Positions 1 to 64,000 of a stretch of 64,000 bases of DNA are shown in pieces. The stretch lies in assembly GCA_903821365.1 (NCBI GenBank), contig CAIJKY010000009.1, positions 1-64,000 of the forward strand. The letters are read 5' to 3'. This DNA comes from an uncultured bacterium. Its GTDB lineage: Bacteria > Patescibacteriota > Saccharimonadia > Saccharimonadales > Saccharimonadaceae. The notes under the pieces were generated by a model. That model made no database searches, was not told the origin of the DNA, and was given only the letters and a program-made list of their open reading frames with translations. The first letter of the stretch is position 1; the number at the start of each line of letters is the position of its first letter. The position numbers and the translations under genes were made by a program.

Positions 1-25
1 CTTCGGCAAAGTCCGAAGCTTTTTG
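1..25 (+). terminator. Intrinsic terminator of a gene upstream of the window
   Basis: CTTCGG (1-6) pairs with CCGAAG (13-18) around a six-base loop, followed by CTTTTT. The stem may extend left of the window. It would end transcription from a plus-strand gene lying before position 1. Confidence 0.7.
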
Positions 26-75
26 TTTAAAAACTATCACTCCTTATGCAGAGTTCTGCGGTTTATTTTTCTCAT

Positions 76-222
76 ATGGCATACAATAAATTTATGAGCA
101 ATATTAAACCTATCAAAGTAAAGCAAGAAGAGTTTGTTAGTACAATTGAGGGTGAGGCTTCGATACAAGAGTTGAGACTATTAGAATGTTCAATAAAAAA
201 CGAAGTGAATATAAAAAGTTGA
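76..222 (+). CDS. Possible 48-aa small protein upstream of the KAP NTPase
   Basis: An open frame of 48 codons starts at ATG 76; an in-frame ATG at 94 would give 42 aa. The product is Lys/Glu-rich with no membrane segment or known motif. It lies 33 bases before the KAP gene on the same strand and shares its AT-rich composition, so the two could form a unit. There is no clear ribosome binding site. It could equally be chance reading of AT-rich DNA. Confidence 0.28.
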   Translation: MAYNKFMSNIKPIKVKQEEFVSTIEGEASIQELRLLECSIKNEVNIKS

Positions 223-255
223 AGCACTACCAAGGACGAGAGAGACAACGAAACA

Positions 256-1590
256 ATGAGCTTTAAGAATAATTTTGGTGACTGGAGGCTTCTTACTGAA
301 GGTTCTGAGGCACAAGATCTTATAGGTGTAGAGTCTGAGGTCAAAAGGTTAAATTCAGCACTGGAAGCTTTTGCTGAGAGTGACCGCAACTCCATTATTG
401 CTTATGTAGCACCCTTTGGGGCTGGAAAGTCTTTAATACTTGATTGCGTACAGAAACAAACTGACTATGAGTGGTTGACTTTTGAAACATGGCGCTACTC
501 GAATAGAAATGAACTTTGGGATAACTTCACAGTCGAAACGGTTGCTTATTTTACAAAAAAATCCTTAAGCAAAATAGCGGACGAGGTCGATGGGGGCGCT
601 CCTAGTAATTACGAGAAGTGGATTGGAATTCTTATTGTTGTAGGAATTATAGTAATTACGCTGGCAAGCAGATTAGTGTGGGAGGTGTATAAAGAAGATG
701 CTTTTTTAGTGGCCTGGTTGAAATATGCACTTCCGCTTTTGATCTCGGGTCTAGGTTTTTTGGGACTGACAACGATGCTCTCATGGTCAAGACGCTTAAA
801 GAGATCAAATAAGATGACACGAGTATTCCAGTTCGAAGAACGCCTAAAGAGTGCATTCAGTACCGCTGATCGTCCTGTAGTGATAGTGGTAGACGATGCT
901 GATCGAGCGGGCGAGGACGGCATGGTATTTCTGGAGACCTTGCGCACTTTCTTAAATAACAATAATTTCATCAATCCAATTGTTGTTATTGTGCCGCAAT
1001 CGCGGTATGCCTTTGATACTAAAAGTGTCTCAAGAGGAATCAGGTCAATAGATAGAGCGATGAAGCTTTACGATACAACTATTTACTTCTATCCTCAGGT
1101 ATCAGGCTATGATTTTGAGAAGTATTACAAGAACTTGAAAATAAACGATGAATACGCAATAAAGCAATTGACACGCATTTCTTCTATTCTGGCGGGCGAT
1201 TATGGCATGAAGAGAATCGGCTATGATGGTCAGATTAATCTTCGCTTATTTAAATATGCCCTCAGAGAGTCGGCGCTCTTTTTAGAATACTATCCAAAAG
1301 CTAAGTTACATCTTGCATTTATATTTATTTTGAGCCGCTTAATTACTACCCCGGAAAACGAGCCAGCGGCAAGTAAGCTAAAGAATCGTGAGTTTGATGA
1401 TCATTGGCTTCTTCCATTCATGGTAGCTATATACGACGAAGAAGGCAAATGGAAGCCTGGAGAAGTCTATCATTACCTTATATTTTTTGGTGATTACGGT
1501 AAAGACAAAGAGATTAAAATTAAAGTTTATGGCAAAACTGTAGAGATAAATATTGATAAGAAATACGAGCAATTAATTGATCTCCCTTAG
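256..1590 (+). CDS. KAP-family P-loop NTPase with membrane insertion
   Basis: 444 aa. Walker A is FGAGKS (residues 54-59) and Walker B VVIVVDDAD (about 208-216). Between them lie two hydrophobic helices (about 122-145 and 155-177), the arrangement typical of KAP NTPases, in which membrane helices split the P-loop domain and leave the ATPase in the cytoplasm. Family members occur sporadically and some are tied to phage exclusion or plasmid functions; the role here is unknown. The gene is much more AT-rich than its neighbours (19 G/C in 60 bases at 1081-1140), which suggests recent acquisition. No partner gene other than the small ORF upstream is evident. Confidence 0.8.
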   Translation: MSFKNNFGDWRLLTEGSEAQDLIGVESEVKRLNSALEAFAESDRNSIIAYVAPFGAGKSLILDCVQKQTDYEWLTFETWRYSNRNELWDNFTVETVAYFTKKSLSKIADEVDGGAPSNYEKWIGILIVVGIIVITLASRLVWEVYKEDAFLVAWLKYALPLLISGLGFLGLTTMLSWSRRLKRSNKMTRVFQFEERLKSAFSTADRPVVIVVDDADRAGEDGMVFLETLRTFLNNNNFINPIVVIVPQSRYAFDTKSVSRGIRSIDRAMKLYDTTIYFYPQVSGYDFEKYYKNLKINDEYAIKQLTRISSILAGDYGMKRIGYDGQINLRLFKYALRESALFLEYYPKAKLHLAFIFILSRLITTPENEPAASKLKNREFDDHWLLPFMVAIYDEEGKWKPGEVYHYLIFFGDYGKDKEIKIKVYGKTVEINIDKKYEQLIDLP

Positions 1591-1717
1591 AAGTAATAGA
1601 TCTTTAAGCCGTTGATCGAGTCTGTGTATGATTATCCATATAACGTCCCGCTTACCTTAAATGGATGACCAATAAAGATACGCTTAACAATAGCGTCCTA
1701 TAGTCTATAGTTAAACT

Positions 1718-2395
1718 ATGAAAAACATCATCATCACCGGCGCCAACCGTGGCATTGGCCTAGAACTTACCAAACTGTTTGCTCAAGATTGCATCGTATA
1801 TGCGCTATGTCGCGGCGATTTTCCGCAGGATGCGTTAAACGACCACATCAAAGTTATTAAAATAGACATAACGGATGAAGCTGCGGTTGCAAAGTTTGCA
1901 GCAGAGCTCGACGCCGCGCAGGTCGCAATTGATCTGCTCATTAATAACGCTGGTATGGCGGGCGGCGACGACAATCTGATGGTGAAAGTCGATGTAAGTT
2001 CAGCGACTCAAGTTTTTGTAACGAATGTCGTTGCGCCAATGAGCGTATCGCTACACGTAACAAATGCGTTAAAAAGAGCAGACAAGCCTGCGATGATCGC
2101 AATCTCGTCAAGGATGGGCACGCACGCTTTGCTCAATGATTACAATGCAGAGTGGTGGCCATATAGCGCGAGTAAAGCCGCATTAGGCATGGCTGTTTCT
2201 GCTTTTGCGATCAACGAACCGACTGTACAATCTATCAGCGTTCACCCTGGCTGGGTTAAGACGCGCATGGGTGGCGATGATGCCGCGTTGGAGCCTGCAG
2301 AATCGGCAAGGGACATTAAGAACTTATACGAACGTATTGATGAGCTTGAGTCTGGCAGTATGTATAACCATGATGGCAAGGTTATGGACTGGTAG
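1718..2395 (+). CDS. Short-chain dehydrogenase/reductase (SDR), C-factor-like
   Basis: 225 aa Rossmann enzyme. It has the cofactor motif TGANRGIG (7-14), NNAG (76-79), catalytic Ser near 130 and the YxxxK pair Tyr149/Lys153. The stretch HPGWVKTRMGG (176-186) is typical of C-factor-type SDRs, which use NAD(P)(H); the substrate cannot be told. The gene stands alone. TATAGT (1706-1711) lies six bases before the ATG and no Shine-Dalgarno is present, so the transcript is probably leaderless. Confidence 0.9.
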   Translation: MKNIIITGANRGIGLELTKLFAQDCIVYALCRGDFPQDALNDHIKVIKIDITDEAAVAKFAAELDAAQVAIDLLINNAGMAGGDDNLMVKVDVSSATQVFVTNVVAPMSVSLHVTNALKRADKPAMIAISSRMGTHALLNDYNAEWWPYSASKAALGMAVSAFAINEPTVQSISVHPGWVKTRMGGDDAALEPAESARDIKNLYERIDELESGSMYNHDGKVMDW

Positions 2396-2419
2396 AATAT
2401 CTGTCAAAATAGTATGAGG

Positions 2420-2815
2420 TTAGTTAATAATCTCTCCCTTGGCATTCGCCAATATATCCCGCCAAGCCTGAAGCTGCTCCGGCGTTAATCTTTCCCAATC
2501 ATCAACTTCGCCAATAATCTTCAGTGGCGCCGTACTGCGATATGAGCGGGTAGGATTGCCAGGAAACTTTTTGTCCGTTACATTTGGATCGTTCTCAAAA
2601 CTTCCGGTTGGTTCAACGATATAAACGCGTGGATGGCCACTGCCTTTTGATAGCTCTGCGGCCATTCCCGCACCATTTGGCAAAGCAGTAAAGTATATGT
2701 GATTCATGATAATTTCTGGCCTGTAATTTGATTTAAAGCCTGGTGTTAACAAATCTCCAACGCGTAGGTCGGCTTTTGTCCCATGATAAAAAGGTCCATC
2801 GTCAAGAGTATTCAT
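2420..2815 (-). CDS. arr: Rifamycin ADP-ribosyltransferase (Arr)
   Basis: 131 aa, the usual size of Arr. The protein opens with GPFYHGTKADLRVGDLLTPG and contains HIYFTA, VYIVEPTGSFENDPNV and TDKKFPGNPTRSYRS, all hallmarks of Arr enzymes that inactivate rifampicin by ADP-ribosylating its C23 hydroxyl using NAD. Start ATG 2815 is chosen because GGAGG (2821-2825 on this strand) lies five bases upstream; a longer frame from 2851 would duplicate the end of the regulator gene. It overlaps the CGNR regulator by 14 bases, so the two are cotranscribed. Chromosomal arr homologues are common in soil bacteria. The natural substrate in this organism is an inference. Confidence 0.93.
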   Translation of the reverse strand: MNTLDDGPFYHGTKADLRVGDLLTPGFKSNYRPEIIMNHIYFTALPNGAGMAAELSKGSGHPRVYIVEPTGSFENDPNVTDKKFPGNPTRSYRSTAPLKIIGEVDDWERLTPEQLQAWRDILANAKGEIIN

Positions 2816-3410
2816 TACTACCTCCACGTTTATTACTACGATATTTTGCAACCTTCATAATAGTCCCACAGCGCTCCATTGAACACCATCGGCGTTTGCC
2901 GGCGTGGGAATCATCAACAAAAAGCAACGGACAGGAAGGATTATTGCATTGTTGCACTGGCTTGGTCGAGTGGTGTGCTAGCACATCGATGGCGTCGCGC
3001 GCGATGGTGGATAGTGCGGCTTTTGCAGTTGCTGGGTGACGCCAGGTTACTTCTTTGGCATTAAGATCTAATGAAGGTGTAAGTGGCGCTACCAAGGCAA
3101 AGTCATTAAGTAGCTGAATGTCCTCTCGTGCCGGCACCTCACCGATACGCCGAGCATTGGTTGCTTTCCATATTGCCCAGCGAAGCGCATATGCGCGTTT
3201 AAGATCGGTGGATGTGACTATGCAGTCATTGAGGAGCAATGGGCTAGTTGCTAACCACGCCGATAGATCATCGGCCGTATGCAGTCGCTCAAATTTTTGA
3301 TATGGCCCAGGGCCACCAGTGTGTGCGAGATCGAGACTGATGCGGCCAGATACAAAAAGCATCCGCAGGTGCCAGGGTTTCTGGGCATTAGTATCCATTA
3401 AACTTTTCAT
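2802..3410 (-). CDS. CGNR zinc-finger transcriptional regulator (ABATE domain)
   Basis: 202 aa. The N-terminal half fits the ABATE stress-sensor domain (LDLAHTGGPG near 26-35, WL near 52). The C-terminus is a CGNR-type zinc finger, CNNPSCPLLFVDDSHAGKRR followed by WCSMERCG, ending in a basic tail. The usual CGNR tetrapeptide reads CGTI here, a deviation that keeps the cysteine. It is coupled to arr by overlap and diverges from a RidA gene. A 10-base inverted repeat covers its start codon and promoter, which points to autoregulation. TATAGT (3417-3422 on this strand) sits six bases before ATG 3410, so translation is probably leaderless. Confidence 0.85.
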   Translation of the reverse strand: MKSLMDTNAQKPWHLRMLFVSGRISLDLAHTGGPGPYQKFERLHTADDLSAWLATSPLLLNDCIVTSTDLKRAYALRWAIWKATNARRIGEVPAREDIQLLNDFALVAPLTPSLDLNAKEVTWRHPATAKAALSTIARDAIDVLAHHSTKPVQQCNNPSCPLLFVDDSHAGKRRWCSMERCGTIMKVAKYRSNKRGGSNEYS

Positions 3411-3459
3411 AATGTAACTATATTATACGGTTACATTATAAAAAGCAATGTGCTAGCAT
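3409..3459. promoter_or_regulatory. Palindromic operator between divergent promoters
   Basis: ATAATGTAAC (3409-3418) and GTTACATTAT (3430-3439) form a perfect 10-base inverted repeat with an 11-base spacer, so half-sites are 21 bases apart centre to centre. The left arm overlaps the minus-strand -10 TATAGT and the regulator start codon. The right arm overlaps TTACAT (3431-3436), a possible plus-strand -35 placed 17 bases before TAGCAT (3454-3459, preceded by TG) for the RidA gene. A dimeric regulator, most simply the adjacent CGNR protein, could control both directions. Confidence 0.65.
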
Positions 3460-3465
3460 GGATGT

Positions 3466-3858
3466 ATGAATATCACTCATCTCAACCTGGATACACTCTA
3501 CAAAAATCCAGCTTTTTCGCAGGCAGCCGTTATCGATGGTCCAGCCAAAATGATTTACGTCGGTGGCCAAAACGGTGTCCGTATGGACGGCACGATGGCC
3601 GGCGAAGATCTTGGCGCGCAGTCCGAGCAAGCACTCAAAAATGTGCTTGAAGTGTTAAAAGCTGCAGGCGCGACCCAAGAGAATACAGTAAAGCTTGGCA
3701 TCTACGTTGTGCAAGGACACGACATGCGCCCAGCGTTTGCCGCTGCGCAGGCGATTTGGGGCATGCATCCAACGACCATCACGGTTTTGATGGTGGCAGG
3801 CCTCGCCAACCCACAGGCGCTGGTAGAGATTGAAGCTGTCGCGGCGGTTGAGGCGTAA
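3466..3858 (+). CDS. RidA/YjgF-family protein (atypical)
   Basis: 130 aa, the standard length of the RidA/YER057c/UK114 family, which hydrolyses reactive enamines and imines. Recognisable are MIYVGGQNGV (29-38), the QSEQALKNVLEVL helix and the terminal VEIEAVAAV strand. The arginine that binds the carboxylate in true RidA (in a PAR motif) is not seen: the aligned segment reads HPTTITVLMV. This suggests a RidA-like subfamily with another substrate or no deaminase activity. The gene is divergent from the CGNR regulator and two bases upstream of an AHSA1 gene. Confidence 0.88.
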   Translation: MNITHLNLDTLYKNPAFSQAAVIDGPAKMIYVGGQNGVRMDGTMAGEDLGAQSEQALKNVLEVLKAAGATQENTVKLGIYVVQGHDMRPAFAAAQAIWGMHPTTITVLMVAGLANPQALVEIEAVAAVEA

Positions 3859-3860
3859 AT

Positions 3861-4271
3861 ATGGAAACGCAAAACACTACAGGTAAAACAAAAGATCAAG
3901 GCTGGGAAATTGGTGTTCGTCGGACGTTTGCAGTTGATGCAACTCGGGCATGGGAAGTAATGATGACCCAGCCAGGCTTAGGCTATTGGTTTGGCGATGA
4001 TCCTGATGTTCGCTTTAAAAAAGATGCACAGTTTGCAACAAGTGAAGGGATAGTTGGCCATGTAGTCAGCATCGAAGATGGTAAGCTTTTGCGGCTTCGA
4101 TGGCAGCCGCGTGGATGGGATGAGGCCTCAACGCTGCAGCTACGTTTTATAGCTGCCAATGACAAAACAACCATTAGTATTCACCACGAACGTTTAATGG
4201 ATGCGGCTCAGCGTGAAGCGATGAAAAAGCATTGGAGTGGAGTACTTGAATCGCTTAGCGATTTGTTCTAA
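3861..4271 (+). CDS. SRPBCC/AHSA1-domain protein
   Basis: 136 aa. The fold signature is visible as an N-terminal RRTFAVDATRAWEVMMTQPG, a middle IVGHVVSIEDGKLLRLRWQP strand pair and a C-terminal helix WSGVLESLSDLF. AHSA1-like START-fold proteins bind small hydrophobic ligands or act as stress-related co-factors; no enzyme activity can be assigned. It starts two bases after the RidA-like gene and is almost certainly cotranscribed, so both would be under the operator at 3409-3439. Confidence 0.82.
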   Translation: METQNTTGKTKDQGWEIGVRRTFAVDATRAWEVMMTQPGLGYWFGDDPDVRFKKDAQFATSEGIVGHVVSIEDGKLLRLRWQPRGWDEASTLQLRFIAANDKTTISIHHERLMDAAQREAMKKHWSGVLESLSDLF

Positions 4272-4348
4272 GTGCCAAGGGTAAGTAGTAGATAGCCCAC
4301 GCCAAACTTCGCAGCTAATAAGCCATTCGCTGCCGTTCCGAGGCAAAC

Positions 4349-4426
4349 CTACAGGTTCTTTTCTTTCAAATGCCAGGCGGGGAAAGTTAGTGCTAACAGG
4401 ATCGCGAAGATAATCGCACCAGTCAC
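4349..4426 (-). CDS. Possible 25-aa membrane peptide or gene remnant
   Basis: Within the 213-base gap between AHSA1 and the histidine kinase, the minus strand reads GTG (4426) then TGAIIFAILLALTFPAWH and a charged tail KEKNL before TAG (4349). It resembles a single transmembrane helix or the C-terminal end of a lost membrane protein. No clear ribosome binding site was seen. It could be a remnant or coincidence. Confidence 0.2.
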   Translation of the reverse strand: MTGAIIFAILLALTFPAWHLKEKNL

Positions 4427-4479
4427 AGTGTTAGAACCTTAGTAAGTAGAGCGTGATAGGCGCGCGGGAGGACTTACAA

Positions 4480-4503
4480 AGATTTCAGGCGCGCCTGAAA
4501 TCT
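4480..4503. terminator. Perfect 24-base palindrome at the end of the kinase gene
   Basis: AGATTTCAGGCG (4480-4491) is followed directly by its reverse complement CGCCTGAAATCT (4492-4503). The kinase stop codon (4485-4487 on the minus strand) lies inside it. On the minus strand only TTTG follows, so it is a weak intrinsic terminator at best; as DNA it would also be a symmetric protein site. Confidence 0.45.
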
Positions 4504-5489
4504 AGCACGACAGATACTTTGCCATCTATAATTTTAGCGTTAATATCACCTTTATGTAGATCAAGGATGCTCCGAGCTATTGCGAGGCCAAGCCCGAAAC
4601 CATCATGACTACTTGCGAGTCGAGATTGGTAAAAGCGTTCAAAAATCTTTTTTGCTTCTTGTTCCGTCATGGTGTTGCTCATATTCTCAACCACTACATG
4701 CAGCGATCTATCTTGTCTTTTTCTAAGCATGACATTAACTGGACTTCCGTCGGGAGAGTACTTCACTGCATTTTGTACGACATTGTTAAGTGCCGTTTCG
4801 ACAAGACGGCCGTTGCCATTAATTATGGCTGCGTCGGCTCCGATGTCTAGTGACAAATATATACCTCTAGAAGCCGCGCTGCTCCGATACCTTTCGCAGA
4901 CTTGTCGTAACGTATCGACTAAGTCTATTTTTTCTAGAGTCAGCCGTTGGCTGGCCTTTTGACTATCAACCTGATTGAGGATCAATAATTGATTTGCGAG
5001 TTGGATCATACGCTCCACTTCGGCTTTGCTGGCGGCGAGAGTGTTCTGGTAGTATTCAACATTACGCGAGCGCCTTAACGCCAGCTCTAGTTCACCGTTT
5101 AAAATTGCCAATGGTGTACGTAATTCATGCGAGGCATTGGCGACAAACTGTTTTTGCCGTTCTTGTGACTCGATGAGTGGGCGCAGTGTTCGCCGAGTAA
5201 TAAGGTATGCGCCAAATGGTACAACAAAAACCGCGACGCCATTGACGCCAATAATGATGTTCCTGAATCGGTCGATAGCAACGTCAGCAGCAACTTTTGC
5301 GGCTTGCTCGCGCTTCTCGGGGCTTTCGAGGCCACTACTCTGCTCAACCTGGCTTTGTACCTGCTCGACAAAATTCTGGCCAAGTGATTCATGAACCGAA
5401 ACGTACAACCCGGCGCTGAACAGCCAAAGAAACCCTAGGAATAACAAGGTATATTTGATGGTGAGGTGTATTGTCGCGCGTCTCCACAT
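4485..5489 (-). CDS. Sensor histidine kinase
   Basis: 334 aa. Two transmembrane helices (about 10-32 and 77-98) flank a small extracytoplasmic domain of about 45 residues. The H-box FVANASHELRTPL carries His121, the N-box runs near 236-245 (NNVVQNAVKY), the F-box FERFYQ at 283-288 and the G-box DGFGLGLAIA at 296-305. The usual DxGxG box is degenerate (VENMSNT, 267-273). It would phosphorylate the response regulator encoded three bases upstream. The short sensor loop gives no clue to the signal. Confidence 0.93.
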   Translation of the reverse strand: MWRRATIHLTIKYTLLFLGFLWLFSAGLYVSVHESLGQNFVEQVQSQVEQSSGLESPEKREQAAKVAADVAIDRFRNIIIGVNGVAVFVVPFGAYLITRRTLRPLIESQERQKQFVANASHELRTPLAILNGELELALRRSRNVEYYQNTLAASKAEVERMIQLANQLLILNQVDSQKASQRLTLEKIDLVDTLRQVCERYRSSAASRGIYLSLDIGADAAIINGNGRLVETALNNVVQNAVKYSPDGSPVNVMLRKRQDRSLHVVVENMSNTMTEQEAKKIFERFYQSRLASSHDGFGLGLAIARSILDLHKGDINAKIIDGKVSVVLDFRRA

Positions 5490-5492
5490 GGC

Positions 5493-6161
5493 CTACTCAA
5501 TCATGTAGCCGAGACCGCGCACGGTTTTAATGATTTCTTGGTCTTCACCTGTCTCGCGGATTTTTTTACGCAGATACCGTACGTATGTTTCGACAACATT
5601 CGACATTCCTTGATAATTCATGTCCCAGACGTGCTCAAGCAGCTCGGATTTAGAGACTATCCTTCCATGGTGCGTGAGCAGATAGTGGTATAGTGCGACT
5701 TCTTTTGCTGTTAAATCAAGGGGTTTCCCATTGTAGGTAGCCAGCTTTTTAGTGGTATCAAACATGGCCATTCCCACCTGCAAGGTAACTGGGTCGGCCT
5801 TTTTCCCTCGCCGTAGCAAGGCTCGGATACGTGCATTCAACTCATTGAACGAAAAAGGTTTTACTAAATAGTCATCGGCACCGCTATCGAGACCCTTTAT
5901 TTTGTCATCGGTATCATCAAGGGCGGTGAGCATAATGATTGGTATGTCTGTGTCGGCTTTTCGTATCATTTTGCAGACTGTCAAGCCATCGATTTCGGGC
6001 ATCATGATATCCAATATGACTGCATCATACTCATTGATCTCAAACTTATCAATCGTCGCTTGGCCAGTGGTGGCGATATCGACAAGATACCCATCGTCAA
6101 TAAGTGAGCGTCGGGTCACGTCGGCTAGGCGAGCATTATCTTCTGCTAGAAGTATTTGCAT
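5493..6161 (-). CDS. OmpR-family response regulator
   Basis: 222 aa from ATG 6161. The receiver domain has the acidic pair Glu7/Asp8, phospho-acceptor Asp51 (ILDIMMP), Thr79 and Lys101. The C-terminal winged helix ends in the typical ETYVRYLRKKI...TVRGLGYMIE. A longer frame from 6176 is unlikely because TATACT (6168-6173 on this strand) overlaps that ATG and lies six bases before 6161, making a leaderless start. It is cotranscribed with the kinase. The divergent PepSY gene is the natural candidate target, an inference from position only. Confidence 0.95.
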   Translation of the reverse strand: MQILLAEDNARLADVTRRSLIDDGYLVDIATTGQATIDKFEINEYDAVILDIMMPEIDGLTVCKMIRKADTDIPIIMLTALDDTDDKIKGLDSGADDYLVKPFSFNELNARIRALLRRGKKADPVTLQVGMAMFDTTKKLATYNGKPLDLTAKEVALYHYLLTHHGRIVSKSELLEHVWDMNYQGMSNVVETYVRYLRKKIRETGEDQEIIKTVRGLGYMIE

Positions 6162-6243
6162 ACTCACAGTATACATATATCACATGATAATTATATGAGA
6201 GACTTATAGCTAAATACTCACGCTAGTCTCATGGGGGCGGCAC

Positions 6244-6329
6244 TATAATGAAAATATAAACACGATAATGTAAGGAGGTAAATCAAGCTAGACACCACAA
6301 TGACTAATACAACCCACTCTATAAAGGAG
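6244..6329 (+). promoter_or_regulatory. Promoter and Shine-Dalgarno of the PepSY gene
   Basis: TATAAT (6244-6249) is a consensus -10 with no good -35, as expected for an activated promoter. AAGGAG (6324-6329) lies nine bases before ATG 6339. A second AAGGAGG near 6271-6277 is too far from any start to decide one. Confidence 0.55.
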
Positions 6330-6338
6330 AATAATATA

Positions 6339-6809
6339 ATGAATTACAGTCTTAAGAAATCTGCAAAAATAAGCATGCTAGCCTTACCTATAGCTGTGAG
6401 CGTAGGTGTCGTTGGGTTTGCGCTTGTCCCGCAAGCAAACGCCGCGACCCAAGCAAGCTCATCGCCGACGAGTCAAGTCGCAGAAAAGTCAGGAGAGTCC
6501 AGCAGTGGCGCGTCTGATGCTTCAGTGCAGGCAGTGCCAGTGAAGTTGACAAGTGACCAGGCTAAGAAGATTGCCGAGGCCTCAGCGAACGGTACGGCTA
6601 CTTCTGTGCAAAAAGAGGACGAGAATGGCACGATTGTCTATATGGTGAGCGTTGCTGGTAAAGAGTTGGCGGTCGATGCCAATAGTGGCAAGGTTGTCTC
6701 TACGCCTGCTGGCGGCAATACTAACGTCGAACAAGGTGGTGGAAACAGTCAGGGTGCAGACACCCCAGAAGCAAATGACACACCAGATACTGGTGGTCAA
6801 GCAAAATAA
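6339..6809 (+). CDS. Exported PepSY-domain protein
   Basis: 156 aa. The N-terminus is a signal sequence with a hydrophobic core (about 12-30) ending near QANAATQ. A Ser/Ala-rich linker follows. One PepSY repeat runs from LTSDQAKKIAEASANG to VDANSGKVV, the pattern of small exported proteins thought to inhibit or bind proteases or to act as sensors for two-component systems. The tail is Gly/Asn-rich. ATG 6339 is chosen over an in-frame ATG at 6300 because of the Shine-Dalgarno. It is divergent from the response regulator, as PepSY genes often are, which suggests control by it. Confidence 0.82.
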   Translation: MNYSLKKSAKISMLALPIAVSVGVVGFALVPQANAATQASSSPTSQVAEKSGESSSGASDASVQAVPVKLTSDQAKKIAEASANGTATSVQKEDENGTIVYMVSVAGKELAVDANSGKVVSTPAGGNTNVEQGGGNSQGADTPEANDTPDTGGQAK

Positions 6810-6822
6810 CGCAAAGTATTTT

Positions 6823-6852
6823 AAAAAAGAGCGCCTTAGGGCGCTCTTTTTT
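6823..6852. terminator. Bidirectional intrinsic terminator
   Basis: GAGCGCC (6829-6835) pairs with GGCGCTC (6840-6846) around TTAG, flanked by a run of A before and T after, so it works on both strands. It ends the PepSY transcript and the opposing DUF2127 transcript. Confidence 0.9.
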
Positions 6853-6885
6853 AAATGCACAGGGGTGTCATCCCCATGCTATTTA

Positions 6886-7371
6886 TTATGGCCTCACCGT
6901 TTGTTTGATGCGTTTTTTATACTCTAACCATATGAGCCACAAGATGAATAAACCAAATAAAGTCATAAAGAACATGCCGTAGGTGAGTTTCATGTACAAA
7001 TCGTAAAACTGATATGAAAGCATTAGGCCAAGGGTGATAAATGAAAATGGATACGCCCAGCGCTTATTGCGCAACAATCCAAAGACGATTATGAACTTAA
7101 TTATTGCGTGCGTGAGCAGAAACACGACTGCAAACCCATGGCCGTTAGCCAGACCGCTGGCAGCGGAGTTGACCAAGGCGGCGAGTAGATCGTATGGGTC
7201 TTCGAACAGTTCTTTCTGCGTCACCAGTAGAGCGAAGTTTTTAATTTGGTCAGATGACAGAAACAGCAATAAGATGCCGGCGCTCAGTTCGAAAGCAGCT
7301 GACACTCCTTTGAGAACCAGGCCACCTTCGAAGAATATATCAAGTAACGAGTGTGGCTTGAACCAACTCAC
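6886..7371 (-). CDS. DUF2127-family integral membrane protein
   Basis: 161 aa with four predicted membrane helices. The N-terminal LLDIFFEGGLVLKGVSAAFE and the C-terminal WLIWLEYKKR match the DUF2127 pattern. The function of the family is unknown. It begins with GTG one base after the stop of the PAP2 gene, so the two are translationally linked. No motif for catalysis is visible. Confidence 0.8.
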   Translation of the reverse strand: MSWFKPHSLLDIFFEGGLVLKGVSAAFELSAGILLLFLSSDQIKNFALLVTQKELFEDPYDLLAALVNSAASGLANGHGFAVVFLLTHAIIKFIIVFGLLRNKRWAYPFSFITLGLMLSYQFYDLYMKLTYGMFFMTLFGLFILWLIWLEYKKRIKQTVRP

Positions 7372-7372
7372 C

Positions 7373-7864
7373 TCAGATTTTTCTTGAAGCGGTTGAGGGC
7401 ACTTTTGTTAATGGGTAGCGCTCAATAATGATACGCGCTCCCATGACGGCCACTCCTGCAATAGCAGCCGCTCCGACAATGTCTATAGGAGAATGTACCT
7501 GTGCTGCCACTCTGGCGACACCGATCAGAAACAAGTTGACTAGTAGAAAAACGCCTAGTTTCTTAGAAAATAAGACTGTCACAAAAGCGATGGTTGCAGC
7601 GAGTAACGTATGGTCGGATGGGAAGCCATTGTCTACGGCATGAGGAATCAGAGCTGAGACGCCAGGCTGCGTAAATGGCCGAGGGTCATAGTAAAGTCTG
7701 CTGGCAATAGCAGCGACTATGAGCGCAATAATGCCCGCAGTTACTATAAGCTGGCCATAAACTATCTTTTCTTTTCTAGATAATTTGACCCAGAAGACTA
7801 TTGCAGCACCGAGAGATGCAAATAGTAGATATTGTGCGGCAAATATTATTAAAAAATTGACCAT
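7373..7864 (-). CDS. PAP2-family phosphatase, BcrC-like
   Basis: 163 aa, multi-pass membrane protein. The three phosphatase motifs are present: YYDPRPF (about 58-64), FPSDHT (81-86) and ARVAAQVHSPIDI with the conserved His and Asp. The FPSDHT form, rather than PSGH, is characteristic of BcrC-type undecaprenyl diphosphate phosphatases, which recycle the wall lipid carrier and can give bacitracin resistance. It is the first gene of a pair with a DUF2127 protein. The start ATG has a GAGGA-like site upstream. Confidence 0.85.
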   Translation of the reverse strand: MVNFLIIFAAQYLLFASLGAAIVFWVKLSRKEKIVYGQLIVTAGIIALIVAAIASRLYYDPRPFTQPGVSALIPHAVDNGFPSDHTLLAATIAFVTVLFSKKLGVFLLVNLFLIGVARVAAQVHSPIDIVGAAAIAGVAVMGARIIIERYPLTKVPSTASRKI

Positions 7865-7955
7865 GATTGCTGTAGAGAATCCTCGCTGTTGTTATATTGA
7901 TAGAGTAACTATAGAATATCTCACATAAGAATAGTGTGAGAAAACATTAATTTAA

Positions 7956-8864
7956 TTATTTGACAACAAGCTCATCTAAGAATGTATTAATATTATCACT
8001 TATGAGCTTGTTCTGCGCTTGTGGCAACTCGGGTCCAGCAAAGGCATGACCGGCACCGCTAATTGATATATATTCAGCATCGACACCTATCTTGGTGAGC
8101 GAATCATAGAATGAACGGGATTGTGCAATTGGTACGACTTTGTCGCTGGTGCCGTGGAAAAAAAGAAAACGCGGAGCTTTTTTGGTAATGTAGGTCGTCG
8201 GGCTAGCGGCGATAGCAGTCTTATTATATTTTGACCCAAGATAACGACGGGCATTTAGGTCGGCGTTGACGCCATCGACGATTGTTGAAAAATCTGAGAC
8301 TCCGTAGAAGTCAATAACCCCAAGTGGTGCCTCATAATCATAATTTGCAAAAGGTATATTAAGCGCCGCAAAGGCAGCTAATTGTCCGCCGGCGCTATCG
8401 CCAAAGTAAATTGTTTTGTTGATATCAATCTTCAAGGCATTCGCATTGGTGTCAATGTATGCCAAAGCACAAGCAATGTCATTGTTCTGATCTGGATAAG
8501 GGTTCTTGGGATTGAGCCGGTAATCGAGTGTGGCCACTGCAAAGCCTTTTGCGATAAAACGTGGAGCGTAGGTATTGAGTAAATGGTTGTTCTCGTCACC
8601 CCACCGCCAGCCACCGCCGTGAATATAGACGATCAAAGGGAGGGGCTTGTCTCCCACGTTTTTTGGTCGATATAAGTCAAATGTACGAGCTGGATTATTA
8701 TCGTTGCAATATCGGATTCCAGATGTGAGATGCGCGACATCGCTGAGCGCGGTTGGTTTTGTTGATCTAAGTATCGTGTATGATGCGAATGAAATGGCAA
8801 TCAAGATGACAATTGCAATGATCGACACAAGCGGATGGCGTTGTATTTGACTGAAGAGTTTCAT
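7956..8864 (-). CDS. Membrane-anchored alpha/beta-hydrolase (HSL-like esterase)
   Basis: 302 aa. One N-terminal helix (about 13-32) anchors the protein with the catalytic domain outside. The oxyanion motif HGGGW is at 82-86 and the nucleophile elbow GDSAGG holds Ser157; Asp241 and His273 complete the triad. These features place it with hormone-sensitive-lipase/BD-FAE-type carboxylesterases acting on acetyl or short acyl esters. On this strand TATAGT (8871-8876), preceded by TGC, lies six bases before the ATG, indicating a leaderless transcript. It is a single gene, divergent from an ABC operon. Confidence 0.9.
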   Translation of the reverse strand: MKLFSQIQRHPLVSIIAIVILIAISFASYTILRSTKPTALSDVAHLTSGIRYCNDNNPARTFDLYRPKNVGDKPLPLIVYIHGGGWRWGDENNHLLNTYAPRFIAKGFAVATLDYRLNPKNPYPDQNNDIACALAYIDTNANALKIDINKTIYFGDSAGGQLAAFAALNIPFANYDYEAPLGVIDFYGVSDFSTIVDGVNADLNARRYLGSKYNKTAIAASPTTYITKKAPRFLFFHGTSDKVVPIAQSRSFYDSLTKIGVDAEYISISGAGHAFAGPELPQAQNKLISDNINTFLDELVVK

Positions 8865-8937
8865 TTCTTAACTATAGCAAATGTTCTCCAGTGCACCGAA
8901 ATTATGTTTTATCATGATTCTCTCATTTCAATTACCA

Positions 8938-8943
8938 TACAAT
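8938..8943 (+). promoter_or_regulatory. -10 element of the ABC exporter operon
   Basis: TACAAT lies six bases before ATG 8950, and no Shine-Dalgarno precedes that codon. The spacing predicts transcription starting at or next to the start codon. Confidence 0.5.
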
Positions 8944-8949
8944 AAGCGC

Positions 8950-9696
8950 ATGAACAGTAAAAAAACTCAACCAGCTATTTTGATACATGACCTGACGCAT
9001 CGGTATAAAGATACAGAGGTTCTAAAAACGGTTAATCTCTCTGTCATGCCTGGAGAAGTGTTTGGCTTCTTGGGGCACAATGGCGCAGGCAAAACCACGG
9101 CAGTTAACATAATGACAACATTATTAAAACCGAGTAGTGGCAGTGTCAAAATTTTCGGTGAAGATGTTGTGCAGAATAGTTTTGCAGTGCGACGTATTAT
9201 CGGTTATGTGCCAGAATCAGTATTTCTGTACGATACCTTAACCGCCAGGGAGAATCTGATATTTTTCGCAAAACTTTCTGGTGTTGTAAACGCAGAACAA
9301 GCCGTGGCTAAAACCCTTAAATTTCTCGACTGCGAGGGGTTAGCGGACAGGCGACTTGGTACATTTTCTAAGGGTATGCGTCAACGCATCGGCTTGGCTC
9401 AAGCAATTGTTCACCAGCCAAAAGTGTTGTTTCTTGATGAGCCGACATCGGGCCTTGACCCAGAAGGGGTATTATTATTGCGAGCAACAATATTGAGGTT
9501 AAAAACTGACTATGGCATGACAATTTTTATGAACACTCACCTACTTTCAGAAGTGTCAAAAGTATGTACTAATATAGGTATTCTACGCTATGGAAAACTT
9601 CTTTATAGTGGATCACTCGATGACCTCACACATAAATTCCCTGCACGTGCCTTGCTAGAAGACATATACCTTAGCTACGAGAACCAGTCAAAATAA
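8950..9696 (+). CDS. ABC transporter ATP-binding protein
   Basis: 248 aa from ATG 8950. Walker A GHNGAGKT (42-49), signature FSKGMRQRIGLAQ (139-151), Walker B VLFLDEP (159-165) and the H-loop His197 are intact. The domain type is that of ABC-2 exporters (CcmA/NosF-like). A frame reaching 8881 exists, but its extra residues do not look like the family. It is followed by two ABC-2 permeases and two exported proteins, forming a five-gene unit. Confidence 0.94.
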   Translation: MNSKKTQPAILIHDLTHRYKDTEVLKTVNLSVMPGEVFGFLGHNGAGKTTAVNIMTTLLKPSSGSVKIFGEDVVQNSFAVRRIIGYVPESVFLYDTLTARENLIFFAKLSGVVNAEQAVAKTLKFLDCEGLADRRLGTFSKGMRQRIGLAQAIVHQPKVLFLDEPTSGLDPEGVLLLRATILRLKTDYGMTIFMNTHLLSEVSKVCTNIGILRYGKLLYSGSLDDLTHKFPARALLEDIYLSYENQSK

Positions 9697-9697
9697 T

Positions 9698-10615
9698 ATG
9701 CATGTTATTATTGCACGCCACTACATGCAACTGGCCTTACGCAACCGATCTTTTGTTGCATTTGCAACTATTTTGATAGGCATGACGATTGCGTCAGGTG
9801 TTATTGGGCTTTTGTCTCATCAAACAATAATTTCAGTCTACAACATCACTGCCTCTGAGCTTCAAGCAAGTGGCAAGGCTATACCTCCTAATCCTTTTGC
9901 TAGCGCGTCCAGCCTATCTTTAATCAAGAATATGATGATCTACATTCCGCTTGTTGGCGCATTAATTGCGATCATTATTGGCAATGATGCTGTTGCCGCA
10001 GATCGGAGCGCGGGAGTTGCAAAAATACTATTTTCGCGACCAATCAATCGAGCGGTGTACGTTAGGGGCAAATTGTTAGCCGCAAGCGGTATTTTAGGAG
10101 GAGTGCTTGGCGTATGCTTGCTTGTCAGTTGTATATCGCTTGCAATTATCATTGGCCATACAAGTTCTGTTGCCGAATATGTTGCCTTGATCATATTCTA
10201 TTTTGCGTCTTTTATGTACTTACTATTCTTTGTGCTTGTTGGTATGATCTCGGCTATGCTATTGTCGAGCAGGCTCGTCGCTACGTTATCTGCGATAGGA
10301 GTATGGGTAATGGTGACCTTTATTCTTCCGCAAATAGTCTCTGGCGTCAGCCCAGTTGCCTCGCTCAATCCTGTCTCGCAAGCCATCGCCTACCAAAACA
10401 GTCAATTCTTCCAATTCACTAGCTGGTTTTCGTTTATGTCGTTTGCTGAATCATATAAACATATAGCGGGCGGCCTGCTTGGAGTATCTTCGTCGAACCT
10501 CCTTGATGCGCTACGCTTTGCCGTGCCGATAACGGCGGCGATAACAGCACTATATGTTCTTACAGTGAAGGCCGCAGGAGCCATGAGCACCTATGAAGGC
10601 GGTTCCTATGAATAA
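9698..10615 (+). CDS. ABC-2-type permease (NosY-like)
   Basis: 305 aa with about six membrane helices. The pattern of an N-terminal helix, an outer loop, and then GNDAVAADRSAGVAKILFSR with PINRAVYVRGK is that of NosY-like ABC-2 permeases, whose conserved cytoplasmic loop contacts the ATPase. It starts two bases after the ATPase stop and overlaps the next permease by eight bases. The transported substrate is not evident from sequence. Confidence 0.88.
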   Translation: MHVIIARHYMQLALRNRSFVAFATILIGMTIASGVIGLLSHQTIISVYNITASELQASGKAIPPNPFASASSLSLIKNMMIYIPLVGALIAIIIGNDAVAADRSAGVAKILFSRPINRAVYVRGKLLAASGILGGVLGVCLLVSCISLAIIIGHTSSVAEYVALIIFYFASFMYLLFFVLVGMISAMLLSSRLVATLSAIGVWVMVTFILPQIVSGVSPVASLNPVSQAIAYQNSQFFQFTSWFSFMSFAESYKHIAGGLLGVSSSNLLDALRFAVPITAAITALYVLTVKAAGAMSTYEGGSYE

Positions 10616-11576
10616 TATATTTACGCTTGCACGACATGAAGTCATCACAGTGCTACGTAGTAAGATATTGTTGGCGCTTATCGCAATCTTCACACTCACA
10701 ACTGCCATATCGGTACTCGTTGCTTCTTATGTTTTCAAGGCGCAAGTTGCGGATTACAACGCATATGTGCAGGCCGCTCAAGCGGCGGGTGTTGCTCGTC
10801 TCCCTCCCTCGCCTCTGCATCCCTTGCAGTTATTGCGTGGCTCAATCGAATATATTGAAATTGTCGGCACGCTTATCGCCATAGCGATCGGCTATGCTGG
10901 GGTTGTACGTGAACGATCAAGCAAGACAATGCGGATACTTATGAGTCGGCCGATCTCGACTTGGCAGATATTTAGTGCTAAGATCTTGGGTACGGTCGCG
11001 ATGTTGACTATTCTAATAGTATCAATGAATATTGTCGCCTATGTCTCGATTGGAGCAGTGAGCGGCTTATGGTTGCAAACCGTAGATCTCATGAGACTAG
11101 GAGTCGCGTCACTAGCGGCAATCGCTTTTCTAACAATTTTCTACTGTCTTGGTGCTGCCGCAGCGCAGTTGAGCAAAGTACCGCTTCGAGGATTTATGGT
11201 TGGTATTGGATTCTGGCTAATAATCGTTATGATTGCCCCACAGATAGGTGACACCATGGATCCAGATAACCAAGTTCCTGGCGGGTTGTTTAATGCCCTC
11301 CAGGTCCAGAAAGCCCAAGAAAAGTCAATACTCGCGCACTTTGCGGGGTATGAGGCGGTGCGTAATGGTATCGAAGAAATATCAGTCGAGAAGCATTATG
11401 AGCGATTTGTCTTTGCCGTTACTGGCATCAAAGACATCTATAACGGCAAGACCATGGGCTTTATAGTTAAGGACAGGGCGGGCGACCTGGCCTGGCTCGT
11501 GGGTGGCCTGGGCGTTGCTTCGGGTGTGTTTCTTTGGAGTTTGCGACGCAAAATTATAATCGAAAGAGGAGGATAG
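10608..11576 (+). CDS. Second ABC-2-type permease
   Basis: 322 aa, about six membrane helices, paralogous in layout to the preceding permease: GYAGVVRERSSKTMRILMSR with PISTWQIFSAK is the matching coupling loop. ATG 10608 overlaps the previous stop by eight bases (ATGAATAA) and is preferred to an in-frame ATG at 10593. Together with its neighbour it would form a heterodimeric channel. A large extracytoplasmic insertion is visible before the last helices. Confidence 0.88.
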   Translation: MNNIFTLARHEVITVLRSKILLALIAIFTLTTAISVLVASYVFKAQVADYNAYVQAAQAAGVARLPPSPLHPLQLLRGSIEYIEIVGTLIAIAIGYAGVVRERSSKTMRILMSRPISTWQIFSAKILGTVAMLTILIVSMNIVAYVSIGAVSGLWLQTVDLMRLGVASLAAIAFLTIFYCLGAAAAQLSKVPLRGFMVGIGFWLIIVMIAPQIGDTMDPDNQVPGGLFNALQVQKAQEKSILAHFAGYEAVRNGIEEISVEKHYERFVFAVTGIKDIYNGKTMGFIVKDRAGDLAWLVGGLGVASGVFLWSLRRKIIIERGG

Positions 11577-11579
11577 AGC

Positions 11580-12155
11580 ATGAATCGTAAAAAGCTATTA
11601 ATTATCGCAGTTGTCGTGGTGTTTATCGCAATGGCTGTAATTATTATCACTCAAGTTAAAGGAACCAAGACTGCAGTAGATTCGCAGCCGTCTGCGGCAA
11701 GTAAAAGCCAGCAGTCCGTACTCCCCATCACATCCGGTAATCCTATCGTCAACACGGCCACGCAAAAAGGATTTGAGATCGTTTCTGGGATAGCGGAGAA
11801 TAATGTGGATGCGAGCGGCAAGGTGGTAAATGATCACATTGAAATAAAAATCAAGAATACTAGCGGTAAGGTACAAAGTAATTTTGAAGTATTTTATACT
11901 ATAAAAGACATTACAACCAATCAAACAGACGCCTATTACTCAAAGTTGACGAACTTTGTACTTGCAGCGGGAGAAAGTAAAAGTATTCACTTTGATAATA
12001 CTGGTCAAGCCGGACATTATGCCGAGAATAAATATAGTCTTTATCATACATCGCCAAATCAAATGCGTATCAATGTGAGCGTTAGTACTCCCGGTTATGC
12101 AATCCAGTCGATTGATATACATAAAGATGCTGGCAAGCCAGAAAAGGTAGATTGA
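11580..12155 (+). CDS. Membrane-anchored beta-sandwich protein of the ABC operon
   Basis: 191 aa. One N-terminal helix (about 5-24) and a Ser/Gln-rich spacer lead to a domain of alternating strands (about 60-185) rich in IKIKNTSGK, FEVFYTIKDI and KSIHFDN motifs, like extracytoplasmic Ig-like domains that pair with transporters. No cysteine lipobox is seen. It starts three bases after the permease, behind AGAGGAGG, so it is certainly in the operon. No specific family could be named with confidence. Confidence 0.7.
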   Translation: MNRKKLLIIAVVVVFIAMAVIIITQVKGTKTAVDSQPSAASKSQQSVLPITSGNPIVNTATQKGFEIVSGIAENNVDASGKVVNDHIEIKIKNTSGKVQSNFEVFYTIKDITTNQTDAYYSKLTNFVLAAGESKSIHFDNTGQAGHYAENKYSLYHTSPNQMRINVSVSTPGYAIQSIDIHKDAGKPEKVD

Positions 12156-12185
12156 CCTCGTGCTGCGAGCAAGTGAAAAGTCAAG

Positions 12186-12839
12186 ATGAGACTCCTAAGA
12201 GTATGTGTTATAGCTGGAGCGACATTGGCACTTGGATTGTTTGCCTATACGCTCGCCTATAGGGCAAACTATGTTGAGCCAGTGGCTACGCCAAAAAGCG
12301 ACATCGTCATGTCTGACTCAAACACCAAAGAGATGATACTGCTTGAGAAGCAATACAGCGGGATACGTGGGGAGGCGTTTGACAAAAAATACCTTGAAGA
12401 TATGATTGAACATTACAAGAGTGCGGTTGACATGGCGAACCTCACGGTTTCACAAGCGAAACGATTGGAAATAGCTACGCTCGGAGGCCAAATAGTCACT
12501 ACTCAGGAGCAAGTAGTCGAATATATGAAAGGTCTACAAAAAAGTTGGGGATATCAATCGTCGATGAGCGCGACGATGATGGAACATAGCACGATGGGCA
12601 TGACCGCAGTCAGTAAAGCTTTTGCGGGGAAAACAGGTGATGATTTTGATCGCACATTTCTTGATTTAATGATTAAGCATCATCAATCTGCGATCGCAAT
12701 GTCTCGTGCGGCATCAACAAACGCCAAGCACCAAGAAGTAAAAAGTATTGCCCAAAAAACTATCATAACGCACTCCTTAGAAGTGGCGAAGATGCAGCAG
12801 TGGCGAGCATCATGGTTTCCACTTCAGAATACGAGATAG
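12186..12839 (+). CDS. Exported protein with two DUF305 repeats
   Basis: 217 aa. A signal anchor (about 5-24) precedes two copies of the DUF305 ferritin-like helical motif: DKKYLEDMIEHYKSAVDMA (about 64-82) and DRTFLDLMIKHHQSAIAMS (about 155-173). DUF305 proteins commonly occur with copper-handling genes and carry a His/Met-rich metal site; here the second repeat keeps the HH pair and the first has HY. Its position after an ABC-2 exporter could suggest metal export, but that is inference. Confidence 0.85.
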   Translation: MRLLRVCVIAGATLALGLFAYTLAYRANYVEPVATPKSDIVMSDSNTKEMILLEKQYSGIRGEAFDKKYLEDMIEHYKSAVDMANLTVSQAKRLEIATLGGQIVTTQEQVVEYMKGLQKSWGYQSSMSATMMEHSTMGMTAVSKAFAGKTGDDFDRTFLDLMIKHHQSAIAMSRAASTNAKHQEVKSIAQKTIITHSLEVAKMQQWRASWFPLQNTR

Positions 12840-12933
12840 ACTACTGCTAATTCAGCGTTTTGAGCCTAGACAGATAGTAGACAAGTAAAGATGCAACAGT
12901 TGGTATTTGCAAAGTAATCATCGAGCGGTTATT

Positions 12934-14136
12934 TTAAAAACCTGCGTAGTTTTTATAAGCAGTATATGCAGGCAATAGAGTACGTGAGCCAGTCGTCAAA
13001 AGGCCGTAGCCCGGTGTGTCACTGTTTTCGTGCAGAATGTACCAACATATTGGCGAGCGAATTTCGAAGGTTGTTCCTTTATTCCAAGCTTTCATGGCAT
13101 CCATAAGGCCGACAATGTAAGAGGCTTTACCTTCTTCAGATTGCGGTGAGCACGGTGATTGCTGGCTGGCGCCTAGGCCACTACTCCAACAACCAACTTC
13201 AGTAATCCAGATCGGTTTACTGGCCCAAGCTGGATCTGCCGACATAGCAGTTTTAAGATCGTCCATTGATGCCATGGTGACATCGACTGTGCTACCATAT
13301 GGGTGATAGCCCATGCCGTCCATCCATTGCCACGCCTGACTTTTCTTCATTTCCGCAAGCCATGGTCCAATGTTGGTTGACCAGTTCGAAAGGCCGCCAT
13401 AAATAAGGGCGCCCTGCGGATCGTTGGTATGAATTGTTGAATATGCAGCTTTTTGAAACTCTAAATATGCCGCTTGTGCACAGACCATGTCACCAGGCGT
13501 AGCATTATTGTTACAGTAGTTATTTTCTGGTGTCCAGCCACCATCCATCTCATTACCAATCTCCCAAACGTGAACACCATACGGTTTTAATGCATCCATG
13601 TCAGCTGCGAGGGTCTGTTGAAAAGTGCTAATGCTCATATTTATGTCGCAGTTGTATGTCGGCAAGAATGTGATGCCGTGCGCTTGCAGTGTCTTGGCGA
13701 CTTCAACAGCTTCGCTAGTATTGCCGCAAGCCATCCAGCCACGCATCCACTTGACGCCAGCATTTTGCATATCGGTTGCGTCTTGGCTAAATTGAGCGTT
13801 ACTATCTTCAACCATGCCTTTTGAAATACCAGGTGCCGCCGAAGCAACCGGTGTTGAGCCGCCGCCTGTTGCGGGAGGGGTTGTCCCAGTGCCACCACCG
13901 GTGCTGTCTATGACGCCAAACAGAAGATATTTACTGTTTGATGCGGTTTGATCAGTTTCTATGCGTGCGTCACCACTGCCATTTTCTGGCTCAATTGATC
14001 GTGCGTCACCAGTCGCTGCCATTGAAAGTGACAGTAAGAAGCCGGCAATACCGACTGATGCGGCAATAATTAATGCTGCATAGAAGTTTCGCTGCCGAGG
14101 CTTTGGGTGTGAACTAATTGTGTTGGTGTGGGGCAT
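12934..14136 (-). CDS. Secreted glycoside-hydrolase-like protein (clan A fold)
   Basis: 400 aa. An N-terminal helix (about 19-41) is followed by a short module with SIEPENG (48-54) and SNSKYLLFG (66-74), a Gly/Thr/Pro linker (78-98) and a TIM-barrel-like domain. WEIGNEMDGG gives the likely acid/base Glu196 (Asn-Glu pair) and WITEVG the nucleophile Glu313, the spacing expected of clan A glycosidases. Cysteines at 137, 163, 208, 219, 316 and 329 could form disulfides. The substrate is unknown. The same N-terminal module appears in the cytochrome b5 protein at 26625. Confidence 0.78.
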   Translation of the reverse strand: MPHTNTISSHPKPRQRNFYAALIIAASVGIAGFLLSLSMAATGDARSIEPENGSGDARIETDQTASNSKYLLFGVIDSTGGGTGTTPPATGGGSTPVASAAPGISKGMVEDSNAQFSQDATDMQNAGVKWMRGWMACGNTSEAVEVAKTLQAHGITFLPTYNCDINMSISTFQQTLAADMDALKPYGVHVWEIGNEMDGGWTPENNYCNNNATPGDMVCAQAAYLEFQKAAYSTIHTNDPQGALIYGGLSNWSTNIGPWLAEMKKSQAWQWMDGMGYHPYGSTVDVTMASMDDLKTAMSADPAWASKPIWITEVGCWSSGLGASQQSPCSPQSEEGKASYIVGLMDAMKAWNKGTTFEIRSPICWYILHENSDTPGYGLLTTGSRTLLPAYTAYKNYAGF

Positions 14137-14230
14137 AATTGATTTTTATTGTAAGTTGCAAATATATTGCTCGTGCTTATTAACTAGTGTGACATAGACA
14201 ACTCAGATGTCAATAACATCTTCTTAATAA

Positions 14231-14265
14231 AAACAGGCGCTCACTGTAGGGCGCCTGTTTAAAGT
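14231..14265 (-). terminator. Intrinsic terminator of the SGNH esterase gene
   Basis: AAACAGGCGC (14231-14240) pairs with GCGCCTGTTT (14251-14260) over a ten-base loop. Read on the minus strand, the stem is followed by TTTTTATT, ending the transcript that starts near 16007. Confidence 0.85.
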
Positions 14266-14291
14266 TAGTGTACTGCTACGAAAGTTGTTAC

Positions 14292-16007
14292 TTACGGAAG
14301 CTTAACTGTACCGTACACGAGATTGGCAATGACAGCTTGGCCGGCATCGTTGGGGTGAATGCCATCAGTTCGATAGTAGCCTGTGCCACTTGTGTCGCCC
14401 TTAGGGAATAAACTACTAAGGTCGAGTGTGGTTACGCTGTTAGGATCTGCTGCTGCAATATCTTTAAGCTGTTGAACATATGCAGAGTATTTGTACGCTA
14501 CTGTCGAGGCTTGAGGGTTGTAGCATTCGTATGGAATGATCAGCTCGATCGACGGCGCAGATGGTAATGTCTTGATGTCTGAAACAAGCTGTTGCATCTG
14601 TGACTTGAAGGTTGCTGGATTAGTCTGGTCTTCGTAATCGTTACCGCCAAGCTCAATAGTGACGAGCTGCGGAGATACTGCTGCCAGTGTATTGTGGAAT
14701 CCGGCAAGATCGGCTAGGTACACTGCTGCAGTCGCACCAGAGTAGCTTGCGTCATATACTTGAATGCCACGATTACGGTCGCCGTTGAAGACGCTGAAGC
14801 CGCCAAGGGTGAATGTTCCACTTGTCGTCTTTTTGATAGTGATGGTGTGATTGCCAGCGGTACCAAGTGAGACATTTTGTACACGTGCGCCTGGTGTGTA
14901 CGTGCTGCTGTTCGTATTAACGCTGACAGCGGTACCGTTGTCGACTTTATAAGTGAAGGTAGCGCCGCCAGAGCCAGCTGTATACCAGATGTCAACTGAG
15001 TCACCGGTAACAGGATAGGTCGCACTTGCGTTTGAGCCAAAATCGAGTGCGCGGTAGCCAAGGTTGGCTGGCCAATATGCTGGTGTTAATGTACCGCTTG
15101 ATGCCGTGTATGGTTTGCTCCACAGTGAGTCTGGTGCATACACACGGTAGACGGCGGGAATGTAGTTTTCACCTGCGGTCGCGCCTGCTGGAGTATAGTT
15201 ACTGCGTAGTTGATCACGAGTTAAGTTAAGCCATCGTTTTGCAAGTGTGCTTGCGCCTTGGCCTTCGGTGAGTGATTCGCCAACGGCTACCCATTTTGCT
15301 GGAGCGGTTGCGTTATTAGTAACCGCTGTTTGCCAGGTTGCCATTGCCGTACCCGCTGGAGGAGTTGTCGGAGGGGTGGTAGGTGGCGTTGTTGGTGGCG
15401 TCGTCGGCACATCTGCAACCGTTTCGACGCTATAGTATGATTGCTGACCAGTGTAGCGCGTGCCATTGCCAAAGGTCGATGACGGTGTTGAGCCAGAGTT
15501 AACGTTGTACATCGAAGTGAAGCTTGAGTTTGAGTCACCAAATATGCGGATAACGTTTGAACCCTTTGGCGAGAATGACACGAGCCAGATCTTTGTGCCT
15601 GCGGTGACATTCAGCGTGCTTGCAAGCGGAAGATTAACCCATTTAGCTGCCGACTTAGCGGCAACCGATTGTGTGCTTGTTTTTCCTAATAGGGTTGCTG
15701 GGCTATTGTTATTATCTGAATAAACAGCCATTTGGATGGTTTGACTACCGCTTGTGCCAGCTTTACCATCAAGATAAATATTTACAGAGCTAATGGTGCC
15801 GGTCTGAGTAACGGGGAATTGTGTTCCACCTTTATAACCGACCGCTTGGCTTGTCGCGTTAGGGAGCGCGGTTGTCGTACCAATGTTGACGGTTGCTGCA
15901 TTTGCGCGATTTGCCGTACCGACTGCAAAGGCACTGACTGCCAAAACCATAACCGATAATGCTATGGAGAGCGTGAGTCGCGATTTCCGGAGAGAGCGTA
16001 GTTTCAC
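14292..16007 (-). CDS. Secreted two-domain SGNH/GDSL hydrolase
   Basis: 571 aa. A signal peptide ends near ANAATV (35-40). A beta-sandwich domain (about 40-195) precedes a TTPP repeat linker (201-217), then the SGNH domain: VGESLTEGQ with Ser245 (the block reads GES, not GDS), GGND with Asn456, and DGIHPND with Asp548/His551. A second beta-rich segment (about 325-405) lies inside the hydrolase. Such enzymes deacetylate polysaccharides or hydrolyse esters. It starts at GTG behind AAAGGA. Next to the glycosidase-like gene, it suggests attack on external glycans. Confidence 0.85.
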   Translation of the reverse strand: MKLRSLRKSRLTLSIALSVMVLAVSAFAVGTANRANAATVNIGTTTALPNATSQAVGYKGGTQFPVTQTGTISSVNIYLDGKAGTSGSQTIQMAVYSDNNNSPATLLGKTSTQSVAAKSAAKWVNLPLASTLNVTAGTKIWLVSFSPKGSNVIRIFGDSNSSFTSMYNVNSGSTPSSTFGNGTRYTGQQSYYSVETVADVPTTPPTTPPTTPPTTPPAGTAMATWQTAVTNNATAPAKWVAVGESLTEGQGASTLAKRWLNLTRDQLRSNYTPAGATAGENYIPAVYRVYAPDSLWSKPYTASSGTLTPAYWPANLGYRALDFGSNASATYPVTGDSVDIWYTAGSGGATFTYKVDNGTAVSVNTNSSTYTPGARVQNVSLGTAGNHTITIKKTTSGTFTLGGFSVFNGDRNRGIQVYDASYSGATAAVYLADLAGFHNTLAAVSPQLVTIELGGNDYEDQTNPATFKSQMQQLVSDIKTLPSAPSIELIIPYECYNPQASTVAYKYSAYVQQLKDIAAADPNSVTTLDLSSLFPKGDTSGTGYYRTDGIHPNDAGQAVIANLVYGTVKLP

Positions 16008-16119
16008 AATATAATCCTTTATTAATGTAAAGTTATCATAGCAGATTTACGTGATGCTGAATGTTGTTGTTTTCGAATATATATGCATTTTGATCTGCGC
16101 CAGTGCTTGATCCATATGC

Positions 16120-16125
16120 TACGAT
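16120..16125 (+). promoter_or_regulatory. -10 element of the heme operon
   Basis: TACGAT is seven bases before ATG 16133, with no Shine-Dalgarno, matching the leaderless pattern seen elsewhere in the window. No clear -35 was identified. Confidence 0.45.
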
Positions 16126-16132
16126 ATATTTT

Positions 16133-17782
16133 ATGTATAGTCGCACGCTGATAATAGGAACACGCGGGAGTCAACTGGCATTGGCTCAAACTCGATTTGT
16201 CGTGGAAGCACTCCATAAAATTGCACCTAAAGCTGCAATAACTGTTAAAGTCATTAGCACAAAAGGCGACGTCAATGATGCTCCAATACCGATGACAACG
16301 GTCGGCAAAACCTGGTTCACTGCCGAGATCGAACAAGCGCTCATGAGCGGTACGATCGATATCGCCGTCCATAGTCTTAAGGACGTTGCGCCAGAAAATC
16401 ACGCCGAGCTCTGCACACTTCCGGTGCTCGACAGGGAAGACCCTTATGATGTTTTGGTAAGTCAACATCAGCAAACAATTGCTGAGTTACCGAAGCATGC
16501 GGTTGTTGGTACCGACAGCATCCGTCGCAAAGCGGCGCTGCTCCAGCTTCGCCCAGATTTATACGTAAAAAGTATTCGTGGCAATATCAATACGCGGTTA
16601 GCAAAGCTTGCGACAGCCGAGTACGACGCCATCGTCATCGCGGCAGCAGGACTCGTGCGGCTTGGATTGCAGGATCGTATCAGCCAAAAATTCACTGCCG
16701 ATGAGTGCACTCCTGCTATTGGGCAGGGTGTTATCGCTGTGCAGTTTAAGAAGGATAATAAACAGCTCGCGTCATTAGTTGAGGCTATATCCAATGACAC
16801 ACTACAACAAACGGTTGCCATCGAGCAGGCATTTTCACAGATTGCCGATGGCGGTTGCAAACGTCCGGTTGGCTGCTTGGCTAAAGTAATAAAAGACCAA
16901 GTTACAATTGTGGGCATGGTTGGATCTGAAGATGCACAGCATACCGCAAGTCGTGAGGTCACGGGCAATGTTGATCAGGCAATCCAGCTTGCCGAGACGT
17001 TAGCCAGTCAATTAAAAACGACGCTTGCCAACCATAGGTCCGATGCGAAATATGTTGTATTAACTCGCGACCAAGCAGGTAACCGACAGTGGCGACCTCT
17101 ATTTGAGGCTGTCGGCCTCAAGGTGTATGAATTGCCATGCATCGCTATAGAGCCGCTTAACTCTGACGCAGATGAAGTAGCGGTCATAAAGGCTATTAAA
17201 ATGCATGACTGGGTTGTCTTTACGAGTGCGAATGGAGTTCGCGCGTTCGCAGCACTAGCGGCAAAACATAATTTTGCAGTTACGTCACTTCCTAAGGTCG
17301 CGGTTATCGGCGCATCAACAGCAAAAGCGCTTGAAAAAATCGGTGCGGACGTTGCTTACATTCCTGAGCACACTTCATCAAAAGGTCTTGCTGCAGGATT
17401 CCCCGCTGAGGCTGGCGCAAAGGTTTTGTTACTACGGACATCGATCGCGCTCGAAGACTTACCAACTGATTTGCGTGCTCGCGGTTTCATTGTCGATGAG
17501 CGAGCGGTATACACGACCAAATTGATTACAACGCCAGACCCTACGTATGCGCGCTTAGTTGCAGATGGCCAAGTGGGCTGTGTTGTATGTGCCAGCCCTT
17601 CAGCGGTTCAAGGCTTTATGGCGCGAACCGCTTCGCTAAAAAACGCTAAATCTGCACCAATGTACGTTATGGGTGAAAGCGTTGTGAAAACGCTACGCGC
17701 TAACGGTTATCAAGACATTGTTGATCCAAATTCACCGTCGCTCGAAGGCTTGCTGCAAGACATCCGCCAGAGACTGCTATAA
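16133..17782 (+). CDS. hemC: Porphobilinogen deaminase-uroporphyrinogen III synthase fusion (HemC-HemD)
   Basis: 549 aa. Residues 5-300 are HemC: GTRGSQLALAQ (9-19), catalytic Asp84 in SLKDVAP, arginines binding the acidic chains, and the dipyrromethane-cofactor Cys242 in GGCKRPVG. Residues 305-549 are HemD (YVVLTRDQAGNRQW onward). The fused enzyme would turn four porphobilinogens into uroporphyrinogen III without releasing unstable hydroxymethylbilane. ATG 16133 is chosen over an upstream frame from 16103. Fusions of these two steps are known in several bacteria. The first gene of the hem operon; no hemA, hemL or hemB lies in the window. Confidence 0.95.
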   Translation: MYSRTLIIGTRGSQLALAQTRFVVEALHKIAPKAAITVKVISTKGDVNDAPIPMTTVGKTWFTAEIEQALMSGTIDIAVHSLKDVAPENHAELCTLPVLDREDPYDVLVSQHQQTIAELPKHAVVGTDSIRRKAALLQLRPDLYVKSIRGNINTRLAKLATAEYDAIVIAAAGLVRLGLQDRISQKFTADECTPAIGQGVIAVQFKKDNKQLASLVEAISNDTLQQTVAIEQAFSQIADGGCKRPVGCLAKVIKDQVTIVGMVGSEDAQHTASREVTGNVDQAIQLAETLASQLKTTLANHRSDAKYVVLTRDQAGNRQWRPLFEAVGLKVYELPCIAIEPLNSDADEVAVIKAIKMHDWVVFTSANGVRAFAALAAKHNFAVTSLPKVAVIGASTAKALEKIGADVAYIPEHTSSKGLAAGFPAEAGAKVLLLRTSIALEDLPTDLRARGFIVDERAVYTTKLITTPDPTYARLVADGQVGCVVCASPSAVQGFMARTASLKNAKSAPMYVMGESVVKTLRANGYQDIVDPNSPSLEGLLQDIRQRLL

Positions 17783-17783
17783 T
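17776..17783 (+). promoter_or_regulatory. Internal extended -10 for hemQ
   Basis: TGCTATAAT spans the last codons and the stop of hemCD. TATAAT (17778-17783) ends seven bases before the hemQ ATG, so hemQ may also be transcribed alone as a leaderless mRNA. Confidence 0.5.
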
Positions 17784-17790
17784 ACCGCTT

Positions 17791-18468
17791 ATGGATCCGC
17801 TGCTACACCCGTATCATCATTATCTTTTCTTTGATCTTACATCAGACTTTTATCAGCAACCCAAGACTGCTCAATCGCAAGTACGTGATGCTTTTGCTGA
17901 ATGGTGCACCTCGCACGACCAAGCAATTATATACACTTATGCGACGCGTAGTTTTCAAACAGATAGTGTTTTTATGTTATGGGTACAAGCGAAAACGCCC
18001 GAGTACACCCCGGCTCTTTTGGGCGAGCTGTATCGTACATCAATCGGTCCATGGCTGGCACTCACGGCAACTCGCTTTGGCATTGTCCGTCCATCACAGT
18101 ACAGTGGGCGCACAGGTGAACCTCAGCAAGTTATTCAAAACTATACTGAGCGCTTGCCGTACTTTATCGTCTATCCGTTTACCAAGACGATTGATTGGCA
18201 CCTGCTTGAATATGACGCGCGACGGCAATTGATGGGCGGGCATATACGGGTTGGACTGCAATATCCAAAAATTCGCCAATGCCTGCTTTACTCGTATGGT
18301 GTTGACGATGATGAATTTGTCGTATCATACGAGGCGGAGTCGCTCGAACATTTTCAAGACTTGGTGATCGAGTTGCGCAAGACGGAGGCGCGACGCTATA
18401 CGCTGCGCGACACGCCAATATACACCTGTCTTTATATGGATGCAAAAAAACTAGCGGCTTGGCTCTGA
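17791..18468 (+). CDS. hemQ: Coproheme decarboxylase (HemQ/ChdC)
   Basis: 225 aa, chlorite-dismutase superfamily. YPFTKTIDWHLL carries the HemQ active-site Tyr128 and Lys132, and the proximal heme ligand is most likely His151 (MGGH). KIRQCLLYSYGVDDDEF places Gln163 where true chlorite dismutases have a distal Arg, supporting decarboxylation of coproheme to heme b rather than chlorite breakdown. The terminal RYTLRDTPIYTC is also typical. HemQ defines the coproporphyrin-dependent route of monoderm bacteria. It lies eight bases after hemCD. Confidence 0.93.
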   Translation: MDPLLHPYHHYLFFDLTSDFYQQPKTAQSQVRDAFAEWCTSHDQAIIYTYATRSFQTDSVFMLWVQAKTPEYTPALLGELYRTSIGPWLALTATRFGIVRPSQYSGRTGEPQQVIQNYTERLPYFIVYPFTKTIDWHLLEYDARRQLMGGHIRVGLQYPKIRQCLLYSYGVDDDEFVVSYEAESLEHFQDLVIELRKTEARRYTLRDTPIYTCLYMDAKKLAAWL

Positions 18469-18484
18469 GCCCGAAAGGATACCA

Positions 18485-19495
18485 ATGAACGATACATTTT
18501 TGCGAGCCTGTCGAAATGAAGTTACCGAATACACGCCTGTCTGGTTTATGCGTCAAGCTGGCCGCTCGCTGCCCGGCTATCGCGCGCTACGAAAGAAGTA
18601 CGATGTCTTGACGCTGACGCAAACGCCAGAGCTTGCCGCGCAGGTCAGTCTTGAGCCGATTGAGCGTCTTGGCGTTGATGCCGCGATTCTTTTTGCTGAC
18701 ATTATGTTGCTTCCGATTGCTATGGGTATGGATGTGAAAATTGTCGATTCAGTCGGGCCGGTTATCGACGACCCAATCAATGTACCTACCGACATTGATG
18801 CGCTCCGTCCGTTTGAACCACAGAGTGTTGATTTTTTACAGCAAACGATTCGGCTGCTTCGCCAAGATCTCAAGGTGCCGTTAATCGGCTTTTCGGGTGC
18901 GCCATTCACGCTTGCAAGCTACATGATCGAAGGCAAGCCAACGCGCCAATGGCTTAAAACAAAGCGCTTCATGTACGAGCAGCCTGAAGCTTGGCACAGG
19001 TTAATGAAGTTGCTTGCCGAAGCCTCGGTGCTGTACCTTCACCAACAAGTTGTTGCCGGCGCCCAAGCTTTGCAGCTGTTTGACAGCTGGGTCGGCTGCC
19101 TTGCTGCTAGTGACTATCGTGAGTTTGTTCTCCCTCACATGACTTACATTTTTGATGAATTACGCAAAGAAAATGTACCACTTATTCACTTCGGCACTGA
19201 TACAAGCGGTCTGTTGCAAGAGTTCGCAAGCGTCAATGCTGATGTGATCGGTATCGACTGGCGGGCTGATATGGCACGCGCTCGCGCAATTGTGCCAGCT
19301 GATAAAGCTGTGCAAGGCAACCTTGACCCAATGTTACTGCTTGGCAATGAGGCGTTATTGTATCGCCGAGTTGACGCATTGTTGCAGTCGATGCCAGAGA
19401 AAAAAGGCTACATATTTAATTTTGGCCACGGTGTTCAACCTGAAACTGATGACACTCGGCTTAAAGCATTAGTGGAGTATGTCCATGACAACTAG
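18485..19495 (+). CDS. hemE: Uroporphyrinogen decarboxylase
   Basis: 336 aa, full family length. PVWFMRQAGRSLPGY (18-32) contains the two substrate-binding arginines Arg23 and Arg27, and FADIM provides Asp72. It removes four acetate carboxyls from uroporphyrinogen III to give coproporphyrinogen III. AAAGGA lies seven bases before the ATG, and the gene begins 16 bases after hemQ. Its last eleven bases overlap hemH. Confidence 0.96.
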   Translation: MNDTFLRACRNEVTEYTPVWFMRQAGRSLPGYRALRKKYDVLTLTQTPELAAQVSLEPIERLGVDAAILFADIMLLPIAMGMDVKIVDSVGPVIDDPINVPTDIDALRPFEPQSVDFLQQTIRLLRQDLKVPLIGFSGAPFTLASYMIEGKPTRQWLKTKRFMYEQPEAWHRLMKLLAEASVLYLHQQVVAGAQALQLFDSWVGCLAASDYREFVLPHMTYIFDELRKENVPLIHFGTDTSGLLQEFASVNADVIGIDWRADMARARAIVPADKAVQGNLDPMLLLGNEALLYRRVDALLQSMPEKKGYIFNFGHGVQPETDDTRLKALVEYVHDN

Positions 19496-20480
19496 TATTG
19501 TCGGTGTTCTATTGATGACTTATGGCTCGGCAACAACGGCCGAAAACGTGCAGGCGTATATGGACCATGTCTATCCGAATGGCGTACCGCAAGGCCTTGT
19601 CGAAGATTTTGAAAACCGTTATGCACTGGTCGGCCAATCTCCATTGATTGCAATTACGCGTGAGCAAGCACGATTAACGCAAGAATTACTTAATGGCAAA
19701 AAAGCAGCTAACATTCAGTATGTTGTTCGTGTTGGAATGCTGCATTCGGCACCATTTATCGCAGATTCATTGGCCGAATTACGCCAAGCAGGCGCCGAGC
19801 GAATTATTGGTATCATGTTGGCGCCTCAATTCTCACCGCTCATTATGAGTGGGTACGGTGTTGCTTGGGCCGAGGCAATAAATGCACAGGGCTATGATGA
19901 GTCAACGGCACACATTGTGGAATCATGGCCGCTCGAGCCCCACTTTATTCAGCTACTTGCCGAGAGAACAAGCGCTAAGCTTGCAGAGTTAACAAAACGC
20001 TACGGTATGGCACCAACTGTGCTGTTTACGACGCACAGCTTGCCGGAGCGTGTCGTTGACCGTGATCGTTCGTATCTCGACCAGTTAAAAGCAACCACTG
20101 AAGCAGTGGTTGCAAAGCTTGGCCAGCCCAATCTTATATGGCATCAGGCCTATCAAAGCGCCGGCCACACGCCAGAACCATGGCTAAAACCTGACATTGT
20201 CGACGTACTAGCCGATATTCGTCGCGAGCAACCGAATGAAAAAGGCATCTTGATTGTGCCATTGCAATTTTTGGCCGATCATTTAGAAATCCTCTATGAT
20301 CTTGATATTGCGGGCGGTGAACAGTGTGCGGAATTTGGGTTTGAATATAATCGAATCGAATTGCCGAACACCGCTCCTTTACTGATCGAAGCACTCGCGT
20401 CAATCGTTTTGCAAGAATCTACAGATACAGTTAAAGCCCATAGCGCACCGAGTCGTAGTATCAGGAGTGATAAAGCTTAA
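19485..20480 (+). CDS. hemH: Ferrochelatase (coproporphyrin type, HemH/CpfC)
   Basis: 331 aa. LLMTYGS (9-15) opens the fold. The metal-handling His184 sits in TTHSLPERV and Glu268 in FLADHLEILYD, close to the Bacillus pattern. With HemQ in the same operon, it probably inserts iron into coproporphyrin III rather than protoporphyrin IX. No C-terminal iron-sulfur cysteines are seen. ATG 19485 has GGAG eight bases upstream; ATG 19479 is an alternative. It overlaps hemE, so expression is coupled. CgoX (HemY), needed between HemE and HemH, is not in the window. Confidence 0.95.
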   Translation: MTTSIVGVLLMTYGSATTAENVQAYMDHVYPNGVPQGLVEDFENRYALVGQSPLIAITREQARLTQELLNGKKAANIQYVVRVGMLHSAPFIADSLAELRQAGAERIIGIMLAPQFSPLIMSGYGVAWAEAINAQGYDESTAHIVESWPLEPHFIQLLAERTSAKLAELTKRYGMAPTVLFTTHSLPERVVDRDRSYLDQLKATTEAVVAKLGQPNLIWHQAYQSAGHTPEPWLKPDIVDVLADIRREQPNEKGILIVPLQFLADHLEILYDLDIAGGEQCAEFGFEYNRIELPNTAPLLIEALASIVLQESTDTVKAHSAPSRSIRSDKA

Positions 20481-20498
20481 GTTAATTATAAATAACTA

Positions 20499-20527
20499 TT
20501 GACTTTTTAGCTAATATACTGTATAAA
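20499..20527 (+). promoter_or_regulatory. Sigma-70-type promoter of the copper-radical oxidase gene
   Basis: TTGACT (20499-20504) and TATAAA (20522-20527) are separated by exactly 17 bases. Transcription would begin near 20534, giving a leader of about 37 bases with GGAG before ATG 20571. The oxidase is therefore transcribed apart from the heme operon. Confidence 0.7.
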
Positions 20528-20570
20528 TAACACTATCAATAAAACTCGTGAGATGAGTGGAGTGAAGTGT

Positions 20571-23114
20571 ATGACATCGCAATCTTTTTATTATAAACGG
20601 CAGCTATCGCGCTTTGGCAACTTGTTTGCAGCCGTCTTGCTAGCGTCAACTTTTGTGACGCAGCTTATAGTGCCTGCAGCAAACGCTGCACCGGCCATTA
20701 TTACTAACCCAAGCCTTGAACAAACAACGGGTGGAGTGCCAAACTGTTTCACTCAAGCAGGGTGGGGCGACAACACCGCAACGTGGGGCATTACGAATGC
20801 TGCACATACGGGCAACGCCGCGCAGTCACTCACCGTCACTAACTACAATGGTGGTGACCGCAAACTTCTGATGGATCAAAATGACAACTGTGCGCCCGCA
20901 GTGACGCCAGGTTCTACCTATAAACTAGGTGTTTGGTACAAGTCAACAGCTACGAAAAACGCTTTGACCGTATTCCGTCATTCAGCAGCAGGCTGGACGT
21001 ACTGGACCGATCTCACCGGTCTTGCGGCGGCAAACGCTTGGACACAGGCTACGGCTACAACTCCAGTCGTTCCTGAAGGTACTGATCAAATTTCATTCGG
21101 CATCTCACTTGCCGCAAACGGCACACTCGTAACCGATGACTATACATTCACACAGGTAACCGGTGGCACGCCTCCTGCTCAAAATACTGAGCTTACCTAC
21201 AACGGCAACCTTGAAGCTGGCGGCGCAACACCGACCGGTTGGATGCTTGCTGGTTGGGGTGATGCAAAGGTAACCGCTGCCGCAACAACTACTGGTGTTC
21301 ATGGCGGCACTCGTGCATACTCGATAACACTCGCTGGCCGTACGCAAGGTGACTACAAGTTACTTCCTGCAGACGCCAACGCTCCTGCCGTACAACCTGG
21401 TACAGTCTACACATTATCAACATGGTACAAAGCAACCACTGCAAGCAATAGCGTGACGGTATTTACGCACACAGCAAACGGTTGGGGATACTGGACTGAT
21501 ATTCAGACGCTACCTGCTGCTGCAAACTGGACACAAGTCACCACTGACACGCCAGTCGTGCCTGCAGGTGTCGATGCAATTGCTTGGGGTATCTCAACTT
21601 ATGGCAATGGCACACTTACAACTGACGATTATTCAACAGTGAAAAAAGGTACTGTTGTTGCGCCACCAGTAAATACGCCAGCAAGCCAAGGTCAGTGGAC
21701 AACGCTTGACTACCAATTACCAATACGTGCTATTCACTCGACACTGCTTAAGAACGGCAAAGTATTACTTATTGCCGGATCGGGCAACAGCACCGATGAC
21801 TTTAAAGCTGGTACCTTTAAGGCCTCTGTCTGGGATCCAATTGCCAACACGTTCTTAAACCTTACGGTGCCAAAAGATATGTTTTGTGCTGGACACGTAA
21901 CGTTGCCTGATGGTCGTGTGCTTATCCAAGGTGGAACAAAGTCGTACCCAACCATCGTTGGTGGTGCGGACTACGGCGGTCTTCGTGACTCATGGATTTT
22001 TGATCCTGACACTAACACTTTTACTGCCACGAACATGGCCAATGAAGGTCACTGGTACCCAACGCTCACCGAGCTTGGCAGTGGTGATATCTGGATGGCA
22101 GGTGGTCTCAAAGAAGACACCAGCGGTGCCGTTAATACTGAGCGCTTTGACTACGCAAGTGGTAAGTGGCTCGCGAACAATCAAGTTGCACAAACCTACT
22201 CATTCTGGGGTCTTTATCCACACATGTTCCTACTGCAAGACGGCCGTATGTTCTACAGCGGTGGCCACGTCTTTGGCAACGGACTGCCTGGTACTGGTGC
22301 TTCAATCTATGATCCAAACGCTGCGACCATTGCTGATATTACCGGCCTACGTCAAAAAGATATGCGTGATCAATCAGCTTCAGTGTTGTTGCCACCAGCA
22401 CAAGACCAAAAAGTATTGATCACTGGTGGTGGTAATATCAACACCAATACACCAGCCATCAGCCTGACTGATATCATCGACCTTAAGCAAGCAACACCAA
22501 CCTACGAAGCCGCTCCAGACATGCCTGGCATGGGCAAGATGTATGTTAACGCAACGACGTTGCCTGACCGTACTGTTCTTACGAGCAACGGTGGCCAGCT
22601 CAACCGCGACAACAACTCTAACGTTTTGACTGCATCGATATATAACCCACTGACTAACAGCTGGGCAACGGTGCCAGCCGACCCTATCGGCCGTAACTAC
22701 CACTCATCTTCAGTACTATTACCTGATGGTCGTATCGCAGTGCTTGGTTCAAACCCTGGCGACGGCACCTTCGAAATGCGTATCTCGGTCTACCAACCAA
22801 GCTATATGTTCCGTACTGCGCGCCCAACTATTGCCAATGTTCCTGCCCAAACAACCTATGGCCAACAGTTCTCATTCAACGTCAACGCCCAAGGCAAGAC
22901 GATCAAATGGGCACAGCTGATGCGTCCAATGTCGGTGACACACCAAATGGATTCGAACATGCGTTTGGTTGACCTACCAGTTGTCGTGCAGAACGGTGTT
23001 GCAACAGTCAGTGTGACAGGCAACCGCAACTTATTGCCTCCTGGCCCATACATGCTAACGGTAACTGACTCAGACGGCGTTCCATCAACTGCCTCATGGG
23101 TAATGGTGAAATAA
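20571..23114 (+). CDS. Secreted copper-radical oxidase (galactose/glyoxal oxidase type, AA5-like)
   Basis: 847 aa, or 853 from an in-frame ATG at 20553; residue numbers here use the longer form. A signal peptide ends near ANAAP (43-47). Two similar beta-sandwich domains follow (about 48-202 and 212-363), each with a GWG...WTQ...DDY pattern. A seven-bladed kelch domain begins near 385 and is full of LPDGRVL motifs. Cys445 (MFCAGH) and Tyr502 (HWYPT) match the cross-linked Cys-Tyr cofactor, and Tyr716/His717 (RNYHSS) and His797 (VTHQMD) match the other copper ligands. The family oxidises alcohols or aldehydes and makes hydrogen peroxide. The substrate is unknown. The closest bacterial relatives by pattern are GlxA-type enzymes. 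Confidence 0.92.
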   Translation: MTSQSFYYKRQLSRFGNLFAAVLLASTFVTQLIVPAANAAPAIITNPSLEQTTGGVPNCFTQAGWGDNTATWGITNAAHTGNAAQSLTVTNYNGGDRKLLMDQNDNCAPAVTPGSTYKLGVWYKSTATKNALTVFRHSAAGWTYWTDLTGLAAANAWTQATATTPVVPEGTDQISFGISLAANGTLVTDDYTFTQVTGGTPPAQNTELTYNGNLEAGGATPTGWMLAGWGDAKVTAAATTTGVHGGTRAYSITLAGRTQGDYKLLPADANAPAVQPGTVYTLSTWYKATTASNSVTVFTHTANGWGYWTDIQTLPAAANWTQVTTDTPVVPAGVDAIAWGISTYGNGTLTTDDYSTVKKGTVVAPPVNTPASQGQWTTLDYQLPIRAIHSTLLKNGKVLLIAGSGNSTDDFKAGTFKASVWDPIANTFLNLTVPKDMFCAGHVTLPDGRVLIQGGTKSYPTIVGGADYGGLRDSWIFDPDTNTFTATNMANEGHWYPTLTELGSGDIWMAGGLKEDTSGAVNTERFDYASGKWLANNQVAQTYSFWGLYPHMFLLQDGRMFYSGGHVFGNGLPGTGASIYDPNAATIADITGLRQKDMRDQSASVLLPPAQDQKVLITGGGNINTNTPAISLTDIIDLKQATPTYEAAPDMPGMGKMYVNATTLPDRTVLTSNGGQLNRDNNSNVLTASIYNPLTNSWATVPADPIGRNYHSSSVLLPDGRIAVLGSNPGDGTFEMRISVYQPSYMFRTARPTIANVPAQTTYGQQFSFNVNAQGKTIKWAQLMRPMSVTHQMDSNMRLVDLPVVVQNGVATVSVTGNRNLLPPGPYMLTVTDSDGVPSTASWVMVK

Positions 23115-23124
23115 GGAAACAACT

Positions 23125-23733
23125 ATGAAGAATCTTTCTACACATACTATTGCAGCTTCGACAAAACGTTTTGTCACCAGTCGTTCAGGTATTATCTGCC
23201 TATTGATCCTCGCCGTACTTGCTACTGGATTAGTCGTACTCGGCGGTCGCATCGCGACCCAGGCGGTCGCAGCCGGTGCTCACCAACACGGACTTGCAAC
23301 GGCTAACTCTGAACAACAAGCGACCAGCCATGAGCATGGTGGTGCGACGGTGAGCACTGCTGGTGCAACAACCAACACCAACCCAGCAACCCAAAAGCAA
23401 GTCAGTCTTGCCAGCGCCGCTTCACAAGAAAAGGGGAACGGTACAACAGTTGATAAGCCAGCCGCAGACGTTACTGGCACACAGAAACAAGTTGATCCAC
23501 TCTCTGTCTTGCCAAACACGAAGGCGACTGGAGTACTATCAAGCGGTTGTGCAGTTGGTTATGGACAGATCGGCACCCAATGTCTCTCAGCTCGTGCTGC
23601 CAACAACAAGCCAATGACCTGCACGGAAGCGCGCAAGCAATTCCCAAGCGGTATTGCGGTTACGGGTAACGATCAGCTCAACCTTGACTCCAACAAGAAC
23701 GGTGTTGCTTGCGATGCTGGTGACAAAGCCTAA
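23125..23733 (+). CDS. Exported excalibur-like protein with His-rich segment
   Basis: 202 aa. A signal anchor (about 22-48) is followed by a low-complexity region containing AHQHG and SHEHGG and many Thr/Ala/Gln residues. The C-terminus (142-198) has four cysteines (142, 153, 166, 196) and ends with LDSNKNGVACD, the calcium-loop signature of excalibur domains. It begins ten bases after the oxidase stop behind AAGGAA, so it is cotranscribed. The His clusters could bind copper and serve the oxidase, which is an inference. Confidence 0.78.
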   Translation: MKNLSTHTIAASTKRFVTSRSGIICLLILAVLATGLVVLGGRIATQAVAAGAHQHGLATANSEQQATSHEHGGATVSTAGATTNTNPATQKQVSLASAASQEKGNGTTVDKPAADVTGTQKQVDPLSVLPNTKATGVLSSGCAVGYGQIGTQCLSARAANNKPMTCTEARKQFPSGIAVTGNDQLNLDSNKNGVACDAGDKA

Positions 23734-23752
23734 AAATTAAGCTCTATAGCGA

Positions 23753-23784
23753 GAAAAAGACATCGGTTCGCTGATGTCTTTTTC
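23753..23784. terminator. Intrinsic terminator after the oxidase operon
   Basis: GAAAAAGACATC (23753-23764) pairs with GATGTCTTTTTC (23773-23784) over an eight-base loop. The A and T runs make it usable on both strands. Confidence 0.88.
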
Positions 23785-23815
23785 GATATTAACTCTGTTA
23801 TGCGATAATAAGCAT

Positions 23816-24415
23816 ATGCGCAAAACACTCGTCTTCTTATTTGTGGCTGCACTCCTCGGAGTGTTAGCGGCGACGACTGCACCAAGTACGAGTAAAATTG
23901 ATGCTATTGCCGCGACACCCTCCCAACCTAAAGCACCGTCACCGAAAACCCCTACGACGCCTACTAAAAATCCGCCACTCAGCGGCACGAATCCTGGCGA
24001 TGAGCCGATTAAAACGCCGGCACCTGCACCGACGCCGACTACCCCCACCGAGCAAGCGCCACCGGTCGCAACAAGCCCAACCCCAGACCCCACTCCTGCG
24101 CCAGAGCCCACGCCAATACCTGAGGTAAAACCATTCAAGACCGGCTCGTTTGACGGTGCGCTGATCACTAATAAATATGAGAAGGTGCAAGTACGGCTTA
24201 GTAGTAATGGTGATGCAATGACAGACATCACTATGATTGTTCTGACACCTTCCTCGGCACGCTCAATTCAAATCACTAATGACGCCATCCCAAAGCTACG
24301 CCAGCAAGCGCTTGATTATCAAACTGCGGATGTCGATAATGTCAGCGGCGCAACATATACATCGGATAGCTACAAGCAGTCACTGCAAGCAGCAATTGAT
24401 CAAGCAGCTAACTAA
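23816..24415 (+). CDS. Exported FMN-binding protein, substrate of ApbE
   Basis: 199 aa from ATG 23816. A signal sequence (about 5-33) and a long Pro/Thr linker (35-105) lead to an FMN-binding domain (108-199). The flavinylation motif is DNVSGATYTS, with Thr180 the expected phosphoester attachment site for FMN. Domains of this type carry electrons outside the membrane in Nqr, Rnf and flavin-based extracellular transfer systems. GATAAT preceded by TGC (23801-23809) is six bases before the ATG, so it looks leaderless; a frame from 23774 would run through the terminator. The ApbE gene follows after three bases. Confidence 0.9.
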   Translation: MRKTLVFLFVAALLGVLAATTAPSTSKIDAIAATPSQPKAPSPKTPTTPTKNPPLSGTNPGDEPIKTPAPAPTPTTPTEQAPPVATSPTPDPTPAPEPTPIPEVKPFKTGSFDGALITNKYEKVQVRLSSNGDAMTDITMIVLTPSSARSIQITNDAIPKLRQQALDYQTADVDNVSGATYTSDSYKQSLQAAIDQAAN

Positions 24416-24418
24416 GCG

Positions 24419-25171
24419 ATGCCGCGTTACTTGCGTATTGTTGAGACGGTAATGGGTATACCAGTCAGTATTGAAGCTGATGCTACAAGCGATGTGATTG
24501 GACAGGCTTTTGCGGCACTGCATAAGGTCGATGCACAATTTAGTATGTATCTGCCAGCAAGCGAGCTATGCCAGTACAGAGCTGGCACATTGACTGACGA
24601 GCAAGTATCACCAGAAATGCGTGAAGTTATGCGCAGCTGCGAGAAGTTGCAGGCTCAAACGGAAGGGTATTTCTCGGCTTACTATTCGGGTAATTTTGAT
24701 CCAACAGGCTATGTAAAAGGCTGGGCAATTGCACGAGCAGCAAAAGTTCTACACACAGCCAATGTCGTCTGCTATAGCATTAATGCAGGTGGTGATGTCA
24801 TGATGGCCAGCAATGGTGAAAAACTGTGGAGAGTTGGCATACAAGATCCACGCGACTCGCGACGAATACTCGGGAGGGTTTCGATAAAAAGCGGTGCTAT
24901 CGCGACTTCAGGCAATTACGTTCGCGGGGCGCACATTTATGATCCAAAGCGTGGGGTGGTTGTTGATGATGGTTCGAGTGTCTCGATCATCGGTCCGGAT
25001 ATCGTGCTCGCGGATGTCTATGCCACGGCTTGCATTGCAATGGGCAATGACAAAGCAATTCGATTTATCGCACAACAACCAGATTATGAAGCGCTATTTG
25101 TCCAGGCAAACGGTGAGCTCATGGCGACAGCGGGCTTTATGAAGAATTTTAGTACGCAAATCGTTCGATAA
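24419..25171 (+). CDS. apbE: FAD:protein FMN transferase (ApbE)
   Basis: 250 aa, on the short side for ApbE. The main motifs are present: FDPTGYVKGWAIARAA, SINAGGDV, GAIATSGNY and HIYDPKRG, plus the metal-site region ADVYATAC. There is no signal peptide, so either it acts in the cytoplasm or the start lies elsewhere. It moves FMN from FAD onto Thr180 of the protein encoded three bases upstream. Its last 23 bases overlap the end of the opposing reductase gene. Confidence 0.93.
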   Translation: MPRYLRIVETVMGIPVSIEADATSDVIGQAFAALHKVDAQFSMYLPASELCQYRAGTLTDEQVSPEMREVMRSCEKLQAQTEGYFSAYYSGNFDPTGYVKGWAIARAAKVLHTANVVCYSINAGGDVMMASNGEKLWRVGIQDPRDSRRILGRVSIKSGAIATSGNYVRGAHIYDPKRGVVVDDGSSVSIIGPDIVLADVYATACIAMGNDKAIRFIAQQPDYEALFVQANGELMATAGFMKNFSTQIVR

Positions 25172-26465
25172 TAACGCGCTGTTTTGGAAATCCAAGCTCT
25201 TTTAGCGTTTTTTGAAATGCTTTGCTCATACCGTCAGGCCCGCAAATATAAATAGTGGTGTCCTCAACGGCGTACTGAGCAAGCACCTCCCGGGTTATAT
25301 GAATATTATACTCACTAACGTAAAGTCGGATGGTTAGGCCAAATGGCTGCAGGGCGCGTAGCTCATTGATAAAAGCCACGTCACTCATGGTTTTTGCCGC
25401 GTATAATAACGTTACTTGTTTGCGTTGACGGAGCAACATGTTCGCGGTTGAGAGAAATGGTGCCACACCGATGCCGCCGCCAATAAGAACAGCTTTTGAC
25501 GTAAGCTCAGCGCGATCAGCGCCAAAATTACCTCGCGGTCCATCAACCAGCACTCGAGCACCTGGCTTCAGGTCACGGAGCTTTGCTGTATAACTGCCGC
25601 TGACTTTGGCAGTAAAGCGCAACAACCCGTTATCGATTGGCGAAGAAATAGAAAAAGGGTGTGATTCGGTCCACAATCCACGCGCCATAATGCGCCAGTT
25701 TGCATATTGCCCCGGTTGGAATTTAAAACGTTGAATATTGCGACCAGTCAAGAATACCGAATATGTATTGGCAGCAGCACGCTCGACGGCATACACACGA
25801 AAGTCGTATTTGATCGCTAGCCAATACGGCCGGAGCACGCGATACCAAGCCCAGATAAGCGTGACAAAACCATAGAGCCCGTACCAAAAAGCCGTAAACC
25901 ATGGCGAGCCAATAAAATCATTACCATTCGGAATCTGATGAAGAAAAGTAAGCACAATCGCAAGATAAATCGTCAAGTGTACGACGTACCACAGCTCATA
26001 GCGAATGTTCGTGCGGATGATACGCACCGAGAGACTTGTTGCTAAAAAGAAAACCCCTGTTCCAATTGTTGCCATTAAGATATCTTCGTAGTGATTGTTG
26101 AAATCAAGAAACTGAGCCCACAAGGATAAACTACCGGCCGCGTAGCTTATCGTCAAGAAAACGACATGCGCGCTGATAGATAATAGTACTCCGTAGCCGG
26201 TTAAACGATGTAAATCAATAATATCTTGTAAGTCAAAGTCGCGTTCAATAAACGGAGCGCGACTCATAAGTGTTAACTCAAGCAAGACACAGAATGCTGC
26301 AAGTAACCCAAATAGTCTACCGATAGACATAAGTCTCTCATTTGGACCGGCTATGTCATGGCCGCTTGCCATCCACCAGCCGTAGAGTATGACAGCAAGT
26401 ACTGCGCAGATTGCAGTATAAAATAAGAAGCGTATATGCTTACGATGTTGAGTGGCGTGTTTCAC
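25149..26465 (-). CDS. Heme b/FAD/NAD(P) membrane reductase (ferric-reductase-like)
   Basis: 438 aa. Six membrane helices fill residues 12-210. Two His pairs, His86/His100 and His163/His176, are spaced for two stacked b hemes as in ferric reductases and NADPH oxidases. The cytoplasmic part has the FAD motif HPFSISS (269-275), the nucleotide motif GGGIGVAP (329-336) and CGPDGM (408-413), ending in an aromatic Tyr. It would move electrons from NAD(P)H across the membrane. The start is GTG 26465. It is convergent with, and overlaps, apbE, and is divergent from the cytochrome b5 gene. Confidence 0.92.
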   Translation of the reverse strand: MKHATQHRKHIRFLFYTAICAVLAVILYGWWMASGHDIAGPNERLMSIGRLFGLLAAFCVLLELTLMSRAPFIERDFDLQDIIDLHRLTGYGVLLSISAHVVFLTISYAAGSLSLWAQFLDFNNHYEDILMATIGTGVFFLATSLSVRIIRTNIRYELWYVVHLTIYLAIVLTFLHQIPNGNDFIGSPWFTAFWYGLYGFVTLIWAWYRVLRPYWLAIKYDFRVYAVERAAANTYSVFLTGRNIQRFKFQPGQYANWRIMARGLWTESHPFSISSPIDNGLLRFTAKVSGSYTAKLRDLKPGARVLVDGPRGNFGADRAELTSKAVLIGGGIGVAPFLSTANMLLRQRKQVTLLYAAKTMSDVAFINELRALQPFGLTIRLYVSEYNIHITREVLAQYAVEDTTIYICGPDGMSKAFQKTLKELGFPKQRVIIERFAY

Positions 26466-26549
26466 GTGTTGGTTTTTTGTATCCTACGCTAATAGTATAC
26501 CATTACATAATCACTTTCTTAGGGGGTCGGCAAGTAGTGCTTATCTTTA

Positions 26550-26578
26550 TTGACAATCTTTTTACTCTACTGCACACT
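26550..26578 (+). promoter_or_regulatory. Candidate promoter of the cytochrome b5 operon
   Basis: TTGACA (26550-26555) is followed after 17 bases by CACACT (26573-26578) with an upstream TG. The -35 is perfect and the -10 poor. It would give a 40-base leader ending in GAGGTGAGC before ATG 26625. Confidence 0.45.
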
Positions 26579-26624
26579 TAGCATTGATATAGCAGTAACA
26601 AATCATAATTCTTTAGAGGTGAGC

Positions 26625-27251
26625 ATGGCAAAAGTTGGAAAAAAACTAGACAATGTCAGCAGGCGCAACTTCTTCATTGCTGGTGCAATCGGCATATCAG
26701 TAGGTATTGTCGGGTATATAATCACTTTGACGTTGGCCGCTACATCGGCACCAAGCCTTGAACCGGAAAATGCCACACCAGACAATTCTATGAAAACAAT
26801 GGTCATGAATGATACAAGCGCATCGGGTAGCAAATATCTGGAATTTGGAACTTCAATGGGTGGCGGCACGGGCGGCGGTATGGGCGGTGGCGGCATGGGA
26901 ACTGGTACCGGGACAGGTACCGGCACTGGCACGGGAACCGGAACAGGCACTGGAACTGGCGGCACGTCAGGTGCAGCTTGTGGAACTGCTGGTGGCGCGT
27001 GTACCGCAGCGCAGGTCAAAACGCATAACTCACAAACAGATTGCTGGGTGACCTATGAGACAGGGTATTACATTATTTCGAGTTACGTTAATCAGCACCC
27101 AGGTGGCGAGCAGGTGTTCAACTCAGACAGCTGCGGCAATGACATCGGCCCATTCCTTGATGGCACAAAAGGTACAGCTGGGCAACAAATGCAACATGCC
27201 CCCGAAGACTACGATGTGCTCAAAACCTTCTACGTAGGGCCACTGCAGTAA
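26625..27251 (+). CDS. Exported cytochrome b5-type heme protein with Tat-like signal
   Basis: 208 aa from ATG 26625, with GAGG six bases upstream. SRRNFF (12-17) before a hydrophobic stretch resembles a twin-arginine signal. Next come SLEPEN (44-49) and SGSKYLEFG (67-75), shared with the glycosidase-like protein, then a Gly/Met segment and a Gly-Thr repeat (92-110). The C-terminal domain has the heme motif HPGG (His156) and a second candidate ligand, His189, farther away than in classical b5. Four cysteines (117, 124, 138, 168) suit an oxidising compartment. It probably carries electrons outside the membrane next to the flavin and heme b reductase genes. Confidence 0.85.
   Translation: MAKVGKKLDNVSRRNFFIAGAIGISVGIVGYIITLTLAATSAPSLEPENATPDNSMKTMVMNDTSASGSKYLEFGTSMGGGTGGGMGGGGMGTGTGTGTGTGTGTGTGTGTGGTSGAACGTAGGACTAAQVKTHNSQTDCWVTYETGYYIISSYVNQHPGGEQVFNSDSCGNDIGPFLDGTKGTAGQQMQHAPEDYDVLKTFYVGPLQ
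26898..26957 (+). repeat. Gly-Thr dipeptide repeat tract
   Basis: About ten consecutive GGN-ACN codon pairs encode alternating Gly and Thr. The synonymous bases vary along the tract, so it is maintained at the protein level as a flexible linker and is less prone to slippage than a perfect microsatellite. Confidence 0.85.
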
Positions 27252-27742
27252 TGGTCGCCCATAAAAAGGTAGCAAGCAGGGCGCAACCAAGCTTGCTTGC
27301 CACATCGATACTGTTTGGCATTATTGGCCTGGCAATTGGCATGACCGTGGCGCTTACTGTTTTTGCGGCACGTCAAAAAGTAGCGCCACTACCGGTTAAT
27401 GTCTCCATTAGTAACATCAAGCATAGCGGTGCAACAAAAGGGTATTTTAACGCAGGTCCAGGTAACGAGTATGTTACCGTGACCGTCAAAGTGCACAACG
27501 GTAGTAATCAAGCCATTGATCTTGCGCCCGCTGTTCAGTCGCGTCTTGTCGATGGTAGTGGCAAGATCTATGGGGTTGTAATCTATATGGTCACCAAGCC
27601 ATTCATAGCAGGTGAACTAAAACCAGGTGAAACTCGAGAGGGGCAGCTAGCATTTATTGCGCCTCTCAAGCCAAACGGATTGACCTTTATAATGAAGGAC
27701 TCACTCAGCCCAACGATGATGTCCTTTAAGCAAGTACTATAA
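27251..27742 (+). CDS. Exported DUF4352-like protein
   Basis: 163 aa. One N-terminal helix (about 16-40) and an Ig-like domain (about 48-163) with EYVTVTVKVHNGSNQAIDL and ELKPGETREGQLAF, the pattern of DUF4352 domains of surface lipoproteins. No lipobox cysteine is present. The ATG shares a base with the previous stop (TAATG), so translation is coupled to the cytochrome b5 gene. A partner or chaperone role for the cytochrome is possible but not shown. Confidence 0.75.
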   Translation: MVAHKKVASRAQPSLLATSILFGIIGLAIGMTVALTVFAARQKVAPLPVNVSISNIKHSGATKGYFNAGPGNEYVTVTVKVHNGSNQAIDLAPAVQSRLVDGSGKIYGVVIYMVTKPFIAGELKPGETREGQLAFIAPLKPNGLTFIMKDSLSPTMMSFKQVL

Positions 27743-27759
27743 TAAAGTAGGTCAAATAA

Positions 27760-27788
27760 TTGACTTATTAAAATATTAGTTATATAAT
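27760..27788 (+). promoter_or_regulatory. Consensus promoter placed for a leaderless mRNA
   Basis: TTGACT (27760-27765), a 17-base spacer and TATAAT (27783-27788) end eight bases before ATG 27797. With normal spacing, transcription would start at or within a base or two of the start codon. Confidence 0.75.
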
Positions 27789-27796
27789 ATAGTTAT

Positions 27797-28369
27797 ATGC
27801 GCTACACTACACCTTTGTCTTATATTGTATTAACCATTGCGGTAGTCTTTTCTTTCGGCGAGACCGCCATGGCTGAACAGCCTACTGTTGTTCAACAACT
27901 AACGCCTGTTGTTTCGAACGTGACCGATACGGTCATACCTGGCGTTATTTCAACGCTTGATCCAGTAGCGCCAGTTACCGAAACAGTGCCAATCGTTACG
28001 CCGCCACAAACGAGCCCTCCGACTACTCCAACGACTCCAGCTCCGCAACAGTCAGCATCGACGCCCAATATTGCACCTAGCACGCCGTCTGCAGCCGCAA
28101 GCGTACCCGATAGGTTTTCAGCAGATACTGGCACTCAAAGCACGGCGCCAAGTCAGGCAGCGGTTACGGCCGGTCGTGAACGAGGGACTGCGCAAGACCC
28201 AATCATCTACGAAACACCCCTCAACGTTGCTATGAACGGCATGGTTGTGCCGACGATTATCGGCATTGCCGCAAGTGTGCTCTCGCTCGGTTTGATTGTT
28301 GCTTACTTGTATCAGCGCCGACAGCTTGTCGCAGAAAAAATTCGCGTAACCTTTGAGCGCCGCCGCTAA
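27797..28369 (+). CDS. Type I membrane protein with Pro/Thr-rich ectodomain
   Basis: 190 aa. A signal peptide ends near AMAEQ (23-27). A Val/Pro/Thr/Ser-rich, probably disordered stretch (27-140) leads to one membrane helix (about 148-170) and a basic tail ending RRR. No LPxTG-type sorting motif and no catalytic residues are seen. The layout would expose a flexible stalk on the cell surface. Not recognised as a named family. Its strong leaderless promoter implies it is well expressed. Confidence 0.65.
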   Translation: MRYTTPLSYIVLTIAVVFSFGETAMAEQPTVVQQLTPVVSNVTDTVIPGVISTLDPVAPVTETVPIVTPPQTSPPTTPTTPAPQQSASTPNIAPSTPSAAASVPDRFSADTGTQSTAPSQAAVTAGRERGTAQDPIIYETPLNVAMNGMVVPTIIGIAASVLSLGLIVAYLYQRRQLVAEKIRVTFERRR

Positions 28370-28411
28370 GCATTAGTAGCATGCTTTTCGTAGTATTGTT
28401 ATACTGCATTA

Positions 28412-28876
28412 ATGAAAAAAATTCCACAAACTGTGATAACAGGTGGTCTCCTTGCTATTTCACTTGGCGCATTATTTATAGCAGCACCGGTCATTACGGC
28501 CGATTACTATCGCGGTCAGGCTGATAGAGTCTTGTCTCGCCTAGAGCAAAACATTGCTCTACGAAAAGCTGCGATAAAGCACGCCTACGCTTCAGTAACT
28601 ACACCATCTACAGAAATTGCGATACAGATAAGGGGTCTCGCACGCGATATTGCCGAAGCAGAGAAGGCAATGCCGAAACTTCAACGAGCTGGCGGAACTA
28701 TGGAATGGAATGCGTACTATCGTGAAACTCGTCAATTGTCTGAAAGCGCGACGGATGTTCTGCATCGCTCAATAATAGACGCGCAGGCGCTCGTGAATAC
28801 TCTTGATTCAGTTGCTGCCTACGCGCACTATAAAACGATTGCTGAAGACTTGCCGACGATTATTAATCGGCTCTAA
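28412..28876 (+). CDS. Membrane-anchored helical protein of unknown function
   Basis: 154 aa. One N-terminal helix (about 8-30) followed by an almost entirely helical, charged region (about 33-150) with heptad-like stretches. No known motif was recognised. TATACT preceded by TGT (28397-28405) lies six bases before the ATG with no Shine-Dalgarno, so the gene is probably leaderless. Its stop lies one base from that of the opposing pilin-like remnant. Confidence 0.6.
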   Translation: MKKIPQTVITGGLLAISLGALFIAAPVITADYYRGQADRVLSRLEQNIALRKAAIKHAYASVTTPSTEIAIQIRGLARDIAEAEKAMPKLQRAGGTMEWNAYYRETRQLSESATDVLHRSIIDAQALVNTLDSVAAYAHYKTIAEDLPTIINRL

Positions 28877-28877
28877 G

Positions 28878-29300
28878 CTAACGGGTGACTGTAATAGTTT
28901 TACCTTGCTCTGCGGCAGGCGCGCTGACAGTCACACGGTTGTTAGCGGTTTTGGCGATTTTGTAGCCAGCGCCATTTGTTGCACAGGTCGTTGCACACTG
29001 TGGGTCTTTTGGTACTGAGGTGAAGTATTTTTCATTCGCGGTAACGACACTGAGGTCGACGAGACCAGTACATGAGCCGGCACCTGTTGCGCAAATTTCT
29101 GTAGCGGTTGTAGTGATGCCTGATGGCAAGGTGCCATTGTTATCGAGAGAGTATTGATAAACGCCGTTAAGAATGGTGTTAACTGATGTTTGGCGTTCAG
29201 CATTTCGTGTGTCGCCCAGCTGCTGGGTAGGATTAATCGCCAAGATGCCAATTCTCATACCGATACTTCGAGCTGGATTGATGTACGCGAAACGTGTCAT
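28878..29300 (-). pseudogene. Type IV pilin-like remnant lacking its N-terminal helix
   Basis: 140 codons. The body reads [17 protein letters not shown], then [17 protein letters not shown], followed by two pairs of cysteines, all typical of patescibacterial pseudopilins. The expected prepilin peptidase site (GFTLIE) and hydrophobic helix are missing: only IGILAINP remains, preceded by an unrelated polar start. An in-frame stop lies just upstream of the ATG, and the other frames there show no helix. Either an internal deletion removed the assembly segment or the product is a soluble derivative. TATACT at 29326-29331 on this strand could still drive it. Confidence 0.6.
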
Positions 29301-29404
29301 AAATTTTTAAGCTAAGTAATATTTAGTATAAAAGACGCTTATGGTTTTGTCGATGCATTATATAAATCTACACAGTTACTAAACGAACAGGTATACTACG
29401 AGCA

Positions 29405-30124
29405 ATGAATTCTGTAAAAACACTTTGGTCTGAGTTGCAAGGAGCGCTTCCGCTTGTTCGCTGGCGGCGTTTGTTTGTGGCAGCGGTGCTGTTTTGGACA
29501 CCGGTGATTGTATTTTCTAAGATTGCAAATGAAGTCCGCGAACGCGAAGTGCTGCGTTTTGATTCAGATATTCTGTTATGGCTCCGTAGCCAATCGACGC
29601 CGTCGCTCAATGCGGCCGTTTCGGCTTTCACTGAGCTCGGTGGTGTTATTGTGGTGTCGGTTTCGATACTCTGCTTAGTTGTGTATCTATGGACGCAGCA
29701 TCGTCGACGGATGGCCGTGTTCGCGGCTGCAGCGGTCGGCGGCGCTGGAATTATTAATTTTATATTGAAGCATGGTTTTGAACGTCAGCGACCAACAATT
29801 CTGACAGCACTGGCTACCGAGAGCGGCTATTCTTTTCCAAGTGGTCACGCGATGCTTAGCAGCGCTCTTGCGCTCGCGATCATACTTGTTGTTTGGCACA
29901 CCGCCTATCGCTGGCTTGCAATAGGTATCGGTGCACTCTATATCCTTTCAATAGGCATGAGTCGATTGTACCTAGGTGTTCACTATCCGACCGATGTTTT
30001 GGCTGGCTGGTGTGTGAGCGCTGCCTGGGTCTTGATTGTCTATACTGTTGTTCTGAAAGGTGGCTTCTTATTGCAACCACGCACAAAACCGAAGCGAGCA
30101 TCTCATACTAAGCATTCGTCGTAG
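29405..30124 (+). CDS. PAP2-family membrane phosphatase
   Basis: 239 aa with about six membrane helices. All three motifs are intact: KHGFERQRP, FPSGHAML and SRLYLGVHYPTDV. The standard PSGH form fits PgpB-like lipid phosphatases that may act on undecaprenyl diphosphate or phosphatidyl substrates. TATACT (29392-29397) is seven bases before the ATG. The C-terminus is basic and overlaps the end of the convergent ddl gene by 17 bases. It is the second PAP2 gene in the window. Confidence 0.9.
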   Translation: MNSVKTLWSELQGALPLVRWRRLFVAAVLFWTPVIVFSKIANEVREREVLRFDSDILLWLRSQSTPSLNAAVSAFTELGGVIVVSVSILCLVVYLWTQHRRRMAVFAAAAVGGAGIINFILKHGFERQRPTILTALATESGYSFPSGHAMLSSALALAIILVVWHTAYRWLAIGIGALYILSIGMSRLYLGVHYPTDVLAGWCVSAAWVLIVYTVVLKGGFLLQPRTKPKRASHTKHSS

Positions 30125-31202
30125 CGTGCTGTTGAAAACGCTCCACCGCCAGTTCAAGTAAGCGCGTGATGAGGTCGCTGTAGTTTAGGCCGCTGGCTTC
30201 CCACAATTTCGGGTACATACTGATTGAGGTAAAGCCAGGAATAGTATTTATTTCATTGACGACAATATTCTGGTCAGCGGTGACAAACATATCGACGCGC
30301 GCCATGCCTTCCGCTTCTAACGCAGCGTAGGCAGCAAGGGCAATTTGAGTTGCGGTGGCTGCAACCGTCTCGCTCACTGCTGCGGGTATAGTTGTCACTG
30401 CATCGGTTGTGCTGGCGTATTTTGCGTCGTAGCTATAAAACGTACCGCTTGCCGCAGTGATACTTCCAAGCACCGAGGCTTGAGGGGCTATATTACCGAG
30501 TACGGCACATTCAACTTCGATACCATCGACGCCTGCTTCAACGATAATCTTCGTATCATAACGGAATGCAAGTGCTACGGCGGCGTGTAGCTCGGTTTCA
30601 TTTGTCACCCGGCTCACGCCGACCGAAGAACCCATACTGGCGGGTTTTACAAACAATGTTGCACCAAGCGAGTTGAAAAGCTTTGTCGCATCGATTTTTG
30701 GTCGGTCAGACGCAGTGAAAGTGTGGTGTGGTGTAATATCCAGCCCGGCGTCGTGCAGTAATCGCTTCATAACATCTTTATCCATGCCAACCGCAGAGCC
30801 CAAAACACCTGATCCAACGTAAGGAATGCCGGCAAGCTCATATAAACCTTGTATCGAACCATCTTCGCCTTGAGGGCCGTGGAGAACAGGGAAAGCGATA
30901 TCTATAGATAACGGCTCTTCGTTAGCCGAACCAGCCACATAAAAAAGCTGACCGCCTTGGCCGGGCGCAAGCGTAACTACTGATTCATCTGTTTCGGGAA
31001 CAACATCATGCGAAAATAACTCCGACTTATTGCTACTATGCCAAACACCTTGTTTGCTGATAGCGATCAAAACGGGAGCGTAGCGATTCGTGTCGAGAGC
31101 GTCATAAACATTGCGCATTGAGCGGACTGTAATTTCGTGTTCGGCAGACCTACCGCCGTAAAAGAGGCCGACGCGGATACGAGAGTCGATAGCTAAGTTC
31201 AT
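30108..31202 (-). CDS. ddl: D-alanine--D-alanine ligase
   Basis: 364 aa, full length. GGRSAEHEIT (16-25), HGPQGEDG (108-115), the ATP-grasp lysines and the metal site near NEINTIPGF are present. It makes the D-Ala-D-Ala dipeptide for peptidoglycan stem peptides, in keeping with other wall enzymes in the window. On this strand TATACT (31210-31215) is seven bases before the ATG and no Shine-Dalgarno is seen. Confidence 0.96.
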   Translation of the reverse strand: MNLAIDSRIRVGLFYGGRSAEHEITVRSMRNVYDALDTNRYAPVLIAISKQGVWHSSNKSELFSHDVVPETDESVVTLAPGQGGQLFYVAGSANEEPLSIDIAFPVLHGPQGEDGSIQGLYELAGIPYVGSGVLGSAVGMDKDVMKRLLHDAGLDITPHHTFTASDRPKIDATKLFNSLGATLFVKPASMGSSVGVSRVTNETELHAAVALAFRYDTKIIVEAGVDGIEVECAVLGNIAPQASVLGSITAASGTFYSYDAKYASTTDAVTTIPAAVSETVAATATQIALAAYAALEAEGMARVDMFVTADQNIVVNEINTIPGFTSISMYPKLWEASGLNYSDLITRLLELAVERFQQHATTNA

Positions 31203-31312
31203 ACGCTTTAGTATAGGCCATAATCAAGTACCCGAATACACTTACGGGCGACGAACAAGCGGTGTACAATAAAGCTATTATTATTCTCACTATCTAAGGA
31301 ACGACGAGCATC

Positions 31313-32752
31313 ATGGAACAACCTGCAAGCCAGCAAGCAACGCGTATTTATAAGCGTGCAAAAATTATCGCAACAATTGGGCCTGCAACAAATGATGTTG
31401 ATGTTGTTGAGCAGCTCGCTCGCTCGGGGGTTAATGGGTTTCGTTTGAACTTCAGTCATGGCGACTATGAAGAACGTAAGCAGCAAATTGCCTGGATTCG
31501 CAAAGCGTCGGAAAAAATGAATAAACCAGTCGCAATCATTCAAGACTTGCAAGGCCCAAAGATTCGCCTAGGTGATATCGATGGCGTGATTAACCTTCAC
31601 ATTGACGAAGTTTGGAGTCTCATATACGAGGCCGAAACTAATGAGGCCGAGAAGCGCTTAGCAGTTCAGTACGATCTTAGCCAAAAGATGAAGGTTGGCG
31701 AGCCATTATTTATGTTTGATGGCAAAGTTAAATCAACTGTCGAAGCAGTTGATCCTGCGGCAAAATGCGTCCGTGTACGAATCCAGAATGACGGTATCGT
31801 GATGAAGCGAAAAGGCATTAACGTGCCGGACACTGACTTTGGCGGCGATGTATTAACCGACAAAGATATGCAAGACATTATCTTCGGTGTTGAAAATGAT
31901 TTCGATTACGTCGCAATGAGTTTCGTGCAACGAGCCACAGAGGTAGAGCATTTGCGTCGTATCCTACGCGACAACGGTTCAGAGGCTCGAATCATCGTTA
32001 AAGTTGAGACAAAATCCGCTATTGAGCCAGAAAATCTTGAAGAAATCGTGCTCGCAGCTGACGCCGTCATGGTTGCTCGCGGTGACTTAGCGGTTGAGGC
32101 TGGCGCTGAAGTTGTCCCAATTGTGCAGCGCGATATCATCAACCTTTGCCAACTGCATGGCCGCATTAGCATTGTAGCGACACAAATGATGGCAAGTATG
32201 GTTGAAGCACCAACGCCGACTCGTGCCGAAGTAAGCGATGTTGCAGGAGCGGTTATCAGCGGTGCTGATTGTTTGATGCTCTCGGACGAAACAGCGGCCG
32301 GTCGTTATCCCGTCGAGACAGTACAGGCGATGAAGCGAGTGATTATGTACACACAAAATCGTGCACCAGTACGCCCGGTTTATTTCCAGGAAGGCAAGGC
32401 CGACAAGCAAGATGCTATTAGTTCGGCAGTTATTACACTTGCCCAGCAAATTGACGCCGCAGCAATTATTGCTGAAACAAAGAGTGGTGTCACGGCACGA
32501 AGTATCGCGACGCATCGACCAAGCATGCCGATTATTAGCGTGACAAGCGATCGGCGCGTTGCTCAGCAGCTTGCAATTCTTTACGCAAACAAAAGCTTCT
32601 TGCGTGAAGATGGTGAAAAGGCTGGCTTGGCGCTCGCCGAAGAGCTATGTAAAACCGGCTTCTTGATGGCAGGGAACACAGTTGTGCTTGTCTCTGGTCG
32701 ACAGCCTGGTGTTGTCGGCATGACTGATACGATACGTATCCGCGTATTGTAA
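31313..32752 (+). CDS. pyk: Pyruvate kinase
   Basis: 479 aa. The N-terminal barrel has KIIATIGPATND, RLNFSHGDYEER and the catalytic KVETKSAIE, with MVARGDLAVE for metal and substrate binding. A C-terminal allosteric-type domain is present. It makes ATP and pyruvate at the end of glycolysis, a main energy step in a fermenter. AAGGA lies about ten bases before the ATG, and a TACAAT is found near 31265. pgk and tpiA follow, but pgk has its own promoter. Confidence 0.97.
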   Translation: MEQPASQQATRIYKRAKIIATIGPATNDVDVVEQLARSGVNGFRLNFSHGDYEERKQQIAWIRKASEKMNKPVAIIQDLQGPKIRLGDIDGVINLHIDEVWSLIYEAETNEAEKRLAVQYDLSQKMKVGEPLFMFDGKVKSTVEAVDPAAKCVRVRIQNDGIVMKRKGINVPDTDFGGDVLTDKDMQDIIFGVENDFDYVAMSFVQRATEVEHLRRILRDNGSEARIIVKVETKSAIEPENLEEIVLAADAVMVARGDLAVEAGAEVVPIVQRDIINLCQLHGRISIVATQMMASMVEAPTPTRAEVSDVAGAVISGADCLMLSDETAAGRYPVETVQAMKRVIMYTQNRAPVRPVYFQEGKADKQDAISSAVITLAQQIDAAAIIAETKSGVTARSIATHRPSMPIISVTSDRRVAQQLAILYANKSFLREDGEKAGLALAEELCKTGFLMAGNTVVLVSGRQPGVVGMTDTIRIRVL

Positions 32753-32777
32753 TGAGAACATACGTCTAGCAAATCGC

Positions 32778-32805
32778 TGCTATAATAAGCAACAATCTAG
32801 GGAGG
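32778..32805 (+). promoter_or_regulatory. Extended -10 and Shine-Dalgarno of pgk
   Basis: TGC-TATAAT (32778-32786) is an extended -10. GGGAGG (32800-32805) lies six bases before ATG 32812. This gene therefore has a short conventional leader, in contrast to the leaderless genes nearby. Confidence 0.65.
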
Positions 32806-32811
32806 CAAACA

Positions 32812-34116
32812 ATGGGGTTTACTAAGATGACTGTGCGCGATGCGCCGCTGTATGGCAAAACGGTGCTGGTCCGCGCTGACTATAACGTACCGCTTGCGCA
32901 TAATGGCGACACAATTACTATTCACGATGATTATCGCATTGCGATGTCGCTCCCGACAATACAATATCTTCGTGAGCAAAATTGTACGGTTGTCATATGC
33001 GCACATCTCGGCCGCCCCGATGGGGCTCCTAAGCCTGAATTATCGCTTGAGCCGATTGCGCAACGCCTGGCTGACTTCTTGCATGCGCCAGTCCATTTTG
33101 TGCCAGCGACAATTGGTGACACTGTGACGCAAACGATCAAAAGCTTGCCACACGGTAGCGTTGTGTTGCTAGAAAACTTGCGCTTCCATCCAGAAGAAGA
33201 GGCAAATGATGAGCAGTTTGCGCGGGCGCTTGCTCGAGACAGCACTGCTGATTATTTTGTTCAGGATGGGTTTGGTGTCGTGCATCGGGCTCATGCAAGT
33301 ACAGACGCGGTGACGCACTACTTGCCGAGTGTCGCGGGTTTGCTTGTCGAGCGAGAGTGTACCATTCTTGATAAAGTTGCTCATCATCCTGCTCGACCGT
33401 TCGCGGTAGTGCTTGGCGGAGCTAAGATATCGGATAAAATTGGCTTGGTACAGGATTTTGTCAAAAAAGCCGACAAGGTAGTCATCGGCGGTGCAATGGC
33501 TAATAACTTTTTGGCTTGGGCGGGTTATCCAATCGGTGCGAGTAAATTTGACGAAGACGCCTCAAAAATCGTTGATGGGATCATGGAAGTTATTTGTGGT
33601 GATCAGCATGATCACAAAATGTGTGTGGGCTCAAATAAAAAATTGCTCTTACCAGTTGATGTCGCAGTGACAAAGCAGATAACCGACGATATGAGTCAGG
33701 CTAAACGTGTCGTAAAAACGCTTGATGCGGTTGCGGACGATGACATTATCGTCGACTTGGGGGACGCCAGTATCGCAGCCCTCCCAGGCTTCTTAGATGG
33801 CAGCAAAACTGTTCTCTGGAATGGCACGCTTGGCTATGCTGAAGCACCGGCTTTTGCAAACGGCTCGGCTGCACTTGCTCAGTGGCTTGCAGACAACCGT
33901 TTGAAACTTGAAAGTGTCGTTGGTGGAGGCGACACGGCCGACTTTGTCCTTAAATGGGACACTAAAAAACATGGCGCGAGCTTTACGCATGTCTCAACTG
34001 GTGGCGGCGCTAGTCTTGAGCTGTTATCGGGAGAAAAATTACCAGGAATAGAGGCTTTACTCAACAAAAGTAAGCATCCATCGATAGACAAAAAAGCTAG
34101 CCATACAGTACACTAA
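32812..34116 (+). CDS. pgk: Phosphoglycerate kinase
   Basis: 434 aa, slightly longer than usual because of a tail after residue 410. VRADYNVPL, HLGRPDG, ENLRFHPEE, GGAKISDK and GGGDTADF are all present. It transfers phosphate from 1,3-bisphosphoglycerate to ADP. It is followed after 11 bases by tpiA, a common glycolytic pairing; no gapdh is next to it. Confidence 0.97.
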   Translation: MGFTKMTVRDAPLYGKTVLVRADYNVPLAHNGDTITIHDDYRIAMSLPTIQYLREQNCTVVICAHLGRPDGAPKPELSLEPIAQRLADFLHAPVHFVPATIGDTVTQTIKSLPHGSVVLLENLRFHPEEEANDEQFARALARDSTADYFVQDGFGVVHRAHASTDAVTHYLPSVAGLLVERECTILDKVAHHPARPFAVVLGGAKISDKIGLVQDFVKKADKVVIGGAMANNFLAWAGYPIGASKFDEDASKIVDGIMEVICGDQHDHKMCVGSNKKLLLPVDVAVTKQITDDMSQAKRVVKTLDAVADDDIIVDLGDASIAALPGFLDGSKTVLWNGTLGYAEAPAFANGSAALAQWLADNRLKLESVVGGGDTADFVLKWDTKKHGASFTHVSTGGGASLELLSGEKLPGIEALLNKSKHPSIDKKASHTVH

Positions 34117-34127
34117 GGGTAAGCATT

Positions 34128-34892
34128 ATGAACACTCACAAAACATTGATCGTCGGAAATTGGAAAATGCACTTCACTATTGGTGAATCAAGCATGTTTA
34201 TTCGCAAACTTGAAGAACAGCTAAAAATACCATCAAGTGTTGAAGTTGTTGTTGCTCCTACAACACTTGCACTACAGTCGGTCAGCTTGCAGTTAAAGCA
34301 TCATCGAAAGTTTAAGCTTGCTGCGCAAAATTGTTTTTGGCGTGATTTTGGCGCATATACTGGTGAAGTCTCTGCGCACATGCTAAGGGGCCTGACGCAA
34401 TATGTCATCATTGGCCACTCAGAACGTCGTCATGCCTTCGGCGAGATCGATAAAGATATTAGGCTAAAGGTCCAAGCAGTCGTACGCAATCAAATGCAGC
34501 CTATTTTGTGTGTCGGCGAGACCGCCCAAGAACGCGCCGATGGCGACACTGGGTTTACGCTCCATGATCAAGTAACGGCCGGACTCGCTAATATTACTTC
34601 TGAAGAAATGCACCGCATCGTTATTGCTTACGAACCTGTTTGGGCAATTGGTACAGGCGAAAATGCCAAGACTACTGATGTCGCAGCTGCGATGAAACTC
34701 ATCCGTAAACAAGTAAAAGATTTATTTGGCAAACAAGCCTCGCTTGATCTGCGATTGCTATACGGCGGCAGCGTCGATGGCGCAAATGCAACACAGTACC
34801 TGGCGTTGCCTGATGTTGATGGTCTATTAGTTGGCGGCGCAAGCCTCAAGCCTGAAGTATTCGGCGACATCATTGCTTCGGCGAAAAGTTGA
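34128..34892 (+). CDS. tpiA: Triosephosphate isomerase
   Basis: 254 aa. NWKMH (12-16) provides the catalytic Lys, GHSERRHAFGE the catalytic His, and YEPVWAIGTG the catalytic Glu and flexible loop; LLYGGSVDG binds phosphate. It interconverts dihydroxyacetone phosphate and glyceraldehyde 3-phosphate. It shares the pgk transcript. Confidence 0.97.
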   Translation: MNTHKTLIVGNWKMHFTIGESSMFIRKLEEQLKIPSSVEVVVAPTTLALQSVSLQLKHHRKFKLAAQNCFWRDFGAYTGEVSAHMLRGLTQYVIIGHSERRHAFGEIDKDIRLKVQAVVRNQMQPILCVGETAQERADGDTGFTLHDQVTAGLANITSEEMHRIVIAYEPVWAIGTGENAKTTDVAAAMKLIRKQVKDLFGKQASLDLRLLYGGSVDGANATQYLALPDVDGLLVGGASLKPEVFGDIIASAKS

Positions 34893-34976
34893 GTAACCAT
34901 GGACGTTTGTAGTACAGTATCTATAAGCATAAACAAAACACGTGTAACCACGAAAACAATTAGGGTGTGGAAATAA

Positions 34977-36155
34977 ATGAAAGATCTCGATTTCGACGAA
35001 CTGGATAAAGCGATTAGTAGTGTGTTGACGCCAGATAGCGCTCCAAAAGATGACGCTTCAAGCGATGAGACTTCGGCATCGCCAGCATTGGTTGAAACGT
35101 CGAACAAAACAGTAGCGGTAACCACTCCTGCGCCGGCAGACAAGCCATCGCCAAAGCCGCTCGTTTCTCCACGCCGCTCGATTAATCGCGGTACTGCTGC
35201 AGGCCGTCCGTTTGCTGACATTGTTGCACCAACTAAAGCTTCGAAGCCAACAACTCGCCAAGCACCGACAATCGAGCCAGTTACCGAGCCGGTCACTGCT
35301 CCTGTTGTTGTCAACGAATTAGCAGTTGATACTCTACCTAGTGCGCCGAAGCCTGCAAGCGACGACATGGTGCTGAGCCGACTTGAACTTGAAGAGCCGC
35401 AAGCAATACAAAGCGACGTGGTGGTTGAAACTCCGCAGAATACGCCAGCACCAAGTGAGACCTTCGCTCGTTTTGACTCGCTATCGAAGAACAGTTTTGA
35501 TATTGATGCACCAGCACCAGTGCAGGAAGACACTAAGCAAGAAGATGTAGACGAAAAAACTCCAGCACTTGCTGGCCTCAATGACCTTGAGTCAAGCGAC
35601 AATGCTGTAGATACAGTGCCGGATGCTGCGCCAGTGTCGCCATTTTTAGAAGATACGCATGTCGAAAAGCGTCCTTTAGGGAGTTTGCGTAGTGCTGATG
35701 AACTAGCGGAAACTGCAACTGAACCTCACCATTTTTGGGCTGATGCGCCCGATCCAACAAAAGATGAAACTGCGTCAGTCGATGCGCCTGTTGCCGAAGA
35801 GCACGCAGATATTGACCACCGCTTGCCTGAACACGGTACTGCTGACAAGCCAGTTTTTGGAAGTAGTGCCACGACGCCACCGATACACACGGCAGCGAGC
35901 GGTGCTGCTACGCTTGGTGCGACTTCTATCGCCCAGCAATACAAAGTTGATGCTCAGCGACCACCTGCGCCTGGTAGCCACGCGCCATTTGATACAAGTG
36001 AGTATCATGCTGCACTGTCAGATAGCGCGCCTGCAGAGCATTCAAAGCGTATCGATAAAACAATGATGATCGCTATCGTTATCTTTGTTATCGCTGTTAT
36101 AATTGCTGTCGCGGTCTATTTTTACGGCGACACACTCAGAAGTTTATTGCCGTAA
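34977..36155 (+). CDS. Acidic low-complexity protein with C-terminal membrane anchor
   Basis: 392 aa. It starts MKDLDFDELDKAISSVL, then an Ala/Pro/Thr/Asp/Glu-rich disordered body (about 20-355), and ends with one membrane helix (about 361-383) and a short tail, so the bulk lies in the cytoplasm. Similar tail-anchored disordered proteins are frequent in this lineage, but no function is known to me. GGTGTGGAAA precedes the ATG. The next gene, a helicase, has its own start signals 40 bases on. Confidence 0.6.
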   Translation: MKDLDFDELDKAISSVLTPDSAPKDDASSDETSASPALVETSNKTVAVTTPAPADKPSPKPLVSPRRSINRGTAAGRPFADIVAPTKASKPTTRQAPTIEPVTEPVTAPVVVNELAVDTLPSAPKPASDDMVLSRLELEEPQAIQSDVVVETPQNTPAPSETFARFDSLSKNSFDIDAPAPVQEDTKQEDVDEKTPALAGLNDLESSDNAVDTVPDAAPVSPFLEDTHVEKRPLGSLRSADELAETATEPHHFWADAPDPTKDETASVDAPVAEEHADIDHRLPEHGTADKPVFGSSATTPPIHTAASGAATLGATSIAQQYKVDAQRPPAPGSHAPFDTSEYHAALSDSAPAEHSKRIDKTMMIAIVIFVIAVIIAVAVYFYGDTLRSLLP

Positions 36156-36181
36156 CGCCGCATTTTGCGACGTTCAAGTGC

Positions 36182-36197
36182 TACAATACATAGCGTG
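36182..36197 (+). promoter_or_regulatory. -10 element and leaderless GTG start of the helicase gene
   Basis: TACAAT (36182-36187) is seven bases before GTG 36195, where homology to UvrD begins, and there is no Shine-Dalgarno. It argues against an upstream TTG at 36165. Confidence 0.55.
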
Positions 36198-38339
36198 CAT
36201 TATCTACTCGAAGGGTTAAACGAAGAGCAGCAAAAAGCGGTCGTTCATGGCGACGGCCCGTTACTTATATTGGCAGGCGCTGGCTCTGGTAAGACAAAAA
36301 CACTGACGCATAGAATCGCTTATCTAGTTTCAGAAAAAGCAGTTGGCCCCGAACGCATACTCGCCGTAACATTTACTAATAAAGCTGCAAAAGAGATGCG
36401 AGAACGGCTCGGCTTACTTGTTGGTCAAGATGGCTCAAACCGCTCATTTATGCCATGGATGGGTACGTTTCACTCTATATGTGTGCGTATGCTGCGCTAC
36501 GACGGCGAACAGATTGGTATCCCACGCAATTTTGTTATTCTTGACGATGCCGATAGATTGAGCCTCGTGCGCGAAGCAATGAAGCAGCTGCATATCAGCG
36601 AAAAGACGTTTACGCCACGAAGCGTATTGAGCATGATCAGTAGCGCCAAAAACGAACTTGTTACCGCAGAAGAATATGGCGCAACAGCGCACTTGCCATT
36701 GCAAAAAGCGGTCGCAGATATATATCCTGCCTATGAAAAAGCCCGGAAGTTGGCTGCGGCGCTTGATTTCGATGACTTGATTGCCGACGCGGCGAGATTG
36801 CTGAAAAGCTCACCCGAGCTGCGCATTGCCTGGCGTCGCCGCTTTGAATATATATTGATCGATGAGTATCAGGATACAAATGCAGCCCAGTACCAGTTGG
36901 TGCGCTTACTGGTCAATGATCGCAACAATATCTGCGTTGTCGGTGATGACTGGCAGAGTATTTACAGTTGGCGTGGGGCTGATTTTACTAATATCCTTCG
37001 CTTTGAACGTGATTTTCCAGGAACCCAAGTTATCAAGCTTGAGCAGAATTATCGTTCAACAAAAGCAATTCTTGATGCGGCGCACAGTGTTATCACGAAA
37101 AATGATAATCGCTCCGACAAAAAGCTTTGGACCAATGCTGCCGGTGGTAAGCCGGTGCAGATCGTACCTGTGGGCTCGGAGACGCAAGAAGGTGAGGTGA
37201 TCGTCAGTCGTATAAAGATGGCGGTTGAAGCGGGAATGCGTAAGCTCAGCGACTACGCAGTGCTTTATCGAACAAACGCACAAAGCCGCAGCATCGAAGA
37301 AGCGTTTATCCGTTATGGCGTTCCATATCGCGTTGTCGGTGGTGTACGGTTTTATGATCGCAAAGAAATCAAAGATGTTATGGCCTATTTACGCTTGCTG
37401 TATCAGTCAAGCGACCGCGCAGCTTTTCTGCGGGTGGCGAATGTTCCGGCTCGTGGCATTGGCGCGGTATCGTTGGGTAGATTTTTAGATTGGCAAGCAG
37501 AGAGCGGTGCAACAATTGTTGATGCCCTTGCTCGCGCTGACGAGTGCCCAAAGCTAACCGCTAAAGCTAAGCTTGCGCTTTTGGATTTGGGTGCGACATT
37601 ATTACGATTACAGCCTCAAATAGAAACGTTACCACTGCAAGAGCTCTTGGAATTACTCATATCACGTATTAATTTTATGAACTATCTTGATGATGGCACG
37701 CCGCAGGCCGAAAGCCGCAAAGAAAACGTTGAAGAGCTTATGTCGGTCGCCCGTGAATATAGTGATATGGGGCTTGCAGGCTTTTTGGAAGAGGTGGCGC
37801 TTGTGTCCGACCTTGATAATCTAGAGGCAGGAGCCGCAGCGGTCACGATGATGACGCTCCATGCTGCGAAAGGTTTAGAGTTCCCAGCAGTCTTTATGAT
37901 CGGCATGGAGGAGGGGATTTTCCCTCATTCTCGAGCACTATATGAGCCATCCGAAATGGAAGAGGAGCGACGCTTATGCTATGTGGGCATGACACGCGCC
38001 AAAGAAGAATTATATATGACAAGTGCTGCCTCACGGCTACTGTTTGGCATGACGCAGCGTAATCCACCATCACGCTTCTTGAGTGACATCGATGGTGGTG
38101 CTGCGCTTGCACAAGCCTTTCCGCCGTTTGAAGGATTTGCTCCAACTAACATGCCTGAGGATGGCGAGCCTTACTTTGAGGCCGAAGATGATGGCGGCTT
38201 GAAGCCTGGAGATAAAGTCCGACATCAACTATTTGGCGTTGGTACAGTGCAGACGCTTGATGGCATGAATGCTACCATTGCTTTTGCTCGTGGCACCAAG
38301 ATGCTTAATATCGCCTTTGCGCCTCTTGAGCGTGCATGA
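36195..38339 (+). CDS. UvrD/PcrA-type superfamily 1A DNA helicase
   Basis: 714 aa from GTG 36195. LNEEQQKAV (8-16) is the Q-motif, LAGAGSGKT (26-34) is motif I, IDEYQDTN motif II, GDDWQSIYSWRGA motif III, and TMMTLHAAKGLEFPAV and YVGMTRAKEELYM motifs V-VI. It translocates 3' to 5' in repair and replication restart. The C-terminal 60 residues form a small beta domain (GDKVRHQLFGVGTV) typical of PcrA/UvrD. The exact paralogue cannot be settled by eye. Confidence 0.94.
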   Translation: MHYLLEGLNEEQQKAVVHGDGPLLILAGAGSGKTKTLTHRIAYLVSEKAVGPERILAVTFTNKAAKEMRERLGLLVGQDGSNRSFMPWMGTFHSICVRMLRYDGEQIGIPRNFVILDDADRLSLVREAMKQLHISEKTFTPRSVLSMISSAKNELVTAEEYGATAHLPLQKAVADIYPAYEKARKLAAALDFDDLIADAARLLKSSPELRIAWRRRFEYILIDEYQDTNAAQYQLVRLLVNDRNNICVVGDDWQSIYSWRGADFTNILRFERDFPGTQVIKLEQNYRSTKAILDAAHSVITKNDNRSDKKLWTNAAGGKPVQIVPVGSETQEGEVIVSRIKMAVEAGMRKLSDYAVLYRTNAQSRSIEEAFIRYGVPYRVVGGVRFYDRKEIKDVMAYLRLLYQSSDRAAFLRVANVPARGIGAVSLGRFLDWQAESGATIVDALARADECPKLTAKAKLALLDLGATLLRLQPQIETLPLQELLELLISRINFMNYLDDGTPQAESRKENVEELMSVAREYSDMGLAGFLEEVALVSDLDNLEAGAAAVTMMTLHAAKGLEFPAVFMIGMEEGIFPHSRALYEPSEMEEERRLCYVGMTRAKEELYMTSAASRLLFGMTQRNPPSRFLSDIDGGAALAQAFPPFEGFAPTNMPEDGEPYFEAEDDGGLKPGDKVRHQLFGVGTVQTLDGMNATIAFARGTKMLNIAFAPLERA

Positions 38340-38347
38340 TCGAGATA

Positions 38348-38370
38348 GTGGTCATCGTTAGTTTGACCAC
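38348..38370. terminator. Hairpin after the helicase gene
   Basis: GTGGTCA (38348-38354) pairs with TGACCAC (38364-38370) across nine bases, eight bases after the stop. No T run follows, so termination is uncertain. Confidence 0.3.
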
Positions 38371-38458
38371 CTGTTCCTGGGGATAAATCCTACCGCCCTC
38401 TTTACGACTCTGATATACTAGCTTCTAGCGTCCGTGAGAGGATCGTCTTACATCATTT

Positions 38459-39595
38459 ATGATACATCGAAAATTATTTATTTCCGTGGGTGTGCTTATG
38501 TCTGTAGCTGGCCTTGCATTGGCAGTTACTGGCTTGTTCTCGCAACCTGCAGTAGCGGCCAATCAAAGGGTTGTTACTATCCATGACCGTGGCACTGATC
38601 GTACGTTCGCAACTGATGCTGCATCTGTTGGTGAAGCCTTGCAGCGTGCAGGCGTCACGCTTAGCCCATCTGACTCAATTGAGCCAGCGGCAACCACCGA
38701 ACTCACCGCTCCTGCTTATACCGTCAATGTCTACCGAGCCCGCCCGGTAACTATTATTGATGGCGCAACGCGAACCGAAGTGATGAGTCCATACCAGAGT
38801 GCACGTTCAATCGTGACTGGTGCAAAAATCGAGCTGTACCCTGAAGATAGTGTTTCAATGCAGCGTATTGATGATTTCGTTGGCGACGATAGCGTAGGAT
38901 TAAAGCTTGAGATTAAGCGCGCTACTCCTGTAACTATTGTGCTCTATGGCACGCAGACAACTATTCGCACAAATGCCACAACAGTCGGCGGTTTATTAAA
39001 AGAAAAGCGAATTGTGCTTGGCAAAGATGATGGCACCTCACTTACTGCTGATACAAAGTTGACGCCAAATATCATCGTTGATGTCTGGCGCAACGGTGTC
39101 CAAACAAAGACCGAGGAACAAACGGTGGCGTTTGATACTGAAATAATTCAAGATGCAGATAAAGAGACGAGCTTTAAAGAAATCCGCGAAGCTGGCACGC
39201 CAGGCAAGAAGCTCGTTACTTACGAAGTGACATTGAAAAATGGCCAAGAAACTGGTCGTAAAGAGATTCAAAGCGTTGTCACCGAAGCGCCAAAGAAACA
39301 AGTTCAGGTTGTCGGTGCAAAACGTCCAAACCTCGATGCTGATTTTGCCTCAGCACTTGCACGACTTCGTGGTTGTGAAGCGGGTGGCAGGTACGATCGT
39401 AATAGCGGCAATGGATACTATGGCGCATACCAGTATGATCGTAGCACCTGGGCAAACTATGGTGGTTATGCGGTGCCAAGCGATGCACCAGCTGCCGTGC
39501 AAGATGCGAAAGCGGCAGAGACATATGCTCGACGCGGATGGCAACCATGGCCATCATGTAGCCGCAGCCTTGGCTTACAGGACGCCTACCGATAG
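38459..39595 (+). CDS. Resuscitation-promoting-factor-like transglycosylase (DUF348-G5-Rpf)
   Basis: 378 aa. A signal anchor (about 6-34) is followed by three DUF348-like repeats (about 37-205), a G5 domain (about 208-285) and an Rpf-type catalytic domain (298-378): LRGCEAGGRYDRNSGNGYYG with catalytic Glu307, ending RRGWQPWPSCSRSLGL. The architecture is that of actinobacterial RpfB, which cleaves peptidoglycan and stimulates dormant cells. As in actinobacteria, rsmA follows directly. TATACT (38412-38417) and an AGAGGA site give a leader of about 35 bases. Confidence 0.94.
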   Translation: MIHRKLFISVGVLMSVAGLALAVTGLFSQPAVAANQRVVTIHDRGTDRTFATDAASVGEALQRAGVTLSPSDSIEPAATTELTAPAYTVNVYRARPVTIIDGATRTEVMSPYQSARSIVTGAKIELYPEDSVSMQRIDDFVGDDSVGLKLEIKRATPVTIVLYGTQTTIRTNATTVGGLLKEKRIVLGKDDGTSLTADTKLTPNIIVDVWRNGVQTKTEEQTVAFDTEIIQDADKETSFKEIREAGTPGKKLVTYEVTLKNGQETGRKEIQSVVTEAPKKQVQVVGAKRPNLDADFASALARLRGCEAGGRYDRNSGNGYYGAYQYDRSTWANYGGYAVPSDAPAAVQDAKAAETYARRGWQPWPSCSRSLGLQDAYR

Positions 39596-39613
39596 TTTCT
39601 AGTAATCGTTCTT

Positions 39614-40402
39614 ATGTCAAAAGCTGTACTCCCCGACAAATCTCTTGGCCAACATTGGCTGTTTGATGACGCTGCATTGCAGCACATCGTTGATTTTGCT
39701 GACGTGACGGCCGCCGATACGGTGTTTGAAATAGGACCAGGCAAAGGGCCTTTAACCCGAGTATTGCTTAAGCGCGGTGCTCAAGTAACTGCGCTTGAAT
39801 TTGACGCGGCATTGGCGCGTGGCTTAAAGTTGAGCATGACATCAAAGAATCTTAATGTTATGCATGGCGACATCTTGCACTACGATTTCTCAACTTTGCC
39901 AGCAGGCTATAAGGTGGTTGCAAACGTACCGTATTATATTACGAGCAAGATAGTGCGCTTATTGCTCGAATCAAATCACCCACCAAAAAGTGCGACTTTG
40001 TTGGTGCAAAAGGAAGTTGCCGAACGTCTTGCAGCTGAGCCTGGTTCAATGAGCTTGCTATCAGTGTCGGCTCAGTTCTACGCTAATATATCGCTTGGTG
40101 CAGTTGTTGGTCGTGAACTATTTGAGCCAGCACCGAAGGTCGATTCTCAGGTAGTTAAGCTCGATTACACGGGAGCAAAGTTCACCGATATCGATCAAAA
40201 ATTGTTCTTCCGTGTCGTTAAGGCTGGTTTTGCTGAACGTCGCAAGAAGTTGCGTTCTAGTCTTGCGGGTGGTCTTCACCTCGAAAAGAGCACCATCGAT
40301 GCTATGCTACAAACACTTGGTATAGCATTGGAAGTGCGTGCACAAGAGTTAACGCTAGAGCAGTGGCATATGCTCACTCGCTATCTGGCAAAAGCATTGT
40401 AA
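39614..40402 (+). CDS. rsmA: 16S rRNA dimethyladenosine transferase
   Basis: 262 aa. The SAM motif EIGPGKG (39-45), acidic LEFDAA and the catalytic NVPYYIT (104-110) identify RsmA/KsgA, which dimethylates two adjacent adenines at the 3' end of 16S rRNA. The C-terminal helical domain (ERRKKLRSSL) is complete. It lies 18 bases after the Rpf gene; TAGTAA eight bases before the ATG could supply a separate leaderless start. Confidence 0.96.
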   Translation: MSKAVLPDKSLGQHWLFDDAALQHIVDFADVTAADTVFEIGPGKGPLTRVLLKRGAQVTALEFDAALARGLKLSMTSKNLNVMHGDILHYDFSTLPAGYKVVANVPYYITSKIVRLLLESNHPPKSATLLVQKEVAERLAAEPGSMSLLSVSAQFYANISLGAVVGRELFEPAPKVDSQVVKLDYTGAKFTDIDQKLFFRVVKAGFAERRKKLRSSLAGGLHLEKSTIDAMLQTLGIALEVRAQELTLEQWHMLTRYLAKAL

Positions 40403-40424
40403 TACAAGTACACTAAAGGACATT

Positions 40425-41150
40425 ATGTATCGACCTGGCAGGCTCTACTGTTTTTCACCACCTATCATGATACTGACATTTGTGATCGAGCTGGGGATAG
40501 CCTGTTATGTTGCGTATCGCTATCGTATGTCGGTTGCTGCTCGCTTGACCACGGCACTACTTGTCTTATTGGCTACATTTCAGCTGGCTGAGTTCATGGT
40601 CTGCGAAGGGGCGTTAGGCTTGAGTAGTCTCGGCTGGGCGCGCATTGGCTATGTCGCAATTACGCTCTTGCCGCCAATTGGCTTACATCTTGGTATGCAG
40701 ATTGCGCGACGCACAAATCGACCATTGCTTATGGCGGCGTATGGTTCCGGCATCGCTTTCGCAGTCTTCTTTATGTTCGTCGGGCATGGGATGCAAGGTA
40801 ATCAATGTCTTGGCAATTATGTTATTTTTCAGGTAGCACCAGCATCATTAATTCCGTACACAATGTATTATTACGGCTGGCTAGTGGCGAGTGTCGCAAT
40901 CGTCATGGGCATGGCGAAGACCATAACAAGCCCAGCTCGTCGATCAGCGCTGCGCTGGCTCGCTGCAGGGTACGCCTCTTTTATAGTGCCGACTACTCTT
41001 GTCAATATTGTTCAACCAGATACAATTGCGGGTATTCCAAGCATCATGTGCGGATTCGCAGTGATACTTGCAGTCATTATCTTGTTTAAAGTGGCGCCCC
41101 AGGCGCTCGATGCACACCCGTACCAAGCCCCGAAAAGGAGTAAAGCATGA
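40425..41150 (+). CDS. Seven-helix integral membrane protein
   Basis: 241 aa with about seven membrane helices and short loops, and a Cys pair (about 58 and 126) that may be extracytoplasmic. The helix pattern is reminiscent of the 7TM sensor region found before some histidine kinases, but no signalling domain is attached. AAAGGA lies six bases before the ATG. Its stop overlaps the next start (ATGA). No function could be assigned. Confidence 0.6.
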   Translation: MYRPGRLYCFSPPIMILTFVIELGIACYVAYRYRMSVAARLTTALLVLLATFQLAEFMVCEGALGLSSLGWARIGYVAITLLPPIGLHLGMQIARRTNRPLLMAAYGSGIAFAVFFMFVGHGMQGNQCLGNYVIFQVAPASLIPYTMYYYGWLVASVAIVMGMAKTITSPARRSALRWLAAGYASFIVPTTLVNIVQPDTIAGIPSIMCGFAVILAVIILFKVAPQALDAHPYQAPKRSKA

Positions 41151-41917
41151 CAATCGATGGTGAGAGCCCAACTATTTTTAAACATTTACCCGTTCAGGCA
41201 CAAGCTTCAAGCCTCGCCGACGGTGTTATGGGCTTTGGCCATGCGCCTGATGCGACTGTTGTCAACGACCGACGTCACTGGCTGAAGAGTCTCGGAATCA
41301 AGCTTGATGATACAACGCTCGTCCGTATCGCCTATGACGAAACCACTGATTATCGACGCATCACTACTGTAACGGATGCCGATCGTGGTAAAGGTATGGC
41401 CGATTTGCATAACCCAGTAGTTGCCGATGCATTGTTTACTGAGGAGCCGGCTCACGCGCTATTCTTGCCCTTGGCGGATTGTGGCGGCGTTGTTCTCTAC
41501 GATAGTCGTACGCGTGTACTTGGGTTGGCGCATCTTGGCCGGCATGCCACAATGGCTGGACTTGCCAAACAACTAATTGCTTATATGAGACAACGATTTA
41601 ATAGCAACCCGAGCGATATATCGATTTGGATTGGTCCAGCCATCGGTGGCGATTCATATATGCTTCACACTTTCGCGCTTGAGGATGAGCCCGAATGGCA
41701 ACCATATATCAAGCGCAAAAATGACGGTATCTATGTTGACCTCCAGGCGTACAATGTTGAGCAGTTTACTAGTGCTGGAGTTCCTAATGCTCAGATTGAA
41801 TGTACAAATGTTGATACGGCGACGCACCCAGCATATCCTTCGCATTATCGTTATCGTACGCATGGTGAACGCCAAAAGGCAGGACGATTCGCTATAGTTG
41901 CTCGTATGTCGAAATAA
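41147..41917 (+). CDS. YfiH/PgeF (laccase-domain) family protein, divergent
   Basis: 256 aa. PLADCGGVVLYD with Cys112, GLAHLGRHAT with His129, and GPAIGG with the following Asp and Asn residues place it in the YfiH/LACC1 family of multifunctional purine nucleoside enzymes, also described as correcting misadded amino acids in peptidoglycan precursors. The first zinc-site His, normally in a QVHG motif, is not evident; the aligned segment reads LVRIAYDE. Activity may therefore be altered. It is coupled to the membrane protein by ATGA overlap. Confidence 0.8.
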   Translation: MTIDGESPTIFKHLPVQAQASSLADGVMGFGHAPDATVVNDRRHWLKSLGIKLDDTTLVRIAYDETTDYRRITTVTDADRGKGMADLHNPVVADALFTEEPAHALFLPLADCGGVVLYDSRTRVLGLAHLGRHATMAGLAKQLIAYMRQRFNSNPSDISIWIGPAIGGDSYMLHTFALEDEPEWQPYIKRKNDGIYVDLQAYNVEQFTSAGVPNAQIECTNVDTATHPAYPSHYRYRTHGERQKAGRFAIVARMSK

Positions 41918-41920
41918 TGT

Positions 41921-41926
41921 TATAAT
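41921..41926 (+). promoter_or_regulatory. -10 element nine bases before ATG 41936
   Basis: TATAAT lies just after the previous stop. The next codon with coding support is ATG 41936, so at most two or three leader bases are expected. Confidence 0.5.
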
Positions 41927-41935
41927 TTGTCGATT

Positions 41936-42994
41936 ATGCGACATGGTGAAACAATACAGCCAGATTTTAGTTATTTTAAAGAAGTGGCCTCTGCTGTTGA
42001 CTTAGATAGTGCGCGCGCTGAATTGCGATATGCACCAACTGGAGAGGCGAACGCTACAGAAGGGGAGCAAACCCTTCCTGTTATTATTGCGCACCCTGCT
42101 GTTCGGCGTGGCAACGAAGTGGTTATCTCAGGTAACGCTTTCAGTGATGAACCAGGTCGCCCAGAGAATCTGCCACTAGCGCAGCTCTGTGCAGCGGCAC
42201 TTGGTCGTACGGTTGTTATTGTCGGCAGTCCATCGGTTGAGTCAATCCGTCGCGAGCGTATATTTGAACCAGGTGAAAAGACGACACTTGGTGACTTGTC
42301 GCGGCATGAGCGGTCTGGCGATATGAACAACGGCCAGCTCGAAGAACTACGCGCTGGTCGTTTTGGACGCATTGGCAAAGCGAGCATCGCTGCCGCTATC
42401 GCCGCACTTGAAATCGAAGGTATCAACGACCCTAATTTTGTGCTGTACGGTAGTTCGCAAGCGGCCGCAACATCAATGGGTATGCTTGGTGCGTTGCTCT
42501 CGGGCGAACATATGCCAAAAGTCAGCGGCGTTGTTTTGGCAGAGGGAGTGAATTATGAAAAATGGAAATCAAAGCGACACCTCATACAAACCTTCGTGAC
42601 CAATGGGCAATTATTTGTTCCTGATGCACTTGAAAGTAATCCTGAACCCGTCCGACGTTCTGGTGAGTCACCAAAAATCTGGATCGCTCGCACTGCTATG
42701 AGCGCCATCGCTAATGCCCGATACATGAGCGCCTTGGCGCAGGGCGAAGCATTCAGTGATATCGGCAGTGGCAGCGACCAGGTTGAAGCATTGCAAGGGG
42801 TGCCTGTGCTCCTGACGCGCGGATCGATAAGCGAATTAAGTACAGAAGATGCTAACCTTGCGATGATGACACATCTTGCACGCCATGGCGCTAATGTGGA
42901 TCTCAAAACGCATCCACACCACTCACATTCATATACAATGTCGAGCGGCGCAGCGATAGGCGCGATACGTCAAGTCTTGCCACAAGCGGCATAG
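41936..42994 (+). CDS. Alpha/beta-hydrolase-like protein of unknown substrate
   Basis: 352 aa. LPVIIAHPAV and VVIVGSPS look like core strands, LYGSSQAAATSMGML carries a nucleophile-elbow-like GSSQA with Ser near 177, and HPHHSHSYTM near the C-terminus could supply the catalytic His. The family is not one I recognise, and lipase or peptidase activity is not established. A frame from TTG 41927 adds three residues; ATG 41936 is preferred. Confidence 0.6.
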   Translation: MRHGETIQPDFSYFKEVASAVDLDSARAELRYAPTGEANATEGEQTLPVIIAHPAVRRGNEVVISGNAFSDEPGRPENLPLAQLCAAALGRTVVIVGSPSVESIRRERIFEPGEKTTLGDLSRHERSGDMNNGQLEELRAGRFGRIGKASIAAAIAALEIEGINDPNFVLYGSSQAAATSMGMLGALLSGEHMPKVSGVVLAEGVNYEKWKSKRHLIQTFVTNGQLFVPDALESNPEPVRRSGESPKIWIARTAMSAIANARYMSALAQGEAFSDIGSGSDQVEALQGVPVLLTRGSISELSTEDANLAMMTHLARHGANVDLKTHPHHSHSYTMSSGAAIGAIRQVLPQAA

Positions 42995-43065
42995 TCACCT
43001 CTGTTGAAACCTGCTATACTACCATAGTTATTCGGTAGCCTAATACTATTAAAGGAGTTCATAGC

Positions 43066-44601
43066 ATGGACGAGCAGAAAAAGACGAATTTTTACGTCGC
43101 GACCGCCATCCCTTACGTCAACGCAAAACCACACATTGGCAATGCTATGGACTACATGTTGGCTGACACTTTAGCGCGCTACCACCGTTCTCTTGGTGAT
43201 AACGTTTATTTTCAAGTGGGCAGCGATGAGCATGGCAACAAAATCGCCGCTCGTGCAGCCGAAGCTGGCAAGACGCCACAAGAATACACCGACTCGATGG
43301 TGCCGGCTTTTCACGAAATGCTCACGGCACTCAACATTAGTTATACCGATTTTGTCCGCACAACTGAACAGCGTCACGAAGCTGCCGCGCAAACGATATG
43401 GCGTCAATTAGAGCCGTACATTTATAAGGGTACGTATCAGGGTTGGTATTGTGTTGGCTGTGAATCGTTTGTTACCAACAAGCAAGCAACAGCGAACAAT
43501 GGCGTCTGCCCAGACCACAATCAGCCATATGTTCAGCTGAGTGAAGAGAATTATTATTTCAAGCTCAGTGCTTTTACTGAGCAAGTTAAGCTAGCGCTTG
43601 AATCGAATATGATTAAAATTGAGCCAGAATTCCGTAAAAAAGAAATCCTCAATCTTATTAAAGATGGGCTCGATGACATCAGTATTTCGCGCCCACGCAA
43701 AAACCTTAGCTGGGGTATTCCTGTTCCTGGTGATGATGGCCATGTCATGTATGTGTGGTTTGAAGCACTCATTAATTACGTCAGTATTCTTGGGTACCCT
43801 GACAGTGATTTGTATCGACAATTTTGGCCAGCAGACGTGCAGGTTGTCGGTAAAGATATCCTACGTTTTCACGCTGCCATTTGGCCGGCCATGCTCATCG
43901 GTATTGGCGCACCACTGCCAAGGAAGCTTTTAGTACATGGCTTTGTCAATGTCGCGGGCGCAAAGATGAGCAAAACAGTTGGTAATGTTGTTGACCCGAT
44001 CGAAATTGCTACACAATACGGTGTTGATGCTTTTCGCTATTTCTTTTTACGACACATTCCAACACTCGATGATGGCGACTTTACCTGGGAAAAGTTTGAA
44101 ACGGCCTACAACAATGAACTTGGTAATGAACTTGGTAATTTAGTGCAAAGAGTTTCAAGTATGATTATTCGCTATCAAAATGGCTTGGTTGGCGTGCTTG
44201 ACCCAGCGGTTCACGACACGATGGCATACCATGCAGCCATGGTCGAGCTGCGCTTAAACGATGCATTTGGCGAGGCTTGGAGCATGGTTCGTCAGCTCAA
44301 TGTCTATCTTGAAGAAGTAAAACCTTGGCAAGTCGCCAAGGGCGGAGAAGCAGAGGCAGGACATTTATCTGAGATACTCAGCTACGCTGCGGGCAGCCTC
44401 GTCCATATTGCTGAGCTTCTCGCGCCGTTCATGCCTGCAACGGCCGAAAGCATCAAGACAAGCTTTAGCGCTGATATCGTTCAACCAACCGCTGCACTGT
44501 TTCCAAAGATATTCAACCACACCCAAGATCCTCGCGCTGCGAAGCCCGTTGCGGTTACCGCACCGGCTGTACCACCAACACCACCAATTAATAATGGGTA
44601 G
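43066..44601 (+). CDS. metG: Methionyl-tRNA synthetase
   Basis: 511 aa. HIGN (23-26) and KMSKT (300-304) are the class I signatures. Cys129, Cys132, Cys148 and His151 form a single zinc knuckle. The C-terminal tRNA-binding OB domain found in some MetRS is absent and the protein ends in a Pro/Ala tail. AAAGGAG lies eight bases before the ATG, and TGC-TATACT is near 43012-43020, so there is a conventional leader of about 40 bases. tatD follows after three bases. Confidence 0.96.
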   Translation: MDEQKKTNFYVATAIPYVNAKPHIGNAMDYMLADTLARYHRSLGDNVYFQVGSDEHGNKIAARAAEAGKTPQEYTDSMVPAFHEMLTALNISYTDFVRTTEQRHEAAAQTIWRQLEPYIYKGTYQGWYCVGCESFVTNKQATANNGVCPDHNQPYVQLSEENYYFKLSAFTEQVKLALESNMIKIEPEFRKKEILNLIKDGLDDISISRPRKNLSWGIPVPGDDGHVMYVWFEALINYVSILGYPDSDLYRQFWPADVQVVGKDILRFHAAIWPAMLIGIGAPLPRKLLVHGFVNVAGAKMSKTVGNVVDPIEIATQYGVDAFRYFFLRHIPTLDDGDFTWEKFETAYNNELGNELGNLVQRVSSMIIRYQNGLVGVLDPAVHDTMAYHAAMVELRLNDAFGEAWSMVRQLNVYLEEVKPWQVAKGGEAEAGHLSEILSYAAGSLVHIAELLAPFMPATAESIKTSFSADIVQPTAALFPKIFNHTQDPRAAKPVAVTAPAVPPTPPINNG

Positions 44602-44604
44602 GTA

Positions 44605-45408
44605 ATGGGACGGCCGACACCTCTTACTGATACGCACTGTCACATTCACGAGGCCGATTATGTGGATAGCGAGGGTGCGTATCAGCGTGCGCAGGACCAA
44701 GGGGTCGCGCGCATGATATGCGTCGGAACCGACCTCGATAGTAGTCGACGCGCCGTGGCGTTTGCGAACTCACATCCTGGAGCTCAGGCTTCTATAGCGC
44801 TCCATCCACATATCGCAACAGAGGTTGACAGGACAGAGCTTGCAGCGATGTGGCGCGGCATTGAACAGCTTGCTGGCCAAAACACTCAAAAAATCATTGC
44901 TATTGGCGAATGCGGTCTTGACTACTTCTATCATTCGGACGCAAAGGCAAGAAAAGCACAACAAGACATGCTGCGCCGGCACATTACACTGGCAGCGCAA
45001 CGAGATTTGCCCCTTATTTTTCATGTTCGCGAGGCTTTTGCTGATTTTTGGCCGATTTTTGACGAATTTTCACGCAGTAAAGCGATCAAAGGCGTGCTGC
45101 ACAGTTTCACTGACTCACGCGAGAATGCTGATATAGCTATCAAAAAAGGCCTTTTTATAGGGGTGAACGGTATCAGCACGTTTACCAAAGACCCAGCGCA
45201 GCAGGCAATGTTTGCCGCAATTCCACTCAATAAATTGTTAATAGAAACCGACGCTCCCTACTTGACACCTATTCCTCTTCGTGGTAAGGTAAATGAGCCA
45301 GCGTATGTTAAGCACGTTGCGCTTTTTCACGCCACCGTTCGTGGTGTTCCTATGGAAGAAGTAGCAGCGGCAACCAGCAACAACGCGACTCAACTCTTTT
45401 CAATTTAA
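44605..45408 (+). CDS. TatD-family metal-dependent deoxyribonuclease
   Basis: 267 aa. TDTHCHIHE (8-16), IGECGLDYF with its metal-binding Glu, two later His residues and LIETDAPYL complete the TatD metal site. Enzymes of the family are 3'-5' DNA exonucleases or D-aminoacyl-tRNA-related hydrolases. The metG-tatD pair matches the actinobacterial order metG-tatD-rpfB-ksgA, half of which lies 4-6 kb upstream here. Confidence 0.93.
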   Translation: MGRPTPLTDTHCHIHEADYVDSEGAYQRAQDQGVARMICVGTDLDSSRRAVAFANSHPGAQASIALHPHIATEVDRTELAAMWRGIEQLAGQNTQKIIAIGECGLDYFYHSDAKARKAQQDMLRRHITLAAQRDLPLIFHVREAFADFWPIFDEFSRSKAIKGVLHSFTDSRENADIAIKKGLFIGVNGISTFTKDPAQQAMFAAIPLNKLLIETDAPYLTPIPLRGKVNEPAYVKHVALFHATVRGVPMEEVAAATSNNATQLFSI

Positions 45409-45458
45409 CTAAAATAAACTACTGAACCGTTAAATTATAAGCGTGCAACCACTAATGC

Positions 45459-46001
45459 ATGGAGAATTTTACTGTGTTTGAGTCAAATAACCGATTAGAA
45501 ATGTTCCCACTTGAGCGTGTTGCTATGGCAACAAACGCTCCTGATAACGGTATGTATATTCAAGATGGTATTCGCGAAGCTGAGGCATTTGCTAACAGCA
45601 TGGGCAGTTTTGCCGCACACGGCTATGCAGCGGAGGATTTGAGTGGGCGTCCAACTGTTACTGTAACGCCAGAAGCACCACTGACCCGACAACCAGAAGT
45701 AAGTGTCGCATTGCCGCCACGTGTTTTTATGGCCGATGCACCGCGCGTCTTAACGCTGACTGGCGGACGTAACGGTGCACCTATTCAAGTAACGGGTGAT
45801 GTACTGAGCGATGATCATGATGTAGAGCGTCATATTGCCAATGACCGCCATCCAGAAATTCCTTTAGCATTCGACTGGACGCGCGACATTGTTTCTGAGT
45901 GGCGCCACGAAGTAACTGATAGCCGCACTGCAACACTCGGTGAAGAGCAAGACCAGGGGGTCTACGCCAACACAGTACTACAAGGGAGTACCCAATTATG
46001 A
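45459..46001 (+). CDS. Hypothetical protein, 180 aa
   Basis: A soluble, acidic protein without signal peptide or membrane helix. It contains a Val/Pro/Thr-rich stretch (about 66-90) and a C-terminal half rich in Asp/Arg/His. No family was recognised. ATG 45459 has no ribosome binding site; an in-frame GTG at 45474 has GGAG nine bases upstream and is an equally good start. It overlaps the next gene by ATGA, so the two products are likely partners. Confidence 0.6.
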   Translation: MENFTVFESNNRLEMFPLERVAMATNAPDNGMYIQDGIREAEAFANSMGSFAAHGYAAEDLSGRPTVTVTPEAPLTRQPEVSVALPPRVFMADAPRVLTLTGGRNGAPIQVTGDVLSDDHDVERHIANDRHPEIPLAFDWTRDIVSEWRHEVTDSRTATLGEEQDQGVYANTVLQGSTQL

Positions 46002-46429
46002 TTTTCAAACAAATAGCCAATCTTTTTATTGGTGATGAATCAGTTGCTCGTGCCAAACGGCGCGCAGGCAAAAAATATTCAGAGCGTGACTTGCTCCGTA
46101 AAGAATCAGTTATTGGTCGTCAGCTTTTTGGTGAGATTCCTGCTGGCCACCAACGTGAATTTTTTTGTCTCGACGAGCGCACATGGATTTGGTATGAAAA
46201 ATGGACCGACCAAGCATCGCACAAAACCCAAGAGCAAACCACTCGTTACGAGCTACACTCTAACGGCATTATTAAGATTCAAGCGGGCCAACCATACCAA
46301 GTTATGGAAGGCGACGAACTCAAGAATCTTATGGCTGCCATGAAGCTTTATCATGACCGAGTGGCCGAAGAAGTCTATCAACGCGACCCTGCGACTGGGC
46401 GTCCACTTGAACTTGCTGACGCTCGTTAA
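45998..46429 (+). CDS. Hypothetical protein, 143 aa
   Basis: Soluble protein with a basic N-terminus (AKRRAGKKYSERDLLRKES), a central beta-rich segment (about 45-100) with REFFCLDERTWIWYEKW, and a C-terminal helix. No named domain was recognised. GGGAG lies eight bases before the ATG, which overlaps the stop of the preceding gene (ATGA). The gene pair stands between metG-tatD and the cysteine desulfurase. Confidence 0.6.
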   Translation: MIFKQIANLFIGDESVARAKRRAGKKYSERDLLRKESVIGRQLFGEIPAGHQREFFCLDERTWIWYEKWTDQASHKTQEQTTRYELHSNGIIKIQAGQPYQVMEGDELKNLMAAMKLYHDRVAEEVYQRDPATGRPLELADAR

Positions 46430-46466
46430 GCTAATGCAAAAGTACTAGGGCGACAGTAGTAGTCGC

Positions 46467-46475
46467 TGATATACT
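46467..46475 (+). promoter_or_regulatory. Extended -10 of the cysteine desulfurase operon
   Basis: TGA-TATACT ends six bases before ATG 46482. A small hairpin, GCGAC/GTCGC (46450-46466), sits directly upstream, where it could end the previous transcript. Confidence 0.5.
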
Positions 46476-46481
46476 GAAGTC

Positions 46482-47660
46482 ATGAACGGTAGTGTCTATC
46501 TTGATTATGCTGCGGCAACGCCAGTTGACCCGCAGGTTGCGACGGCTATGCAGCCGTATCTTAATGACCGTTTTTATAATCCATCAGCAGCATACAAAGC
46601 AGCAAAGTCGGTGCGAGCAGATTTTGAGAATGCGCGGAGTACACTTGCGGCTTGGCTTGGTGCAAAACCAAGTGAAATAGTTATGACTGCCGGCGCAACC
46701 GAATCTGCCAACCTTGCCATTAACGGCGTTATGTCGGCATATCCCGAAGGCCGTATAGCGGTGAGCGCGGTCGAGCATGCGGCTGTTGCGCAAACGGCTC
46801 GACAACATAAGCACGATATAATTGCCGTTGATGCTCATGGTGCGGTGAGCGAGTCGGCGCTACGTGCAGCTGTTGCTGAAGATACGGTACTCGTGTGTAT
46901 TGCTTATGCGGATGGTATGCTTGGGACGCTCCAGCCGATCAAGCGCCTCGGTCAAGTAATTGCAGAACTACGACAAGCGCGACAGGCACATGGCAATAGC
47001 TTACCACTCTATTTTTATAGTGACGCCTCGCAGGCGGCAGCGTACTGCGATATGCATGTGAGTCGTCTTGGCGTTGATTTGTTGACGCTTAGTGCGCCAA
47101 AAGTTTTTGGTCCAAAACAAGTTGGGCTTTTATTTGTTAAAACTGGCGTTATAGTACAGCCTCAGACAAGTGGCGGTGGTCAAGAGCGCGGACTGAGAAG
47201 CGGCACAGAGAATGTGGCGGGTGTTATTGGCTTTGCTGAGGCGGCGCGAATCGTACAGCACAGTCGTGAAAAACGACTCCGTACGGTTACCGAGCTGCGC
47301 GATATTTTTGAACAAACAATTAGTGCCGCTCTCGGTGACGATGTGGTACTGACTGCGGCTCGGCAACGAGTGCCGCATATATCGCACATGTCATTTAAAG
47401 ACGTTGATGGCGAGACATTGCTGTTTATGCTTGATGAACGTGGAATTATGGTGGCGACCGGTGCGGCTTGTGCTGCTAATAAGCAAACAGCTTCAGCGGT
47501 ATTGTTAGCGATTGGCATGACGGAGTCACTGAGGCAGGGAAGTATTCGTTGTTCGTTCAGTCATCTGCTGCATCGTGCACAAGTGCTTGACGCTGCCCAG
47601 CACATTATTGAGTGTGTGCAGGCAACCACAAACCGTAGCAAGGCAGTAAAAGCGCTATGA
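46482..47660 (+). CDS. Cysteine desulfurase (NifS/IscS family)
   Basis: 392 aa PLP enzyme. YLDYAAATPVDP (6-17), His99, SDASQAA, PLP-binding Lys207 and catalytic Cys330 (GAACAANK) are present. The His usually before the Lys (SxHK) is Pro here (LSAPK). The operon continues with DUF218 and mnmA through ATGA overlaps, so its sulfur most likely goes to tRNA 2-thiouridine. No IscU/SufU scaffold is adjacent. Confidence 0.95.
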   Translation: MNGSVYLDYAAATPVDPQVATAMQPYLNDRFYNPSAAYKAAKSVRADFENARSTLAAWLGAKPSEIVMTAGATESANLAINGVMSAYPEGRIAVSAVEHAAVAQTARQHKHDIIAVDAHGAVSESALRAAVAEDTVLVCIAYADGMLGTLQPIKRLGQVIAELRQARQAHGNSLPLYFYSDASQAAAYCDMHVSRLGVDLLTLSAPKVFGPKQVGLLFVKTGVIVQPQTSGGGQERGLRSGTENVAGVIGFAEAARIVQHSREKRLRTVTELRDIFEQTISAALGDDVVLTAARQRVPHISHMSFKDVDGETLLFMLDERGIMVATGAACAANKQTASAVLLAIGMTESLRQGSIRCSFSHLLHRAQVLDAAQHIIECVQATTNRSKAVKAL

Positions 47661-48271
47661 GTAAACTCCTTGGCAGTCTTATCGGCTTGGTGATTATTCT
47701 TGGTCTCATTATTTTTGGCGTGAATCGTTTTGTGTCACTTGACGATTTGGCTGGGTGCGGTGATCAGCCAACAAGCGCTGGGTGCGCACCGGCCGATGCC
47801 ATTGTGGCTATTAGTGGAGGTGACACATCAGCTCGTACTGATGAAGCGGTCAAGTTGTACCAAGCGGGCTGGGCTAAAACACTGATTGTTTCAGGCGCAG
47901 CGCTTGACCCGCGAGGTCCATCAAATGCGGCTGCAATGCGCCGCCACGCGATTGATGCCGGTGTCCCGGCAAGTGCAATCTTGACCGACAATCTGTCGCA
48001 AGATACTAGTGGCAACGCGCTTGGGGTTGCACTTGTTGCAAAAGAGCATAACCTACGGACGATAATTGTCGTGACCTCTCCATATCATCAACAACGGGCA
48101 TCAATTGTCTTTAACCGCGCGTTTATAGATATTGGCACAGTTCGTAATCACCCGACGCCGACTGACAAATACTGGCCTTCGACTTGGTGGACAAACCCGA
48201 CAAGCTGGTATCTGGTTGCGAGCGAAATGATAAAAACGATTGCCGAGTTAACGCGAAGTAAAATGCCATGA
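47657..48271 (+). CDS. DUF218/YdcF-family protein, membrane-anchored
   Basis: 204 aa. One N-terminal helix (about 5-25), then the DUF218 core: ADAIVAISGGD, QAGWAKTLIVSG, NLSQDTSGNA and VVTSPYHQQRA. Members such as SanA and ElyC act near the envelope on undecaprenyl-linked intermediates, and the exact chemistry is unsettled. It overlaps both neighbours by four bases, so it is translationally embedded in a sulfur operon to which it has no obvious link. Confidence 0.88.
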   Translation: MSKLLGSLIGLVIILGLIIFGVNRFVSLDDLAGCGDQPTSAGCAPADAIVAISGGDTSARTDEAVKLYQAGWAKTLIVSGAALDPRGPSNAAAMRRHAIDAGVPASAILTDNLSQDTSGNALGVALVAKEHNLRTIIVVTSPYHQQRASIVFNRAFIDIGTVRNHPTPTDKYWPSTWWTNPTSWYLVASEMIKTIAELTRSKMP

Positions 48272-49338
48272 GTGGTACATTAAATAACAATACAAAAGTC
48301 TACGTAGGCATGAGCGGCGGTGTCGATAGCTCGGTTGCAGCAGCACTTCTTAAAGATCAGGGCTACGATGTCACTGGTGTCTACATGAAAAACTGGACGA
48401 AGGATCTACCGGGCATGCAGTGTCCTTGGGCGGAAGATTTGAGTGATGCAAAACGAGTTGCGGTACAACTTGGTATTCCTTTTAAAGTGTTCGATTTTGA
48501 AACTGAATACAAACAAAAAGTGGTTGACTACATGGTTAATGAGTATGCCGCTGGTCGTACGCCTAATCCAGATATTATGTGCAATCAAGAAGTAAAGTTC
48601 AAACTTTTTCTCGAGGCTGCACTTGCTGATGGTGCCGATGCAATTGCTACGGGCCATTATGCTCGTAGTGAATCGGGCAGGCTTGAAATGGCGGCGGATA
48701 CCAACAAAGATCAGACCTACTTTTTATATCGTGTGACTGAAGCTGCACTTGCCCATACATTATTTCCACTTGGCGAGTACGAGAAGCCGCGGATTCGTGA
48801 AATCGCGACCGAAAAAGGTCTGTACACTGCGACTAAGAAAGATTCTCAAGGCATTTGTTTTGTTGGTAAAGTGAGTATGCGCGACTTTTTGAGCCAATAT
48901 ATCCAAGGAGTGCCTGGTGATATCATTGACGTACAGACCGGGAAGATTGTTGGGCGGCACGATGGGGCGATATTCTATACGATTGGCCAGCGCCACGGGC
49001 TTGGACTGGGCGGCGGCCTCCCGTTGTATGTTGCTCGCAAAGATATGATAAAAAACATTGTCTACGTAACGGCGAAGCTCAATGACACTGCGCTGTGGGA
49101 TGATCGGGTTGCGCTCCAGCAAGTCCATTGGATTAATGAGGCGCCAATTATCGATAAAGAATATCGCGTACGGTTACGTCATCGTGCGACGCTCATCGTC
49201 GCAACATTCAAGATGGTAGGCGATGAGGGTGAAACTGCGCAGCTTGTGTTGCACGATGAAGAGCGAGCGGTGACGCCAGGGCAGTCAGTGGTGGTGTATG
49301 ATGGCGAGACTGTGGTTGGTGGTGGAGTAGTTGCCTAG
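48268..49338 (+). CDS. mnmA: tRNA-specific 2-thiouridylase
   Basis: 356 aa. GMSGGVDSS (14-22) is the PP-loop. Catalytic Cys105 (IMCNQEVKF) and Cys197 (QGICFVGK) form the persulfide pair, and the beta-barrel C-terminus is complete. It thiolates U34 of Lys, Glu and Gln tRNAs with sulfur from a desulfurase, here encoded in the same operon. Confidence 0.97.
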   Translation: MSGTLNNNTKVYVGMSGGVDSSVAAALLKDQGYDVTGVYMKNWTKDLPGMQCPWAEDLSDAKRVAVQLGIPFKVFDFETEYKQKVVDYMVNEYAAGRTPNPDIMCNQEVKFKLFLEAALADGADAIATGHYARSESGRLEMAADTNKDQTYFLYRVTEAALAHTLFPLGEYEKPRIREIATEKGLYTATKKDSQGICFVGKVSMRDFLSQYIQGVPGDIIDVQTGKIVGRHDGAIFYTIGQRHGLGLGGGLPLYVARKDMIKNIVYVTAKLNDTALWDDRVALQQVHWINEAPIIDKEYRVRLRHRATLIVATFKMVGDEGETAQLVLHDEERAVTPGQSVVVYDGETVVGGGVVA

Positions 49339-49364
49339 CTTACTTTGTCCTGTAGTATAGAAGC

Positions 49365-50555
49365 ATGACCATCCATAAAAAACGTCGCGTTATTACTGCC
49401 GTTTTACTTGCAATAGGATTACTAGTGCTTGCGGGTGCGATTATCTATACTATGCGTCCTCGATATGCGTATGCGCCAGTGACGGTGACGCCAAAACAAC
49501 CATCAAGCACTACGCCGGTGGCGGCAAACAAAGAGGCGCCGACATTATCGGTTGAAAAAGTCATTAGCGGTCTTGACCATCCCTGGGATATTACGTTTTT
49601 ACCAGGTAATGCTATGCTAGCGGCTGAGCGCGACGGCACGATATCATCGATCAGTAGTGGCAATAAACAAATTGTATTTTCAGTACCAGGCGTTGCCGCA
49701 AAAGGCGAGGCAGGGCTTATGGGCATGGTCGCTGACATTGATTATGCGAAGAATAACTATGTATTTACTTGTTATGCGTCGGCCACTGATAATGATGTGC
49801 GCTTAGTACGCTGGAAATACGACGGCAAGAGCTTTACTGATAAAACTGCAATAGTAACAGGAATGCCACTCAATGCAACTGGTCGTCATTCGGGCTGTCG
49901 TCCACGCATGGATACGGCTGGAACGTTATGGGTTGGCACAGGCGATGCGGCTATTGGTACCAATCCTCAGGCACCAGGCAGTCTTGGCGGTAAAATCTTG
50001 CGAATTGACCGTAATGGTAAAGCACTCGAGGGTAATTTAAAGTTACCATTTGATACGCGTATTTACTCATACGGCCATCGAAATGTACAAGGTATTGCTT
50101 TGTTTGCGAAACCGGTCAATGGAGTTGCCGGCTTAAGTGTGGAGCATGGCTCAACCAAAGACGATGAAGTCAATAAACTTGTTTCTGGAAATGCAGGCTG
50201 GAATCCCGTTCCTGGCTACAACGAAGCCGTAGCGATGACGGACACGACATTGTATCCAGACGCGTTAGTACCCGTCTGGACATCTGGTGACCCAACAATT
50301 GCGCCGTCGGGGGCTACGATTCTTACAGGCCAACAGTGGAAAGGCTGGGAGGGGCGCATGGCAATGGCGGTACTGAAGGCCAAAGAGTTACGAATCCAGG
50401 CGTATGACGAGTCGCAAAAACTGTTATCTGACGACGTGTTTTTCGAAGGCCAGTTCGGTCGCCTCAGAAGTGCTGTGCAGGGCGGTGACGGTAATCTTTA
50501 TCTGACAACCGACAATGGTGGTGACGACGCAATCATAAAAGTGACGCCAAAGTAG
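49365..50555 (+). CDS. Exported PQQ-dependent aldose dehydrogenase-like protein (GSDH family)
   Basis: 396 aa. A signal anchor (about 8-30) and a Thr/Pro spacer lead to a beta-propeller starting LDHPWDITFLP. GRHSG holds the catalytic-type His175, YGHRNVQG (236-243) is the cofactor-site signature, and the GWNP and GRLRSA motifs complete the soluble glucose/aldose sugar dehydrogenase pattern. Such enzymes oxidise sugars outside the membrane using PQQ. No PQQ biosynthesis gene lies in the window, so cofactor would be scavenged. TAGTAT is six bases before the ATG. Confidence 0.88.
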   Translation: MTIHKKRRVITAVLLAIGLLVLAGAIIYTMRPRYAYAPVTVTPKQPSSTTPVAANKEAPTLSVEKVISGLDHPWDITFLPGNAMLAAERDGTISSISSGNKQIVFSVPGVAAKGEAGLMGMVADIDYAKNNYVFTCYASATDNDVRLVRWKYDGKSFTDKTAIVTGMPLNATGRHSGCRPRMDTAGTLWVGTGDAAIGTNPQAPGSLGGKILRIDRNGKALEGNLKLPFDTRIYSYGHRNVQGIALFAKPVNGVAGLSVEHGSTKDDEVNKLVSGNAGWNPVPGYNEAVAMTDTTLYPDALVPVWTSGDPTIAPSGATILTGQQWKGWEGRMAMAVLKAKELRIQAYDESQKLLSDDVFFEGQFGRLRSAVQGGDGNLYLTTDNGGDDAIIKVTPK

Positions 50556-50616
50556 GATGGTGCCTCAGCTCGGCGGGTTTCTTTAACAGAGGTATCTTGG
50601 TATACTCGTAGCTGAT

Positions 50617-52497
50617 ATGAACGCACAAGACATTCGCAAACAATATTTAGCTTTTTTTACTGAACGAGAGCATACTGTCATTTCACGCGCTAGTTTGGCG
50701 CTGCATAATGACCCGACAACGTTGTTCACGGGATCGGGCATGCAGCCACTTATTCCTTATTTACTTGGCGAAAAACACCCAAGTGGAACAAAGCTCGTTG
50801 ACAGCCAAACCTGTATCCGTGCTCAAGACATTGATGAAGTTGGAGATACAAGTCACACAACCTTTTTTGAGATGCTTGGCAACTGGTCGCTTGGTGAATA
50901 TTTTAAAGCAGAACAGATCGAATACTTCAGTACGTTTTTATTTGATGTTGTTGGGCTCGACCCGAACAAAGTGTATGTGAGTTGTTACATTGGTAATGAA
51001 ACATTTAATATTCCACGAGACGAAGCAGCGATTGCCGCATGGCAAAAAGCTTTCAAAGCACGTGGCGTTGAGGCAACGGTAGTTGCGCTCGGTAGTGCTC
51101 AGGACGGCGATAAGCACGGCATGCAGGGCGGTCGCATCTTTTTGTATGATGGTAAAGAAAACTGGTGGAGTCGTGCTGGCGATGAAGAGCACACCCCTGT
51201 TGGCGAACCATGCGGTCCTGACAGCGAGGTTTTTTACGATTTTGGCGAACATCTACACGACGAAGCTGTGTGGGGCAAGGCGCACCCAGCCAATGACTCG
51301 GCTCGATTTATGGAAATTGGTAACAGCGTCTTTATGGCATACCGACGTACCGAAGACGGCTTTAGCGAATTGCCGAGCAAGAATATCGACTTCGGTGGTG
51401 GACTTGAGCGCATTGCGGCTGCTGCTATTGGTTCGCACGATGTTTATAAAATTAGCCTCCTTTGGCCGATTATTGAAAAACTGCAAAGTATTAGCGGCAA
51501 GAAGTATGATTCGCACACCACTTCAATGCGCGTCATTACTGATCATTTGCGTGGCGCAACTTTCCTGGCGGTTGACGGCACCGTTCCAAGTAATAAAGAG
51601 CAGGGCTATGTCATGCGCCGATTACTTCGTCGTGCAATTCGTTTTGCCTTTGAGCTTGGTGTTGAGCAGAACTTCTTTGAACAGATTGTGCCAGTGATTG
51701 CCGATCTTTACGCTGATGATTATCCAGAAGTAGCGAAGAGCCGAGACGACGTCATCGCCACGCTTATTAAAGAAGAAAAAGTTTTCCGTCAGACTCTGCG
51801 CAAAGGCTTGAAAGAGCTTGAAAAACTTAAGTCGGTTGATGGCGAAGCGTTATTCCGCTTATATGACACCTTTGGCTTTCCAGTAGAGTTGAGTACTGAA
51901 GAAGCATTCAAACAAAATATTACTGTGTCAGAAAATTGGCGTGCCGAATTTGACGCATGTATGAAAGAGCAACGAGAGCGCAGCCAGACGGCTACAAAAG
52001 GCGTGTTTAAGGGCGGGCTTGGTGGCCAGACGCTTATTCACAAAAAGTACCACACAGCAACCCATCTGATGTATCAGGCGCTGCGCGATGTGCTCGGTGC
52101 TCATGTTGTGCAAAGAGGCAGTAATATTACCGAAGAGCGCCTTCGCTTTGACTTCTCGCATCCCGAGAAAGTAACCCGTGAACAGCTTGATCAAGTTGAA
52201 AAGATTGTTAATGAACAAATCGGCCACGATTTAAGAATCAGTTATGCTGAGTATCCAACCAAGGTCGCAATCGAAGAAAAAGGCGCACTAGGCCAATTTG
52301 GTGATCGTTACGGCGAAACGGTAAAAGTGTACAAAATGATTGCCGATAATGCTGAAAAGCCATTTAGCTTTGAAATTTGCGGCGGCCCACATGTTGACCA
52401 CACGATGCAATTATTTGAAGATGGTAAGAAATTCAAGATTCTCAAAGAAGAAGCGAGCTCGGCTGGGGTGCGACGCATTAAAGCGGTGCTTGTCTAA
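50617..52497 (+). CDS. alaS: Alanyl-tRNA synthetase lacking the C-terminal domain
   Basis: 626 aa against about 870 in most bacteria. The class II catalytic core (MLGNWSLGEYFK, GGGLERIAA) and the editing site are intact, with zinc ligands His479/His483 (HTATH) and Cys588/His592 (CGGPH). The protein stops right after the editing domain at RRIKAV. The oligomerisation and tRNA-elbow-binding C-Ala domain is missing, and the middle tRNA domain is also short, because HxxxH is near residue 564 in E. coli. Downstream DNA does not encode the missing part. TGG-TATACT ends ten bases before the ATG. Confidence 0.96.
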   Translation: MNAQDIRKQYLAFFTEREHTVISRASLALHNDPTTLFTGSGMQPLIPYLLGEKHPSGTKLVDSQTCIRAQDIDEVGDTSHTTFFEMLGNWSLGEYFKAEQIEYFSTFLFDVVGLDPNKVYVSCYIGNETFNIPRDEAAIAAWQKAFKARGVEATVVALGSAQDGDKHGMQGGRIFLYDGKENWWSRAGDEEHTPVGEPCGPDSEVFYDFGEHLHDEAVWGKAHPANDSARFMEIGNSVFMAYRRTEDGFSELPSKNIDFGGGLERIAAAAIGSHDVYKISLLWPIIEKLQSISGKKYDSHTTSMRVITDHLRGATFLAVDGTVPSNKEQGYVMRRLLRRAIRFAFELGVEQNFFEQIVPVIADLYADDYPEVAKSRDDVIATLIKEEKVFRQTLRKGLKELEKLKSVDGEALFRLYDTFGFPVELSTEEAFKQNITVSENWRAEFDACMKEQRERSQTATKGVFKGGLGGQTLIHKKYHTATHLMYQALRDVLGAHVVQRGSNITEERLRFDFSHPEKVTREQLDQVEKIVNEQIGHDLRISYAEYPTKVAIEEKGALGQFGDRYGETVKVYKMIADNAEKPFSFEICGGPHVDHTMQLFEDGKKFKILKEEASSAGVRRIKAVLV

Positions 52498-52568
52498 GTC
52501 TTTGTAAAGCAGTCTATAGTTATTGTATAGTAGGTTTTGGAACATCCAACCGACAGAAGTGGTGAAGT

Positions 52569-53231
52569 ATGAAGCCTGAAGGTGCCGCAATGCTCAGATT
52601 CATTGGCCAGTTGTTGGCGACGGGAGTGAGCATACCCTCGTCGTTCGACATCAGCTACACGGCAGGATCTCTGAACCCGGTTGAGGCTGGCAAGATCTTG
52701 ACCGAGGCGTTCAATGAGCACGCAAAGGGTTTGCGTTATCTGACGACGCTTGGTCCGGAGTTTGCCAGCAGTGACCATGCTTACAGAGGGGAGCTCTGTT
52801 TCGTGGTCTCAATGAGGCCGCTCAGGCGTCGATTGGCCGCCGTGCCGAGGCATGGAACGCTGTATATGCTCAAGTTCGGCTTCTCGTCTAAGCTTGTAGC
52901 CTGCAAGCCTGCTACGCGCGCGGAGGTCAAGGCGTTCCTGCTCAAGCAGGAAATAGAAGCACGCGTGAGCAACTGCAGACGACGATCTGGTGTGGCTGTG
53001 GTCGCGGAGCGAGACGCGACTATTCAGTGGGCAGAATGGCTGCTCGAAGTCTGCCCTAACCGCGAATTGGTAGAAGTGCTTCAAGCGGTACCCAGCGACA
53101 GCACCTTCGAGCCGACGCGCACGACCACCACCATCGTCACTCTCAAGGAGGATGCCGGGCGAAGCGGCTACAAGCTCCCTGGTCGCAACAGCAAGCGCTA
53201 CAAGAAGTGGCGTGCCAAGCAAGAAGCGTAG
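52569..53231 (+). CDS. GC-rich hypothetical gene, 220 aa
   Basis: A long uninterrupted frame whose product looks globular and basic, with LKFGFSSKLVACKPATRAEV, two internal Cys and a C-terminal SGYKLPGRNSKRYKKWRAK that could bind nucleic acid. Codon choice (CTC, GAG, AAG, CGC, third-position C/G) differs sharply from its neighbours, which points to foreign origin. GGTGAAG precedes the ATG. Two imperfect hairpins follow the stop. No family was recognised. It stands alone between alaS and the FtsA-like gene. Confidence 0.6.
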   Translation: MKPEGAAMLRFIGQLLATGVSIPSSFDISYTAGSLNPVEAGKILTEAFNEHAKGLRYLTTLGPEFASSDHAYRGELCFVVSMRPLRRRLAAVPRHGTLYMLKFGFSSKLVACKPATRAEVKAFLLKQEIEARVSNCRRRSGVAVVAERDATIQWAEWLLEVCPNRELVEVLQAVPSDSTFEPTRTTTTIVTLKEDAGRSGYKLPGRNSKRYKKWRAKQEA

Positions 53232-53247
53232 CTTGCCCTGGCGCTCT

Positions 53248-53343
53248 GCGGATGTCCCACGGCCCTGCGGCCGCAGTATCTTCACGCACCCACCAATCGT
53301 GGTGCATCCGCTGAAGATTCTCTGCAGCCAGCAGGGCGTCTTC
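53248..53343 (+). other. Two tandem RNA-like hairpins after the GC-rich gene
   Basis: Hairpin 1 pairs 53248-53260 with 53299-53311 (12 of 13 positions, including a G-T wobble) and has the palindrome CTGCGG/CCGCAG (53265-53276) in its loop. Hairpin 2 pairs 53313-53325 with 53331-53343 (12 of 13, with wobbles) around the loop AGCCA. No T run follows. Confidence 0.55.
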
Positions 53344-53379
53344 ATGCCAATTTACTTTGTATGCATAACCTCTATGATG

Positions 53380-53385
53380 TATACT
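53380..53385 (+). promoter_or_regulatory. -10 element of the FtsA-like operon
   Basis: TATACT, preceded by TG, is seven bases before ATG 53393 with no Shine-Dalgarno, again the leaderless layout. Confidence 0.55.
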
Positions 53386-53392
53386 ATTTCAG

Positions 53393-54670
53393 ATGATTCT
53401 CGACAAAATTAAAAAAGCTATCCCGAAGCGCAACTCTAAAGAAAACGATGATGCAACATTGGTCGCTTTAGATATTGGTACCGAATATGTGAAGGCGCTG
53501 GTCGCCACTATTGATGGTGACGATATCACCATTGTTGGTACTGGCCGTCAACACCAAGAGCTGAGCGATATGCATGGTGGCGCGATTGCTGACATTGGTG
53601 CTGTGGTGCAAAACTGTGAGCGCGCGCTGGCTGAAGCTGAAGAGCAAGCTGGCTTCCAGGCGAAGAAAGTGGTTATTGGCATTGCCGGCGAGCTCGTCAA
53701 GGGCCTCACTAATACGATTAAGTACAAACGACCACAGCCAGATCGTGCACTCGACATGCGCGAAATGGAATTTATTATCGAAAAGGTGCAAGAACGCGCC
53801 CAAACCAAAGCCCAAAAGCAAATTGCCTGGGAAACTGGCAACGCTGACGTCGAAGTAAAATTAGTTAACTCAGCGATTGTTAGCATCCACATTGATGGCT
53901 ACAAAGTGAGTAACCCAATTGGTTTTCAAGGTCGTGATATGTCGATTCAGATTTACACTGCTTTTGCGCCCATGGTACATATTGGCGCACTAGAGCGTAC
54001 CGCTAGCGAGCTTGATCTTGAGCTGCTTGCCGTTGCGGCCGAGCCGTTCGCGGTTAGCCGGAGCGTGCTAGGTGTCGATGCAAGCACTTCATTTACTGCA
54101 ATTTTAGCGGATATTGGTGGCGGCACAACTGACATCGCAGTTGTTAATGATGGTGGCGTCGAAGGCACGAAAATGTTTGGCATCGGTGGCCGCAGCTTTA
54201 CGCGCACTATAGCCAGTGACCTTGACCTCAGTTTTGAAGACGCAGAAAAACTGAAACTCGCTGTTGATGATCCAAGCCTTAAGCCTGCTGCGAAACAGAA
54301 AATCGAAGCCTCATTAGGTAAAACACTTGAAGTGTGGCTGAGTGGTGTTGAGCTGGCACTAGGTGAATTTGATGCAATCGACCATTTACCAAATCGCATC
54401 TTGCTTTGTGGTGGTGGTTCGAGCCTCGTAAAGCTTACCGAAGCTCTTGAGCAACAAGATTGGTACAAAGAATTACCATTTACTCGTCGCCCAACGGTAC
54501 AACACATTGAGCCCGACCAAGTAGCAGGCATTGTTGATCAAACCGGCAAAGTTACGGACCATACGTATATAACAGCTATGGGACTACTCCGTGTCGGCTA
54601 TGATACGATGATAGGGACACGTCCTTCAGAAGGCATAAAAGAAACGTTTAATCGTATCCTGAGCGTATAG
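53393..54670 (+). CDS. FtsA/PilM-like actin-fold ATPase
   Basis: 425 aa. The actin-fold phosphate motifs are ALDIGTEYVK (25-34) and LADIGGGTTDIAVV (238-251), with the adenosine motif LLCGGGSSL near 340. An SHS2-like insert lies about 110-190. The layout fits FtsA, which tethers FtsZ, or PilM of type IV pilus machines; the operon holds neither FtsZ nor other pilus genes. It leads an operon with a large membrane protein, ruvX and mltG, so a role in division or wall growth seems likelier. Confidence 0.82.
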   Translation: MILDKIKKAIPKRNSKENDDATLVALDIGTEYVKALVATIDGDDITIVGTGRQHQELSDMHGGAIADIGAVVQNCERALAEAEEQAGFQAKKVVIGIAGELVKGLTNTIKYKRPQPDRALDMREMEFIIEKVQERAQTKAQKQIAWETGNADVEVKLVNSAIVSIHIDGYKVSNPIGFQGRDMSIQIYTAFAPMVHIGALERTASELDLELLAVAAEPFAVSRSVLGVDASTSFTAILADIGGGTTDIAVVNDGGVEGTKMFGIGGRSFTRTIASDLDLSFEDAEKLKLAVDDPSLKPAAKQKIEASLGKTLEVWLSGVELALGEFDAIDHLPNRILLCGGGSSLVKLTEALEQQDWYKELPFTRRPTVQHIEPDQVAGIVDQTGKVTDHTYITAMGLLRVGYDTMIGTRPSEGIKETFNRILSV

Positions 54671-54677
54671 ACAGCAC

Positions 54678-56327
54678 ATGGCAAAGACAGTAATATACAT
54701 CGACACAGAAGATGACATCACGTCAATAATTGGCAAAGTCAAAGCTGCTGATAGTGATATTGTCGCACTTGTACCGCCAAAGCGAACTGGCATGCTACAA
54801 AGTGCGGTTAATTTGAAGTTACTCAAACGAGCGGCGACCTTATCAAAGAAACACGTTGTGCTCATTTCTTCCGATCCTTCGCTCCGCTCGCTTGCTGGTG
54901 GTGTTCTTATTCCTACGGCTAAGAATCTCCAAAGCCCACCTGAGATCGTCTCGACTGGCGCACCACTTGATGACCAAGAAGAGATCGTGAATGGTGGCGA
55001 TATGCCCGTTGGTGACATTCAGAACGCCATGGGTGATGCAGCCGTTACTCCTCCACTGGCCGCACCATCTAATAGCGCTGTTGATGAAGCCCCAATTGTT
55101 GCACCAACGCGCAAAGAAGCTGCGAAAGCCAAGAAAGACGCTAAAGCCCTTGCCGTACCAGACTTTATGAAGTTTCGTAAACGAATCTTTATTATCGGTG
55201 GGCTAGTGGTTGTCCTCGGCATCTTCTTGTATTGGGCATTCGCGATTGCGCCGACCGCCAAAATAGCAATTACTGCTAAGACTGAATTGGCTAACATTGA
55301 TCAAAACATCACGCTTAATCCAAGCGCAACGACTGATGCAAGTAAAAACATATTAAAATCAGACAGTCAAGAACTTAAAAAAACTGCTTCAGTAGACTTT
55401 GACGCCACGGGCAAAAAAGATGTCGGCGATAAAGCGAGTGGCCAGGTGACATTCAAAAACTGTGAGACGCCAACTGCACAGACAATTGACGCAGGCACAC
55501 CAGTAAGTGTTAACGGCCTCAATTACACGACCCAAGCTGCGGTAACCGTTCCTGGTGGCTCGGGCAGCTTTGTGACTGGTTGTACAAGTGCTGGTGCTTC
55601 GGCAGCGGTTGGTATTACAGCCTCGGATATTGGCGAAAACTACAACCTCGCGAGCGGGACGGCGCTAAACGTCAGTGGTCACACTGGCCAGCTTACTGCT
55701 ACAACCTCGACAGCAGTAACCGGCGGTACGAAACGGACTATTACGGTTGTGTCGCAGGCTGATGTCGATAAGGCAAAACAGCAGATTAAAAATTCAGACG
55801 ACAATGCCGCTCGCGCAGAACTATCGAAGCAGTTTGATAAAGGCATGACTGTCATCAAAGAGAGCTTTGCCAATCAAACCAGTGACCCAAGCGTTACGCC
55901 AGCGGTTGATGCCGAAGCCACTAAGGGTAAGCTCACCGTCGAGACGACATACACCGCGCTGGGCGTAATGAACACCGACCTTGATGCCGTTCTCAACAAT
56001 GCCATAACCGCTGCAATGACCGAAAAAAGCAAACAAAGCATTTATGACAATGGGCGTAAAGAATTTAAAGTTGCTAACTATCAAGCACTTGATGGCGGCC
56101 GTGCCTCATTCAGGCTCACGACCACTGGCTATATTGGCTCAAAAATCGATCAACAAGCGCTGAAAGAGCAGATGGCAGGAAAGCGTTATGGCGAGATTGA
56201 ATCGATTGTCAAACAAGTGCCGAACGTTCAAAAAGTTGATATTACCTTTGCACCTTTCTGGGTTACCATGGCACCTAGCCCCGACAAAACTACTATAACT
56301 CTCGATGTCGTCAAGAATGATCAGTAG
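54678..56327 (+). CDS. Large single-pass protein with baseplate J/gp47-like repeats
   Basis: 549 aa. A cytoplasmic N-terminal part (1-170) with a Rossmann-like start VIYIDTEDDITSIIGKVK is followed by one membrane helix (about 171-192) and a large outer region (193-549) of beta repeats with KASGQVTFKNCE and GENYNLASGT. Similar Patescibacteria proteins are often annotated as baseplate J-like on weak similarity. Its function is unknown. It begins seven bases after the FtsA-like gene and overlaps ruvX, so it belongs to the same operon. Confidence 0.7.
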   Translation: MAKTVIYIDTEDDITSIIGKVKAADSDIVALVPPKRTGMLQSAVNLKLLKRAATLSKKHVVLISSDPSLRSLAGGVLIPTAKNLQSPPEIVSTGAPLDDQEEIVNGGDMPVGDIQNAMGDAAVTPPLAAPSNSAVDEAPIVAPTRKEAAKAKKDAKALAVPDFMKFRKRIFIIGGLVVVLGIFLYWAFAIAPTAKIAITAKTELANIDQNITLNPSATTDASKNILKSDSQELKKTASVDFDATGKKDVGDKASGQVTFKNCETPTAQTIDAGTPVSVNGLNYTTQAAVTVPGGSGSFVTGCTSAGASAAVGITASDIGENYNLASGTALNVSGHTGQLTATTSTAVTGGTKRTITVVSQADVDKAKQQIKNSDDNAARAELSKQFDKGMTVIKESFANQTSDPSVTPAVDAEATKGKLTVETTYTALGVMNTDLDAVLNNAITAAMTEKSKQSIYDNGRKEFKVANYQALDGGRASFRLTTTGYIGSKIDQQALKEQMAGKRYGEIESIVKQVPNVQKVDITFAPFWVTMAPSPDKTTITLDVVKNDQ

Positions 56328-56739
56328 GGTTGGCGATATCGTATTACTTGCTTTCGACGTTGGTGAACGACGCATCGGCGTGGCACGGGCTGTTGTTCCG
56401 CCCCGTATTGCCGAAGGGCTTATCACTTTAACGAACGATGCTTCGCTGCCACAAGCTCTTACTGCGCTGTATGCTCGTACTCAGCCCGAAACGGTCGTGG
56501 TTGGTAGGCCACGTAATCAAGCAGGTGAAATGACGGCGCAAACTCGTGCCGTTGAGCGATGGGTCAACCAGTTTTTAGTACCTCTTAAAGTGCCAATTGT
56601 CTGGCAAGACGAAAGTTTGACATCCGTCCAGGCCGAGCAGTACCTTGGTGTTGGTCATCGAGCTTTCACGAAAGCCGATGTCGATAAAAAGGCAGCCGAA
56701 CTAATATTAAGTGATTATTTAGAGACTTTAACCGTATGA
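56317..56739 (+). CDS. ruvX: Putative pre-16S rRNA nuclease / Holliday junction resolvase-like (RuvX/YqgF)
   Basis: 140 aa. LLAFDVGERRIGVA carries the first catalytic Asp, VVGRPR the middle motif, WQDESLTSVQA the Glu and VDKKAAELILSDYL the final Asp: the RNase H-like YqgF pattern. It matures the 5' end of 16S rRNA and may act on DNA junctions. ATG 56317 lies inside the end of the previous gene; ATG 56305 is an alternative. Confidence 0.93.
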   Translation: MISRVGDIVLLAFDVGERRIGVARAVVPPRIAEGLITLTNDASLPQALTALYARTQPETVVVGRPRNQAGEMTAQTRAVERWVNQFLVPLKVPIVWQDESLTSVQAEQYLGVGHRAFTKADVDKKAAELILSDYLETLTV

Positions 56740-57812
56740 ACCACAAGCACGGGGGGCTCCAAGAGCCGCACTATTCTTTGAATGAACATATGAAGACGCC
56801 ACGGCAGCGACGACGATGGCCTTGGATTGTGGGCGGTATTGCCGCATTAGTCATTATCGCTAGCGGTGCAACGTTTGTGCTTTATCAGCGAAATCTTGAG
56901 CCAGTTGCAGCGCAGTCAACGACAAAACTGTTCACCGTTAAGGCTGGAGATTCAGCGACCGCGATTGCCAGCAATTTACAGCAGCAAGGGTTAATTCGTG
57001 ATTCACTGAGCTTTCGGGTTGCTCTACGACTGAGCGGCAAAACGGCAAGTATCAAGGCGGGAAGCTACCGATTATCGCCAGCTGATAGTGCTTCGGCAAT
57101 TATCGCAAAATTAGAATCAGGTCAGGTGGATTTAGTGCAGTTACAGATTTCCCCAGGGACAACGCTCGACGCAATCAAAAAGCAGTTTGTGAGCGCAGGA
57201 TATCGCCAAGACGCTGTCGATGCCGCTTTTAAGAAGAACTACACCCACCCGCTACTCGCGGACAAACCAGCCGAAGCGACGCTTGAAGGGTATATTTTCC
57301 CAGACACTTACCGTTTTGATCCTGACAGTGGCCCAGAGGCGGCGTTGACGCAAATTTTTGATACATTTTATAAGAAGCTCAATGACGCAAACTTATTAAC
57401 AGCCGCCAAAGCTGAGAATCTCAATAGTTACCAATTGGTAACACTCGGCTCGATTATCGAGAAAGAGGTTAGCAACAGCGCCGATCAAGCACATGTTGCT
57501 CAGGTGTTCCTGAAGCGCTTAAGCACTGGTATGCCGCTTGGGTCAGATGTTACATTTATGTACGCAGCGAAACTGCTCGGAGTAACGCCAACACCTAACC
57601 TGCAATCGCCCTATAACACTAGGATTGTGACAGGCTTGCCACCGGGTCCAATTGCGAATATGCGGCTTCAGGCGCTTCAGGCAGTTGCCGAGCCGACAAA
57701 AACTGACGATCTATATTTTGTCGCCGGAGACGATGGGGCAACCTATTTTGCCAAAACATTGCCCGAACATGAGGCAAATGTTGCCGCACATTGTAAAATT
57801 GGCTGCCAATAG
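56736..57812 (+). CDS. mltG: Endolytic murein transglycosylase
   Basis: 358 aa. A basic cytoplasmic tail, one helix (about 29-50), a LysM-like subdomain (about 64-130) and the YceG catalytic domain with LEGYIFPDTY (183-192) and SIIEKE, where Glu242 is the catalytic residue. It cuts nascent glycan strands and sets their length. ATGA overlap with ruvX couples translation; mltG next to ruvX is a widespread arrangement. Confidence 0.95.
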   Translation: MNHKHGGLQEPHYSLNEHMKTPRQRRRWPWIVGGIAALVIIASGATFVLYQRNLEPVAAQSTTKLFTVKAGDSATAIASNLQQQGLIRDSLSFRVALRLSGKTASIKAGSYRLSPADSASAIIAKLESGQVDLVQLQISPGTTLDAIKKQFVSAGYRQDAVDAAFKKNYTHPLLADKPAEATLEGYIFPDTYRFDPDSGPEAALTQIFDTFYKKLNDANLLTAAKAENLNSYQLVTLGSIIEKEVSNSADQAHVAQVFLKRLSTGMPLGSDVTFMYAAKLLGVTPTPNLQSPYNTRIVTGLPPGPIANMRLQALQAVAEPTKTDDLYFVAGDDGATYFAKTLPEHEANVAAHCKIGCQ

Positions 57813-57868
57813 ACTATTTGTTCGATGAGCCACCCCTGTTGGCAATATATTCTATACTAGAAAACATA

Positions 57869-57897
57869 TTGACATATTTGTAAATGTTTAGTATTAT
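57869..57897 (+). promoter_or_regulatory. Consensus promoter of the LysM-CHAP gene
   Basis: TTGACA (57869-57874), a 17-base spacer and TATTAT (57892-57897). Transcription would start near 57904, about 250 bases before the start codon, which is exceptional in this window. Confidence 0.75.
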
Positions 57898-57903
57898 TAT
57901 TTC

Positions 57904-58151
57904 ATAACGTTTGCGCAACTTATTTTTTAAGAAGTTCGTAGATGTTACTCCAAGACCAGTCCATAAGGGTGATCTACAGTAATTTAAATAAACATTAATT
58001 AATCTTCATTATTAGCAATTTAGCAATAATCGTAGGTCGATTCACCCTTTATCTGTGTGTTTACGTGTCCATACGTAGCATGCGAAGCTGTGCCTGGAGC
58101 AGCTCTGTGGTAACACAGTAGCACGGAGATTATATTAGTATCATTACAAAA
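57904..58151 (+). promoter_or_regulatory. Long structured 5' leader, candidate cis-regulatory RNA
   Basis: Fills most of the 339-base gap between mltG and the LysM-CHAP gene. TAAGGGTGATCTAC (57964-57977) can pair with GTAGGTCGATTCACCCTT (58034-58051) with one bulge. A second region contains CTGTG-GTAA-CACAG (58104-58117). GGAG (58125-58128) is 23 bases before the apparent GTG start. I could not match it to a known riboswitch class; c-di-AMP riboswitches control similar wall hydrolases elsewhere, but the conserved motifs were not found. Confidence 0.4.
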
Positions 58152-59255
58152 GTGAAGCATTTAACTTCACGAAATCAAGGTAACAAGGCGCTTTCTATTT
58201 CGAAGCGTTCTAAACGTCGCGATACGATCACCGCTGCAGTTTCATATGTATCGATCGCACTCCTTATTGTCAGTATTCTCTCGATTAATTACAAAGGCTC
58301 CGGTGACTCAAACGGAGTATTTGGCGTTGCAAACGCCCAAGCGGCTGCTCAAGAAGAAGGCTCAGTTGACCAAGTCTCAGCTGCAAGCCTCGCTGCAAGT
58401 ATTGCTCAAACGACTGACATCAGTGTTGAGGCAAACGTTGCTAACCTAAGCACTAGTTTGAATGCCCGAACTGAACTCGCTCAGTCTAATGAAGCATTTG
58501 CTTCAAAGCCACAAATGGTAGCAACAACTGAGAAAAATGGTGTTAAAAGCTATAAAGTAAAGCAAGGCGACACCGTCCCTTCAGTTGCGCAAACGCACAA
58601 AATCTCTGCTGATACGCTTCGTTGGGCGAATAACTTAACAGGCGACAACCTAGAGATTGATAAAGATCTTGTTATCCCAACTATTGATGGTGTCGTATAT
58701 ACCGTCAAGAACGGTGATACTGTTGATGCGCTTGCTTCAAAGTACAATGCCAGCAAAGATCGTATCGTTAGCTTTAACGATGCTGAATTAAGTGGGCTTC
58801 GTCCTGGCCAGCAGATCGTTATTCCTGGTGGTGTTGTTCCAGTTAACGAACGTCCTGGTTATGTTGCTCCACGAAGTACCTACTACTCGACAAGCACATC
58901 TGCTACAAGCAGCTACGCAACTAACTTTACGCCTGTTTATGGTGACAATGGCTATGTACCAGGGTACTGTACGTACTATGTCGCTTCGCGCATCTCTGTA
59001 CCACGTAACTGGGGTAATGCAGTCACATGGGCATACTATGCTAAAGCAAGCGGTTGGACAGTGAGTTCAGAGCCACGAGTTGGTGCAATCGCACAGCGCG
59101 GTGGTGGTCTTGGTCACGTTGCCATTGTTGAAGCCGTTTCGGCTGATGGCTCACAGATCAAGTACTCTGATATGAATGGTCTTGCCGGTTTTAACCGAGT
59201 TGCAAGTAGCGACTGGGTATCGGCATCTGAGTATCCAAACTATATCTATCGTTAG
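58152..59255 (+). CDS. Exported LysM-LysM-CHAP peptidoglycan hydrolase
   Basis: 367 aa from GTG 58152. A basic N-terminus and signal anchor (about 25-48), two LysM repeats (about 133-176 and 182-226; YKVKQGDTVPSVAQ and YTVKNGDTVDALAS), a Ser/Tyr-rich linker and a CHAP domain (about 262-367) with catalytic Cys273, His322 and Glu327. It would cleave peptide bonds in peptidoglycan during growth or separation. The start codon lies in a hairpin, GTGAAG/CTTCAC (58152-58170). A non-standard ATT upstream nearer the GGAG cannot be ruled out. Confidence 0.9.
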   Translation: MKHLTSRNQGNKALSISKRSKRRDTITAAVSYVSIALLIVSILSINYKGSGDSNGVFGVANAQAAAQEEGSVDQVSAASLAASIAQTTDISVEANVANLSTSLNARTELAQSNEAFASKPQMVATTEKNGVKSYKVKQGDTVPSVAQTHKISADTLRWANNLTGDNLEIDKDLVIPTIDGVVYTVKNGDTVDALASKYNASKDRIVSFNDAELSGLRPGQQIVIPGGVVPVNERPGYVAPRSTYYSTSTSATSSYATNFTPVYGDNGYVPGYCTYYVASRISVPRNWGNAVTWAYYAKASGWTVSSEPRVGAIAQRGGGLGHVAIVEAVSADGSQIKYSDMNGLAGFNRVASSDWVSASEYPNYIYR

Positions 59256-59277
59256 ACAACGAGATAAGATATTTGAC

Positions 59278-59312
59278 AAAAACGCCAGGGACTGTTCGTC
59301 TCTGGCGTTTTG
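59278..59312 (+). terminator. Intrinsic terminator of the LysM-CHAP gene
   Basis: AAAACGCCAG (59279-59288) pairs with CTGGCGTTTT (59302-59311) over a 13-base loop, 23 bases after the stop. The obgE promoter follows at once. Confidence 0.88.
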
Positions 59313-59315
59313 CTG

Positions 59316-59321
59316 TATACT
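59316..59321 (+). promoter_or_regulatory. -10 element of obgE
   Basis: TATACT, preceded by TG, is eight bases before ATG 59330 and four bases after the terminator. No Shine-Dalgarno is present. Confidence 0.55.
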
Positions 59322-59329
59322 AGAAAAAT

Positions 59330-60634
59330 ATGAGTTTCGTTGATAGCGCAAAAATTACAGTCAAAGCAGGTAACGGTGGCAACGGTGTTGTTAGTTTTCG
59401 ACATGAAATCTATGTTGATAAAGGCGGCCCTGATGGTGGAGATGGTGGTCGCGGTGGCGATATCATATTTGTCGCTAGCCGAAACGTCAACACGCTTGAT
59501 GATTTTCGGTACAAACAAGAAATCAAAGCTGTTGATGGTGGTGCTGGCACAAAACGGCGTCGACATGGGCGTGGCGGCATAGATACGATCGTTAAAGTGC
59601 CTGTTGGAACGCTCGTGATTAACGAAGACACACTCGAGCAAGTGATCGACCTGGCGGCTGATGGCGATGAGTTTGTCGTAGCACATGGCGGCAAAGGCGG
59701 TTTTGGCAATGCTCATTTTGTTTCCTCAACTCGGCAGGTGCCTCGTGTTGCTGAGCTTGGTGAAGAAGGTGAACTGTTTAATTTAAAGTTAGAGCTTAAG
59801 CTGCTAGCTGACGTAGGGTTGGTTGGGCTACCAAACGCTGGTAAATCGACGTTCTTAAGCGTCGTTAGCCATGCACGTCCTGAAATCGCTAATTACCCAT
59901 TTACCACGCTCATTCCACACTTAGGAGTGGCAACTGTCGACGGGACATCACTGTTGGTTGCAGACATTCCGGGCTTGATTGAGGGCGCGAGCGAAGGCAA
60001 GGGCTTGGGTGACCAGTTTCTTCGCCACGTTGAGCGCACGGCAGTACTCCTGCATTTGATTGACGCGTATACGAACGATGTCGCTGAGGCATATACGACC
60101 ATCTGCAAGGAACTAGCAGCATACGATGCCTCTCTTGCAACCCGCCCGCAAGTTGTAGCGCTGACAAAAATCGAAGGACTCGATGATGATATCGTAACGA
60201 TGCAGATGGAAGCAATCCGCGCAGTTGCTGGTAAAGACATTGAGTTACATGCAATTTCATCGACAACAGGGATCGGCGTGACGGAGGTTTTGCGTAGTCT
60301 TAAAACACATGTCGCCGAAGTACGCCAAGCTGCCGCTGAGCGTCAGGCTGAGATTGATGATTCATTGCCAGTTATTACACTCGATGCTCGCGAACAGGAA
60401 GCTGCTTGGCATGTTGAAAAAGACGGCAATGACTTTGTTGTAACAGGCGATAAGATTGAGCGCTTTGCGGCGCGAACAGATTTTGCCAACGTACATGGGG
60501 TGATTCGCCTGCGCGATATCCTGCAAAAAATGGGTATTACGTATGAGCTTGATCGTATGAATGCTAGCGCGACATCACAAATCTATATTGGTGCAGCGCG
60601 GCGGTATCATCTTCAATTTGAGGAAACGCTCTAA
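59330..60634 (+). CDS. obgE: Obg-family ribosome-associated GTPase
   Basis: 434 aa. The glycine-rich Obg domain (1-158) with GGPDGGDGGRGG, the G domain with GLPNAGKST (166-174), DIPG (212-215) and TKIE near 268, and a C-terminal OCT domain (about 355-434). It acts in large-subunit assembly and stress control. The photolyase gene follows two bases after its stop, so both share a transcript. Confidence 0.97.
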   Translation: MSFVDSAKITVKAGNGGNGVVSFRHEIYVDKGGPDGGDGGRGGDIIFVASRNVNTLDDFRYKQEIKAVDGGAGTKRRRHGRGGIDTIVKVPVGTLVINEDTLEQVIDLAADGDEFVVAHGGKGGFGNAHFVSSTRQVPRVAELGEEGELFNLKLELKLLADVGLVGLPNAGKSTFLSVVSHARPEIANYPFTTLIPHLGVATVDGTSLLVADIPGLIEGASEGKGLGDQFLRHVERTAVLLHLIDAYTNDVAEAYTTICKELAAYDASLATRPQVVALTKIEGLDDDIVTMQMEAIRAVAGKDIELHAISSTTGIGVTEVLRSLKTHVAEVRQAAAERQAEIDDSLPVITLDAREQEAAWHVEKDGNDFVVTGDKIERFAARTDFANVHGVIRLRDILQKMGITYELDRMNASATSQIYIGAARRYHLQFEETL

Positions 60635-60636
60635 TT

Positions 60637-62004
60637 ATGCAGTCACAGCGGCTGCATCCGCTTAACGATCACCAAGTACCGCAAGACGGTGCCGCAGTCC
60701 TTTATGTCATGAGTCGTGATGTCCGAGTGCAGGACAACCATGCACTTCTTGCTGCGCAGGCTGCAGCGACAACATTACAACTACCGCTAGTGGTTGCCTT
60801 TATCGCCTATGCCACAAGCGGGCGACGCGCTCGTGAACAGTTCGTGTTTTTATACGAAGGATTGAAAGAAGTGGCATCGGCGCTTGCCGAAAAGAACATT
60901 AGCTTTGTGATCCGTAAAGGCGAAACGCCGCAACGAGCAATCGAATCATTGAGTGCCGAAGTACACCCAGCGGCAATCTATTTTGACTTTTCGCCACTGC
61001 GAGGCCCTGTAAAATTGCACGCGCACATTGCGGCAAGTCAAGCGGTGCCGGTGTTTGAAGTCGATACCCATAATGTTGTCCCCATTTGGGAAGCATCGCC
61101 GAAACAAGAGTTCGCAGCACGGACGATTCGGCCGAAGATACATAAGCGTTTAAATGATTTTTTAGTTGCGCCTTCGACGCTACAGCGGCATAAATATACG
61201 CTCGATGCACCACTCAAAGGGCTATCTTTTGATGATGTAGAGCGTACCATTATTCTCAAGCAAGTAGCGAATGGAACGAAAGTAGCAGCAATACCGGGTG
61301 AAGAGGCGGCACACCACGCGCTTGAGCTATTTATCGCAGAGACACTCCAGGATTATGCTACCCTGCGCAATGACCCGGTGGACGATCATTTATCAGGTTT
61401 GAGTCCGTATCTTCATTATGGCAATCTGAGCAGCCTCCGTGTGGCGCTTGAAGTCTCGGCCGCAGCCAGTCAGAATCCGGCACTCCAAACTGCTGCGGAT
61501 ACGCTGATCGAAGAGATGATTGTTCGCAAAGAGTTGAGTGACAACTTTTGTTATCATAACGCTCATTATGATTCGCTTGAGGGAGCGGCCGACTGGGCAA
61601 ATCGTACGCTTGCCAAACACGAGCATGACCCGCGTGAACATATGTACAGCCTGGAACAACTAGAAAATGCCGAGACTGCCGACCCTGCATGGAACGCGGC
61701 ACAACACCAATTGCGAGCAACGGGGAAAATGCATGGCTATATGCGCATGTACTGGGCGAAAAAGGTACTTGAATGGACCGAGTCGCCGCAGCAAGCTATT
61801 GAATTCTTGCTGTATCTTAATGATTTTTATCATATCGATGGTGGAGACCCAAATGGCTATGTGGGAATTTTATGGTCCGTAGCAGGTCTGCATGATCGAC
61901 CATGGGGCGAGCGAGTGATCTTTGGCCAAATACGATTTATGAATTATGGGGGCCTGAAACGAAAGTTTGCGATTGCTGAATATGAGCGTCGTTGGAATTC
62001 TTGA
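60637..62004 (+). CDS. Class II CPD photolyase
   Basis: 455 aa. The C-terminal half has the class II signature: HDPREHMYSLEQLENAET, WNAAQHQL, GKMHGYMRMYWAKKVLEWT, YLNDFYHIDGGDPNGYVG and HDRPWGERVIFGQIR, which bind FAD and DNA. The N-terminal Rossmann part (18-200) could hold an antenna cofactor. It repairs cyclobutane pyrimidine dimers using blue light, which implies exposure to sunlight. It is cotranscribed with obgE. The stop overlaps a TTGACA-like sequence. Confidence 0.94.
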   Translation: MQSQRLHPLNDHQVPQDGAAVLYVMSRDVRVQDNHALLAAQAAATTLQLPLVVAFIAYATSGRRAREQFVFLYEGLKEVASALAEKNISFVIRKGETPQRAIESLSAEVHPAAIYFDFSPLRGPVKLHAHIAASQAVPVFEVDTHNVVPIWEASPKQEFAARTIRPKIHKRLNDFLVAPSTLQRHKYTLDAPLKGLSFDDVERTIILKQVANGTKVAAIPGEEAAHHALELFIAETLQDYATLRNDPVDDHLSGLSPYLHYGNLSSLRVALEVSAAASQNPALQTAADTLIEEMIVRKELSDNFCYHNAHYDSLEGAADWANRTLAKHEHDPREHMYSLEQLENAETADPAWNAAQHQLRATGKMHGYMRMYWAKKVLEWTESPQQAIEFLLYLNDFYHIDGGDPNGYVGILWSVAGLHDRPWGERVIFGQIRFMNYGGLKRKFAIAEYERRWNS

Positions 62005-62022
62005 CAAAATCAAAAAATATTG

Positions 62023-62051
62023 TTGACAACGTTATTTCGCCGTGCTATTAT
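62023..62051 (+). promoter_or_regulatory. Consensus promoter of the candidate structured RNA
   Basis: TTGACA (62023-62028), exactly 17 bases, and TATTAT (62046-62051). It is among the best promoters in the window, yet no convincing protein gene follows. Confidence 0.75.
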
Positions 62052-62057
62052 TGTCAA

Positions 62058-62830
62058 ATCGTTACGACTTTTCGTCGCTGACGCACCTTTGCAAGTTGAG
62101 AATCAAACGAGTATGATTGATGATTTGTCTCTGTTGGGCTATGTGTGCTGAAGTTTTTTGAGCATAGATAGTCCAACGGAGACGACTACCGGGGAGGCAT
62201 CGTTTTCGCGCTGGACACGTCCAGAGGCGCACGATGGCGCCACCCTATTCCGAACGATAGGAGAGCCGTGGAGTATACCGCTGGCTTTGTCTGACCCAGG
62301 GATCCCAGGACAACACCTGCCTAGGGAACTCACAAAAACTGACGAGAGGAAACGGCATTATCGCACTGATCGCTCGAAGACGGTAGCTCCCGCGCGGGAG
62401 CTGATCGACCAAGACGCCACGCTACGGAAGGGCTTCGCGCCCCGCTCGAAGGCTCCCCAGTGTCCATACATCCGTCCCCCGACGACGCTCGACTACGAAA
62501 GTGTCAGTTCGTAGGCAAGAAGCGTATGTGCCAGCACGCAAAGCTGCCACGCTCAGAGGCATCAAGACGACTTCAGCGTCGTCATCGGCAGAATTGCCGC
62601 CTCAGCGTTCGCTTTGAAAGGCGATGGCTCTGCATCCAGTTGGATGTGGTGTGGGGTTCATGACCCTGCAAGCTGTCGCGCGTCAAGCGAGCCACTTCCC
62701 ATGCGGTACTGGACGGAGGGCCACTTGGGTGTCCTCCGTCCAGTACGGGACTCAGATTCTCAACTTGCATGAATCCATGCATTTTACGTATAGCTGCAAT
62801 GCCAATTTTACTAGGCGATGCAGCTTTTTT
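62058..62830 (+). ncRNA. Candidate large structured non-coding RNA, about 770 nt
   Basis: Between a strong promoter and an intrinsic terminator lies GC-rich DNA (37 G/C in 60 bases at 62221-62280) with at least twelve hairpins. Clear ones are CCTAT/ATAGG (62244-62261), an 18-base palindrome (62385-62402), GGGC/GCCC (62430-62442), CTACGAA/TTCGTAG (62493-62514), GACGAC/GTCGTC (62566-62583), CGGCA/TGCCG (62586-62599), CATCC/GGATG (62633-62646), GGGT/ACCC (62654-62666), a 14-bp stem (62706-62719 with 62733-62746) and GCATG/CATGC (62767-62780). Open frames here are short, have no convincing ribosome binding sites and look unlike proteins. No RNase P, tmRNA or SRP RNA core motif was found. A decayed foreign gene is the main alternative. 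Confidence 0.42.
62793..62830 (+). terminator. Intrinsic terminator before sbcB
   Basis: GCTGCAATGCC (62793-62803) pairs with GGCGATGCAGC (62814-62824) over AATTTTACTA, followed by six T. It closes the candidate RNA and separates it from sbcB. Confidence 0.85.
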
Positions 62831-62858
62831 GTTTGGCCAGGCGTGGTAAGCTAGACGC

Positions 62859-64000
62859 ATGGCCACAACACCCACTCCCCAGCCAACGTTATTTTTCTAT
62901 GACCTTGAAACAAGCGGTATTGATCCACGAAAACAGCGCGTCATGCAGTTTGCAGGACAGCGTACCGACCTCGAACTTAATCTTATTGGTGAGCCATTTA
63001 ATCTCATGGTCGCGTTGAGTGATGAAGTACTACCCGACCCAGGTGCGATCATGGTGACTGGCATCACGCCGCAAAAAGCCGTCGAAGAGGGCTATACTGA
63101 AGCTGAATTTGCCCAAATATTCCAAGATGAAGTGTGTGTGCCTGGCACTACCATCGTTGGTTTTAACAGTGTTCGTTTTGATGATGAGTTTATGCGATAC
63201 ACGTTGTATCGCAATTTTTATGATCCGTATGAATGGGCATGGAAAAATAATTGTTCTCGTTGGGACTTGCTTGACGTCGTGCGCATGACCCGCGCTTTAC
63301 GACCCGAGGGTATTAATTGGCCAGTGACCGCCGAGGGCGCAGCAACGAATCGACTTGAGCTCCTGACAAAAGAGAACGGGTTGGCACATGAAAACGCCCA
63401 CGATGCTTTAAGTGATGTGCTAGCACTGATTGACGTCGCGAAGCTAATCAAGACGAAGCAACCAAAACTTTATGACTATCTGTATAAGATGCGTCATAAA
63501 AAAGAAGTGGAACAGCTGGTTGATCTTAAAAAGGCGCAGCCATTCGTCTATAGCTCGGGTCGCTACCCGAAAGAAACGCTCCATACCACAGTGGCATTTC
63601 CACTTGCTGAAAGCGGGCGCGCAGGGTCGGTATTGGTGTATGACCTGCGACACGATCCAGCCTTATGGATAGATAAGAGTGTTGAAGAGCTGCAGTCGCT
63701 CCGCTTCGTCAAGTGGGAAGATCGCCAAAAGCCTGACTACCAGCCTTTTCCCGTAAAAGAACTAGCCTTCAATAAATGTCCTGCGGTCGCGCCGATTGGG
63801 ACGCTCGACGGACCAACTTGGGAACGGCTTGAGTTGTCGCTTGAAAGTGTAGAGCATCATAAAACCAGCTTGCTAAAAAGCGATCTAGCTAAAAAAATGC
63901 AAGCGGTCTTTGATCGTCAGGCGTTTAAGTCGAGTGACGATGTTGATGCGGCGCTCTATGATGGATTCGTCAATAACGAAGAGGACAAGACAAAAATGCG
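62859..64000 (+). CDS. sbcB: Exodeoxyribonuclease I (partial, runs off the window)
   Basis: 380 codons are visible, open to position 64000. DEDDh exonuclease motifs begin FFYDLETSG with Asp15 and Glu17. The stretches PGAIMVTGITPQKA, GFNSVRFDDEF, NFYDPYEWAWKNN, RWDLLDVVR, LRPEGINWP and NAHDALSDV follow the E. coli ExoI sequence closely. It degrades single-stranded DNA 3' to 5' in mismatch repair and recombination. TAAGCT preceded by TGG lies six bases before the ATG, with no Shine-Dalgarno. Confidence 0.95.
   Translation, partial: MATTPTPQPTLFFYDLETSGIDPRKQRVMQFAGQRTDLELNLIGEPFNLMVALSDEVLPDPGAIMVTGITPQKAVEEGYTEAEFAQIFQDEVCVPGTTIVGFNSVRFDDEFMRYTLYRNFYDPYEWAWKNNCSRWDLLDVVRMTRALRPEGINWPVTAEGAATNRLELLTKENGLAHENAHDALSDVLALIDVAKLIKTKQPKLYDYLYKMRHKKEVEQLVDLKKAQPFVYSSGRYPKETLHTTVAFPLAESGRAGSVLVYDLRHDPALWIDKSVEELQSLRFVKWEDRQKPDYQPFPVKELAFNKCPAVAPIGTLDGPTWERLELSLESVEHHKTSLLKSDLAKKMQAVFDRQAFKSSDDVDAALYDGFVNNEEDKTKM

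Follow-up and report, generated by a model that had tools for sequence, protein, structure and literature searches.

MsrQ-like flavinylation clusters comprise a six-helix PF01794 heme protein, a C-terminal NAD-binding domain, FMN_bind and apbE, and in some cases also include the VIT1 iron transporter (Meheust et al. 2021, PMC8238504). Heme itself has been assumed to be scavenged in 'Ca. Teamsevenus rhizospherense', because only the last step of its synthesis is encoded there (PMC6031116). The flavinylation papers searched held no mention of a reductase combined with an exported cytochrome b5, and literature searches pairing Patescibacteria with porphobilinogen or Saccharibacteria with cytochrome b5 yielded a single hit of no relevance and a brief mention in a Vampirococcus paper.

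Here we describe a locus from Saccharimonadaceae (Patescibacteriota) in a 64,000-nt stretch of DNA—positions 1-64,000 of CAIJKY010000009.1, assembly GCA_903821365.1, called the window below—taken from a source genome of 1.03 Mb that is 95% complete. Comparisons covered 195 genomes of the class and 202 of the phylum. With somewhat better than even confidence, we read positions 23816-27742 as an MsrQ-like system extended by a b5/DUF4352 carrier, and the adjacent hem operon as a separate unit working from porphobilinogen onward. All redox and heme genes named by an earlier, sequence-only reading were found by Pfam; additional to that reading are the missing upper heme genes, a DUF4352 gene after b5, the presence of three flavinylation modules in the genome, an NDH-2-like gene and cyoABCDE.

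Gene content and cofactor residues

The exported FMN_bind protein (23816..24415, forward strand; PF04205 1.6e-6, above cut-off; 8p2a 5.1e-14) consists of a signal or anchor segment, a Pro-rich linker and an SGAT motif, which was aligned across 22 FMN_bind homologues. Its open reading frame opens at 23774 and the likely start is Met15 (ATG 23816); the SGAT threonine is residue 194 of the listed frame and 180 counted from Met15, in agreement with the Thr180 predicted earlier as the FMN attachment residue. The adjoining apbE (24419..25171, forward; PF02424 1.9e-40) encodes an FAD:protein FMN transferase of the short type, with neither a hydrophobic N-terminus nor a signal peptide, while its FMN_bind substrate is exported, a point against the MsrQ-like reading.

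Ending tail-to-tail with apbE is the gene for a membrane two-heme NAD(P)H reductase (25149..26465, reverse strand), with matches to PF01794 (Ferric_reduct; 7.8e-17, 61.9 bits vs a cut-off of 28), PF08022 (FAD_binding_8) and, at the C-terminus, PF00175 (NAD_binding_1; 39.9 bits vs 22). The NqrB/RnfD membrane domain PF03116, present in relatives, was absent from it by Pfam. The heme-ligand histidines are H86, H100, H163 and H176, and their proposed conservation was borne out in 12 homologues, three being invariant and H163 nearly so; the HPFS and CGP motifs are likewise conserved among homologues. Among solved structures, its closest relative is the 8qt6 group (8.8e-24), which we take to be the NOX of S. 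pneumoniae (SpNOX), in an alignment that leaves the N-terminal 114 residues, including the first His pair, uncovered.

Next come an exported or anchored cytochrome b5 (26625..27251, forward; PF00173 9.9e-9, 35.6 bits vs a cut-off of 23.7) and a membrane-anchored DUF4352 protein (27251..27742, forward; PF11611 3e-15). The b5 reading frame begins at TTG 26550, with ATG 26625 as the likely start; the protein keeps both axial histidines (H183 of HPGG, and H216) and has a Gly/Thr-rich linker and four cysteines in the b5 region. No plasmid relatives of the b5 domain were found. Tat export was considered on account of an SRRNFF stretch; an E. coli query found no TatC, and export by Sec with a membrane anchor is therefore preferred.

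Between the hem genes and the FMN_bind-ApbE-reductase trio lie two further genes. One encodes an exported GlxA/galactose-oxidase-like copper-radical oxidase (20553..23114, forward; GO-like_E_set 8.6e-23, Glyoxal_oxid; GlxA 4unm 2.5e-89), in which the Cys, Trp, two Tyr and two His of the GlxA copper site all align; it scores 415 bits, below the NCBIfam GlxA equivalog cut-off of 800, and begins with a carbohydrate-binding-like stretch. The other encodes a small exported protein (23125..23733, forward) without a Pfam match, which has a hydrophobic N-terminal segment and a C-terminus that by eye resembles an excalibur-type calcium motif. A single operon from hemCD to apbE was considered in view of the short gaps, yet promoter and terminator scans performed no better than on shuffled sequences. 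A possible regulator is a two-component system at 4485..6176 (reverse strand): its relatives, a response regulator (287 bits) and a histidine kinase (227 bits), lie directly downstream of the flavinylation module in another genome of the comparison (G041).

Recurrence of the redox genes

FMN_bind adjoins ApbE in 32 genomes and the reductase adjoins ApbE in 24; adjacency among FMN_bind, ApbE, reductase and b5 is not due to chance. In three separate trees the window sequences formed one clade with those of two other Saccharibacteria (G008 and G102), with support of 1.0 for the reductase, 0.96 for ApbE and 0.92 for FMN_bind. This clade is nearer to Actinobacteria than to the Nqr/Rnf-like modules of Saccharibacteria, strongly so for FMN_bind (0.98) and weakly for ApbE and the reductase. 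The same trio occurs in Streptomyces, again next to a two-component system. The source genome holds three flavinylation modules, among them a separate Nqr/Rnf-like one at C11:80310-83241, and most of the Saccharibacteria loci compared have an Nqr/Rnf-like membrane subunit. Judged by its sequences, the FMN_bind-ApbE-reductase core is the already described MsrQ-like flavinylation system, common in Actinobacteria.

An exported b5 stands beside such a reductase in 8/195 genomes, that is, in 8 of the 19 that have both, and in two of these (L218 and L226) a DUF4352 partner follows, the pair lying downstream of the reductase in the order reductase-b5-DUF4352. The DUF4352 protein is thus a conserved partner of the window b5 type. 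The b5-linked reductases form a clade different from that of the window reductase, and among the 195 genomes FMN_bind and b5 flank one reductase only in the window; both observations count against the extended reading. As b5-reductase adjacency recurs, twice with DUF4352, it is plausible that the exported b5 acts as an additional electron carrier.

These neighbourhoods also bear on whether the reductase is simply an SpNOX-like NADPH oxidase reducing oxygen outside the cell, with FMN_bind and b5 as separate neighbours. The 8qt6 match shares the His, FAD and NAD layout, and genomes with FMN_bind are enriched for terminal oxidase, as expected of aerobes; against this, the reductase repeatedly adjoins FMN_bind-ApbE or b5, neither of which SpNOX needs, and the FMN_bind, ApbE and reductase trees share one three-genome clade. 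We consider such an oxidase unlikely.

Heme genes and missing upstream steps

The hem operon opens with a hemC-hemD fusion (16133..17782, forward; PF01379 1e-70, PF02602 2e-44; TIGR00212 304.7 bits, above cut-off) for hydroxymethylbilane synthase and uroporphyrinogen-III synthase, whose frame begins at GTG 16103 with ATG 16133 as the likely start. It continues on the same strand with hemQ/chdC (17791..18468; PF06778, Chlor_dismutase, 4.5e-44) for a coproheme decarboxylase of 225 aa, hemE (18485..19495; PF01208, URO-D, 2.3e-119) for uroporphyrinogen decarboxylase and hemH/cpfC (19479..20480; PF00762 4.7e-62; TIGR00109 above cut-off) for ferrochelatase. HemQ aligns with solved coproheme decarboxylases, retains Tyr128 of YPF and His151, and is closest to actinobacterial and archaeal members.

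Within the class, HemQ occurs in 3/195 genomes and HemE in 4/195, and on these counts we reject a conserved link between the hem genes and the redox locus; they adjoin redox genes only in the window and lie away from such genes in G034 and G106. The earlier proposal, in which this operon belongs functionally to the locus, is accordingly not supported. Co-occurrence of the redox genes with one another and with hem genes held for the first half, with FMN_bind-ApbE-reductase and reductase-b5 recurring, but not for the second.

The same distribution weighs on an assimilatory role, in which the chain would reduce Fe(III) or Cu(II) outside the cell and so allow uptake of the iron needed by ferrochelatase and of the copper needed by the copper-radical and bo3 oxidases. 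VIT1 in some MsrQ-like clusters (PMC8238504) and the nearby ferrochelatase and copper enzymes speak for it, whereas no metal transporter occurs among the Pfam-scanned window genes (4.5-30 kb) and proximity to the hem genes is not conserved; we give it a low probability. Still less probable is that all these genes came together by chance, the hem operon, the copper oxidase, the flavinylation trio and the b5 pair each being independent cargo of a variable region. Every sub-unit is found alone elsewhere, the oxidase and small exported protein intervene between hem and the trio, and lipase and glycosidase genes (Pfam) lie upstream of hem. Such chance neighbourhood suits the hem and copper-oxidase genes, and nothing observed links that oxidase to the electron chain; chance is inapplicable to FMN_bind-ApbE-reductase, and reductase-b5 adjacency recurs.

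HemB was found by Pfam in none of the 195 class and 202 phylum genomes; a HemB hidden in fragments was likewise rejected in both sets, where 11/14 controls were detected. With E. coli queries, tblastn gave no match to HemA, HemL or HemB (the last in part) across the whole source genome, the only genome to which the HemA and HemL searches apply. A search for the CgoX type, to which CgoN/YtpQ is the alternative, gave no PF01593 match in G000, G031 and G034. At 95% completeness a lost HemB is still conceivable. With HemA, HemL, HemB and CgoX all undetected, heme could be made only from acquired porphobilinogen, a building block that the organism probably has to obtain from neighbours. The claim that the neighbouring operon makes the heme is thus incomplete: HemC, HemD, HemQ, HemE and HemH are there, but HemA, HemL, HemB and the CgoX family were not found. 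A wider HemQ scan of GTDB contigs returned only two already known Patescibacteria and, its patterns being strict, says little about donors.

Proposed electron path and comparison with known systems

We infer the electron-transfer steps, the outer acceptor and porphobilinogen uptake as follows. In the MsrQ-like reading extended by b5, cytosolic NAD(P)H would reduce the FAD of the reductase, and electrons would cross the membrane via its two b hemes to FMN, which ApbE would couple to the anchored FMN_bind protein at Thr180. Another exported carrier, b5 with the DUF4352 protein, would be fed by the reductase or the FMN domain and would pass electrons to an outer acceptor such as oxygen, a metal or an envelope protein. 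The earlier chain is supported as an extracytosolic module from NAD(P)H through FAD and two hemes to FMN, and gene neighbourhoods favour an exported b5 as a partner of this reductase class; the inclusion of the hem operon in the locus is not supported. That operon would be a separate, rare acquisition completing heme from porphobilinogen obtained outside, with coproporphyrinogen oxidised by an enzyme not yet recognised or non-enzymatically, and its heme would supply bo3 oxidase, reductase and b5. The source genome carries an NDH-2-like gene and cyoABCDE, so the organism is not purely fermentative and its earlier description as a fermentative patescibacterium is doubtful.

Tentatively, and with clear reserve, we suggest that the cell builds heme solely from other cells' porphobilinogen, for aerobic respiration and for electron export via parallel FMN-domain and exported-b5 carriers, the latter in a previously unrecognised reductase-b5-DUF4352 unit. 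If true, this would be cross-feeding between cells at a point partway along the heme pathway, with porphobilinogen indicated as the traded compound by the few lineages whose genes cover the pathway's lower half. The heme source of Saccharibacteria with bo3 oxidase now becomes a testable question. Reductase-b5 adjacency suggests that an exported b5 may accompany or replace a flavinylated carrier, which makes the role of exported b5 in flavinylation-type systems testable too.

Compared with known systems, the window oxidase matches Streptomyces GlxA (PDB 4unm) at all aligned positions of the copper site (Cys-Tyr, Trp, Tyr and His) but has a longer N-terminal region and the lower score given above. 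The heme genes match the coproporphyrin-dependent pathway (HemE-CgoX-CpfC-ChdC) in HemC, HemD, HemE, HemH (CpfC) and HemQ (ChdC), and differ in the undetected HemA, HemL, HemB and CgoX. SpNOX (PDB 8qt6) has the heme, FAD and NAD layout of the window reductase, which unlike it adjoins flavin and b5 carrier genes. With Nqr/Rnf-like two-subunit systems (PMC8238504, PMC11334425) the window shares an FMN_bind-ApbE pair and an NAD-binding reductase, whereas its membrane domain is the heme-type Ferric_reduct rather than NqrB/RnfD. The MsrQ-like systems (PMC8238504) share PF01794 with an NAD-binding domain, an SGAT-type FMN_bind and apbE; the window cluster differs from them in a reductase that is convergent to apbE rather than co-directional, in its exported b5-DUF4352 pair and adjacent hem operon, and in its host, a member of a patescibacterial class.

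Redox genes and their partners across the class

We covered the whole of the window's own genome (17 contigs, 1.03 Mb, 95% complete; the window is C9:1–64000), assembled from contig stretches, and tallied protein families in a sample of 195 class genomes. The genome's complement of heme, oxidase and flavinylation genes fits Saccharibacteria, in agreement with the sequence-only reading. Every gene call of the sequence-only reading was confirmed, and the FMN attachment threonine of the exported FMN_bind protein (23816..24415, forward strand; SGAT motif) is, as that reading gave, residue 180 counted from the likely start. The membrane reductase (25149..26465, reverse strand) carries histidine pairs H86/H100 and H163/H176, an HPFS flavin motif and a CGP motif; among 12 homologues, both motifs and the four histidines are kept, apart from a single replacement of H163. 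GlxA site residues are retained in the window's copper oxidase.

In the class sample—with family and adjacency counts uncorrected for relatedness—FMN_bind occurred in 34 genomes, ApbE in 65, Ferric_reduct in 53, COX1 in 69 and Cyt-b5 in 30 (the first co-occurrence count took in 29); ApbE adjoined FMN_bind in 32 and the reductase in 24, and b5 adjoined the reductase in eight. By genus, FMN_bind accompanied COX1 in 23 cases against 13 expected (p = 6e-6) and the reductase accompanied b5 in 19 against 12 (p = 9e-4). A bo3-type oxidase gene was strongly associated with flavinylation families (27/34 FMN_bind and 49/65 ApbE genomes), linking flavinylation to aerobic Saccharibacteria. Queries with E. 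coli CyoA–E found a full operon on another contig of the genome (C3), next to a gene whose sequence resembles NDH-2.

Cytochrome b5 and the proposed chain

The reductase–b5–DUF4352 order recurs in two genomes (G048, G014), whose b5 proteins share exported layout, linker and Cys pattern with the window's b5 (26625..27251, forward strand), and a shorter b5 directly follows the reductase in G017, G023, G032 and G044. These recurrent orders support b5 as a partner of such reductases; the window couples a b5 pair of the G048/G014 sort to a reductase from the FMN_bind clade. In G014 the reductase gene (L226:8437-9805), which precedes b5-DUF4352, is broken into three ORFs, through either gene decay or assembly frameshifts. 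Sequence matches link the window's b5, a glycosidase (12934-14136) and several other proteins encoded in the genome; what they share seems to be an N-terminal export/anchor or linker region.

For the chain proposed earlier, from NAD(P)H to b5, what is shown is gene content, residues and synteny, and nothing favours its FMN-to-b5 order over either branch. In the proposed chain, NAD(P)H would reduce the reductase FAD, and electrons would pass through two b hemes to FMN-Thr180 and/or b5, then to an outer acceptor. The main rival gives the reductase, with its two hemes and flavin motif, an SpNOX-like role. The topology poses a puzzle: ApbE (window gene 24419..25171, forward strand) is about 245 aa in these modules, with no hydrophobic N-terminus or export signal in the 23 genes examined (the window's and 22 related). 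As its FMN_bind partner is exported, it must be assumed that FMN would be attached before export, or by another route.

Lower-half heme pathway

The hem genes had also been read as part of the redox locus, a claim that was not supported: the link is local, with HemQ in three of the 195 class genomes and HemE above cut-off in four. HemB was found in none of the 195. The window's hem order, C-D-Q-E-H, is identical in G034; G106 has C-D-E-H, without HemQ, and G031 has Q-E-H. In G031 (L162:5713-17540), roughly 6 kb separates hemQ-E-H from a module of FNR-type reductase, ApbE and Ferric_reduct, and the hem genes also adjoin another FNR-like gene. Close HemQ relatives in named GTDB contigs came from two MAGs only, one labelled Patescibacteria.

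Among 202 phylum-wide genomes, HemC was found only in the window's own and HemB in none; E. coli HemA, HemL and (partial) HemB queries had no match in the own genome. Read directly, these genes would place pathway entry solely at porphobilinogen, with putative import. G000, G031 and G034 yielded no CgoX-family protein; an aerobic lifestyle could cover this step, because coproporphyrinogen oxidises non-enzymatically given oxygen (PMC10965808). A Leucobacter strain is described as having lost hem genes and depending on partners (PMC6868719), at a different step than porphobilinogen. Of all these findings, the lower-half heme pathway most deserves testing.

Flavinylation core and known systems

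Two further flavinylation modules, making three within one 1-Mb genome, lie at C11:80310-83241 (FMN_bind-ApbE-Nqr/Rnf-like) and C13:19593-22101 (FNR-type reductase-ApbE-short Ferric_reduct). A DUF1775 (YcnI-like) gene adjoins a 263-aa Ferric_reduct protein at C13:13662-15686, possibly a copper-related pair. The window also holds a two-component system, PAP2, DUF2127 and an ABC exporter (4485-12155); relatives of most of these genes surround the G041 flavinylation module, and some those of G129 and G015.

The window's FMN_bind–ApbE core shares with those of G008 and G102 a third gene for a two-heme Ferric_reduct reductase, always convergent to apbE, and the three genomes form one clade in each tree (support 1.0 for reductase, 0.96 for ApbE, 0.92 for FMN_bind). 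This clade groups with Actinobacteria in the FMN_bind tree (0.98), and the link is weak in the other two, with three actinobacterial sequences in the trees. The same trio adjoins a two-component system in Streptomyces, and the nearest solved FMN_bind structure, 8p2a, is a Streptomyces azureus domain with covalent FMN shown (protein potential −184 mV). Most Saccharibacteria loci examined instead carry an NqrB/RnfD-like reductase, a different membrane type, whereas the window's FMN_bind–ApbE–Ferric_reduct trio is the MsrQ-like system of PMC8238504: an electron-transfer core of known kind, in an unusual host and with a recurrent b5 addition.
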